DNA from: an uncultured bacterium
GTDB lineage: Bacteria > Verrucomicrobiota > Lentisphaeria > Victivallales > Victivallaceae
Direction: 5' to 3'
DNA length: 44,597 bases
NCBI GenBank assembly: GCA_949297015.1
Contig: CASFRF010000081.1
Span: forward strand, 1-44,597
Notes under the pieces: model-generated
The model's database searches: none
Told to the model about the DNA's origin: nothing
Seen by the model: only the letters and a program-made list of their open reading frames with translations
Program-made: the position numbers and the translations under genes
Part shown: one piece after another, positions 1-44,597 of the stretch
Layout: each line of letters starts with the position of its first letter
Position numbering within the stretch: the stretch's first letter is position 1

Positions 1-5
1 CGTGA

Positions 6-620
6 GGGGCGCCCGTAACCACCTTGGCGGTGGTGGGCGAGGCCAACGCCTGCGTCGGCACGGGGCTTGCCGGCGGCCGGATGGTTGTCCGCCCGCCCGC
101 CTGCGCGCCGGGCCCGGCGGCGGAGAACGTGATCGCCGGCAACGTGATCGGCTACGGCGGCACCGCCGGAAAGATCTTTTTGAACGGTCAGGCCGGGGAG
201 CGGTTTCTGATCCGCAACAGCGGCGTGACCGCGGTGGTCGAAGGCGTGGGGGATCACGGCTGCGAATACATGACCGGCGGCCGGGCCCTGATTCTGGGAC
301 CGACCGGCGTGAACTTCGGCGCCGGGATGACCGGCGGCGTGGCCTACGTCTACGACCGCGACAACGACTTCGATCTGCGTTGCAATCCCGACACCGTGGA
401 CCTGGAACCGGTGCTCCCCGGCTCATCCGACGAGGAGGAGCTGCTCGGGCTGCTGCGCGAGCACCTGGCCGCCACCGGCAGCGTCCGGGCCGGGGAACTG
501 CTGGCCGACTGGAGCGAGGTCCGGGGCCGGTTCGTCAAGGTGCTCCCGGTGGAGTACCGCCGGGCGCTGCTGGCGCGACGTGCAAAAACCGAATCTGAAG
601 CAGAGAGGGTTCAGCGATGA
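6..620 (+). CDS. gltB: Glutamate synthase large subunit, C-terminal GXGXG domain (partial, 5' end missing)
   Basis: This is the C-terminal end of a ferredoxin- or NADPH-dependent glutamate synthase, which makes glutamate from 2-oxoglutarate and glutamine. The visible part is the glycine-rich beta-helix domain, with VGTGLAGGRMVV, NVIGYGGTAGKIFLNG and GVGDHGCEYMTGGRALILG, the pattern usual for GltB C-termini. The gene is cut by the window edge. Reading back in frame, a TGA stands at bases 3-5, so the frame is open only from base 6. The family pattern would resume in the +2 frame just upstream (V-R-G-A-R), which suggests a one-base deletion near base 15 or an edge artefact. Its stop overlaps the dapF start (ATGA), so the two are probably co-transcribed. 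Confidence 0.85.
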   Translation, partial: GAPVTTLAVVGEANACVGTGLAGGRMVVRPPACAPGPAAENVIAGNVIGYGGTAGKIFLNGQAGERFLIRNSGVTAVVEGVGDHGCEYMTGGRALILGPTGVNFGAGMTGGVAYVYDRDNDFDLRCNPDTVDLEPVLPGSSDEEELLGLLREHLAATGSVRAGELLADWSEVRGRFVKVLPVEYRRALLARRAKTESEAERVQR

Positions 621-1447
621 AATTTTCCAAATGGCACGGACTCGGCAACGACTTCATCATCGTGGAGCCGGAGCCGGAACAGAATCCCAACTGGGCGGGG
701 CTGGCGCACCGGCTGTGCGACCGGCACTTCGGCGTCGGCGCTGACGGGCTGGTGACGGTGCGGCCGCTGGGTGGCGCCGCCTTTGAAATGCGGATCTTCA
801 ACGCCGACGGCAGCGAATGCGAAATGTGCGGCAACGCCACGCGCTGCGTCGGACTCTACATCAAAAGACGCGGCCTGGCCGAGGGGGCGACCTTCGAGCT
901 GCACACCGCCGCGGGGGTGATCCGGCCGACGGTTCGCGAGAACGGCACGGTCCGGGTGGACATGGGCGTTCCGCGGCTGGAGCGCGGTCAGATTCCGGTA
1001 GCCGGAGAGCCCGGAGCCGGGGCGCAAAATCTCGAACTCGAAGCGGCGGGACGGACCTTTTCCGCGACCGGGGTCTCCATGGGCAATCCCCACTGCGTGA
1101 TCTTCGTGCCGGAAATTGCGGCAATCGAACTCGAAACCTGGGGCCCGGCGCTGGAAAATCATCCGCTTTTTCCGCACCGGACCAACGTGGAGTTTGTGGA
1201 GGTCATCAGTCCGCAGTTGGTCCGGCTGCGGGTCTGGGAGCGCGGCTGCGGCGTGACGCTGGCCTGCGGCACCGGCAGCTGTGCGGCGGTGGTGGCCGGC
1301 GTGCTGACCGGACGCACCGGCAGACACGTCAGCGTGCTGCTCGACGGCGGCGAACTGCAGGTCGAATACTCGGAAAAAGATCATCACGTCTACATGACCG
1401 GCCCGGCCGCCGAGGTGTTCCGGGGCGAATATCTGGAAAGGTACTGA
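617..1447 (+). CDS. dapF: Diaminopimelate epimerase
   Basis: DapF converts LL-diaminopimelate to meso-diaminopimelate in the cytoplasm, for peptidoglycan and lysine. The 276-residue length is normal. It opens with MKFSKWHGLGNDFIIVE. The two catalytic cysteines are visible: C71 in NADGSECEMCGNATRC and C217 in LACGTGSCAAVVA. The start overlaps the gltB stop by four bases (ATGA), and dapL follows after one base, so translation is likely coupled. Pairing with dapL places both in the short aminotransferase variant of the DAP pathway. Confidence 0.97.
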   Translation: MKFSKWHGLGNDFIIVEPEPEQNPNWAGLAHRLCDRHFGVGADGLVTVRPLGGAAFEMRIFNADGSECEMCGNATRCVGLYIKRRGLAEGATFELHTAAGVIRPTVRENGTVRVDMGVPRLERGQIPVAGEPGAGAQNLELEAAGRTFSATGVSMGNPHCVIFVPEIAAIELETWGPALENHPLFPHRTNVEFVEVISPQLVRLRVWERGCGVTLACGTGSCAAVVAGVLTGRTGRHVSVLLDGGELQVEYSEKDHHVYMTGPAAEVFRGEYLERY

Positions 1448-1448
1448 C

Positions 1449-2627
1449 ATGAATCGACTCAATGAAAATTTCTCCCGGCTGGAGGGCGACTACCTGTTCT
1501 CCGAAATCGCCCGGAAAGTCGAGGCCTATCGCCGGGCACACCCTCGCGCCGATCTGATCCGGCTGGGCATCGGCGACGTGACGTTGCCGCTGGCTCCGAC
1601 GGTGATCGCCGCGCTGCACCGGGCGGTCGACGAAATGGCGCGTCCGGAAACCTTCCGCGGCTACGGCCCGGAACAGGGCTACGCCTTCTTGCGCGAAGCG
1701 ATTCAACAGGGCGAATACGCGCCGCGCGGCGTTCAGCTCGAGCCGGACGAGATCTTCGTCAGTGATGGCTCCAAATGCGATCTGGGCAACCTTCAGGAGC
1801 TCTTCTCTCCCCGTTGCCGGGTGGCGATCGCCGATCCGGTCTACCCGGTCTACCGCGACAGCAATCTGATGGCCGGGCGCGAAGTCCTGCTGCTCCCGGC
1901 CACCCGCGAAAACCACTTCGCACCGGAATTGCCGACGACTCCGGTCGACCTGCTGTATCTCTGCTCCCCCAACAATCCGACCGGCACCGCGCTCACCCGG
2001 GAGGCGTTGCAGCGTTATCTCGACTACGCCCGGGAACACGGCACCGTGATCCTCTACGACAGCGCCTACAGCTCCTATTTGCGCGATCCGGAACTGCCGC
2101 GCAGCATTTACGAGCTGGACGGCGCCCGGGAGGTGGCCATTGAGTTCAAATCCTTCTCCAAGGCTGCCGGCTTTACCGGATTGCGTTGCGGCTTCGCCGT
2201 CGTGCCCCATGCGCTCAAGGTCGACGGTCAAAGTCTGAATCCCCGCTGGTTCCGGCGTCAGTGCACCAAGTTCAACGGGGTGGCCTATCCGGTTCAACGC
2301 GCGGCCGAGGCGGTCTACTCCGAGACCGGGCGGATCGAAATCGCCGCCCAGATCGCCTACTATCAGGAGAACGCCCGGCTGCTCCGGGAGGGGCTGCAGG
2401 CCGCCGGCTATGAGGTCTACGGCGGCGAACAGGCCCCCTATCTCTGGTGGAAACTGCCGACCGCTGACTCCCTGGCCTTCTTCGACCGGCTGCTGGACAA
2501 GTGCGGCGTCATCGGCACCCCCGGCGTCGGCTTCGGTCCGCATGGCGAGGGCTACTTCCGGTTGACGGCCTTCGGAGACCGGGAACGCACCCGCGAAGCG
2601 GTATCCCGGATCGCCGCGCTGGGCTGA
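1449..2627 (+). CDS. dapL: LL-diaminopimelate aminotransferase
   Basis: DapL is a PLP-dependent enzyme that makes LL-diaminopimelate from tetrahydrodipicolinate using glutamate as amino donor, bypassing the acyl-intermediate DapC/D/E route. The protein has 392 residues. Family signatures seen are LIRLGIGDVTLPL, GYGPEQGYAFLREAI, SDGSKCDLGN, CSPNNPTGT and EFKSFSKAAGFTGLRCGF, where K238 is the expected PLP-binding lysine. It sits one base after dapF. Chlamydiae and other PVC bacteria commonly use DapL, which fits the proposed host. A perfect hairpin terminator follows 19 bases after the stop. Confidence 0.96.
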   Translation: MNRLNENFSRLEGDYLFSEIARKVEAYRRAHPRADLIRLGIGDVTLPLAPTVIAALHRAVDEMARPETFRGYGPEQGYAFLREAIQQGEYAPRGVQLEPDEIFVSDGSKCDLGNLQELFSPRCRVAIADPVYPVYRDSNLMAGREVLLLPATRENHFAPELPTTPVDLLYLCSPNNPTGTALTREALQRYLDYAREHGTVILYDSAYSSYLRDPELPRSIYELDGAREVAIEFKSFSKAAGFTGLRCGFAVVPHALKVDGQSLNPRWFRRQCTKFNGVAYPVQRAAEAVYSETGRIEIAAQIAYYQENARLLREGLQAAGYEVYGGEQAPYLWWKLPTADSLAFFDRLLDKCGVIGTPGVGFGPHGEGYFRLTAFGDRERTREAVSRIAALG

Positions 2628-2646
2628 GTCCCGTAAGCGAAAACGG

Positions 2647-2682
2647 AAAACGCCGCATCGGGCACAACCGATGCGGCGTTTT
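2647..2682. terminator. Bidirectional rho-independent terminator between dapL and the secretin operon
   Basis: A perfect 15-bp inverted repeat (arms 2647-2661 and 2668-2682) closes a 6-base loop. The left arm begins with AAAA and the right arm ends with TTTT, so the hairpin has a T-run in both directions. It lies between the convergent dapL and secretin genes and can end both transcripts. Confidence 0.92.
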
Positions 2683-2702
2683 GCTTCCCCTTTCCGGCGA
2701 CC

Positions 2703-5297
2703 TTAATCCAACGAGAAATTCGGAATCCCGTCGGCCCGGACCTCGGCCGGGAAGAAGGGGGATCCGTCCGGCTTGACCAGGCGACAGGTCAGGAAAATCA
2801 GCAGCGTCCGCTTCTTCGCCTGGGTGTAACGGCTCTGGAACAAGCGGCCGATCAGCGGCAGATCGCCCAGAATCGGAATCTTGTCGTCGAGCACGTCAAC
2901 CTGATCGTCAATGACGCCGCCGATCACCACGGTCTCGCCGTCGTACACGGTCAGCGACGTTTTGATGTCCCGGACGTCGAAGATCGGCTTACGCATCATC
3001 TCCACGTTGCCGTCGGAGTCGACCGTCGAATAGTCGGTATAGCCGATGAAGGTCCGCACCAGCGGGTTGAAATCCTCCAGGGTGATGGTTCGACGCTCCA
3101 GGTCGACCTGCGGCGTGGTCCGCAAGGTGATGCCCAGGTCATCCGGCTCATCGAAGTTCGGCATCGGACCGACGTAGGTGTAGATGCTGTAATCGCTGGA
3201 GTTATCTCCGCCGGGGGAGGAAATGGTCTCTTCGCCATCATCGTAATCCTCGGCGAAGGGGCGCTCCTCCACCATCTGAATAAAGACCTCCTTGTTCTGC
3301 AGCGAAGTCACCCGGGGCGACGACAGGGTATCGGTCGAATCCAATTGATTCGAAGCGAAAATCGAAGCCCGATAGTTGAAATTCCCATCCCGGGCCGTGC
3401 CACTGAGCACCAGCAGCGCATTATTGCCCGCATTACGGTTCATGTTGGTCAGCGAATCATCCATCGACAACCGGTGAGAGGCCTGGTCCGTGCTCAGGTT
3501 TCCGGAATTGGAGGTGGTCGTGGAGCCGGAGGTGGATCCGCCGGACCCGGAGGTGGACCCGCCAGTCCCGGAGGAGGATCCGCCGGACCCGGTATCCGAT
3601 TCGCCGGGATACGGCGAGTTGCCCGGATTGTAGCTGATCATATAGTCGAATCCAAGTTCCTGCAGATCGTTCTGATCCACTTCGATAAACTTGGCCGAGA
3701 GTTCAACCAGCGGCTCGGTGGTGCTCAGCGCGTTCTCCAGAATCTCCTCGATCAACCGCAGATTTTCCACCGTGTTGGTGGCGATCAACCGGCTGACCCG
3801 CGGATCGTAAATCACCCGGGCGCCCTCGGGGAAGGGCACACCGCTCTGTTCAAAAAACTTCTGCAATGCCTCGGAGTTGGAGCCCCCCCCCTCCACCTCG
3901 GTCAAGGCCGATGGTTCCAGCGGGAAGAATTTGGTGTCCAGATCGTCCAGCGCCACCTCCTCCGGGGCAATGATCACCGCGTAACGTTCCACCCGGTACT
4001 TGAGGTTGTTGGTGTTGCAGAGATTCTGAATCGCCTGAAGCAGCGACTTGTTGTCCACGAAGAAGGTGACCTTGAGTTCATCCGTCTCCTCCGCGGTTTC
4101 ACCCTCCGGGGTCAGCCCATCGGAGAAGATGTCTCCACCGTCGGCAGGGGCGGCGAACACGTCGTCGCCGGCAAAACCGGAATCAAAGACATCGCCGCTT
4201 TGCTGCCGCTGCAACGCGGCCGCCCGGTCCGCGGCCCGCTTGGCCGCCTGCGCGGCAATCTGCTCGGGGCTGACATACCGCCGCAGAAAGATGTTGACGC
4301 CGACTTTTTCCGGATCATTGCGCCGGCTCTCATCCTGCAGATATTTGACGATCCGCGAGATGCTGACGTTTTCAAAGTCCACCTTCGGAATGATGATCGA
4401 CTCCAGCTTCTGCTGAATCGGCGACTTTTGGATCTCCACCCGCTCCTGGGGCTCCAGCAGCTGGTTGTCCGAGACCTCCTCATTTTCGGTCCAGCGCCCG
4501 ACCGCCCATTTCCACTCCATTTCCGTGACCAGTTTCCGGTGCTCGTTCCGTTGCCGGTCATCCGCGCCCTTGCCCATGGCCCGATACACGGCGCGAAGAT
4601 TGTGCAGCGCCTCGGCGTTGTAGGGATCCATCAGGACCACTTCCTGATACTTCCGAACGCTTTTCTCGTACAGTCCGGCCTGGTAGAGCTCCTGCCCCTG
4701 CTTCATCAGCACCCCGATCCGGTAATTCTGATTCGTAAACTCCGGAATCAGCTTGTCCGGTTCGGCCGTTTCGCGCAGATTCGCCGCCACCCGGCGCTTC
4801 TCATACAGGGCGATCCGTTTTTGAAGCACCTGTGCGCCCTCCGGATAATACTCTATCGCCTCTTTGCACAGGGCGATGGCCTGATCGAACTCCTGAGTCG
4901 AGGCCAGCCGGTCCGCACGCATCATCGCGTCCTGAGCCCGGTAGTAGTAGCACTTCCCGATCTGATTCCGGCAGAATTCCACCCGCGACCGGAAGGTCTC
5001 GGGATTCAACTGGGCGAACTGCTTTTCCGCCTCCTGAAAGATCTTGACCGCCGCCAGATAGTGCTTGCCCGACTCCTCATAAAGGCCCTGGGCGAAGGCT
5101 GTGTTCGCCTGTTTGATTTCGGCCTCGCCGCGCTCCAGCGTCCGCTCCGCGCCCGCCACCCGGGCCTCGGAGTTGACCACCTGCCGGTCAATGGCCGCCT
5201 GCTGCGACGGCGTCAACTCGGCCGCTGCCGCGCCGCTGCCGATCAACGCCGCGGACAGGACCGCGCATCCGAGTTGAAAGTTCCACTTGTTCAACAT
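2703..5297 (-). CDS. Secretin, Amuc_1098-like pilus outer-membrane channel (copy 1)
   Basis: This is a predicted outer-membrane secretin of a type IV pilus-like system, 864 residues. A Sec signal peptide (about 1-26, ending SGAAAA) precedes a TPR-like helical region (about 55-255). Small N-domains follow, then a Ser/Gly/Thr-rich linker (about 566-593), then the C-terminal secretin barrel. Barrel signatures are TLSSPRVTSLQNKEVFIQM, YDGETVVIGGVIDD, LGDLPLIGRLF and LLIFLTCRLVKPDG. The TPR-plus-secretin layout matches Amuc_1098-type proteins of Verrucomicrobiota. It is last in the operon, 24 bases after a paralogous secretin. Its start is preceded by GGAGGCAAGGAAAT. No lipoprotein cysteine is seen, so how it reaches the outer membrane is unclear. 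Confidence 0.87.
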   Translation of the reverse strand: MLNKWNFQLGCAVLSAALIGSGAAAAELTPSQQAAIDRQVVNSEARVAGAERTLERGEAEIKQANTAFAQGLYEESGKHYLAAVKIFQEAEKQFAQLNPETFRSRVEFCRNQIGKCYYYRAQDAMMRADRLASTQEFDQAIALCKEAIEYYPEGAQVLQKRIALYEKRRVAANLRETAEPDKLIPEFTNQNYRIGVLMKQGQELYQAGLYEKSVRKYQEVVLMDPYNAEALHNLRAVYRAMGKGADDRQRNEHRKLVTEMEWKWAVGRWTENEEVSDNQLLEPQERVEIQKSPIQQKLESIIIPKVDFENVSISRIVKYLQDESRRNDPEKVGVNIFLRRYVSPEQIAAQAAKRAADRAAALQRQQSGDVFDSGFAGDDVFAAPADGGDIFSDGLTPEGETAEETDELKVTFFVDNKSLLQAIQNLCNTNNLKYRVERYAVIIAPEEVALDDLDTKFFPLEPSALTEVEGGGSNSEALQKFFEQSGVPFPEGARVIYDPRVSRLIATNTVENLRLIEEILENALSTTEPLVELSAKFIEVDQNDLQELGFDYMISYNPGNSPYPGESDTGSGGSSSGTGGSTSGSGGSTSGSTTTSNSGNLSTDQASHRLSMDDSLTNMNRNAGNNALLVLSGTARDGNFNYRASIFASNQLDSTDTLSSPRVTSLQNKEVFIQMVEERPFAEDYDDGEETISSPGGDNSSDYSIYTYVGPMPNFDEPDDLGITLRTTPQVDLERRTITLEDFNPLVRTFIGYTDYSTVDSDGNVEMMRKPIFDVRDIKTSLTVYDGETVVIGGVIDDQVDVLDDKIPILGDLPLIGRLFQSRYTQAKKRTLLIFLTCRLVKPDGSPFFPAEVRADGIPNFSLD
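3519..3598 (-). repeat. In-frame tandem repeat coding a Gly/Ser/Thr linker in secretin copy 1
   Basis: Imperfect repeats of about 24 bases encode GGSSSGTGGSTSGSGGSTSGS. The stretch makes a flexible low-complexity linker inserted before the secretin barrel. Copy 2 has no equivalent tandem repeat, so it may vary in length between strains. Confidence 0.7.
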
Positions 5298-5321
5298 ATT
5301 TCCTTGCCTCCGGCGTTGTTT

Positions 5322-7868
5322 TTAACGATCAAAATCCGGATACCCGCGCGGCTGGTTGCGTCGCACCGGCACACCGTCATTGTTGACCAGTCGGGTCGTC
5401 ACGAAGATCAGCATGTTGGTCTTCTTCTTCTTGTCGTACTGACTGCTGAACAACCGACCGAGCAGCGGGATATCGCCCAGGAACGGCCACTTGTCGCTCA
5501 AGGTCTCGGTCTTGTTGTCGATCATGCCGCCGAGGACAATGGTTTCTCCGTCGTAAACCTTGACCGTCACTTCGATCTCCCGCTTGGAGATAATCGGCAT
5601 CCAGACCCGGTAGACCTGGCTGCCGTTGGAGTACGGAGTACGCGTGCCGGTTTCCAGGTCGATGATACCCTGCTCCACCCGGACCGAGTCATCGGTCTGG
5701 CCGATGTAGGAGGAGATGATCGGATGCAGATCGAGCATCACCGTGTAGTTGTCCGGACTGACCGTCGGGGTCACCTCAAAGACGATTCCGATCTCCGAAC
5801 TGTCATCGGTCCATTCCGGAATCGGCGGCGTCACCGACACGAAGTCGTTGTCGGTATCGATTTCCGGCGCCTCCCAGGAGTCCGGGAAGTAGTACTGCTT
5901 GGACATGGAAATCCGGGCGGTCTTGCCGCTGATGGTCACGATCTTGGGCGCCGAAAGCACCTCCGACCGCAAGTTCTGGCTCACCGCGTTGATGGTCAAC
6001 GCCAAATTGATGTCCACGCCGTCGATGATTCCGGTGCCGAAGTTCGGGAAAATTTTGAGGTTGTTGATCAGCGTCCGATTGGATTCGGTATTGGTCGTTC
6101 CGGAGACGCCGCTGGAATTCTCCCCGATAATCGGAGCACCGTTGTCATCCACGCCGATGATGCCGCTCTGATTGCCGCCAACGGTGGTCCCCCCCATGGT
6201 CCCGGTACTGCGCAGCGGATTATTGATCGTCGCATTCCAGCTTGAATAACTCGACGGATTGGAATCAGTGAAGGTGTTGAACGCCCAGTCAAAACCGAGC
6301 TCCTGCCAGTCGTTTTCCGTCAATTCAACCACCTTGAGCTCCACCATCACCAGCGGGGTCTTGATCGCGGCCAGTTCCCGCAGCAGATCCTCCATCCGGC
6401 GCAGGTATTCCACCGTATTGCGCACCGCCAGCTTGTTTGAGCTGGGGAAGTATTTGATTGAAGCCCCTTCGGCGAACTGAATCCCGCGGTCCGAGAAATA
6501 GCGTTTGAGCTCCTCTTCCGAGACGGGAGCCTGTTTCCGCCCCGCGGTCCGCCGCTCTTCAAAAACGGATTCAAAATCCGTGTCGCCCCCCCCCTCGGAA
6601 CCGAAATTCTCCGGGTCAATGACCGGCTCGGAGGTATCCCCCTCGCCGCCGCCGCCGCCGGAGATGCTCGCAATCAAGTCACCGCGCACGGTGAAATACT
6701 GGGTCTGCATGGAGTCCACGTTCGGACCGATCACCACCCCGTCGCCGTCGATTTTGTATTTCAGCCCGACATCCTGACACAGGTAGCGAAGCGCCTCGCT
6801 CATCGGAATCCGGGTGAAGCTCATGGTAATTTTGTTCAAGCCCTCCGCCGTCGTCTGATCGAAACCGGTGGTGATCCGCACCCCCTCCTTATCCGGATCG
6901 TAGCGTTTGCTGCGGTCGTTGAGATAACGGATCACGGTCATGATGTCCGCCTTGTCAAACTCCACGTTCGGAAACACGATCCGCTCCAACCGGCTGTAGA
7001 TGTTGTCGGAGGTCAGGGTCTTGACCTCGGCCTTCTGCGGGCCGGCACTGTCGCTGGTGGTCGGGAAGATCGGCTCCACCCAGTTCCAGTTGTTGTAGGC
7101 GAACTGCTCCTCCACCGAGGCCTCCTGACGCAGGATTCCGGCCCGGTACATCTTTTGATAGACCAGCCGCAGCAGCTGGGTGGCCTCGGTGTTGAACGGA
7201 TCGAGCAGATACAGCTGCTCCAGCTGGATCCGCGCATCCTGATACTTCCCGGCGGCGTAAAAACTCCGCGCGTTGCGGAACAGCTGGTCGATCCGAAGCT
7301 GTGTGCTCTCCAGCGTCGGATCCATCTTATTCAAGTCGATCTCATCGCGATACTCCTGCCCGGCCAACGCCCTCCGGCAATTTTCGTTGAACCGGTCCAC
7401 CGCCGTCGCCTGCCGCGGATCGATCAGCACCGCCTCGCCGGCCGCGGCCATGGCATCCTCATATCGACCCGCCGCCGCCAGTTCGCGGGCCTCCTTCATC
7501 AGCGCGGCCGACCACTCCTCGACAAACTCGGAAAGCTCCTTGGCCAACGCCGCCCGGGCCCGATCCGCCTCCACGCCGGGGATCTGCTTCTCCCCTTCCG
7601 CATTCAGCACTGCCCGAGCCGCCTGATAGGCCTTGTCCGCCTCGGCAAATTTCTTTTCACGGCGCAACTGTCGGGCCGGTTTCAGCATCTCCTCCACCTG
7701 AGCCAGCTGATTTTGCCTCCGCTCCGCAGCCTGCTGGATCGTGGCCTCCTGCTCCGCGGACAATTCAGACTCCGCCGGCGCAGCGTTTGCCGCGGCGGTC
7801 ATCACCACCGCCAGCCCTCCGAACAGGCAAAGCCCTCGCGACCATGCTTTCAAGTCAGAGATCATCAT
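5322..7868 (-). CDS. Secretin, Amuc_1098-like pilus outer-membrane channel (copy 2)
   Basis: A second secretin of 848 residues. It has a Sec signal (about 1-29, ending AAANA), a TPR-like region (about 70-265) including AGKYQDARIQLEQLYLLDPF, N-domains, and a C-terminal barrel with LSAPKIVTISGKTARISM, YDGETIVLGGMIDN, LGDIPLLGRLFSSQYD and NMLIFVTTRLVNNDG. It is clearly paralogous to the downstream copy: the same domain order, and shared segments such as LQELGFDY/WQELGFDW and YNAEALHNLRAVYRAM/FNTEATQLLRLVYQKM. The two have diverged well beyond recent duplication. The start codon lies in ATGATG after TAAGG; the first ATG is chosen. Two tandem secretins suggest a hetero-oligomeric channel or two alternative channels served by one inner-membrane platform. 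Confidence 0.87.
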   Translation of the reverse strand: MMISDLKAWSRGLCLFGGLAVVMTAAANAAPAESELSAEQEATIQQAAERRQNQLAQVEEMLKPARQLRREKKFAEADKAYQAARAVLNAEGEKQIPGVEADRARAALAKELSEFVEEWSAALMKEARELAAAGRYEDAMAAAGEAVLIDPRQATAVDRFNENCRRALAGQEYRDEIDLNKMDPTLESTQLRIDQLFRNARSFYAAGKYQDARIQLEQLYLLDPFNTEATQLLRLVYQKMYRAGILRQEASVEEQFAYNNWNWVEPIFPTTSDSAGPQKAEVKTLTSDNIYSRLERIVFPNVEFDKADIMTVIRYLNDRSKRYDPDKEGVRITTGFDQTTAEGLNKITMSFTRIPMSEALRYLCQDVGLKYKIDGDGVVIGPNVDSMQTQYFTVRGDLIASISGGGGGEGDTSEPVIDPENFGSEGGGDTDFESVFEERRTAGRKQAPVSEEELKRYFSDRGIQFAEGASIKYFPSSNKLAVRNTVEYLRRMEDLLRELAAIKTPLVMVELKVVELTENDWQELGFDWAFNTFTDSNPSSYSSWNATINNPLRSTGTMGGTTVGGNQSGIIGVDDNGAPIIGENSSGVSGTTNTESNRTLINNLKIFPNFGTGIIDGVDINLALTINAVSQNLRSEVLSAPKIVTISGKTARISMSKQYYFPDSWEAPEIDTDNDFVSVTPPIPEWTDDSSEIGIVFEVTPTVSPDNYTVMLDLHPIISSYIGQTDDSVRVEQGIIDLETGTRTPYSNGSQVYRVWMPIISKREIEVTVKVYDGETIVLGGMIDNKTETLSDKWPFLGDIPLLGRLFSSQYDKKKKTNMLIFVTTRLVNNDGVPVRRNQPRGYPDFDR

Positions 7869-7930
7869 AACCGTCTTACCTTAGTTGTTGTGAATATGCG
7901 ATTTTCAATCTTTGCTCATGCTGTCGAAAT

Positions 7931-9151
7931 TTACGGCGTCGGCGCCTCAAGCCGCCCGCCCGGGATCACGCCGCGAAGCGTGCTTGGCTTGACCCGCTGA
8001 TCCACCGGAATCACCCCGTCCCGGGTGATCTTTTCCGGAACCGGACGATTGTTCTGGCGATAGAGCAGCGAGACCTCCTTGGTCTCCTCGTTGATCTCCC
8101 GGACCCGGTAGATTTCACCCCCGGTCTGCCGATTGCCGATCAGGAAGGAGTCGCCCACGTCCAGCGTATACTCCCGCCCGGTCGGATTTTCCGCAATATC
8201 GCCGCAGTCGGCGATGATCGCCTTGAGCGTCGGCGAATAGACCTCTTTGCCGACCTGCATCGACACTTCGATCGGTCCGTTCTTCTGCTTGATCTTGATG
8301 ATCGACTCGTCCACCACGGTCTCGGTATTCCCCTCCTTCACCGCCCGCTGCCGCAGGTCGATGTCGGTCAGGATGTACTGCCGGCGGTCCAGAGTCAGCT
8401 CTTGCCCGATGCTGAACATTCCCAAATCGCGCCCCTTGGTATTGGTTCGCAGATCGAAGGAGCTGATCTGCACCACCCAGTCGTCCTTGTTCGAGCTGGA
8501 GTTCGAGTTCACCGCCATCAGCCGGATCGGCAACACCACCCGCTTCAGATCCTTGACGTAAAGACGGTGCCACATCGGCGGATGCGATTTCGGGTCGTCC
8601 AGCAACGTGCCCATCTTGTGCTCGTACAAGTTGGAAAAACCGTCCCGGTCCTTATCCAGCAGCGCATCGGTCGGATCCTTGGGGTCAAGCCCGAGCTTCT
8701 CTTCGATCGCATTCGGGATCCCGTCGCTGTCCCAGTCCTGGGACCCGAGATCCAGCTGAACCACCACCCGCTCCGGCGGGGTCTTGAGCTCCTTGCCGCA
8801 GAGCGGGCAACCGCGAGCCTCGTGAAAATAGTAAAGCGGAATGATCTTGTTGCAATGCGGACACCGGGCGGCCTTGAACACATCGACCAAGTCGGAGAAG
8901 TGCTCCTTGTTCACCTCCGTCCGTGCCGCCGCCGCCGCCCAGGTCATCCCGTTCTCGAACTGATACTTGACGTCGACCTCCGGCGCCTTCTGATCCACCT
9001 TGGGGTAATCCACCTGTGCCGGGCGGATCGTCACTTCCGCGCCTTCATCAACAGTCCGGGCGACCTCGACCAAGTAGAGCAGCGCAATGATGAAGATCAC
9101 CAGCACCAGCGCCAGGATCAATTTTTCAAAATGCCTTTTCAGGAACTCCAC
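7931..9151 (-). CDS. Amuc_1099-like pilus-system protein with cysteine ribbon and calcium-loop repeats
   Basis: A 406-residue single-pass protein. A transmembrane helix (about 11-30) follows a short basic N-terminus, so the rest should be periplasmic. A four-cysteine ribbon comes next (C97-P-H-C100 and C115-P-L-C118), followed by two acidic loops of thrombospondin type 3/calcium-binding style (DWDSDGIPNAIEEKLGLDP and DKDRDGFSNLYEHKMGT). A beta-rich C-terminal half follows. The start is GTG, supported by GGAGG six bases upstream. By position between the Amuc_1100-like gene and the secretin it corresponds to Amuc_1099. That match is by gene order rather than motif, and a role as a periplasmic link to the secretin is inference. 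Confidence 0.68.
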   Translation of the reverse strand: MEFLKRHFEKLILALVLVIFIIALLYLVEVARTVDEGAEVTIRPAQVDYPKVDQKAPEVDVKYQFENGMTWAAAAARTEVNKEHFSDLVDVFKAARCPHCNKIIPLYYFHEARGCPLCGKELKTPPERVVVQLDLGSQDWDSDGIPNAIEEKLGLDPKDPTDALLDKDRDGFSNLYEHKMGTLLDDPKSHPPMWHRLYVKDLKRVVLPIRLMAVNSNSSSNKDDWVVQISSFDLRTNTKGRDLGMFSIGQELTLDRRQYILTDIDLRQRAVKEGNTETVVDESIIKIKQKNGPIEVSMQVGKEVYSPTLKAIIADCGDIAENPTGREYTLDVGDSFLIGNRQTGGEIYRVREINEETKEVSLLYRQNNRPVPEKITRDGVIPVDQRVKPSTLRGVIPGGRLEAPTP

Positions 9152-9169
9152 AACTTACCTCCAGACCGT

Positions 9170-10528
9170 CTAATTCAGATCAAGATCGGTGCGCACCACA
9201 TACTCCACATCGAACACCGCGCGATACTTCAGATCATCCCCGCCGAACAGGGGCACCCCGTAGGAGCTCCGCTCGTAGTACGGCAGCGACTTTTCCAGCT
9301 CCTCCTGCTGCCGCCGCAATTCGGCCTGCTCCAACGGCGTCAGCTCCCGCTCCGGCTGGCCCATCGGTCCGCCGGGCCCCATCGGTCCGCCGGGGCCCAT
9401 CGGCCTCCCGCCGGGACCGGTCATCGGGCGACCGCTGCCCGGAGTCGGTATCGGCGTGCTTGTGACCGGCCGATCACCGCCACCGGTCTCATTCAGCAGC
9501 GCCTGCAGCCGCAACGCCTCGTTCTGCTGCTGCGCGTACTCCTCAAGCAGAATTGCCACCGGATCGTAGTTGTTGTACAAGAAGATGCTCCGAATCAGAT
9601 AGACCCGATTCTCCGCATACGCGGCGTTCAGCACCCGGACCAGCTCCCGCAGCGACTTCAGCGTGCCGCGCACTTCAAAGGTGTAGTGATAGAAGGCGTA
9701 ATTGCCCTCGCGCACCGGGTCCAGCGCCCGGACCGTGAAGCGCTCCAGCGAACTCACCCCGGACTTGGCGATCCGGTCGGCCAGATCGCCGATGATGTTC
9801 CACTGCTTCACCGTCTGCACGATCTCGGTCGCGGGCGGCGCCGGTTCAAATTTGAACCCGAAGTTATTCGCATCCTGCTCCAGCTGCACCTTGGCCTTGG
9901 CGTAAATATCGATCAGCCGATAGCGAATCGAGGACATGAACAGCAAACAATTCTCCGGCTGAAAGCCCATATTCCGCGGCAGCCCCAGGGCATCCAGCAG
10001 AATATCCTCCACATTCAAACTGGTCACCGGCTCCACCAGCAGCGGTTTGACCGCCTCCTCAAACACGCCGAGCGCCGCGTTCCAGTTCTGCCATTTGCGC
10101 TTGAACCGCTGATAGAACTGATCCCGTCCGGCCACCGTCTCCCGGCCGCTGCCGCTGCTCTCCCACTCCTCGCGGAATTTCGCCCGGAACTCCGCCAGCG
10201 TCAGCGACTTGCCGTCAAGATCCCGGAGCGCCTCCACAAACTTGGCCAGCGCCGGTTCCAGCGGCCGCCCGAAATGCTGCTGCAGGGCTTTGGCCTGTTG
10301 TTCGTAAAACGCGGTATCCGCCTGAATCAGCTTGATATTCTCCGGATGCGGACTCGGCTTCTGCCGATTCAGGGTTTCAATCTCCTCCTTGATCTGCTGG
10401 GTCTTGGCGATATACTCATTCATTTTGGCGTGAGACATCAGCGTCATCACCAGCAACACAATGGCGCCGACCACGAACAGGAAGAGCACGATGAAGAACA
10501 GCAGATTATTTTTCAGCAAACGTTTCAT
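9170..10528 (-). CDS. Amuc_1100-like pilus-associated membrane protein
   Basis: A 452-residue protein with an N-terminal membrane helix (about 8-31), a coiled coil (about 35-60) and a large extracytoplasmic part. Two regions have the layout of Amuc_1100, the pilus-locus protein of Akkermansia with a PilO/PilN-like fold: IGDLADRIAKSGVSSLERFTV (compare INSLVNKLAECGLSKFIKV) and YTFEVRGTLKSLRELVRVLN followed by LIRSIFLYN (compare VLKAMNAITG and VNSIRIRN). A collagen-like GPMGPGG stretch near residues 370-390 is extra, and the protein is longer than Amuc_1100. It likely sits in the inner-membrane platform with the PilM/PilN fusion encoded just upstream. Assignment is from remembered family sequence, not a search. 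Confidence 0.7.
   Translation of the reverse strand: MKRLLKNNLLFFIVLFLFVVGAIVLLVMTLMSHAKMNEYIAKTQQIKEEIETLNRQKPSPHPENIKLIQADTAFYEQQAKALQQHFGRPLEPALAKFVEALRDLDGKSLTLAEFRAKFREEWESSGSGRETVAGRDQFYQRFKRKWQNWNAALGVFEEAVKPLLVEPVTSLNVEDILLDALGLPRNMGFQPENCLLFMSSIRYRLIDIYAKAKVQLEQDANNFGFKFEPAPPATEIVQTVKQWNIIGDLADRIAKSGVSSLERFTVRALDPVREGNYAFYHYTFEVRGTLKSLRELVRVLNAAYAENRVYLIRSIFLYNNYDPVAILLEEYAQQQNEALRLQALLNETGGGDRPVTSTPIPTPGSGRPMTGPGGRPMGPGGPMGPGGPMGQPERELTPLEQAELRRQQEELEKSLPYYERSSYGVPLFGGDDLKYRAVFDVEYVVRTDLDLN
9359..9412 (-). repeat. 18-bp in-frame tandem repeat coding GPMGPG units
   Basis: About three copies of an 18-base unit built on CCCATCGGTCCGCCGGGG encode the collagen-like segment GGRPMGPGGPMGPGGPMG in the Amuc_1100-like protein. 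Such repeats tend to vary in copy number. Confidence 0.7.
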
Positions 10529-10541
10529 TTTTCGCGCTCCG

Positions 10542-12401
10542 TCACTTTTTAATCGGCTCTTTGAGTTTCAGACGGATGGTGAAGGCGGTCAGATTGTTCT
10601 CTCCGCGCGCCGGGGTGAACTCCTCCATCACGAAGTTGGCGTCGTCTCCCAAATCAAAGAGCGAATCCTCCTGCTTCTTCAACGCCTCTTTGAAGATGTC
10701 TTCGAGCATCTCCTGCTTCAGAATCAACGCATAGCCTTTGATCCGAATCTCCTTGACCGACTGCAGCGTCGCCGGATCCACCTCGCCCATCTTGATTTCC
10801 GCCGGCAAGCCGGCGGAGGATTCCGGCATGCTGCTCGGCGAGAAACCGCCGGAACCGAACATGCCGCCGAGATCGCCGTATCCGGAGTCGCTCCGCTGGG
10901 TCACCACCAGCTGATCCCCGATCCCCTCGATCCCCACCAGGAACATGGTGTCGGGCATGGTTTTCTGCAGCTCCTCCAGCAACCGCAGCCAGCGTCCACG
11001 CTGCGCCAGAATATCCGCCGCCTCCGTAAACTCCCCCTGCGCCTGATTCAACGTGCTCATCGCCCGGCGGACCTTGTCCACCAGGTTTTTGGTCTCCACC
11101 ACCCGCTTCTCGACGGAATCCACCCGGCGTTTATCCAGGTTCATCCGTTGATTCACCCCGGCGAGCATCACCAGCAGACAGCAGATCAGCGCCACCGCGC
11201 TGCCGTAGAAATAGGGTTTCTTGCGCTGGAACGCCTCCTGCCGTTTGATGAAATCCGGCACCAGCGAGATTTCGATCGGGCAGCTGACGATGCTGTGCAG
11301 ACACATGCCGGTCAATTCCGGGAACATCGGCGCCACGTCCAGCAGCTTCTCCTTGTCCACCCCCGGCGCAATGCCGATGACGGTGAAACAGTTCAGGAAG
11401 TCCACCGGAATCCGCAACTTCTCCTTGAAGAACTCGGGCAGATACCGCATCAGCGAACCGCCGCCGGAGAGCAGCAGCCGTTTCGGCGCGTTGCCGCCGT
11501 GCTGCGCGCGCCAGACGTTGATCGAACGGCTGATCTCGCCGTGCAGCCGGGTCATGATGTTCCGCGAGATCTTCGAGATCGTGGCCTCCACCTCCGACTC
11601 CGGCTCCTCGTAGGCGCCGCCCAGAGCCACCGAGCCGTGCCGGAGCTTGAACTCCTCCGCCTCGTTGAAGGACATGCCATACTCTTTGCTGATCTGCTGC
11701 GTGATCGCATCGCCCGCGATCGGAATAGTCCGCATGAACACCCGGTTGTGATCGGCGATCACCAGACTGGAGCTGCGTCCGCCGATGTTCAGCAGCAGCA
11801 CGCTCTCATCCTCCCGGCACTGGCTCGCCCGGGCCGCGTTGAACAGCGCCACCGGGGCCACATCGACCGACAACACCTTCTTGCCCGAGCTCAAAATCAC
11901 ATCGGCATAGGAGCTGACCTGATCGTTTTTGACCGCCACAATCAGCGCTTCGTACTCCACCGACTCCTCGGTTTCGACGATCGGCTCCTCGTCCGGCTCA
12001 ACCGGTTCAATGGTCCGGGTGGTCACCACCTCGTGCTGCAGCAGCTGATAGCCCCAGACCACCTCGTCCATCGGATACGGAATCGACTGCTTGGCTTCAA
12101 ACGCGACGATCCGGCCCAACCCGCTGCCGCTGGCGTTGATCATCGGCAGTTTGCTGAGCCGGGAAAACGAGGTCTGTCCGGAAATACCCAGCCGCACTTG
12201 TTTGGCCTGGAACGGATGTTCCGTCAGCAGCTGTTTGTAGGTTTCGGCAAAGACTTCCACCGGGTCCCGGTCGCGGGTGTCCATATTCGCGAAGGCGAAC
12301 AGTTCCAAAATCGCTTCCGACTTCTCATCGATCAGGAACTCCGCCATTTTCAGCGTGTCGCCACCGATGTCGACGGCCAGTATCCGGTTTTCTTTTGCCA
12401 T
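10542..12401 (-). CDS. PilM-like actin-fold ATPase fused to a PilN-like membrane domain (Amuc_1101-like)
   Basis: A 619-residue protein. Residues 1-375 are a PilM/FtsA-type actin-like ATPase with phosphate-binding loop ILAVDIGGDTLKMAEF (7-22), a second loop LLLNIGGRSSSLVI (about 202-215) and adenosine motif LLLSGGGSLMRYL (309-321). A PilN-like tail begins at ISLVPDFIKRQEAF (about 378-391), with a membrane helix (about 396-416), a coiled coil (about 420-460) and a periplasmic domain. In classical type IV pili PilM (cytoplasmic) binds the N-terminus of separate PilN; here both appear joined, giving a fixed cytoplasm-to-periplasm connection. ATG follows GGGGAGATT. It is second in the operon and matches Amuc_1101 in position. 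Confidence 0.87.
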   Translation of the reverse strand: MAKENRILAVDIGGDTLKMAEFLIDEKSEAILELFAFANMDTRDRDPVEVFAETYKQLLTEHPFQAKQVRLGISGQTSFSRLSKLPMINASGSGLGRIVAFEAKQSIPYPMDEVVWGYQLLQHEVVTTRTIEPVEPDEEPIVETEESVEYEALIVAVKNDQVSSYADVILSSGKKVLSVDVAPVALFNAARASQCREDESVLLLNIGGRSSSLVIADHNRVFMRTIPIAGDAITQQISKEYGMSFNEAEEFKLRHGSVALGGAYEEPESEVEATISKISRNIMTRLHGEISRSINVWRAQHGGNAPKRLLLSGGGSLMRYLPEFFKEKLRIPVDFLNCFTVIGIAPGVDKEKLLDVAPMFPELTGMCLHSIVSCPIEISLVPDFIKRQEAFQRKKPYFYGSAVALICCLLVMLAGVNQRMNLDKRRVDSVEKRVVETKNLVDKVRRAMSTLNQAQGEFTEAADILAQRGRWLRLLEELQKTMPDTMFLVGIEGIGDQLVVTQRSDSGYGDLGGMFGSGGFSPSSMPESSAGLPAEIKMGEVDPATLQSVKEIRIKGYALILKQEMLEDIFKEALKKQEDSLFDLGDDANFVMEEFTPARGENNLTAFTIRLKLKEPIKK

Positions 12402-12422
12402 AATCTCCCCAGCTGCTCCGCT

Positions 12423-13079
12423 CTATTTACTTTCGGGACGAATCGGATCGCGCAGATCAAGATCCACCATCGCCCAAGGGGTTTGTTCCTGTGAATAGAG
12501 ACCTCCCTCCACCCGCAGCACAGAACTGCCGGAAGCGGTGGTCCGCGCAAAAAGCGCCTGCGTCTGCTGTGCGTCCTTCAGCTTCCGGTTCGTGGAGTAG
12601 GCCTCGCCCAGAAGCACATTGCCCGGGGCCACCAGCCGCACCCGGGCCAGAAATACATCCATCCGGCGCACCCCGCCGGGCACATAACGATTCAGCAGTT
12701 GCGGCGGAATTGCGAACAAGGCTTCGCGCCGCCTGCCATCCAGCGCCATCGTCCAGAACCGGGTCTTGCCGGTGAACAGCGCCAGAATCGGACGCCCCGC
12801 CGGGTTGGTGGTTTCCACCAGAACCGCGCCCTCCAGGGTCACATCGTCCAGAAAACCGGTGCCGCTTCCGGGTTTCTCCGGCGTATAGCTGACCTGCACC
12901 ACCAGCCAGCGCGTGCCGCCGGAGGAGTTGCCCACATTGTCAAACGACACCCGGGGCGCATCCTGGAGCTTCAACAATACTTCAAGATTCTTGAAATATT
13001 CACGCTCCGCGCCCCAAACCGCCGCAGTGAATGCCAGCAGCAGGATTGCGGTCCACCCAAGCCGACCCAGAACTCTCAT
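12423..13079 (-). CDS. Amuc_1102-like exported pilus-locus protein
   Basis: A 218-residue exported protein with a Sec signal peptide (about 1-23, ending AAVWGA) and a beta-rich mature part. It is the first gene of the pilus-like operon, directly upstream of the PilM-like gene, the position of Amuc_1102 in Akkermansia. Lines such as VSFDNVGNSSGGTRWLVVQVSYTP and LFTGKTRFWTMALDGRRREALFAIPPQLLNRY suggest an immunoglobulin-like or lipid/ligand-binding fold. No enzymatic motif is visible. Family membership rests on context, size and general pattern. Confidence 0.65.
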   Translation of the reverse strand: MRVLGRLGWTAILLLAFTAAVWGAEREYFKNLEVLLKLQDAPRVSFDNVGNSSGGTRWLVVQVSYTPEKPGSGTGFLDDVTLEGAVLVETTNPAGRPILALFTGKTRFWTMALDGRRREALFAIPPQLLNRYVPGGVRRMDVFLARVRLVAPGNVLLGEAYSTNRKLKDAQQTQALFARTTASGSSVLRVEGGLYSQEQTPWAMVDLDLRDPIRPESK

Positions 13080-13100
13080 CGTTGCTTATCCTTAAAACTC

Positions 13101-13134
13101 AAAAACATCACGTCCACCGATGAACGGTGGACGT
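13101..13134 (-). terminator. Hairpin after secG, possible terminator or attenuator before the pilus operon
   Basis: A perfect 10-bp stem (13110-13119 with 13125-13134) and 5-base loop lie 6 bases beyond the secG stop. On the minus strand the stem is followed by GATG and then a T-rich stretch (TTTTTGAG). The T-run is offset by four bases, so termination may be partial, allowing read-through into the pilus-like operon. Confidence 0.6.
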
Positions 13135-13140
13135 TCCGGA

Positions 13141-13515
13141 CTACGGCGCCGGAGCGGCCGCCGGGGCCGCCTCTCCCGGACTCTCCGAGGTCATCGCCGG
13201 GTCCGCCTCTCCGACCGCCATGGCCGGAGCCGGAGTCGCCAGCGCCGAATCGATCTCCCGGGACAACGCCGCATCGCGATCCGACCAGCCGATCACGGTG
13301 GCCAGAATCAGCACCAGGCCGAAGAACAACGCGGTCATCACCACCGTCATCTTCGTCAACTGACTGGTGGCCTGGCCGCCGAACACCGACTCTCCGATGC
13401 CGCCGAAGGTCGCGCCCATGCCGCCGGATTTGGCCGGCTGCACCAGCACCAGGCCGATCAGCAGCAGCGCCACAATCACCACCAGCGCATACAGAATGAT
13501 CTGCAGAATACTCAT
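13141..13515 (-). CDS. secG: Preprotein translocase subunit SecG
   Basis: SecG is the small, non-essential subunit of the SecYEG protein-export channel. The 124-residue protein shows the two membrane helices (about 3-25 and 55-77), the conserved VLVQPAKSGGMGATFGG segment between them and FGGQATSQLTKMT before the second helix. The C-terminal tail is rich in Ala, Pro and Glu, which is common. It lies between tpiA and the pilus-like operon and has its own candidate promoter. The tpiA-secG order is seen in several bacteria. Confidence 0.94.
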   Translation of the reverse strand: MSILQIILYALVVIVALLLIGLVLVQPAKSGGMGATFGGIGESVFGGQATSQLTKMTVVMTALFFGLVLILATVIGWSDRDAALSREIDSALATPAPAMAVGEADPAMTSESPGEAAPAAAPAP

Positions 13516-13536
13516 CTTTGACCTCGATATTGCTTA

Positions 13537-13564
13537 TATATACAACGGAATCGCGGAAAATCAA
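13537..13564 (-). promoter_or_regulatory. Candidate promoter of secG
   Basis: On the minus strand, TTGATT (13559-13564) and TATATA (13537-13542) are 16 bases apart, in an AT-rich 106-base gap, about 22 bases before the secG start. It could also drive the pilus-like operon through the secG hairpin. Confidence 0.6.
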
Positions 13565-13621
13565 CGTCTTTTCAGAACTTCAGAAAAATTTTTTCGTTTT
13601 TTTCCGCATCTCCGCGCCGGA

Positions 13622-14401
13622 TTACTTTTTCCGGCTGCCCGCAATCGCGTTCTTGATCAGCGTGGCGAAGCTGTCGGCCTTGAGCGCCGCGCCGCCGATC
13701 AAACCGCCGTCGATATCGGGCTGGGCCACCAGCTCCCCGGCGTTTTCCGGCTTCATGCTGCCGCCGTACTGGATCCGCACCTGCTCCGCCGCCTCCTTCC
13801 CGAAGCGGGCGGCCAGATGGGAGCGGATGAACCGGTGCGTGGCCTCGGCCATCTCCGGCGTCGCGGTCTTGCCGGTGCCGATCGCCCAGACCGGCTCGTA
13901 GGCCAGCACCAATCCCGAAACGGTCACCGCGTCGAGATCAGCCAAGCCGCCGTCGAGCTGCCGGGCCAGCACCTCCTCGGTCCGGTTCCCCTCGCGCTCC
14001 TCGAGCGTCTCGCCGATGCAGACCATGACCTTGAATCCGGCCTTGAGCGCCGCCTTGAGCCGGGCGTTGACCGTGGCGTCGGTCTCGCCGAAGTACTGCC
14101 GCCGCTCGCTGTGGCCGAGAATCACATACTCCACGCCCGCCTCGCGCAGCATCGCCGCCGAAATCTCGCCGGTGAACGCCCCGGACTCCGCCCAGTGCAG
14201 GTTCTGCGCGCCCACCTTGATGTTGCTGCCCCGCGCCGCCTCCACCACCGCCGACAGGGTGGTGAACGGCGGACAGACCACGATCTCCGCGCACTCCGGA
14301 CCGACCTCCGCCACCAGCGGCTTCAACGCCTCGACCAGCGCCCGCCCCTCGGAGGCGGTCTTGTTCATTTTCCAGTTGCCGGCGATGATCACTTTTCTCA
14401 T
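13622..14401 (-). CDS. tpiA: Triose-phosphate isomerase
   Basis: TpiA interconverts dihydroxyacetone phosphate and glyceraldehyde 3-phosphate in glycolysis. The 259-residue protein has GNWKMN with the substrate lysine, VILGHSERRQYFGET with the catalytic histidine, LAYEPVWAIGTGKTATPE with the catalytic glutamate, and IQYGGSMKPENAGEL near the end. The frame is open 52 codons further upstream, but the family start is MRKVIIAGNWKMN, so the start is set at 14401. A candidate promoter lies 70-100 bases upstream. Confidence 0.97.
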   Translation of the reverse strand: MRKVIIAGNWKMNKTASEGRALVEALKPLVAEVGPECAEIVVCPPFTTLSAVVEAARGSNIKVGAQNLHWAESGAFTGEISAAMLREAGVEYVILGHSERRQYFGETDATVNARLKAALKAGFKVMVCIGETLEEREGNRTEEVLARQLDGGLADLDAVTVSGLVLAYEPVWAIGTGKTATPEMAEATHRFIRSHLAARFGKEAAEQVRIQYGGSMKPENAGELVAQPDIDGGLIGGAALKADSFATLIKNAIAGSRKK

Positions 14402-14472
14402 TTCCACAATCCTTACCTTATCTGTTTCCGAAAAAACGGCTCCAATCAAATTCATGATAAACGCCTTTTGAC

Positions 14473-14501
14473 AAAATATCACCGATTGGGCGCCTTTACA
14501 A
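14473..14501 (-). promoter_or_regulatory. Candidate promoter of tpiA
   Basis: On the minus strand TTGTAA (14496-14501) and TATTTT (14473-14478) are separated by 17 bases, about 70 bases before the tpiA start. The rest of the 210-base gap holds the capsid-cassette terminator and a short inverted repeat, CGGTTTTCAAACCG (14533-14546). Confidence 0.5.
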
Positions 14502-14556
14502 GTCGCTCCCAACTGATTTTTTGGAAAAAGTTCGGTTTTCAAACCGTTCGCGAACA

Positions 14557-14594
14557 CAAAAAACGCCCCCGCTCCGTTCTCGGGAGCGGGGGCG
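14557..14594 (-). terminator. Rho-independent terminator of the capsid cassette
   Basis: A 12-bp GC-rich stem (14564-14575 with 14583-14594) and 7-base loop lie 17 bases beyond the last cassette gene. On the minus strand a run of six T follows. This separates the capsid genes from tpiA. Confidence 0.9.
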
Positions 14595-14611
14595 GTCAGC
14601 TGAAATCCGGC

Positions 14612-14995
14612 TCAGCCGCGGCTCAGATTCACCGGGCGCGGCGCCAGCCAGACCTGAAGCAGCCGCAGGGCCCGGGGCGCGTACTCGCCGGAGGGGCGCT
14701 CCGGGGCGGCGTAGGTCCGGCTGCCGACCCCGTCGACGGTTTCGGAAAGCACGGCCGGAACCTCGTCGGCCCGGCGGCACAGATGGATCGCCTGTTCGTA
14801 GACCGCGGCGCGTTGCAACAGCTCGCCGGAATCGATGGTCTTCCGGTGCAGCAACACCGCCAAATCCAGCGCGGCGGTGGCCAGCGCCGCCCGTCGCCGG
14901 GCGGTATTCTGGGCGCGCCAGTAGTCGCCGTCGAGGTGTTCGGCGAAGTACGCCTCCTCGTCGCGCAGCAGCAGCTCCAGCGTCGGATCGCTCAT
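14612..14995 (-). CDS. Small phage head-tail connector-like protein
   Basis: A 127-residue protein two bases downstream of the capsid gene. It is mainly helical (DEEAYFAEHLDGDYWRAQNTARRRAALATAALDLAVLLHR) with a C-terminal part LRLLQVWLAPRPV. Position right after a major capsid gene and size fit a phage head-completion or head-tail connector (gp6-like) protein, but no motif proves this. The frame remains open upstream through the capsid gene; ATG at 14995 is chosen because the capsid stop is at 14998-15000. Confidence 0.6.
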   Translation of the reverse strand: MSDPTLELLLRDEEAYFAEHLDGDYWRAQNTARRRAALATAALDLAVLLHRKTIDSGELLQRAAVYEQAIHLCRRADEVPAVLSETVDGVGSRTYAAPERPSGEYAPRALRLLQVWLAPRPVNLSRG

Positions 14996-14997
14996 CG

Positions 14998-16146
14998 TCA
15001 CTCGCCCCGGAGCGCGCTCAGCGCGGCGGCGCTGCCCGCCAGACCGTGGATCCGGCAGAGCCGCTGCCGGGCGTTCTTGAAGACGAAGGTCAGTTCGCCC
15101 AGCGCCATCCGCCGGATGCCGTCGAAGCCGCCGGGGGTGGCGTCCTCGTCGGCGATGGCCCGGCCCTGCAGATTGGCCAGGCCGAACCCGGCCGGATCCA
15201 GCACCCAGACATCGGTATCCGGAACGTCGGGATCGGCCACAATGGTCATGCCCCGGCCGTTGATTTCGTTGACCACCACCGCCACATAGGCGCCGCGGCG
15301 GTCGTCCGAGCGGACGATCTGAAGCTGGCTGCGGTACTCGTTGGAGAGCACCCGCGCCTGTCCCGGCGAGCACAGGATCTGGGCCGGATCCCCGCCCTCC
15401 TTCATCACCTGCTGGGCGGCGTCGTTGAACAGGCCGCTGTTCAGCGTGGCGCCTTCGGCGTCCAGCGCCAAAGCTCCGGACCCGGTGCCGAAGAAGTAGA
15501 GTCCGCCGGCCTCGCCCCGGGCGGCGGCGGTCGCCTCCACCCGGCGGCCGAACAACGCCACCCGGTTGAGGTCGCGCGCCAGTTCCCCCAGCGCGAACGC
15601 GGTCTGGCGGTTCAGCTGGTTGTCGACGTTGCCGAAGACGTTGATCGCCAGCGCGGTGCCCGACAGAACGATGTCCTTGCGGAAGATCTGGGTGCAGTTG
15701 TACTCGACCTGGCCGGTGATCCCGGTGGCGTCGCCGTCGCCGGAGCTGCTGCCCTCGGGCATCGGGGTCGAGACCAGATTCAGGGTCTGACCCTGGGCCG
15801 GGGCGCTGCTCTCCGAGCCGTTGGCCGCCACCAGCTCCACGGTGAAGCTGTCCTCCTCCACGGCGACCACCCGGAACAGCGCCGAATCGTTCTGGATCAC
15901 CAGCAGCGTGCCGACCCGGAGCTTGGCCAGATCCGCCGCCGAGGCCGGACAGGCGAGGCCGCTGACCGCGCCAGACACCGTGACCGCCCGCCCGGCGATC
16001 TGATCCTCCAGCCACTCATGTTTCTGCTGCGTGGCGTTCTCCACGGTCTGGAAGTTGGAAATGAACCGGGGTTCGTCCCGGATCACCGTCGACAACACAT
16101 CCGAGAGATCCCGCTTCTTGTTCTGAAAACTGTACGAATACAACAT
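14998..16146 (-). CDS. Phage-type major capsid protein (SU10/DUF5309-like)
   Basis: A 382-residue protein resembling the SU10-type major capsid family (HK97-fold). Seen features are the N-terminal RDLSDVLSTVIRDEPRFISNFQ and QQKHEWLEDQIAG (the REDLSD...HEWQ pattern), a central beta domain, YNCTQIFRKDIVLSGTA, LARDLNRVALFGRR, and a late GMTIVADPDVPDTDVWVLDPAGF. AGGAGG stands six bases before the ATG. It lies between a scaffold-like gene and a connector-like gene, but no portal, terminase, protease, tail or integrase gene is nearby. It may be a prophage remnant, a capsid-forming satellite piece or a domesticated shell. The reading frame is intact, which argues against simple decay. Confidence 0.8.
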   Translation of the reverse strand: MLYSYSFQNKKRDLSDVLSTVIRDEPRFISNFQTVENATQQKHEWLEDQIAGRAVTVSGAVSGLACPASAADLAKLRVGTLLVIQNDSALFRVVAVEEDSFTVELVAANGSESSAPAQGQTLNLVSTPMPEGSSSGDGDATGITGQVEYNCTQIFRKDIVLSGTALAINVFGNVDNQLNRQTAFALGELARDLNRVALFGRRVEATAAARGEAGGLYFFGTGSGALALDAEGATLNSGLFNDAAQQVMKEGGDPAQILCSPGQARVLSNEYRSQLQIVRSDDRRGAYVAVVVNEINGRGMTIVADPDVPDTDVWVLDPAGFGLANLQGRAIADEDATPGGFDGIRRMALGELTFVFKNARQRLCRIHGLAGSAAALSALRGE

Positions 16147-16183
16147 CTTTTTCCTCCTGATACGGTTTAACTTGGGGTTCGGT

Positions 16184-16591
16184 CTAGACCTTTTCCGGGG
16201 CTTCGGCCAGCATTTGGGCGATCACTTCGGTCCCGGTCCGCGGCGCCGGAAGTGCTGAAGCCGGGGGGAGCGCCGGAGGCGCCCCGGGTTCCAGCTGGAG
16301 CCGGAACAACCGCGGGCTGCGCTGACGCAACGTCTCCATGAAGGCGGTGCGCCCCGTTTCACTCTCCAGATCCGGCTGCTCCCGGCGACAGAGATACTCC
16401 AGGTACTCCGGATCGGCAAACCGGTACTCGCGGGCCAGATCCCGGGCCTGATGCCGCAGCCGCAGCTGCTCCAGCTCCTGCCGGGCGGCGTCGCGCTCGG
16501 CGATCAGTTCGGCCAGTCGGGGATCCGGCTCCGCCGGCGGGGCCGGGGCTCCGGAGTCCGGCTCCGGAAGGGGGGTGGCTTCATTGTCCAT
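16184..16591 (-). CDS. Phage scaffold-like protein
   Basis: A 135-residue acidic protein. A proline-rich start (PLPEPDSGAPAPPAEPDP) is followed by a coiled coil (about 25-55, LAELIAERDAARQELEQLRLRH) and a short helical C-terminal end (TGTEVIAQMLAEAPEKV). Small coiled-coil proteins immediately before a major capsid gene are usually scaffolding proteins, which is the basis for the call. The frame is open 18 codons upstream, but ATG at 16591 has AGGAG at proper spacing. A 10-bp palindrome (GGTCTAGACC, 16181-16190) surrounds the stop codon. Confidence 0.6.
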   Translation of the reverse strand: MDNEATPLPEPDSGAPAPPAEPDPRLAELIAERDAARQELEQLRLRHQARDLAREYRFADPEYLEYLCRREQPDLESETGRTAFMETLRQRSPRLFRLQLEPGAPPALPPASALPAPRTGTEVIAQMLAEAPEKV

Positions 16592-16669
16592 GATTTTTCT
16601 CCTGTGGTAAAGTGGTTTTCCGCTGCCCGGGAAGGGGCGACTCAATCCTCATGGAATTTTGTCAACCGC

Positions 16670-16681
16670 CGCTTGCAAGCG
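16670..16681. promoter_or_regulatory. 12-bp palindrome in the divergent promoter region
   Basis: CGCTTGCAAGCG is a perfect palindrome in the 115-base gap between the leftward capsid cassette and the rightward D-aminoacylase gene. On the minus strand it is next to a consensus TTGACA (16664-16669), though no good -10 follows. It could be an operator; the regulator is unknown. Confidence 0.35.
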
Positions 16682-16706
16682 CGACGGATCGGTGTATGGT
16701 TCCGTC

Positions 16707-25294: not shown

Positions 25295-26010
25295 TGGCGG
25301 AAGCGAAGTCGAAGCTGCGGCATGTGGCGATCATCATGGACGGTAATGGGCGCTGGGCCCGGGAGCGGGGGTTGGAACGTTCCGCCGGACATCGTCAGGG
25401 CGCGGAACAGGTCCGGGTGGTGCTGGAGGCGGCGCAGGAGTTCGGTTTGGAGTATCTGACGCTGTACGCCTTCAGTACGGAAAACTGGAAGCGGCCGCCG
25501 CAGGAGGTGCTGGGGCTGATGAATCTGCTCTCGGAATTTCTGGATCGTCAGCTGCCGCAGCTGATGGAGAGGAAAATTCGCTTGAAGACGCTGGGGCGGA
25601 CCGACGGGTTGCCGGAAGGTCCCCGGCGGAAGCTGTTGCAGGCGATTGCGGCGACGGCGGAAAACCGGGGCGGCACGCTGGTTCTCGCTCTGAATTACGG
25701 CGGCCGGGCGGAGCTGGTCGATGCGGCGCGGAAGCTGGGCCGGGCCGTCGCCGCCGGCAAAGTGAATCCCGAAACGCTGGATGAGCAGAAATTTCGGGAT
25801 TTTCTCTACGACCCGGAGATCCCGGATCCCGATCTGCTGATCCGGACCTCCGGCGAGTTGCGGCTCAGCAACTTTCTGCTCTGGCAGCTGGCCTACTCCG
25901 AGCTCTATGTGACGCCGGTGCTGTGGCCCGATTTCGGCAGAAACGAGTTGGCCGAGGCGATCGCGGCATACGGCAGGCGCGACCGGAGATTTGGTGGTAT
26001 AAAGTCTTGA
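25294..26010 (+). CDS. uppS: Isoprenyl (undecaprenyl) diphosphate synthase
   Basis: UppS makes the long cis-prenyl diphosphate that becomes the lipid carrier for peptidoglycan and O-antigen. The 238-residue protein shows VAIIMDGNGRWARERG (catalytic D16), RSAGHRQGAEQVR, YLTLYAFSTENWKRP and the late PDLLIRTSGELRLSNFLLWQLAYSELYVTP. The start ATG overlaps the gmhA stop in TGATG, with GAGGACAGG before it; a GTG one codon earlier is possible. cdsA follows after 96 bases that hold a phased repeat array. Confidence 0.96.
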   Translation: MAEAKSKLRHVAIIMDGNGRWARERGLERSAGHRQGAEQVRVVLEAAQEFGLEYLTLYAFSTENWKRPPQEVLGLMNLLSEFLDRQLPQLMERKIRLKTLGRTDGLPEGPRRKLLQAIAATAENRGGTLVLALNYGGRAELVDAARKLGRAVAAGKVNPETLDEQKFRDFLYDPEIPDPDLLIRTSGELRLSNFLLWQLAYSELYVTPVLWPDFGRNELAEAIAAYGRRDRRFGGIKS

Positions 26011-26032
26011 AAAGTAAAGAATTTTTTATATT

Positions 26033-26072
26033 TGACGGATATTTGACGGATATTTGACGGATCAATGACGGT
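26033..26072 (+). repeat. 11-base phased TGACGG array between uppS and cdsA
   Basis: Four TGACGG copies start at 26033, 26044, 26055 and 26066, exactly 11 bases apart. The first two full units are TGACGGATATT. The copies lie on the coding strand, 23 bases after the uppS stop. The 11-base step places TGA in all three frames. No inverted end copy is seen here, unlike the other three arrays. Confidence 0.9.
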
Positions 26073-26106
26073 AAAGATAACGAAGGAGTAAGATGGAGCG
26101 CTGCAG

Positions 26107-26970
26107 ATGTTGAAGTACAGAATTCCCAGTTTCGTGCTGTTGCTGGGCATTTTTCTGCTGTTGATTTTCTGGCGCGAAGGGGGTCCGTGGATTTTTGCAG
26201 CCGTATCGGCGCTGCTGGGTTACGGGTTGGTCAAAGAGGGGATGACGCTGCTGGGAAAACTGGGACTGGCAGGATTTCCACGGTTGTGCGGATGGTTTGC
26301 GGCGGCCTTTTTTCTGCTTCTGGGATGGGTTTTTCTGGCGCAGAGGACGGCGGAAGTTGCGTATGATTTTCTGTGCGGGTTTCAATTCGGGGTGCCGCTG
26401 GTGTTGATTTTCGGCGGTTGGCTGGCGCTGTTGTTCTGTCATCGGAATCATACTCTGTTGCCGAAGCTGGCCGGGTCGCTGGGGGGCTGGTTGTTCCTGA
26501 TGGCTCCGGTGTTCTTTCTGTCCATGATCTATTACCAGGCCGGCGCGTTCGCCCTGCTGTTTCTGGTGCTGGTGACCAAGATGATGGATACCGGCGGCTA
26601 TATCGTCGGAATGTTGTCCAACCGCTGGCTGCCGGGCGGCAACCATAAGATCGTACCGGCATTGAGTCCCGGAAAGTCCTGGGAGGGTGCTGGCGGCGGC
26701 GTGATTTTTTCGGTGGGCGCGGGTTTTCTGCTCTACGGCTTGAATCTGGCGCCGGCGGGACTTACCCCGGCGACGGTGCTGCTCTGGTCGCTGCTGCTGG
26801 CGCTGGGTTCGTTTGCCGGGGATCTGACGGAATCGGCGCTGAAACGGGCCGCCGGAGTCAAGGATTCCGGTACGATCATCCCGGGGATGGGCGGGGTGTT
26901 CGATGTCTTGGACAGTTTTCTGTATAACGGAATTTTGTTTTTTGTGATCAGCAAAATGCCGATCCAGTAG
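26107..26970 (+). CDS. cdsA: Phosphatidate cytidylyltransferase
   Basis: CdsA makes CDP-diacylglycerol from phosphatidate and CTP, the branch point to phospholipids. The 287-residue integral membrane protein has about eight hydrophobic helices and the family signature ESALKRAAGVKDSGTIIPGMGGVFDVLDSFLYN near the C-terminus, plus KMMDTGGYIVG and SPGKSWEG. GGAG lies eight bases before ATG. An earlier AAGGAG serves an ATG at 26093 that gives only six codons overlapping the cdsA start, so it may be a coupling leader or chance. It follows uppS, as in many bacteria. Confidence 0.95.
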   Translation: MLKYRIPSFVLLLGIFLLLIFWREGGPWIFAAVSALLGYGLVKEGMTLLGKLGLAGFPRLCGWFAAAFFLLLGWVFLAQRTAEVAYDFLCGFQFGVPLVLIFGGWLALLFCHRNHTLLPKLAGSLGGWLFLMAPVFFLSMIYYQAGAFALLFLVLVTKMMDTGGYIVGMLSNRWLPGGNHKIVPALSPGKSWEGAGGGVIFSVGAGFLLYGLNLAPAGLTPATVLLWSLLLALGSFAGDLTESALKRAAGVKDSGTIIPGMGGVFDVLDSFLYNGILFFVISKMPIQ

Positions 26971-26986
26971 TAGTGGAGGAGGAGAG

Positions 26987-27478
26987 ATGACTGATAAGAA
27001 GGAGAAGATCCTGGCCCTGCTGCAGGAAAATGCCAGAATGAAACTTTCCGAACTGGCGGTCCGGTCGGGCTGTACGCCGGAGGAAGCGGAACAGTTGATT
27101 GCGGAACTGGAAGCGGAGGATGTGATTCGAGGCTTCACTGTTATTTTGAATGAGGACGCGGTCCAAAGCACCAAGGTCCGGGCCCTGATCGAGGTGAAGG
27201 TCACCCCCCGGCGCGAGGGAGGATTCGATCAGACGGCCAAGCGGATCGCCCGTTTCCCGGAGGTGATCGACCTCTATCTGGTCTCCGGCAGCTACGATCT
27301 GCAGCTGATGGTGGAGGGCGATTCCTTGCAGGAGGTGGCCTCCTTCGTCTCGGCTCGACTGTCAACAATCGAAGGAGTACTCTCCACCTCAACGCTGTTT
27401 CTGTTGAAAAAGTACAAAGAATCCCACAAGTTGATGAACGATGACGAAGAATATGAAAGACTCAAAATCTGTCCGTAG
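26987..27478 (+). CDS. Lrp/AsnC family transcriptional regulator
   Basis: A 163-residue regulator. The N-terminal winged helix-turn-helix (about 1-55, KEKILALLQENARMKLSELAVRSGCTPEEAEQLIAELEAEDVIRGFTVILN) is followed by the ligand-binding RAM domain (about 65-150, ALIEVKVTPRREGGFDQTAKRIARFPEVIDLYLVSGSYDLQLMVEG). GGAGGAG precedes the ATG. It overlaps the downstream aminotransferase gene by 38 bases, so the pair is almost certainly co-expressed. The same pairing exists in Bacillus AlaR/AlaT, so it likely senses an amino acid and controls that enzyme. Confidence 0.93.
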   Translation: MTDKKEKILALLQENARMKLSELAVRSGCTPEEAEQLIAELEAEDVIRGFTVILNEDAVQSTKVRALIEVKVTPRREGGFDQTAKRIARFPEVIDLYLVSGSYDLQLMVEGDSLQEVASFVSARLSTIEGVLSTSTLFLLKKYKESHKLMNDDEEYERLKICP

Positions 27479-28634
27479 ATCCTACGTTGCGGAGCATATC
27501 GCCGCGTTGCCGAAAAGCGGCATTCGAGTGTTTTTCGATCTGGTCAACACCATGCCGGGGGTGATCAGTCTGGGGGTTGGAGAACCTGACTTCACCACGC
27601 CCTGGACTATCCGCGAAAGCGGCATGTTTTCGCTGGAAAAGGGCCACACCAGCTACACCTCCAACCTCGGATTGCCCGCCTTGCGCCGGGAAATCTGCCG
27701 TTATGTGAGCGAGAATTATCAGGTGGAGTACTCTCCGGAGCGGGAGTGTCTGGTCACCATCGGGGTCAGCGAAGCGCTGGACCTGGCCATGCGCGCACTG
27801 ATCAACCCGGGGGACGAGGTGATCTATACGGCGCCCTGTTTCGTCTCCTATCCGGCGGAGATCCGGATGGCGCACGGGGTTCCGGTGGTGCTGGAGACCC
27901 GTCGCGAGGACGCCTTTTCGATGACCGCCGCGGCATTGGAAAAGGTGATCACTCCGAAAAGCCGGGTGTTGCTGATCAATTTTCCCTGCAATCCAACCGG
28001 CGCGGTGCTGGACGAGCAGGAGATGGAGAAAATCGCCCGGATTGCGATTGATCGCGATCTGGTGGTGGTCACCGACGAAATCTATTCGGAGCTGCGTTAC
28101 GAAGGGCGGCACCGGTCGATCGCCTCGCTGCCCGGCATGCGGGACCGGACGATTTTCCTGCACGGATTTTCCAAAGCCTTCGCCATGACCGGGTGGCGGG
28201 TCGGCTACGCCTGCGGTCCGCATGAGATCATCGACGCCATGATGAAGATTCATCAGTACGCGATCATGTGCGCCACCACCACCTCGCAGGAGGCGGCGCT
28301 GGAGGCGCTGCGCCGGGGTCGATCGGAGGTGGAACGAATGCGTTCCTCCTATCTGGAACGGCGGAATCTGATTGTGGACGGCTTCAACCGGATCGGATTG
28401 CCCTGTCTGCTGCCAAAAGGGGCGTTTTACGCCTTTCCGGCACTCGATGGAACCGGGCTTTCGAGCATGGATTTCGCCCGGACGCTGCTGGAAAAAGAGC
28501 AGGTGGCGGTCGTTCCCGGAAATGCATTCGGTGATTGCGGGGAGGGTTTCATCCGCTGTTCCTATGCCGCCTCCTCGGGGGATATCATTGAAGCGCTGAA
28601 TCGGATGGACCGGTTTTTGAATACGCTCAAATAG
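27441..28634 (+). CDS. PLP-dependent aminotransferase, class I (AlaT/PatA-like)
   Basis: A 397-residue fold-type I aminotransferase. Features are VISLGVGEPDFTTP, YTSNLGLPALRREI, VTIGVSEALDLAMRAL, NFPCNPTGAVL, VVVTDEIYSELRYEG, LHGFSKAFAMTGWRVGYACGP (with the PLP lysine) and GEGFIRCSYAAS. It probably moves the amino group among alanine, glutamate or related amino acids; exact substrates cannot be read. The ORF start at 27441 lies inside the regulator gene; ATG at 27453 is an alternative. Its link to an Lrp-type regulator suggests amino-acid responsive control. Confidence 0.92.
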   Translation: MTKNMKDSKSVRRSYVAEHIAALPKSGIRVFFDLVNTMPGVISLGVGEPDFTTPWTIRESGMFSLEKGHTSYTSNLGLPALRREICRYVSENYQVEYSPERECLVTIGVSEALDLAMRALINPGDEVIYTAPCFVSYPAEIRMAHGVPVVLETRREDAFSMTAAALEKVITPKSRVLLINFPCNPTGAVLDEQEMEKIARIAIDRDLVVVTDEIYSELRYEGRHRSIASLPGMRDRTIFLHGFSKAFAMTGWRVGYACGPHEIIDAMMKIHQYAIMCATTTSQEAALEALRRGRSEVERMRSSYLERRNLIVDGFNRIGLPCLLPKGAFYAFPALDGTGLSSMDFARTLLEKEQVAVVPGNAFGDCGEGFIRCSYAASSGDIIEALNRMDRFLNTLK

Positions 28635-28644
28635 GGCTGATTTT

Positions 28645-28675
28645 CGCCGGTCCGGCGAGGCTTTGCGGACCGGCG
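28645..28675 (+). other. Stem-loop between the aminotransferase and the 882-residue protein gene
   Basis: A perfect 10-bp GC-rich stem (28645-28654 with 28666-28675) with an 11-base loop lies 10 bases beyond the aminotransferase stop. No T-run follows on the + strand, so it is more likely an mRNA processing or stability element than a terminator. Confidence 0.5.
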
Positions 28676-28694
28676 CAACCGCGTAAAGGGGATC

Positions 28695-31343
28695 ATGAAC
28701 GGGGGTAGATGGCTGTTGGCGGGGTGTCTCCTGTTGCTGGGCGGCAGTCTGGTTCTGGAGTACTGTTGCCCGGAGTCGGAGCCGCCCGGCCCGCCGGAAG
28801 AGCAAGTGACGTTTCCGGTGCCCGACGGAGCCGTTCCCTACGGCGGGAGTTTGGAACTGCAGGCTGAAAAAGTCTCCCTTACTGACCTGAAACCGCCGCC
28901 GGAGTTGGAGCTTTCGGGGTTGGCCGTTGCGCTGCAACCCTATTTGCTGGAACAGTTGACCTGTTCCGGCATCTGGCGCGGACAGCCGTTTACCGCTGAA
29001 TTTCAGGCGGGGGGGAATTTGCGACTGCAACTCGGCGCGCAACGTTTTTCCGGCGAAGTCGACTGGACGGGCAAACGGTTGCTGCTGCGTTCGCGGCGGG
29101 TAAATGGGGCTTTTTTGCGACAGTTTCCGGGGGATTTTCCGCTCGCCCTGCAACAGGCTCCGTCGGAGTCGGGCTGGGAAGCCGAGGTCCGGTGGAAGCG
29201 GAACTGGAGTTTCGACCGCTTGCTGCTGCGTTCGGCTGAAGCCCGGCCTGCGGCGTGGACGTGGACAGTCGCAGGGCTTCGGCTGGAGACGACCGGTCGG
29301 GCGGAATTCCGGCGCGTCGGACCGGCGTGGAGTCTGGAATTTTCGGATCCGGTCCGGATCGGTGAGCTCGGGCGGCTGGAGCATTGCCGACTGGAGGGCG
29401 ATCAGAGCCGGACGGAGGAGCTTTTTTCCGGAACTTTCATCCCCGCCGGGGGCGGCACGGGCCTGCCGCTGAAAGGCACGTTGGACCGCATCAAAGGTGC
29501 GCTGCGGATTCAAAATTCCGAATTGCCGCCAGGGACGGTGCTTCCTTTCGGGAATTATCGGCTGGAGAGCTCCGCGGCTCATCTGAAGTGGGAAAATGAC
29601 GGCTGGACGATTCACGGGCAGGTGGCGCGTCTGACCGGGGAGACCCCCGCCGCACTGGTGACCGGGGGCCGCTTTGAACTTGCCGGAACGCTCCGTCAAA
29701 AAACTCCCGAAAAACGGTTCAAACTGCAAGTGACGGATTCACAAATTGCTGGCGGGGAAGGTGATTACGCAAAAGTAGGAAAAATGACGGTGGAAATTGA
29801 CGGATCTGCCGTCAAGACGGTTCTGGAGCTTGAGAAGGGTGTTTTGAAGGGAACGGATTTTCGTTCCGGCCGGCTCGAAATAGAGACTTCTTCCGGGAAA
29901 CCCCCGGTCCGGCGCGGCGTGCTGGAGCACCCTGCCCGGCGGTTCGGAAGGTGGCGCTTGACGGGCGACCGGGCGACCGTGGACGGCGCCGGTCAGCGCT
30001 GGGAATCGGTCGCCGCCGGTTGCGGGCCGTGGCTGCTGCGCGCGGCGACCGCGGCGATCGGGGACGGGCGTTTCACCTTGCCGCAGCCGACACTGCAGGG
30101 TGACGGCTGGACTGGGACGGCGCGGACGGTGGCCGTTGACGGGGCGCGTCTGAGCGGGTGCGGATTTCAACTGAAGTCCGACGACTCCGCGATCGCGGTC
30201 ACGGCCGAACAGGCGGAATTCGGCGTTGACGGCTGGACGATTCAGGGCGGAACCTTCCGCGGCGACGGCGTGACCGTCTCGGGCATCCGGTTGACCCGCC
30301 GGGAGAATCAGGGGTCGTTGGAGACCGCCGCCGTGACCGGCGCGGGACCGCTGATCGCTTCGCTCAAAGCGGAGTTGACCTGGCTGCCCGGCGCACTGAC
30401 CTTCCGGGGAACCGCCGCCGCGCCGATCGTGGGCGGATCGGGTTTATACTTCACCGGACGGACCGGATCCGCTCGGCTGCCGCGGCAGTTCACGGCGGAT
30501 TTCAAACTGCCCGCGCTGGAGCTGCGGACGCCGGTGCCCGCGCGAGATTTGAATTCCGCTTTGCCCGCGGTGACCGTCTCCGGACAGCTGGCGGGGGAGG
30601 GGACGCTCTCCTTTCGCGAGGGACACTTCCGGGTCGGCTATCGTTTGCAGCTGACCCGGGGAACGCTGACCGGGACCGGAATCCGGGCGGGGGAGGTCCG
30701 GGCGACGCTCTCCGCGTTTCCGGTTCCGGCGCGGCTCGAGCTGGAGCTCCGGTCGCCGCTGCTGGAACTTGAAGGCCTGAGCGCCACCGACGTCCATGTG
30801 GATCTGATTCGCGAAACCGATGCCTGGCTGCTGCGGGCGGCCTCCGACCGGGGGTTGCTGGGGCGGCGTCAACTGCTCGCGCCGGTGGATCCGACGCAGG
30901 AGGAGGTGGTGCTGGCCGTCACGGCCTATCCCGCCGGGGAACTGTATCGGGAACTGGGCGTCGCCGGGGCGAAACTGACCGGGACCCTCTCCGGGACGCT
31001 GCGCTACCGCCGGAGCGCGGAGTCCACACCCCGCTGGCGATTGACCGGAGGCGAACTCGTCGGTTCCGGCTTGCGCTGGCAAGGTCTTCCGGGCCCTCTG
31101 GAAAAGACGGCTAATGCCGAATTCGCCGCCGCGCTGCTGGCCGATTTCCGCGCCGACCAGCTGCAACTGGCGTTTCAGAACGGGACGCTGACGTTGACCG
31201 CCGAGGGCGCTCCGGCGGCGCCGCTCCCCTGGGAACTCGGGCCCGATCACCGGTTCCGGCCCTCCGCCAACGGCGAAAAGCATTTTGATCAGCGTTTGAA
31301 AATAAGTTGTAAGATGTTTCTGGATCAGAAGTTGGGAAAGTGA
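28695..31343 (+). CDS. Large AsmA/YdbH-like envelope protein
   Basis: An 882-residue protein with one N-terminal membrane helix (about 5-22) and a long beta-rich body. Many similar segments repeat, for example LLLRSRRVNGAFLRQFPGDFPLAL, LETTGRAEFRRVGPAWSLEFSDPVRIGEL and SGQLAGEGTLSFREGHFRVGYRLQLTRGTLTGTGI. This alternating pattern with one anchor and about 880 residues recalls YdbH/AsmA-type bridge proteins that move phospholipid between membranes, but I recognise no exact motif. AAGGGGATC precedes the ATG. A short lower-GC patch (29700-29830) lies inside. The stop TGA starts a phased repeat. Confidence 0.6.
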   Translation: MNGGRWLLAGCLLLLGGSLVLEYCCPESEPPGPPEEQVTFPVPDGAVPYGGSLELQAEKVSLTDLKPPPELELSGLAVALQPYLLEQLTCSGIWRGQPFTAEFQAGGNLRLQLGAQRFSGEVDWTGKRLLLRSRRVNGAFLRQFPGDFPLALQQAPSESGWEAEVRWKRNWSFDRLLLRSAEARPAAWTWTVAGLRLETTGRAEFRRVGPAWSLEFSDPVRIGELGRLEHCRLEGDQSRTEELFSGTFIPAGGGTGLPLKGTLDRIKGALRIQNSELPPGTVLPFGNYRLESSAAHLKWENDGWTIHGQVARLTGETPAALVTGGRFELAGTLRQKTPEKRFKLQVTDSQIAGGEGDYAKVGKMTVEIDGSAVKTVLELEKGVLKGTDFRSGRLEIETSSGKPPVRRGVLEHPARRFGRWRLTGDRATVDGAGQRWESVAAGCGPWLLRAATAAIGDGRFTLPQPTLQGDGWTGTARTVAVDGARLSGCGFQLKSDDSAIAVTAEQAEFGVDGWTIQGGTFRGDGVTVSGIRLTRRENQGSLETAAVTGAGPLIASLKAELTWLPGALTFRGTAAAPIVGGSGLYFTGRTGSARLPRQFTADFKLPALELRTPVPARDLNSALPAVTVSGQLAGEGTLSFREGHFRVGYRLQLTRGTLTGTGIRAGEVRATLSAFPVPARLELELRSPLLELEGLSATDVHVDLIRETDAWLLRAASDRGLLGRRQLLAPVDPTQEEVVLAVTAYPAGELYRELGVAGAKLTGTLSGTLRYRRSAESTPRWRLTGGELVGSGLRWQGLPGPLEKTANAEFAAALLADFRADQLQLAFQNGTLTLTAEGAPAAPLPWELGPDHRFRPSANGEKHFDQRLKISCKMFLDQKLGK

Positions 31344-31368
31344 CGGAACTTTGCCGGATGATCCGTCA
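31341..31368 (+). repeat. Short 11-base phased array at the stop of the 882-residue protein gene
   Basis: TGACGG (31341, including the TGA stop), TGCCGG (31352) and inverted CCGTCA (31363) stand exactly 11 bases apart. It is a shorter form of the arrays at 18.2 and 41.7 kb, with two direct units and one inverted unit. Confidence 0.7.
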
Positions 31369-31412
31369 AAAAAATCCGGAAGAAGGATGGCTCTTTTTCC
31401 CGGCTTTTGACG

Positions 31413-31440
31413 TTGACATCGGTGAAAATACGGTTACGTT
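31413..31440 (+). promoter_or_regulatory. Candidate promoter of the moxR operon
   Basis: TTGACA (31413-31418) and TACGTT (31435-31440) are 16 bases apart, 63 bases before the moxR start, in a 160-base gap. The -35 is perfect; the -10 is weak. Confidence 0.5.
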
Positions 31441-31503
31441 AACTACAGGATCTTTCCATCGGCTCTGGAAAGCGGGAAATTCGGGGGCAGGGGCGGACAC
31501 ACG

Positions 31504-32535
31504 ATGCAGGCACAGGAGTTGATCGAGCGGGAGACGCTGCTCCGCGGCGCGGAGCTGGCCCGGCGCATTTTGCACGAACTGGACCGGGCGCTGCTCGGGC
31601 ACCATGAGCTGCACCGTCTGGTGCTGATCGGTTTTCTGAGCCGGGGGCATCTGCTGCTGGAAGGGCTGCCCGGCATGGGCAAAACCGAATTGATCCGGAC
31701 CCTGAGCCGGTTGCTGCAGCTGCCCTTCAACCGGGTGCAGTTCACCCCCGACCTGATGCCGGGCGATATTCTCGGAACCAACATCCTTCAGGAGCGCGTC
31801 GACGGCCGGCGGGAGCTGGTCTTCCGACCCGGTCCGATCTTCACTTCGCTGCTGCTGGCCGACGAGATCAACCGCGCTTCCCCCAAAACCCAGGCCGCAT
31901 TGTTGCAGGCGATGCAGGAGTCGGAAGTCACCATGTTCGGCGAGACCCGGCCCCTGCCGCGGCCCTTTCTGGTCATGGCCTCCCAGAATCCGATCGAGCT
32001 AGAGGGCACCTACCCGCTGCCCGAAGCGCAGCTGGACCGCTTTTTGTTCAAGCTGCAGGTCGGCGGCAGTTCCGCGGAGACGCTGGCCGAAATCGTTCGT
32101 TCCCGGCGCCGCGGCGAGGTTCCCTCCTCCGACTGGACGCTCAGCCGCGCGGAACTGGACGAGCTGTTTTCGCTGATGGACCGCGTGGTGCTGCCCGATG
32201 CCGTAGCCGATTATGTCGGGCGGCTGATCGCCGCCAGCAATCCCGATGACCCGGCGGCGCCGGAGGAGGTTCGGCGCTTTGTCGCCTACGGCGCCTCGCC
32301 CCGGGCGGCGATCGCCACCGCCGAAAGCGCCCGGGCGGCGGCGTTGCTGGCGGGGCGCCCGGCAGCCGGATTTGACGAGGTGGCGCAGGTGCTCCCCGCG
32401 GTGCTCAACCACCGGTTGATTCTGAATTACGCCGCCCGGCTGGAGGGAATCTCCACCGGGGCGATTATCGAAAAGCTGCTGCGGAGCATCGATCCGGCCG
32501 GCGTGAATCTGCGTTCCGGGGTGATGGTGTCATGA
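31504..32535 (+). CDS. MoxR-family AAA+ ATPase
   Basis: A 343-residue AAA+ ATPase of the MoxR group, chaperone-like proteins that help mature or activate partner complexes. Features are Walker A GLPGMGKTE (54-62), Walker B LLLADEINRASPKTQAALLQAM (116-137), sensor 1 MASQNPIELEGTYPLPEAQLDRF and a C-terminal lid. MoxR genes usually stand beside a DUF58 gene; here the next gene is a membrane protein. A DUF58 C-terminus occurs 13 kb away at the window edge. Four further genes follow with overlaps or gaps of 2 bases, indicating one operon. Confidence 0.92.
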   Translation: MQAQELIERETLLRGAELARRILHELDRALLGHHELHRLVLIGFLSRGHLLLEGLPGMGKTELIRTLSRLLQLPFNRVQFTPDLMPGDILGTNILQERVDGRRELVFRPGPIFTSLLLADEINRASPKTQAALLQAMQESEVTMFGETRPLPRPFLVMASQNPIELEGTYPLPEAQLDRFLFKLQVGGSSAETLAEIVRSRRRGEVPSSDWTLSRAELDELFSLMDRVVLPDAVADYVGRLIAASNPDDPAAPEEVRRFVAYGASPRAAIATAESARAAALLAGRPAAGFDEVAQVLPAVLNHRLILNYAARLEGISTGAIIEKLLRSIDPAGVNLRSGVMVS

Positions 32536-34166
32536 GCTGGAAACATGGATTCGGAGTCCTGCTGCTGCTGTTGTTTGCGCTGCTTCAGGCCGCGGGACAG
32601 GCGGTGTTCCAGGATGTGGAGTTGCAGATCCTGCCGCGACTGACCAACCGCTGGAACCTTACTTTCGGATACCGGGAGCAACCGCTCTTGCTGATCAACC
32701 ACGGCCCGGAAACCCGCCGGGTCCGGGTCGAGATCGAAAATCAGGCCTCTACCGCGACGGTTCTGCCGCCGGGCGCAACCCGGGAGGTTCGGCTGTTGTT
32801 CTACGGAATGCGGCGTTCCGGGCCTTCCCCCCGGATCAAGCTGACCGTGGACGGCGACGCGATGCCGGAAGAGCTGGAGCAGGAGTGCGCCGTGCCGTAC
32901 CGGCGGGATCCGCGTTTCGGCACCAGTCAAGAGGCGATTCTGGTCTCTCAGGGGGCCAGCAGTTTCAGGAATGAACCGTTCAAGAGCTGTGAACTGTTGA
33001 CCGCGGAGCAGCCGGTGGAGAACTGGAGCCCCCGCCGGGAGGCCTATTCGGAGTTCAACGCCGTGCTTCTCACCTCCGCCGAGTTCGAGCGCCTCTCCCC
33101 GGAGGTAAAGCGGGCGCTCGAAGAATATCAACGGTTGGGCGGCGTGCTGCTGCTGGCGGCGAAGACGAAGACGCTGAGCTGGAACCCGCTGGGGTTGGGC
33201 GGTGGTGCCGAATTTCCGGAGAATGCCGGGGCGAGGAAGCTGGTTTCGAGCCGCTGGACACAGGTCATTTCCTCGTTGCAGGCCATGACGGTGAAGGCGA
33301 AAATGCTTCAGCAGCGGAATCGGGAGTTGAAGGATTTCGGCAGGACGCTGGTTCCGGAACGGGATTTCTGGTTGATCCTGATCTTGCTGACTCTCTTTGT
33401 GCTGGTGGTCGGTCCGCTGAATTTCTGGTTTTGCGCGCGGCGGAAGGCGCTGTCGGCGCTGTTCTGGACCACGCCGCTGATTTCACTGTTCTTTATCGGT
33501 TTGATGCTGGGGCAGATTGTTCTGAGGGAGGGGCTGGTCACCCGGGTCCAGGTGGCGGTGCTGACCCGGCTGGAGCAGGGAGAATCACGGGCGCTCACGG
33601 TGCAGGGACAGGGGATTTTCGCCACCTATCCGCCCGAAGAGCTGCGCTTTTCGGAGTCGGCGCAAGTTGAGTTCGGCGAACTGGGGCGGACGACCGGGGC
33701 CCGGCTCGGCGTGGTGGACGGTCTGCGCTTCACCGGCGCCTGGGTGAGTCCCCGGACGCCGCTGCTGTTGACGCTGCGCAAGAGTGAGGTCCGCCGCGAA
33801 AAACTGCTGCTGGAGGCCGATTCCGGCGATGCGCCGCGGGTGGTCAACGGCCTTGGCGCCGAGATCGTCAAGCTGTACTACGTCGCTCCTGACGGCCGGG
33901 CGTTCCGGAATCGGGAGCCGATCGCCGCGGGAGCCGCCGCCGAGTTGACGGCGGCGCGGAGGGACAACGGGTCCATGGATTGGCATACCTGGTGCCAGCA
34001 GATGCTGGCGGGGGAGATGCCGGGGCAATTCGAGGATCTCCAGGTCCAGCGCGGCGAATATCTGGCGGAGTTGAAAAGCTCCCCCTTTGCCGAGCTTGGA
34101 TTTGAGGTGAACCATCCCGAATGGATCCGGGCCCTGGTGAGCGGGCGGCTGGAGGAAGCCCCATGA
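32532..34166 (+). CDS. Membrane-anchored protein of the moxR/ABC operon
   Basis: A 544-residue protein I cannot name. It has a signal peptide (about 1-22), a beta-sandwich-like region (about 30-130), a Rossmann-like segment (YSEFNAVLLTSAEFERLSPEVKRALEEYQRLGGVLLLAA, about 174-212) similar to GldG/DUF4350-type domains, two membrane helices (about 277-325, WLILILLTLFVLVVGPLNFWF and WTTPLISLFFIGLMLGQIVL) and a long soluble end. It overlaps moxR and the ABC ATPase gene by four bases each (ATGA). Placement with an ABC ATPase suggests it works with that protein. Confidence 0.7.
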   Translation: MSWKHGFGVLLLLLFALLQAAGQAVFQDVELQILPRLTNRWNLTFGYREQPLLLINHGPETRRVRVEIENQASTATVLPPGATREVRLLFYGMRRSGPSPRIKLTVDGDAMPEELEQECAVPYRRDPRFGTSQEAILVSQGASSFRNEPFKSCELLTAEQPVENWSPRREAYSEFNAVLLTSAEFERLSPEVKRALEEYQRLGGVLLLAAKTKTLSWNPLGLGGGAEFPENAGARKLVSSRWTQVISSLQAMTVKAKMLQQRNRELKDFGRTLVPERDFWLILILLTLFVLVVGPLNFWFCARRKALSALFWTTPLISLFFIGLMLGQIVLREGLVTRVQVAVLTRLEQGESRALTVQGQGIFATYPPEELRFSESAQVEFGELGRTTGARLGVVDGLRFTGAWVSPRTPLLLTLRKSEVRREKLLLEADSGDAPRVVNGLGAEIVKLYYVAPDGRAFRNREPIAAGAAAELTAARRDNGSMDWHTWCQQMLAGEMPGQFEDLQVQRGEYLAELKSSPFAELGFEVNHPEWIRALVSGRLEEAP

Positions 34167-35101
34167 GAGTCGAGGTGAATCATCTGGTCCGGCGCTTCCA
34201 GCGGACGTTGGCGGTGGACGACGTCTCGTTTACGCTGGAGCCGGGGTGTCTCTTCGGCTTTGTCGGACCGAACGGCGCCGGGAAGACCACCACCATCCGG
34301 ATCATGGCCGCGCTGGACGAGGCGACTTCGGGGGATGTCTGTTACGACGGGGTTTCGGTCAGCGATTACCCGGACGAGGTCCGGCGGGTGGTCGGCTACA
34401 TGCCCGACACGCTGCCGGAAAACGCCGATTTGCGGGTCTGGGAATATCTGGATTTCTTCGCCCGGGCCTTTCAGTTGCGGGGCGCCCGGCGGCGGCGGAC
34501 ACTTGGAGAGATCGAGGAGTTCGTCGGAATCGGTCCGCTGCGCGAAAAATTTCTGAATCAACTCTCCAAAGGCATGAAACAGCGGGTGGCGCTGGCCCGG
34601 GCGCTGCTGCACAACCCCTCGGTGCTGATTCTGGATGAACCGGCGGCGGGACTCGATCCGCGGGCCCGGCTGGAGCTGCGCGATCTCCTGAAAGTGCTGG
34701 CGACGCAGCGGAAGACGATCTTTTTGAGTTCCCATATTCTGTCCGAACTGCAGGATATGTGCGACGGCGCGGTGATCATCGAACGAGGCCGGATCCTGTC
34801 GGCCGGAACCTTCAGCGCACTGGCCGAGGGCCGGACCCGGGATCCGGAGCAGGGGGGGCGGATCCGGCTCACCTTGCTGCGCGATCCGGATCCGGTGTTG
34901 AAATTTGCGCTGGAGCAGCCACAGGTGCGCGGCGGACGGCGGATCGGCGCCAATCAGCTGCAACTGGAGTTCAGGGGGGGCGACGCCGAATGCGCGGCGC
35001 TGATGGTCGCGCTGTTTCAAAGCGGCGCGCCGATTACGGAATTCCGGCGGCAGGAGTTCGGGCTGGAGGAGCTGTTCATGAGTATGACCGGAGGGAAATA
35101 G
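34163..35101 (+). CDS. ABC transporter ATP-binding protein (GldA/NatA-like)
   Basis: A 312-residue ABC ATPase. Walker A FVGPNGAGKTTTIRIM, Q-loop VGYMPDTLPE, signature NQLSKGMKQRVALARALLHNPSVLILDEP with Walker B, and H-loop FLSSHILSELQDMC are intact. The signature LSKGMKQR is typical of the GldA/NatA (drug/gliding/sodium) group. The start is ATG at 34163, in ATGA overlap with the previous gene; an earlier in-frame start lacks homology. No ABC permease with six helices is in the operon, so its membrane partner is uncertain. Confidence 0.9.
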   Translation: MRVEVNHLVRRFQRTLAVDDVSFTLEPGCLFGFVGPNGAGKTTTIRIMAALDEATSGDVCYDGVSVSDYPDEVRRVVGYMPDTLPENADLRVWEYLDFFARAFQLRGARRRRTLGEIEEFVGIGPLREKFLNQLSKGMKQRVALARALLHNPSVLILDEPAAGLDPRARLELRDLLKVLATQRKTIFLSSHILSELQDMCDGAVIIERGRILSAGTFSALAEGRTRDPEQGGRIRLTLLRDPDPVLKFALEQPQVRGGRRIGANQLQLEFRGGDAECAALMVALFQSGAPITEFRRQEFGLEELFMSMTGGK

Positions 35102-35103
35102 AG

Positions 35104-36381
35104 ATGGCGGGATGGTGGTGTCGGGTCGGGCTGCCGCTGCTGGCGGTGGCGCTCGGACTGTGCGGATGTGCGACCCCGGAACCGGGTTCGGTTCCGGTGC
35201 CGGAGCCGAAAGCGGCGGAGACGGAGGCGCCCTACCACCCGGCGGCGCGGCTGGCGGCGATGATGGAGATTTTGCATCAGAACTACGCCGACGCTTCGCG
35301 CGTCAGCTACGAGCGCTTGCTGGAGGGGGCGCTCCGGGGGATGGCGCGGGAGCTCGATCCCTACAGCGGCTATCAGCCGCCGCGGGAGTTTCAGGAGACG
35401 CAGCGGCTCTTTTCCGGACAGCGCGAAGGGTTGGGGTTGACCATCGCCAAAGATGAGAAGCAGCCGCTGCAGGTGCTCTCGGTGCTCGCGGATTCGCCCG
35501 CCGCCCGGGCCGGCGTGGAGCCGGAGGACCGGATTCTGGCGATCGACGGCGCCCCCACCGCGGATCTGACGCTGCAGGAGTGCCTGGCGCGGCTGCTCCG
35601 GAAGTCCCCGGCGGAACGGACGCTGCGGATCCGGCGGAACGGCGAGGCGGAGCCCATCACGCTCCGGCTGCACCTCGGCGCGTTCGTGGTTCATCCGGTG
35701 CCGGGGAACGCTTTGAAACTCTTCCCCGGCGGCATCGGTTATCTGAAAGTGGAGATGTTCAACGAGGCGACCCCCAGGGAGTTCCGCATTGCGCTCAAAC
35801 AGTTGCAGGAGCGGGGAATGCGCGCGCTGATCCTCGATTTGCGCGACAATCCCGGCGGACTGGTGCAGGGGGCGGCGGCGCTGGCCTCCCACTTTCTGAA
35901 GCCGGACACGGAGGTGATCACCGCGGTCGGCCGCCGGGATCCGGGCGAGACGCTGCGGACCGGCGAGGCCGATCCCGCGCTCTACGAGCTGCCGCTGGTG
36001 GTCCTGATCAACGAGCGCAGCGCCAGCGCCGCGGAGATTCTGGCCGGGGCGCTGCAGGATCACGGCCGCGCCCGCCTGGTCGGCTCCCGTTCCTTCGGCA
36101 AGGGCTCCATTCAGCGGGTGCTGACCCTGCCGGAGGGCGGCGCGCTCAAATTCACCATCGCCCGGTACCGGACGCCGGGCGGGAAGATGATCGACGGCTC
36201 CGGGCTGCAACCCGACGAGACGGTGGAGCTGACTCCGGAACAATCCCGGCAGCTGCTGCGGCAGCGTCAGATCCACCCCGGCGAGATCGAGCCGGAGACG
36301 GAGCACCCGGTGCGCGACCTTCAACTGGAAAAGGCGCTTCAACTTCTGGAACAACCGGATAAGGAGGAAGAACAAACATGA
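35104..36381 (+). CDS. S41 C-terminal processing peptidase lipoprotein
   Basis: A 425-residue protease of the CtpA/Tsp family. An N-terminal lipoprotein signal is likely (LALGLCGC, modified Cys 22). A helical N-domain, a PDZ domain (about 105-180, GLGLTIAK and SPAARAGVEPEDRILAIDG) and the S41 core follow, with LDLRDNPGGL, the nucleophile S306 in NERSASAAEIL and the base K333 in GSRSFGKGSIQ. It probably cleaves envelope proteins at their C-termini. GGAGGG precedes the start two bases after the ABC gene. The frame is open further upstream inside the ABC gene, but that is not the start. Confidence 0.92.
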   Translation: MAGWWCRVGLPLLAVALGLCGCATPEPGSVPVPEPKAAETEAPYHPAARLAAMMEILHQNYADASRVSYERLLEGALRGMARELDPYSGYQPPREFQETQRLFSGQREGLGLTIAKDEKQPLQVLSVLADSPAARAGVEPEDRILAIDGAPTADLTLQECLARLLRKSPAERTLRIRRNGEAEPITLRLHLGAFVVHPVPGNALKLFPGGIGYLKVEMFNEATPREFRIALKQLQERGMRALILDLRDNPGGLVQGAAALASHFLKPDTEVITAVGRRDPGETLRTGEADPALYELPLVVLINERSASAAEILAGALQDHGRARLVGSRSFGKGSIQRVLTLPEGGALKFTIARYRTPGGKMIDGSGLQPDETVELTPEQSRQLLRQRQIHPGEIEPETEHPVRDLQLEKALQLLEQPDKEEEQT

Positions 36382-37181
36382 ATCGGACCCGCTGGCTGTT
36401 GCTACTGGCGCTGGTGGCGGTTTCCGCGCTGGCGGTGATCCTGTACTGGCGGGCGGAGCCCTCCAGTCCGGATTCGCACGCGGACGAGGTGGCCGCGGCC
36501 TTTCTGGAGGCGCTGGACCGGGGCGAGCTGGAGACGCTGCAAACGTTGTCGACGCTGCCGGAACTGCAGCTGAAGTACCTCAACTTGAATCGCGAAACGC
36601 TCGGCGCCCGTCACGCCCGGCGGGTGTTGAAACGGGAGTTGTTGCGCCAGGGAGCCAAATTCGGCGCCTATCTGGAGTACGAGTCCAACTACGAGAACGC
36701 GCCGCGCATCCGGGAGTCTTTGACCGTGCTGGGCGACCAGGTGGTGGCCGCGCGCTTCTTCTACCCGCAGCTGCCGCGGTTGACACCCCGGACCTACGCC
36801 GCGCTGCCCGAGGAGGCCCGGGCCAAGGTCCAGCTGGCGACCCGCGCCTACGATCAGCTGAGCCGGAACTTCTTCGACGGCATCACCGCGCGCGACACCG
36901 GCTGGATTCAGCGCGGGGTCTTTCAGCGGATCCGCAACTTCCACCAGCGCTTCGGCGTGCCCAAGACCCGCAGTCTCGGCACCGAAACCCGGCAGGAGAA
37001 AAGCCTGCCCGGCGCCGCCGCCATGTCCGTTTTGCGGGTGGTCAACAAAACCCTCTATGAGAACGACAAGGGGTCCTGGCGGGGCGAGGAGGTGGTCTAC
37101 CTGGTCCGCGACGGCAGCGCCCGGAAGCCGCAGTGGGAGGTCTACGGCTTCGAGCTCAAGTCCCCGGAGCGGGTTCCCTGA
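36378..37181 (+). CDS. Hypothetical membrane-anchored protein, unrecognised
   Basis: A 267-residue protein with an N-terminal membrane helix (about 5-25) and a soluble exported part. A stretch VAAAFLEALDRGELETLQTLSTLPELQLKYLNL suggests a small cystatin/NTF2-like start, but no family is recognised. It overlaps the S41 protease gene by four bases (ATGA), with AAGGAGG upstream, so it is the last gene of the moxR operon. Its last 40 bases overlap the end of the convergent gene on the other strand. Confidence 0.75.
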   Translation: MNRTRWLLLLALVAVSALAVILYWRAEPSSPDSHADEVAAAFLEALDRGELETLQTLSTLPELQLKYLNLNRETLGARHARRVLKRELLRQGAKFGAYLEYESNYENAPRIRESLTVLGDQVVAARFFYPQLPRLTPRTYAALPEEARAKVQLATRAYDQLSRNFFDGITARDTGWIQRGVFQRIRNFHQRFGVPKTRSLGTETRQEKSLPGAAAMSVLRVVNKTLYENDKGSWRGEEVVYLVRDGSARKPQWEVYGFELKSPERVP

Positions 37182-39190
37182 TCGGAGGCGGGATCCGGAT
37201 CTTTTCCGCCCCCCGGCAGCTTCGGCCGGAACCGCCGGAAGCGGGCCGGCGCCGGGTAGGGCGCGTAGTAGGAGAAGAGTCGCGAATCGCGGGTGTTCAG
37301 CCGCATCTTCAAGTTGACCACCCAGCCCGCCGCCGCGAGGAAGCGCGAGAGATTCCGCCGCCGCAACTTGGCCACCGCCGACCAGGCCGGCGGAATCATC
37401 ACGATCAGCACCAGCACCCCGAAGGCGATCAGCAGTTTGGGCAGCGGCACCTGATTCAGCGATTTGACCATGAAGGCCAGACTGCTGCCCAGCGCGGCCA
37501 GACTTACGCCGCCGGCCAGCATCAGCATCGATCCGTTCGAGAGCAGCCCCTTGCTGAGATTGGCCGCGGCGGGAGGATTTTTGATGACGTTGTCGATTCC
37601 GGAATCGACCGACTTTTCCACATTGTTGAAGTCGGTGTACTTCCGGAATTTTTCGGCGAGATTCCGGCCCAGCCGCCGGAAGGGGAGCGAGAACGACTGC
37701 CGGAAGGAGACCGGACCGTCCAGAAACTCCAGCACCCGGCCGTGGTGAAAGTTCCCGGCGTAGTCCTGAAACACCACCGGTCGCCCCGGGTAGATGTTGT
37801 CCATCTCGCCGCAGGAGATCACCGCCGCCACCAGATTGGACGGCGTCGGCAGCGTCGGTTCCCGGATCAGTTCGACGTAGACCAGCGCCAGATTCGCCGT
37901 CTGCGCCAGCTTTTTGTGCGCCGCATAATCGCTGATCCAGATCGCCAGATCGAACCGCCGCCCATCCATAATCAGCGACCCGGCCCGGATCAGCGAGCGT
38001 TGCGAGGCGTCGAACAGCGCCTGGAAGGTGACGAAATTCCGGGCGAAGGTCAGCAGATTGGTCTGAATCAGCAGCGCCTTTTCCCAGGCGCGCAGACCGC
38101 CCAGCCGGGTCTCCAGCAGCGAATCCTCGCGCAGCAGGCCGCGCAGCAGCTCCGGCTGCGGCCCGTTCAGAAAGTCCGCCAGCGCCGCCGGGCCGAGCCG
38201 CCCCACCGGGTCCTGATCCAGCCGGGTCCGGTAGTCATCGAAGGGCGCCAGTTCGGCCTTGAGTTCGCGCCACTTCGCCGCCGTCAGTCGCCGCAGCTCA
38301 AAGACCTGCGCGAAGGTCTCCAGCGCCGCGGCGTACCAGGGATTGACCTCGCCGGTCAGATCGAGCTCCTGCGCGGCCGCGGGCCGGGCCAGCGGCTGCG
38401 CCGCCAGATAGGCCTCCAGTGCCGCCGGGTCGCTCCAGTTCAATTCCGGCAGCGCCGCCGGATCGATCCGGAAATACCCCTGATTGGCCGGATCCAGCCG
38501 GACCAGTTCACAGAGCCGGAAGTACTCATCCAGCTGGCGGCGCAGGGGCCGGACCGCCGCCTCGATCGTCTCCGGCGACCGGGTGCCGAACCGGGGCAGC
38601 CGGGCGTGACCGATCCACTCCAGAAACGCCCGCGCGTCGGCCTCAAACGCCGCCAACGTGGCGGCGGTGACGGCTCCGGGAACCGCGGCGGGCCGGGTTG
38701 CGGCCACCGCCTGAAACAGCGCCTCGGCGCCGGAACCGGCGACCGCGTCGGGCAGAAGCGTGCCGTCTCCCCGGAATTTGCCGGTCTGCAGCCGGGCAAT
38801 GGCGTCGCGCACCGCCGCCAGCGTCACCCGGTCGCCGGGCAGGAGTTCGGGTTCGGCCTCCCGGAAGGCGAGCAGTCTCTGCGCTTCGGCGGAGTCCGGA
38901 TTCAGCGCCGCCGGCTCCAGTTCCGGGGCGGTGCGCTCCAGCGGTTCCAGCCCGGCGAAGAGGTCGAAGGCGTAGCGGAGCGCCGCCTGCAAATCGTCGA
39001 TCCGGATAAAGGCGTTGCCGTCGGCGTCCAGACAGCGCAGAAAGGCCGGATCGCAGGAGAAGGCGGTGAAGGGCGCCCCCAGCGCCGCCCAGCGCCCGGG
39101 GTCGAGGGTCAGAATCTGCGGCAGATCGGCCGCCGAGGAGAGCACCAGTTGATAGCTGCCGCCGAATTTCTTGAAGACGCACTCCGTCAT
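37142..39190 (-). CDS. EF-hand-like membrane protein, unrecognised
   Basis: A 682-residue protein of unknown family. Near the N-terminus LDADGNAFIRIDD (D55, D57, N59, D66) fits an EF-hand loop, and LDPANQGYFRIDP is a second degenerate one. A long helical region follows, then a conserved-looking segment with GEMDNIYPGRPVVFQDYAGNFHHGRV, then two membrane helices near residues 565-620 and a basic tail. Its start overlaps the pyruvate kinase stop by four bases (ATGA), so it is translated with it. Its end overlaps the convergent gene by 40 bases. Calcium binding is inference. Confidence 0.75.
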   Translation of the reverse strand: MTECVFKKFGGSYQLVLSSAADLPQILTLDPGRWAALGAPFTAFSCDPAFLRCLDADGNAFIRIDDLQAALRYAFDLFAGLEPLERTAPELEPAALNPDSAEAQRLLAFREAEPELLPGDRVTLAAVRDAIARLQTGKFRGDGTLLPDAVAGSGAEALFQAVAATRPAAVPGAVTAATLAAFEADARAFLEWIGHARLPRFGTRSPETIEAAVRPLRRQLDEYFRLCELVRLDPANQGYFRIDPAALPELNWSDPAALEAYLAAQPLARPAAAQELDLTGEVNPWYAAALETFAQVFELRRLTAAKWRELKAELAPFDDYRTRLDQDPVGRLGPAALADFLNGPQPELLRGLLREDSLLETRLGGLRAWEKALLIQTNLLTFARNFVTFQALFDASQRSLIRAGSLIMDGRRFDLAIWISDYAAHKKLAQTANLALVYVELIREPTLPTPSNLVAAVISCGEMDNIYPGRPVVFQDYAGNFHHGRVLEFLDGPVSFRQSFSLPFRRLGRNLAEKFRKYTDFNNVEKSVDSGIDNVIKNPPAAANLSKGLLSNGSMLMLAGGVSLAALGSSLAFMVKSLNQVPLPKLLIAFGVLVLIVMIPPAWSAVAKLRRRNLSRFLAAAGWVVNLKMRLNTRDSRLFSYYAPYPAPARFRRFRPKLPGGGKDPDPASDQGTRSGDLSSKP

Positions 39191-40620
39191 GATGAGGCTC
39201 CCTTTCCTCCGAATTGTTCCCGGACTTCGCGGGCCCGCACCACGCCCACCAGATTCGCCCCCGGTGTGTCGACCGGATAGGAGACCATCAACGCCAGCAA
39301 ATCGTCCGGTTCGATCTCGCCGGCGGCCAGCGCGGTCTCCACGCCGTGGCGGAAAAGTTCATCCGAAGAGCCGCACCACTGCGCCGGAAAGGGCCGGACC
39401 CCGAAGGAGAGCGCCAGCTGCCGCACCACTTGCGGCTGGTGCGACAGGGCGATGATGTCCACCCGGCTGCGGTAGGCCGAGCAGAGCCGGGCCGAATCGC
39501 CGCTGGCGGTGTGGCAGAGAATTGCCTTGACCGGCAGTTCCCGCGCCGCCGCGATCGCCGAGCGCACGACGAAGCCCCGCACCGGGTCGTCCTGATCGTC
39601 GACCCGGTCGACCCGGGTGAAGTGAACCTGGGGAATCTGCTCGGCGGCGAGCACGGTGCGGGCCATCATCCGGATCGACTCCAGCGGATAGCGCCCGTTG
39701 GCGGTCTCGCCGGAGAGCATCACCGCGTCGGTGCCGTCGAGCACCGCGTTGGCTACGTCGCTGACTTCGGCCCGGGTCGGGCGCGGTGACTGCTCCATGC
39801 TCTGCAGCATCTGGGTGGCGGTGATCACCACCTTGCGGCGACGCATGCACGCATAGATGATCCGCTTCTGGATTTCGGGCACCTCCTCCAGCGGGATCTC
39901 CACCCCGAGGTCGCCGCGGGCGACCATCACCCCGCAGGCGGTGTTCAGAATCTCGTCCAGATGTTCCACGCCCTGACGGTTTTCGATCTTGGCGATGATC
40001 CGGATCGGACTCTCGGCGGTGTCCAGAATGCTCTGAACGGCCATCACGTCGTCGTGGCCGCGGACGAAGGAGTGGGCGATGAAATCGACCTGTTGCGCAA
40101 TGGCCAGTTCGATGAACTCCCGGTCGCGGCGGCTCACCGCCGGGAGTTTGAGCTCCACCCCCGGGACATTGACCGTTTTGCGGCTCCGGATCACGCCGTC
40201 GCCGAGTCCCCGGCAGGCCAGCAGTCCGCGCTCGCGGCGCTCGACCGCGAGTTCGACCTGCCCGTCGTCGATCACGATGCGCGCGCCGGGCGGCACCTCG
40301 CGGGCGAAATGCTGGTAGTTGACCGGGATCTCCGCTTCCGAGTCGGGGCCGCCCAGGGTGACGCTTTCACCGTCGCGGACCGGCCGCTCCGCGGCCAGGT
40401 CGCAGGTCCGGACCTCGGGTCCCTTGGTGTCGATCAGAATGGCGATCCGGTCGGAGACCGCCCGGAGATTGGCGATGATGGTTCCGGCCTCTTCCGGGCT
40501 CAAATGGGCGGAGTTGATCCGGGCGACGTCCATGCCCGCCTGGTGCAAAGAACGAAGGAGCTCCACCGAGCAGTTCCGGGAGGAGATGGTGGCCACGATT
40601 TTGGTTTTGCGATGGTTCAT
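39187..40620 (-). CDS. pyk: Pyruvate kinase
   Basis: Pyruvate kinase transfers phosphate from phosphoenolpyruvate to ADP at the end of glycolysis. The 477-residue protein has KTKIVATI, DTKGPEVRT, the signature GVMVARGDLGVEIPLEEVP, TATQMLQSME, DGTDAVMLSGETANGRYPLESIRMM and a C-terminal regulatory domain. The frame is open five codons earlier from GTG (40635), but ATG at 40620 starts the conserved MNHRKTKI; neither has a clear ribosome site. It lies 18 bases after the sugar permease gene, so sugar uptake and glycolysis may be expressed together. Confidence 0.95.
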   Translation of the reverse strand: MNHRKTKIVATISSRNCSVELLRSLHQAGMDVARINSAHLSPEEAGTIIANLRAVSDRIAILIDTKGPEVRTCDLAAERPVRDGESVTLGGPDSEAEIPVNYQHFAREVPPGARIVIDDGQVELAVERRERGLLACRGLGDGVIRSRKTVNVPGVELKLPAVSRRDREFIELAIAQQVDFIAHSFVRGHDDVMAVQSILDTAESPIRIIAKIENRQGVEHLDEILNTACGVMVARGDLGVEIPLEEVPEIQKRIIYACMRRRKVVITATQMLQSMEQSPRPTRAEVSDVANAVLDGTDAVMLSGETANGRYPLESIRMMARTVLAAEQIPQVHFTRVDRVDDQDDPVRGFVVRSAIAAARELPVKAILCHTASGDSARLCSAYRSRVDIIALSHQPQVVRQLALSFGVRPFPAQWCGSSDELFRHGVETALAAGEIEPDDLLALMVSYPVDTPGANLVGVVRAREVREQFGGKGASS

Positions 40621-40638
40621 AAAGGTTCGATCCACGGT

Positions 40639-41619
40639 TTACGCGCGGCGCCGGGTCGCCAACTGGTCGGCGGTGACGGCCGCGATGATGATGACGCCGA
40701 TCACCACCAGCTGGAAGTTGGTGGAGACGCCGAGAATGGTCAATCCGTTGCGGAGGAAGCCGACCAGCAGCGTGCCGATGGCGGTGCCGGTCAGGCTGCC
40801 GCGTCCGCCGGCGGGGGAGGCCCCGCCGATGATCACCGCGGCGATCACGTCCAGCTCCAGCGAGATGCCGGCGGTGGGCTGGGCCGAGCTGGCCCGGCTG
40901 GTGGCGATCATGCCGGCCAGCCCGGTCAGCGCCCCGGCGAACATGTAGATGGCCAGCAGCACCCGGTTGACGTTGATTCCGGCATGAAAACTGGTCTCCG
41001 GATTGGAGCCGATGGCGTAGGTGTAGCGGCCGAAGGGGGTGTATTTGAGCAGGATTCCGGCCAGCGCGAAGACCAGGATTAGCAGCAGCACCTCCAGCGG
41101 CACGCCCAGCACCGAAAAGTTGTCGAACCAGCGGAACGCCGAGACGGCGAACGGCTTGTTGTCGTTCAACAGATAGCAGATTCCGCGGAAGATGCTCATG
41201 GTTCCCAGCGTGACGATGAACGGCGCCAGCTTGAGCCGGGTGATCAACCCGCCGTTCAGCGCGCCGCAGAGCGCGCCGGCGACCACTCCGGCCAGCACGC
41301 CCAGCAGCATGCCCCCGGCGGTGAGCTCCACCGCGCCGGTGGTCAGAATGGTGGTCCAGGCGCCGCCCGAGGCCAGCAGCATGACCAGCGCCCCGGACAT
41401 GCCGCAGAGCGCCATCATCGAGCCCACCGACAGATCGATGCCGGCGCTGATGATGATGAAGGTCATCCCCGCGGCCATGATCCCGTTGACCGACGAACGG
41501 CGCAGCACGTTCAGGAAGTTCTGCGCGGTCAGAAAGGTGTCCGGTCGCAGAAAGGTCCACAGCGAAATGATGAAGATCAGCGAGCAGAACGGCAGCAGTT
41601 GTTTGGTCAGTTTGTTCAT
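40639..41619 (-). CDS. Sugar ABC transporter permease (RbsC-like)
   Basis: A 326-residue inner-membrane permease of the ribose/galactose type. It has about eight to ten helices and the family segments IISAGIDLSVGSMMALCGM, GLITRLKLAPFIVTLGTMSIFRGI, YTPFGRYTYAIGSNPETSFHAGINVNR and VIAAVIIGGASPAGGRGSLTGTAIG. It forms the channel for the ATPase and binding protein encoded upstream. GGGGAGAGG precedes the start. The 110-base gap before it holds a phased repeat array and a possible 25-codon ORF that ends in ATGA overlap with this start. The sugar cannot be read from sequence. Confidence 0.94.
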   Translation of the reverse strand: MNKLTKQLLPFCSLIFIISLWTFLRPDTFLTAQNFLNVLRRSSVNGIMAAGMTFIIISAGIDLSVGSMMALCGMSGALVMLLASGGAWTTILTTGAVELTAGGMLLGVLAGVVAGALCGALNGGLITRLKLAPFIVTLGTMSIFRGICYLLNDNKPFAVSAFRWFDNFSVLGVPLEVLLLILVFALAGILLKYTPFGRYTYAIGSNPETSFHAGINVNRVLLAIYMFAGALTGLAGMIATSRASSAQPTAGISLELDVIAAVIIGGASPAGGRGSLTGTAIGTLLVGFLRNGLTILGVSTNFQLVVIGVIIIAAVTADQLATRRRA

Positions 41620-41693
41620 GGCCTCTCCCCGGAATCCGGAAGTGACGGCTCTTTCGTCTCCGTTCCGTCACCGATCCGTCGTTTCCCCGTCAT
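41616..41693 (-). CDS. Possible 25-codon leader ORF between sugar ABC ATPase and permease
   Basis: ATG at 41693 (GAGG eight bases upstream) opens 25 codons, MTGKRRIGDGTETKEPSLPD followed by SGERP. They end with TGA overlapping the permease ATG. It contains the whole phased repeat array. The coupling geometry is good, but the sequence is low in complexity and may be chance. Confidence 0.25.
   Translation of the reverse strand: MTGKRRIGDGTETKEPSLPDSGERP
41643..41692 (-). repeat. 11-base phased TGACGG array between sugar ATPase and permease genes
   Basis: On the minus strand: TGACGG (from 41692), CGACGG (41681), TGACGG (41670), AGACGA (41659) and inverted CCGTCA (41648), all exactly 11 bases apart. 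This is the same four-plus-one layout as at 18.2 kb. A separate TGACGG at 41732-41727 contains the TGA stop of the ATPase but is not in phase (40 bases away). Confidence 0.85.
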
Positions 41694-41729
41694 ATTTATA
41701 ACCTCTTTGTTTTCAGCGATAAACATCCG

Positions 41730-43226
41730 TCACTCCTCGACCGCAGCCAGTTGCATGACCTCCTCCGGGGTGGTCTTGGCGGTCTCCCGTTCGGCGACCA
41801 GCCGACCCCGCCGCATGACCAGCAGCCGCTCGGTGATCCCGAACAGTTCCGGCAGGTCCGACGAGATCACCAGCACCGCCTTGCCCCGGTCCGCCAGTTC
41901 GTTGAGCAGCGTGTAGATCTCCCGCCTGGCCCCCACGTCGACGCCCCGGGTCGGTTCGTCCACGATCAGAATTTCCGGATCCAGCGGCAGCCAGCGCCCG
42001 AGCAGCAGCTTCTGCTGATTGCCGCCGGAAAGCGACGCGGCCGGATCCTCCGGATCGCGCCACTTGACCCGGACCGCCTCCCCGCAGCGCAGCGCCAGCG
42101 CCCGCTCCCGCTGCGGCGCAATCCGGAATCTCATCCCCACCCGCGGATAGCACGGGAGCGCCAGATTCCAGCTGCAGGGAAGATTCACGCACAGCCCGCT
42201 CCGGCGCCGATCCTCGGTGACCAGCCCGATGCCGGCGTCGATCGCCGCCCCCGGCGCGGCGAACCGGACCTCGCGCCCCCGGAGCAGAATCCGCCCGGCG
42301 GTCGGCCGGACCAGCCCGAACAGCACCCGCGCCAGTTCGCTGCGTCCGGCCCCGATCAGCCCGGCCAGCCCGGTGATGGTGCCGCGCCGCAGCGCAAAGG
42401 AGATGTCGGAGATGCCCTCGGCGGAGGCCAGCTTTTCGACTTGCAGAATCACCTCGCCGGGATGCGGTTCGCGCCGCGGATAGAAGTCGGAAAGTTCGCG
42501 CCCGACCATGGCTCCGACAATCGCCGGAATCGTGAGTTCCCGCGCCGGGGCGGTGTGGACCATCTCCCCGTCGCGCAGCACGGTCACGACGTCGGCCAGC
42601 GCCATGACCTCCTCCATCCGGTGCGAGATGTAGATGATGGCCAGCCCGTCCTCCCGCAGCTGCCGGATGATCGCGAAGAGCCGCTCCGCCTCCGCCTCCG
42701 ACAGCGAGGAGGTCGGCTCATCCATCACCAGAATCCGGGCCCGCCGGTGGATCGCCTTGAGCAGTTCGACCACCTGACACTCTCCCACCGGCAGCTCCCG
42801 GATCCGCGCCTCCGGATCCAGCCGGAAGCCGTAGCGCGCGATCAGTTCGGCGGTCCTCCGGCGCATTGCCGACTGGTCCAGCCAGGGACCCCGGCGAAGT
42901 TCCGCGCCCAGAAACAGATTCTCCGTCACCGTAAGATCGGGCGCCAGATCGAGCTCCTGATAGAGCATCGAGATCCCCGCCGCCAGCGCCTCGCCCGGAC
43001 GCGCGAAGGTCTGCCGCACGCCGTCGAGTTCGATAAATCCGGCATCGGGCGGGTAGACGCCGGCCAGAATCTTCATCAGCGTGGATTTGCCCGCGCCGTT
43101 CTCCCCGCAGAGCGCGTGCACGGTCCCCCCCGCCACCTCCAGATCGACGTTGTTCAGCGCCGTCACCGGGCCGAAGCGCTTGGTGACGCCGCACATCCGC
43201 AGAAGAGTCCGCCGCCGGTCGCTCAT
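41730..43226 (-). CDS. Sugar ABC transporter ATP-binding protein, double ABC domain (RbsA/MglA-like)
   Basis: A 498-residue protein with two fused ABC domains. The first has GENGAGKSTLMKIL, degenerate signature LPVGECQVVELLKAI and Walker B ILVMDEPTSSLSE. The second has altered Walker A GLIGAGRSELARVL, signature LSGGNQQKLLLGRWL and Walker B ILIVDEPTRGVDVG. A weakened second site is normal in the RbsA/MglA group. It powers uptake with the permease and binding protein. It lies three bases after the binding-protein gene. Its stop is the TGA of a lone TGACGGA. Confidence 0.95.
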   Translation of the reverse strand: MSDRRRTLLRMCGVTKRFGPVTALNNVDLEVAGGTVHALCGENGAGKSTLMKILAGVYPPDAGFIELDGVRQTFARPGEALAAGISMLYQELDLAPDLTVTENLFLGAELRRGPWLDQSAMRRRTAELIARYGFRLDPEARIRELPVGECQVVELLKAIHRRARILVMDEPTSSLSEAEAERLFAIIRQLREDGLAIIYISHRMEEVMALADVVTVLRDGEMVHTAPARELTIPAIVGAMVGRELSDFYPRREPHPGEVILQVEKLASAEGISDISFALRRGTITGLAGLIGAGRSELARVLFGLVRPTAGRILLRGREVRFAAPGAAIDAGIGLVTEDRRRSGLCVNLPCSWNLALPCYPRVGMRFRIAPQRERALALRCGEAVRVKWRDPEDPAASLSGGNQQKLLLGRWLPLDPEILIVDEPTRGVDVGARREIYTLLNELADRGKAVLVISSDLPELFGITERLLVMRRGRLVAERETAKTTPEEVMQLAAVEE

Positions 43227-43229
43227 GAT

Positions 43230-44222
43230 TCAGATTCCCAGCGCCGCCGGGAACTCCTTTTTCATCGTCTCCAGATTCTCCCGGGTCACGGTCATGGTGT
43301 CCACGGTCTGATTCCGCGGCACCGCCTCCCCGCGCAGCAGCCGGTCGGCCATCTGCACCCCCTGATAGCCGATCTGATAGGGATTTTGAACCAGCAGCGC
43401 CAGAATTTTGCCGTCGGCGATCGGCTGGAGCAGACAGGGGTCGGAATCGAAGCCGACATACTGGATTTTGCCGGCCAGATCCAGATTCTCCAGCGCCTTG
43501 TAGGCGCCGATCGCGGTCGGCTGGTTGACCGCAAACACGCCGTCCACCTTGCCGGCGTGGCGGGTCAGCATATCCTCGGTGCGCTGAATGGCGTCCTCCG
43601 CGCTGCCGGTGGTGAACTGTTCGTCGAGAATCTCAATCCCCGGAAACTCCGCGCGGAGCGTGTCGCGGAACCCCTCGGCCCGCTGGTCGGTCGAGATCGA
43701 GTTCTGGATGAACTTCACCAGAATCACCCGGCCCCGGCCGCCCAGCGCCCGCCCCAGCAGCCGGGCCGCCTCCGCGCCTCCGGCCCGGTTGTCGGTGGCC
43801 ACCAGACTGTCGGCCACCTCCCGCTCCAGCGCCGAATCGATCAGCACGCAGGGCAGGTCGGCGGCCTTGATCTTCTCCACCGGCCGGATCAGCGCCTTCC
43901 CGTCGTTGGGCGCCAGCACGATCGCCGCCGAGCCCTTGGTCACCGCGTCCTCGACCACCTGAATCTGCCGGTCGCGGTCGGACTCCAGCTCCGGACCGGT
44001 CCACGACAACTCGTATCCGAGCTCCCGGGCCGCATCGGCCGCGCCTTTGTGCACCACCTCCCACCACATGCTGGAGGTCCCTTTGGGAATGACCGTAAGC
44101 ATCCGATTCCGACCGCTTCCCGGCTCCGGCGCCCGCCACTCCTTGCGGACGAGCCCCAGCCCGAACAGCACCGCCGAAACCACCAGCACCAGAATGGCCG
44201 CCCAGGTTCGTTTGTCCGTCAT
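43230..44222 (-). CDS. Sugar ABC transporter substrate-binding protein
   Basis: A 330-residue periplasmic binding protein of the ribose/LacI-like type. An N-terminal membrane helix (about 6-25) without a lipobox cysteine suggests a membrane anchor or uncleaved signal. The mature part has LTVIPKGTSSMWWEVVHKGAADAARELGYEL, AIVLAPNDGKALIRPVEKIKAADLPCVLIDS, LVATDNRAGGAEAARLLGRALGGRGRVILV and VDGVFAVNQPTAIGAYKAL. The frame is open 77 codons upstream without homology, so ATG 44222 is chosen. It is the first gene of the transporter operon, with a good promoter upstream. Confidence 0.93.
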   Translation of the reverse strand: MTDKRTWAAILVLVVSAVLFGLGLVRKEWRAPEPGSGRNRMLTVIPKGTSSMWWEVVHKGAADAARELGYELSWTGPELESDRDRQIQVVEDAVTKGSAAIVLAPNDGKALIRPVEKIKAADLPCVLIDSALEREVADSLVATDNRAGGAEAARLLGRALGGRGRVILVKFIQNSISTDQRAEGFRDTLRAEFPGIEILDEQFTTGSAEDAIQRTEDMLTRHAGKVDGVFAVNQPTAIGAYKALENLDLAGKIQYVGFDSDPCLLQPIADGKILALLVQNPYQIGYQGVQMADRLLRGEAVPRNQTVDTMTVTRENLETMKKEFPAALGI

Positions 44223-44273
44223 CTCCGCCGCCTCTCTGCGTTGTCGGGGATCCCGAGTTTTCACGTTTGCGAC

Positions 44274-44302
44274 AATGTACCCGCACTCCCCGCAAAAATC
44301 AA
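44274..44302 (-). promoter_or_regulatory. Promoter of the sugar ABC transporter operon
   Basis: On the minus strand TTGATT (44297-44302) and TACATT (44274-44279) are 17 bases apart, 51 bases before the binding-protein start. It likely drives the transporter, pyruvate kinase and the EF-hand-like gene. Confidence 0.7.
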
Positions 44303-44309
44303 GTTCGGA

Positions 44310-44327
44310 TTCCGGGAAATCCCGGAA
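44310..44327. promoter_or_regulatory. Inverted repeat just upstream of the sugar operon promoter
   Basis: TTCCGGGA-AA-TCCCGGAA is a perfect 8-bp inverted repeat, seven bases upstream of the -35 and 10 bases past the end of the DUF58 gene. It could be an operator/activator site or part of the DUF58 terminator, although no T-run adjoins it. Confidence 0.45.
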
Positions 44328-44337
44328 AAGCCGCGCC

Positions 44338-44597
44338 TCAGCGAGGACGCGGCTCCACCAGCGGACGCAGCGCCGCCGGTTCAAAGCACTCCGCCGCCGG
44401 CAGCGGACAAAAACCGATCCCGGCCCCGCGCAGCGTCCGGGCCCAGCCGTCAAGATGGCGACGATAGCGCTCCTGATACTGACGGATCAGGGCCGGGGTG
44501 ACCCGCCACTCCGCCGCCTCGCCGCTCTCCGCGTCGACCAGCCGGAAACGGCCGGGTTCCGGCTCCAGGTCGCGCCGCGCCGGCAGCTGCACCACCG
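44338..44597 (-). CDS. DUF58 domain protein, C-terminal fragment (cut by window edge)
   Basis: The last 85 or so residues of a protein continuing beyond the window. The pattern fits the end of DUF58 proteins, which pair with MoxR ATPases: RFRLVDAESGEAAEWRVTPALIRQYQERYRRHLDGWARTLRGAGIGFCPLPAAECFEPAALRPLV. DUF58 C-termini have the same order, an acidic D-x-E-T/S-G segment, a helix with spaced Y/R and a final L-x-x-L. The true start is outside. A MoxR gene may lie next to it upstream. Confidence 0.7.
   Translation of the reverse strand, partial: VVQLPARRDLEPEPGRFRLVDAESGEAAEWRVTPALIRQYQERYRRHLDGWARTLRGAGIGFCPLPAAECFEPAALRPLVEPRPR

Follow-up and report, generated by a model that had tools for sequence, protein, structure and literature searches.

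The three-gene cassette at positions 14557-16591 of the window, the 44,597-nucleotide stretch of DNA analysed here, is probably the capsid locus of a domesticated particle system that derives from a tailed phage and occupies several loci, most likely a gene transfer agent (GTA). With less assurance we favor a more specific reading, in which this would be a GTA of new origin in the Lentisphaerota (PVC superphylum): a fully dissolved phage with its head, neck, packaging and tail parts at separate chromosomal loci that only a shared promoter code connects. It would have been passed on through 13 or more genera, its capsid would be better conserved than the replication clamp, and the scattering as such would block a return to selfish spread. 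The window is contig C81 of genome G000, which is incomplete (2.2 Mb, 96 contigs, 83% complete).

Reading and translation of the window identified three intact open reading frames on the minus strand. The sequence-only reading had described them as closely spaced genes with strong ribosome sites and their own terminator between tpiA and a D-aminoacylase gene. The frames, their positions and the terminator, which is a strong one, were found as described, and so were both neighbors: tpiA lies downstream on the same strand and the D-aminoacylase-like gene upstream in divergent orientation. The ribosome sites are strong for the scaffold gene (CAGGAG) and the capsid gene (CAGGAGG), but that of the third gene, which starts 2 bases past the capsid stop, is weak. 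The proposed SU10-type capsid was confirmed by a Pfam score of 166 bits (cut-off 24.1), by PHROG 1328 (major head protein, E 6e-33) and by a predicted model (pLDDT 66), which matches the SU10 capsid 7z46 (E 4e-9) and a VP1 capsid (E 7e-14); Family 2B encapsulin shells are matched as well (E 4e-5), with phage capsids as the best structural matches. For the scaffold-like and the 127-aa protein no significant family was detected in Pfam or PHROGs. We use the name scaffold-like because the gene precedes the capsid gene and its relatives adjoin the capsid in 52 of 58 loci. Low-Z model matches together with the gene position are the reason why we call the third protein head-tail connector-like, in agreement with the first description. 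Its model has a pLDDT of 85, and chains of phage necks or portal adaptors took each of the top six rows of VIA-align, with Z 4.4-6.1; a Foldseek search with the same model gave no significant match. Elsewhere in the window, near positions 24000-24600 beside dnaN and recF, the GC skew changes its sign, as near a replication origin.

Table 1. Positions of the cassette genes and of the putative control elements in the window
Feature	Position	Strand	Basis or remark
Promoter-like element GGTTGACAAAA	16657..16667	-	Upstream of the cassette; weight from the cross-locus test
Scaffold-like gene, 135 aa	16184..16591	-	Phage_scaffold only at E 0.097 (Pfam)
SU10-type (HK97-fold) major capsid protein, 382 aa	14998..16146	-	Pfam PF17236 (SU10_MCP), E 1.5e-48
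Head-tail connector (portal adaptor)-like protein, 127 aa	14612..14995	-	Model and position
Intrinsic terminator of the cassette	14564..14594	-	12-bp stem, 11 GC pairs, then TTTTTT

The cassette had also been called isolated. This holds for its surroundings, where no further phage gene, no integrase and no island boundaries were recognised among the open reading frames around the cassette; the neighbors look like housekeeping genes. It does not hold for the genome, which contains one intact portal gene on contig C7 and one intact large terminase (TerL) gene on contig C89. We scored capsid, portal and TerL by profiles or matches in 78 genomes from 19 genera of the family. The capsid was detected in 64 of the 78 genomes, the portal (PHROG 145) in 65 and TerL (PHROG 979) in 66, each in 14 of the 19 genera, and portal and TerL were near full length in 63 and 60 genomes, respectively. 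All three genes occur together in 64 genomes and 12 genomes have none of them; the two mixed cases are G097 without a capsid and G079 with a TerL fragment only. Two genomes of genus g16, which are among the closest to G000 by DnaN (62-64%), are without all three genes.

Stop-free capsid matches of at least 360 residues were obtained in 62 genomes, while the gene is split over two frames in G027 and over two contig ends in G100. The best match per genome shows 62-76% identity to the window, except in G024, which retains just a C-terminal piece of its native capsid and in addition a paralogue with 48% identity. Full-length best matches of DnaN from the same window reach 44-64% in the same family; as judged from these sequences the capsid is more conserved than the sliding clamp. 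Beside the capsid, relatives of the scaffold were found by tblastn in the 52 loci mentioned above, and at E 1e-4 the connector has relatives in 40 of the 58; the two locus sets overlap. Since intact capsid relatives recur across the family, the cassette is more than a chance arrangement. Outside the family, good capsid relatives were detected among 137 genomes of the order only in families f2 (3 genomes, 61-64%) and f4 (3 genomes, 51%), and in f2 a portal is likewise present in each of the three genomes, located on different contigs from the capsid.

Conservation in relatives at the same locus had been proposed as a check. Neither tpiA nor secG was found beside the cassette in 68 loci of relatives, and the D-aminoacylase-like gene (16659-18191 in the window) adjoins it only at L032, L049 and L089, of which the last two appear to belong to one genome; the site therefore differs between genera. 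This neighbor, seen in three genera, may be the trace of an older common site. Relatives without the cassette, or with the cassette in a full prophage at this site, had been named as refuting evidence. The capsid is indeed absent from 14 of the 78 genomes, whereas related prophage heads were found at other sites only.

In most genera the packaging motor, which in places includes TerS, and the genes for head, neck and tail tube are located on separate loci, namely scaffold-capsid-connector, portal-stopper, TerL and tube-terminator. Capsid, portal and TerL are usually single-copy and unlinked. The distance between capsid and portal is 1.29 Mb and between capsid and TerL 1.67 Mb in G018, and the corresponding values in the complete genome G009 (CP071032, strain zth2) are 10 kb and 169 kb. 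In CP071032 the capsid is located at about 1,774 kb, the portal at 1,786 kb, TerS-TerL at 1,604 kb and tube-type loci at 740 and 1,276 kb. Exceptions outside genus g15 are G023 and G006, in which the portal adjoins TerL, and G097, in which both lie within about 5 kb. A stopper-like gene is located next after the portal in 16 of 21 portal loci. The Walker and nuclease motifs of TerL are kept in 24 of 24 sequences. Of the 78 genomes, 60 have a TerL match that covers 400 or more of the 418 positions, with pieces only in G003, G020, G032, G061, G077 and G079; near-full portals with one stop are present in G068, G069, G011 and G006:C58. A tape measure, a lysis gene or a regulator was not found in the dispersed genera. 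Two proteins of about 300 aa (L225, 8178-9071; L226, 8661-9554) match a tail tube in the front half and apparently a prophage tail terminator in the back half, and are likely tube-terminator fusions.

The genes of this system appear to have been inherited together with the host. In 11 non-g15 genomes the pairwise distances were correlated for capsid and portal (0.95), capsid and TerL (0.93), capsid and DnaN (0.87), portal and DnaN (0.92) and TerL and DnaN (0.84), so that r ranges from 0.84 to 0.95 with p ≤0.0012; in the Mantel analysis of 16 genomes, with DnaN as the single host gene, r was 0.68-0.93 (p 0.0002). In the trees of capsid, portal and TerL each genus with at least two genomes forms one clade, with the exception of a second, divergent capsid of G070 within g15. 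The DnaN tree places G094 apart from the other g15 genomes. The dispersed genera form a clade in the portal tree (98/94), which includes the IMG/VR sequence L068, and in the TerL tree (83/96); g15 groups with the true prophages L080 and L069 with a support of 95/90 (portal) and 98/92 (TerL). The deep branches of the capsid tree are without resolution, and prophage capsids lie among them. A test for purifying selection had been suggested for the capsid, and the median omega within genera, calculated from pairs with finite dS and from genomes that are not independent within a genus, was 0.10 for the capsid (36 of 39 pairs), 0.113 for the portal (22 of 23), 0.127 for TerL (21 of 25) and 0.089 for DnaN (13 of 21). 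By this measure capsid, portal and TerL are under strong purifying selection.

A promoter-like GTTGACA element is common to the scattered head, neck, packaging and tail-tube loci. The element GGTTGACAAAA upstream of the cassette also precedes the portal (L172, near 9924) and the terminase (L192, near 7400) in G000. Within the window there is a single match within 1 mismatch, and at least one match occurred in 35 of 100 shuffled sequences, which is not significant; the weight of the element comes from the enrichment across loci and not from the match in the window. The 19 dispersed genomes, which are not independent within a genus, contributed 41 lead genes with an intergenic space of 60 bp or more. 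GTTGAC was present in the 150 bp upstream of 27 of these genes, compared with 15 of 390 control genes drawn from the same loci (p 3.8e-22). When all copies were counted, the motif preceded the scaffold in 9 of 11, the portal in 15 of 18 and TerL in 5 of 16 cases. TTGACA, which is also a usual -35 box of sigma-70 promoters, was found at 26 of 41 lead genes and 33 of 390 controls. In a separate test, with tail-tube-type genes identified by their homology, the element was located before 8 of 11 in the dispersed genera and before none of 6 in g15.

A stricter pattern gave more matches than backward controls in G000 (10 versus 0), G009 (15 versus 3), G025 (11 versus 8) and G008 (9 versus 4), but no enrichment in G018 (14 versus 33). 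Behind the strict matches we found the capsid cassette, portals, TerS-TerL, a tail tube and a terminator-like gene, together with orphan genes. Some strict matches stand before housekeeping genes or empty sites. Matches before guaB, leuC and pyrH (names from translations) or without a gene behind them were not taken as members of the system. One orphan, found via the motif, has 861 aa in G000 and is related to a gene directly upstream of TerL in g8. Its family occurs in 31 of 35 system-positive and in none of 9 system-negative non-g15 genomes (p 1e-6), and in none of 34 g15 genomes. The orphan regulon proteins have no match in Pfam or PHROGs. The products of element-led genes at L302, L327 and L329 belong to no known family; some of them contain long serine-rich stretches and are possibly fibres.

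Clustered relatives exist in addition to the dispersed system. In g15 the capsid cassette is clustered with TerS, the portal, a gene of about 170 aa of no known role and TerL, with an S24-type repressor on the other strand. This arrangement is seen in the g15 loci L096-L110, with L095 as an exception, and groups with true prophages; it may represent a separate, later domestication. Apparently full prophages with related heads are present in G004:C10 (L080, with L212) and G006:C90 (L092), and the large gene after their connector resembles a head-morphogenesis protein. The prophage G004:C10 and the IMG/VR sequence L069 share homologous TerS, portal, scaffold, capsid, connector and TerL with the system, and G004:C10 also has stopper, terminator, tube and tape measure in phage order. 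Both differ from the system in that they are clustered, contain a tape measure and group in the portal and TerL trees with g15 instead of the dispersed genera. The 10.8-kb IMG/VR contig L068 has clustered head genes and is nested among the dispersed portals; it may show the arrangement before scattering.

A GTA as defined in PMC9662315 consists of tailed-phage proteins and particles with mostly random host DNA, has a fully endogenized genome, often over several loci, that cannot be fully packaged, is inherited vertically and co-diversifies with its host, and delivers DNA. Three features that can be looked for in sequence are present: the proteins are derived from tailed phages (SU10_MCP, PHROG 145, PHROG 979), the genes are endogenized at several loci, which lie among housekeeping genes on different contigs or at large distances, and the correlation with DnaN and the monophyletic genera show vertical inheritance and co-diversification with the host. 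The retained portal and terminase indicate DNA packaging. The scattering suggests that the cargo is host DNA, since joint packaging of such distant genes is not to be expected and no replication or integration genes accompany them; as the loci extend over 169 kb in G009 and 1.67 Mb in G018, full packaging of the own genome is very unlikely. In a possible course of events a common promoter or regulator would switch on the loci jointly, scaffold and capsid would assemble a head on the portal, the terminase would fill it with host DNA, and connector, stopper, tube and terminator would close the head and add the tail. The particles would then exit the cell and transfer DNA to relatives. We infer DNA packaging and transfer from the genes retained; delivery to kin would be the usual outcome for a GTA, and killing by DNA-filled particles is a conceivable alternative.

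Such killing is the essence of a particle of the PBSX kind, in which the same machinery packages host DNA but eliminates rivals rather than delivering genes. PBSX is itself classed as GTA-like, with 13.4 kb of host DNA, in PMC12946183. All sequence evidence for a domesticated particle fits this explanation equally well, but a toxin or immunity gene was found at none of the examined loci and nothing positive singles it out, so that we regard it as unlikely. Decaying pieces of many prophages from one phage group, left at various places, would explain the full related prophages in G004:C10 and G006:C90 and the few broken copies. Such debris, and with it the remnant considered in the sequence-only reading, is very unlikely in view of intact frames and single copies in most genomes, the omega near 0.1, the occurrence in 14 of 19 genera, the monophyletic genera, the distances that track DnaN and the common element.

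The stand-alone nanocompartment, another early suggestion, would make the capsid an encapsulin-like shell with its neighbors as cargo or assembly aids. Encapsulins are HK97-fold shells without portal and packaging motor. The solitary position of the cassette in its locus and the match of the capsid model to Family 2B encapsulin are in line with this proposal, which we nevertheless consider highly improbable: the capsid is inherited together with portal, TerL, connector and stopper, purifying selection acts on portal and TerL, and phage capsids are the better structural matches. Even less probable is a satellite, or an island that depends on a helper, with capsid genes for the use of another element. 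Integrase and island boundaries are features of capsid-forming satellites, and although a cassette without integrase or tail genes might suggest dependence on a helper, neither feature was seen among the open reading frames around the cassette, the loci are scattered and inherited with the host, and the genome has its own portal and TerL. Of the capsid donor for a satellite or GTA that had been envisaged, the GTA part gained support, but not the lone donor, as the same genomes retain genes for portal, terminase, neck and tail tube at other loci.

The domesticated-particle reading can be tested in strain zth2 (G009), a cultured host of the system, because it is reported to release hexagonal particles upon induction by polysaccharides. 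According to PMC11361711, zth2 grown with polysaccharides released filamentous, hexagonal and icosahedral particles and phage-associated genes were increased 4- to 200-fold. Phage zth2-2 from that study (OL791268, 40 kb) was considered as a source of the zth2 genes, but none of the five proteins has a homologue in it. We infer that some of the hexagonal particles may belong to the GTA-like system.

Only a few independent origins of GTAs are known, and the resemblance to broken prophages makes them difficult to detect. The capsid of the Rhodobacter capsulatus GTA belongs to the Phage_capsid family and is not known to be of the SU10_MCP family. This GTA (Rhodogtaviriformidae) is similar to the system described here in its vertical inheritance and in the distribution of its genes over five loci, as stated in PMC9662315. 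The same source describes the Brachyspira GTA (VSH-1/BhGTA, Brachygtaviriformidae) with a divided genome, a conserved single-copy TerL outside the structural cluster and co-diversification with the host; in contrast to our system it keeps a 16.3-kb structural cluster, and its host belongs to a different phylum. A core head-tail structural cluster, given as typical for GTAs in PMC11841831, is absent in the dispersed genera. The FpGTA of Faecalibacterium, also from a gut anaerobe, has TerS, TerL, portal, scaffold and capsid, with structural genes in two places (PMC12946183). Compared by its description there, FpGTA I is one 10.5-kb operon, whereas the Victivallaceae system spreads the same functions over at least three loci. 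Our search of open-access journal papers found no relevant paper that joins gene transfer agents with the Lentisphaerota.

Taken together, a scattered and vertically transmitted GTA-like system in the Lentisphaerota with an SU10-type capsid is the best reading of these sequences. If it is correct, the range of GTAs would extend to another phylum and another type of capsid, and the system would show how widely a particle can have its genes dispersed and still work. Co-occurring, unlinked single-copy phage genes with a shared upstream element would offer a route to search for others, and particles may serve the exchange of DNA throughout a family of bacteria from gut and sediment.

Follow-up and report, generated by a model that had tools for sequence, protein, structure and literature searches.

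A four-unit TGACGG array with a spacing of 11 bp lies on the coding strand in the gap between uppS and cdsA (26033..26071) of the window, by which we mean the whole stretch of 44,597 nucleotides that was analysed, and it appears to be one instance of a motif whose arrays are concentrated around the GC-skew origin in two genomes. The hexamers start at 26033, 26044, 26055 and 26066, the last one ending at 26071, and are separated by the 5-base spacers ATATT, ATATT and ATCAA. Upstream lies uppS, encoding undecaprenyl diphosphate synthase (25291..26010, plus strand; Pfam Prenyltransf), and downstream lies cdsA, of the CTP-transferase family (26107..26970, plus strand; Pfam CTP_transf_1). The initial annotation had described four copies at these positions between the two genes, with identical spacers in the first two units and no inverted end copy. 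This description was borne out by exact matches at all four positions, by the spacer sequences, by the Pfam matches of both neighbours and by the absence of CCGTCA between about 25700 and 26400. When up to two mismatches were allowed, the TGACGG-N5-TGACGG pair gave 15 matches in the window against a shuffle mean of 6.26, and 15 or more were reached in none of 100 shuffles. The exact pair occurred 15 times in the 2.2-Mb genome (G000) and the reversed pattern not at all, while arrays of four units are expected about 2e-8 times given the window's own TGACGG frequency. The four units at the uppS/cdsA junction are thus genuine and far beyond chance.

With one mismatch allowed, triple arrays were found at five places in the G000 genome, three of them inside the window, and the earlier claim that the uppS/cdsA array is the same element as the other two arrays of the window was supported. 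The second array (18182..18231, minus strand) lies between convergent genes and comprises four units at 18226, 18215, 18204 and 18193 plus one inverted unit at 18182; the TGA of the first unit serves as stop codon to the minus-strand gene that precedes it. The third array (41643..41692, minus strand) is degenerate, with TGACGG at 41687, CGACGG at 41676, TGACGG at 41665, AGACGA at 41654 and an inverted TGACGG at 41643, so that in each of these two arrays the inverted unit stands at the low end. A single TGACGG unit on the minus strand (41727..41732) contributes its TGA as the stop to the gene that precedes the third array; by reading, this gene encodes an ABC-transporter ATP-binding protein. 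No Rfam family reached its gathering score in the window. Elsewhere in the window, an inverted CCGTCA comes after the TGACGG at the stop of an 882-aa gene (31341-31368), forming a possible hairpin without a T run; a TGACGG-N5-TGACGG pair within coding sequence (742-758) looks like a chance coding match; and a 21-bp tandem repeat of 3.4 copies (3522-3592) has a G+C-rich unit and a period that is a multiple of three.

The uppS/cdsA locus was read in G000 and 29 relatives; two of the 30 loci were not orientable, leaving 28 readable ones. Non-coding TGACGG units behind uppS were found in five of these, namely four units in G000, five with uneven spacing in G016, TGACGG-TAACGG-TGACGG in G007, one unit in G015, and in G018 one unit that is the uppS stop itself. 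Three further loci carry TGACGG inside cdsA by reading, and in most readable loci the genes abut without any unit. In G048 and G050, uppS and cdsA are separated, yet one array follows uppS and another precedes cdsA. In some fragmented genomes, such as G014, no array was present on the contig carrying uppS. Positions of arrays are mostly not conserved between genera, with the exception of uppS/cdsA, and the recurrence of an array after uppS or before cdsA in other genera, even where the genes lie apart, speaks against a locally young array. The initial annotation had named a fixed length in relatives and a lack of similar repeats elsewhere in the genome as grounds for abandoning its reading; neither was found, the unit number at this junction ranging from 0 to 5 and differing between genera.

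Among 41 genomes, comprising G000 and members of its family and order, the TGACGG-N5-TGACGG pair was present in 27, with 158 pairs in total compared with 22 for the reversed control. Triples occurred in 13 of 78 family genomes, with none in the control, and in 14 of 387 genomes of a phylum sample. Nine of these 14 belong to the family, including G000, two to one other family of the order (G338 and G407) and two to a different family in the class (G345 and G270), and the last is a G/C-rich case (G302). In G345 (C86:11022-11180) and G270 (C138:7810-7901), TGACGG lies in near-identical 11-bp tandem copies with nearly constant spacers, unlike the arrays described here. Judged from these genome sequences, TGACGG-N5-TGACGG is a motif common to the order and not a private young slippage array. 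A viral or mobile origin was also considered; 64 viral stretches carried a triple against 29 for the reversed pattern, but their spacers were T- or C-rich and almost never A-rich, and they were taken as unrelated.

The spacing of the units is sharply defined and equals one helical turn. In samples of 1.13 Mb, same-strand TGACGG pairs were spaced 57 times by 11 nt, 30 times by 22 and 7 times by 33, with four pairs at 10 nt and two at 12, whereas reversed control pairs were found once at 12 and never at 10, 11, 22 or 33; spacings of 8, 14, 17 and 20 nt were absent or single for TGACGG. An unbiased scan of every hexamer outside genes, at lags 7 to 40 and with a listing threshold of 3 or more pairs, placed TGACGG/CCGTCA at lag 11 first in the samples from G000 and G007. 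In G009 and G018 it also ranked first in the samples close to the origin, with small counts (5 and 4), and it was not among the pairs listed at that threshold in the distal samples. The spacer is rich in A across 101 pairs, with A frequencies by position of 0.64, 0.42, 0.71, 0.66 and 0.35, and the outer flanks of the end units are A/T-rich as well, as if every unit were a full site. Unit positions are not equally conserved as in a simple tandem repeat; the hexamer is fixed and the spacer columns hold 0.14-0.71 bit. The search pattern itself fixes the hexamer, and independent support for its constraint comes from units with one mismatch at lag 11, which numbered 47 against 22 per control lag. 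Most of this excess was due to TAACGG (12 against 0.75) and TGACGA (9 against 1.0), the enrichment of TGCCGG being less clear (9 against 3.9). The hexamer also occurs as an inverted pair in hairpins of the form AAAAGTGACGG-loop-CCGTCACTTTT at loci L238, L245 and L248 (G048, G050 and G016), which are terminator-like on both strands and often have another TGACGG about 46 nt off. A further string, AAGCTCAA or TTGAGCTT, directly precedes the first unit in many arrays, mostly those of genus g17 (L082, L110, L127, L128 and L247), and may be part of the array element.

Arrays were placed on the chromosome in two near-complete relatives, G009 (one contig, 3.2 Mb) and G018, fragmented genomes not being placeable. 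In the whole G009 genome, 10 of the 11 rows of pairs with a spacing of 10-12 bp lie at 2.026-2.323 Mb, where the sign of the GC skew changes from minus to plus at about 2.072 Mb and dnaN is located at 2.104 Mb. These 10 rows are no more than 260 kb away from the skew minimum (P = 1.2e-7), as are 9 of 10 after merging of near hits (P = 6.8e-7). When TAACGG and variants like it are included, the interval 2.025-2.324 Mb takes in 13 of 15 arrays, the other two being at 0.46 and 1.66 Mb, in a count that covered the proximal 400 kb fully but only 400 kb of the remainder. In G018, the skew switches near 1.67-1.68 Mb, and 8 of 10 merged arrays of exact 11-nt spacing are found no more than 260 kb from the skew origin (P = 7e-7), with a weaker signal when all spacings of 10-12 are included (8 of 20 rows, P = 7e-4). 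Both origins are backed by gene direction and by third-position skew taken strand by strand, and the 16S gene of G018 at 1.79 Mb is directed away from the skew origin, i.e. co-directional with replication. In a third genome, G027, 10 of 14 rows lie on contig C9, which also carries dnaN. Taken together, these results demonstrate that the arrays are concentrated around the GC-skew origin in G009 and G018, their sites extending more than 200 kb from it.

In both genomes dnaA lies more than 1 Mb from the skew origin (G009:C1:536227-537561 and G018:C1:3045473-3046792), and dnaN no more than about 40 kb, so the origin calls rest on skew, gene direction and the G018 16S gene and not on dnaA. The available excerpt of PMC10197239 notes that the origin is not always found at dnaA. 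Clustering at the terminus was ruled out by the sign of the skew, gene direction and the direction of the 16S gene. Motifs of the KOPS kind are oriented relative to the replication strand, and such an orientation was ruled out for the arrays by their mixed strands to the right of the G009 origin.

The ParB profile TIGR00180 had no match in 27 of the 41 genomes, including G007, G009, G027 and G000, which is only 83% complete; 14 genomes gave some match, three of them (G016, G004 and G021) above the cut-off, and 10 of 14 control genomes were matched. Likewise, no parS with up to two mismatches was found in samples of 2.33 Mb, which took in the 400 kb surrounding the G009 origin as well as part of the origin region of G018, nor was any parS found in the window. 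At three mismatches there were five matches, which lies within the spread seen with 20 scrambled palindromes. Where families of the order have no arrays, ParB is mostly missing as well, and because some families show neither, the arrays are not a universal substitute for ParB and there is no simple mutual replacement.

The 11-bp phase, the fixed hexamer with its loose A/T spacer, the few variants and the placement between, beside and occasionally inside genes suggest a DNA-binding protein arranged head-to-tail, and the concentration at the origin suggests a role in origin handling. Our favoured, still tentative, reading is that the arrays are binding sites of a protein that loads head-to-tail in the origin domain, like a dispersed centromere or origin-organising site. 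With several to about a dozen per genome, each array would act as a double-stranded DNA site in which each 11-bp unit, made up of TGACGG and the A/T-rich 5-mer after it, offers a single contact site, and two to five units in the same helical phase would load, perhaps cooperatively, several copies of one sequence-specific DNA-binding protein. The arrays could in this way label the region around the origin as the place where partition, anchoring or condensin loading acts, in a clade that mostly lacked a ParB/parS signal; clustering at the origin in a group seemingly without the usual chromosome-partition protein makes them possible docking sites for an origin-handling protein. We are more doubtful of the bolder proposal that the order, having largely lost ParB/parS, uses a dispersed 11-bp-repeat centromere read by a protein unrelated to ParB, for example of the ribbon-helix-helix or winged-helix type, which would load condensin or move origins.

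The closest working analogues appear to be parS with regard to distribution and parC of plasmid R1 with regard to the 11-bp direct repeats, and by the tests run the arrays would belong to neither. The parS sites of ParABS likewise are several short sites within some hundred kb of the origin, flexible in position between species (excerpts of PMC9178275 and PMC10197239), and origin concentration is shared by the arrays. However, parS is a 16-bp palindrome and the arrays are direct 11-bp repeats; that palindrome was not found in the samples, and most genomes of the order gave no ParB match. In R1, according to the accessible portion of PMC9426499, parC of the ParMRC system consists of 11-bp direct-repeat arrays and ParR requires at least two repeats. 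By the yardstick of that excerpt, the arrays here are direct repeats of about 10-20 bp in at least two units, and two-unit arrays are common, as with the ParR minimum, two being also the smallest array that was counted. In contrast to parC, they are chromosomal, dispersed over several hundred kb and without an adjoining parMR operon in the window; instead of a parM-parR operon, uppS and cdsA flank the window array, and mixed housekeeping genes, by reading, flank those elsewhere. A search of mostly open-access literature found no description of origin-centred 11-bp TGACGG repeats among the matches listed.

The position of the arrays relative to genes bears on the main rival, which we consider unlikely, namely that they are operator arrays of a PhoB/OmpR-like (winged-helix) transcription regulator acting on 11-bp direct repeats, with the origin-near genes as its regulon. 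The geometry of a conserved 6-7 bp and a 4-5 bp A/T spacer in an 11-bp direct repeat is also that of PhoP/PhoB sites, as given in the available part of PMC4832192. Arrays are mostly intergenic, in sense orientation and often upstream of genes, and their recurrence after uppS or before cdsA in several genera would suit a regulon as well. Between co-directional genes, sense TGACGG was counted 22 times in G000 against 3.2 expected, 21 times in G007 against 4.5 and 25 times in the g17 sample against 1.5, with 3, 2 and 10 reverse hexamers, respectively. Genes were called with a simple home-made caller, which can err in single cases, around 36 arrays with TGACGG or TAACGG units at a spacing of 10-12; six lie inside genes, and 23 of the other 30 have both neighbours called. 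These 23 comprise 13 sense and one antisense array between tandem genes, four between convergent and five between divergent genes, the last two counts suggesting that promoters are not favoured. The sense orientation of 13 of the 14 arrays between tandem genes is not required of a centromere and thus weighs against our favoured reading. Nevertheless, the operator reading has to account for arrays between convergent genes and inside genes, and for those on contigs C29 and C7 that come as close as 12 nt to a following start codon or extend into it, where a promoter downstream of the array would seem to have no room. The flanking genes, read from sequence only, are mixed housekeeping genes, and it would be odd for a regulon to be limited to about 10-16% of the chromosome around the origin. 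The Pho box is TGACAG-like, and TGACAG is not enriched at lag 11 (1 against 0.67).

Less probable still is that the arrays are neutral or selfish short repeats, in which TGA-CGG stop contexts seed units, slippage multiplies them, and the origin bias comes from copy number or recombination. Of the 20 arrays preceded by a gene on the same strand, 12 have the stop of that gene inside a unit, and in eight of these it is the first unit; in G007, TGA followed by CGG is the commonest stop context (15 against 7.2 expected). Under our favoured reading, too, a TGA stop followed by CGG would be a ready-made seed unit, and we infer that the sense-strand bias and the stop-codon overlap arise because such a stop already equals one unit. 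Adjacent spacers were identical in 5 of 27 triples compared with 1.3 by shuffling (P = 0.007), which indicates that some array growth likely occurred by whole-unit duplication. The initial annotation had invoked such slippage on the basis of the like spacers at uppS/cdsA, and as a contributor, though not as the main story, it is supported. Its further suggestion of a younger stage of the same element did not hold up, given that TGACGG is kept while spacers drift, that variants at +/-11 bp are restricted and that arrays are concentrated at the origin. Against neutral repeats as a whole, the hexamer is kept even among arrays of only two units whose spacers differ, few variant forms of the unit occur, end units have the same A/T-rich flanks and the arrays are clade-specific.

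Replication control, in which an initiator, titration or methylation-reader array around oriC sets the timing of initiation and not segregation, appears improbable to us, even though it would draw on the same positional evidence as our favoured reading, including that of the window. The cumulative GC skew of the window has its minimum at 23-24 kb, and all called genes but one from 2703 to 24286 point leftward, whereas all from 24653 to 37181 point rightward. At this switch of skew sign, an intergenic gap (24287..24652) separates dnaN, encoding the DNA polymerase III beta clamp (23117..24286, minus strand; the start may be 24211), from a divergent SIS-domain gene. Of all 200-nt stretches in the window, the most AT-rich lies in this gap, as do three of the window's four DnaA-box-like sites, counted at up to one mismatch from the DnaA-box consensus TTATCCACA. 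G007 likewise shows a skew switch and two TTATTCACA sites beside dnaN. This gap is probably oriC, and by the skew switch, gene directions, AT-rich gap and DnaA-box-like sites the uppS/cdsA array would lie about 1.4 kb from it. DnaA-box clusters were looked for near the skew origins of G009 and G018 and were not found. A role in initiation is at odds with sites reaching more than 200 kb from the origin, with the dissimilarity of TGACGG to the DnaA box and with the lack of a link to the position of dnaA, apart from one array on the G000 dnaA contig.

Very improbable, finally, is an RNA-level element, in which sense UGACGG repeats would act on mRNA ends or on translation, since for all that it would suit the sense bias between tandem genes (22 against 3 reverse hexamers in G000, 21 against 2 in G007), the stop codon retained in TAACGG and the in-frame NTG-ACG-GNN-NNN-TGA at 11 nt, it leaves origin clustering unexplained and conflicts with CGACGG and TGACGA units, with antisense arrays inside genes of G009 and G018 and with arrays between convergent genes. 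Two specific forms were rejected: chained NTGA stop/start re-initiation over four-codon units, attractive in that 11 equals 12-1, because the other in-frame spacings of 8, 14, 17 and 20 nt are absent or single, and three-frame stop insurance for the same reason as well as for the CGACGG and TGACGA units and the intragenic antisense arrays.

An origin-centred motif this short and exactly phased, countable in any genome of the order, offers a direct handle on how bacteria without ParB/parS mark and separate their origins. Array DNA could be used as bait to fish out the binding protein, and the motif would provide an independent means of locating origins where, as in this clade, dnaA lies elsewhere.
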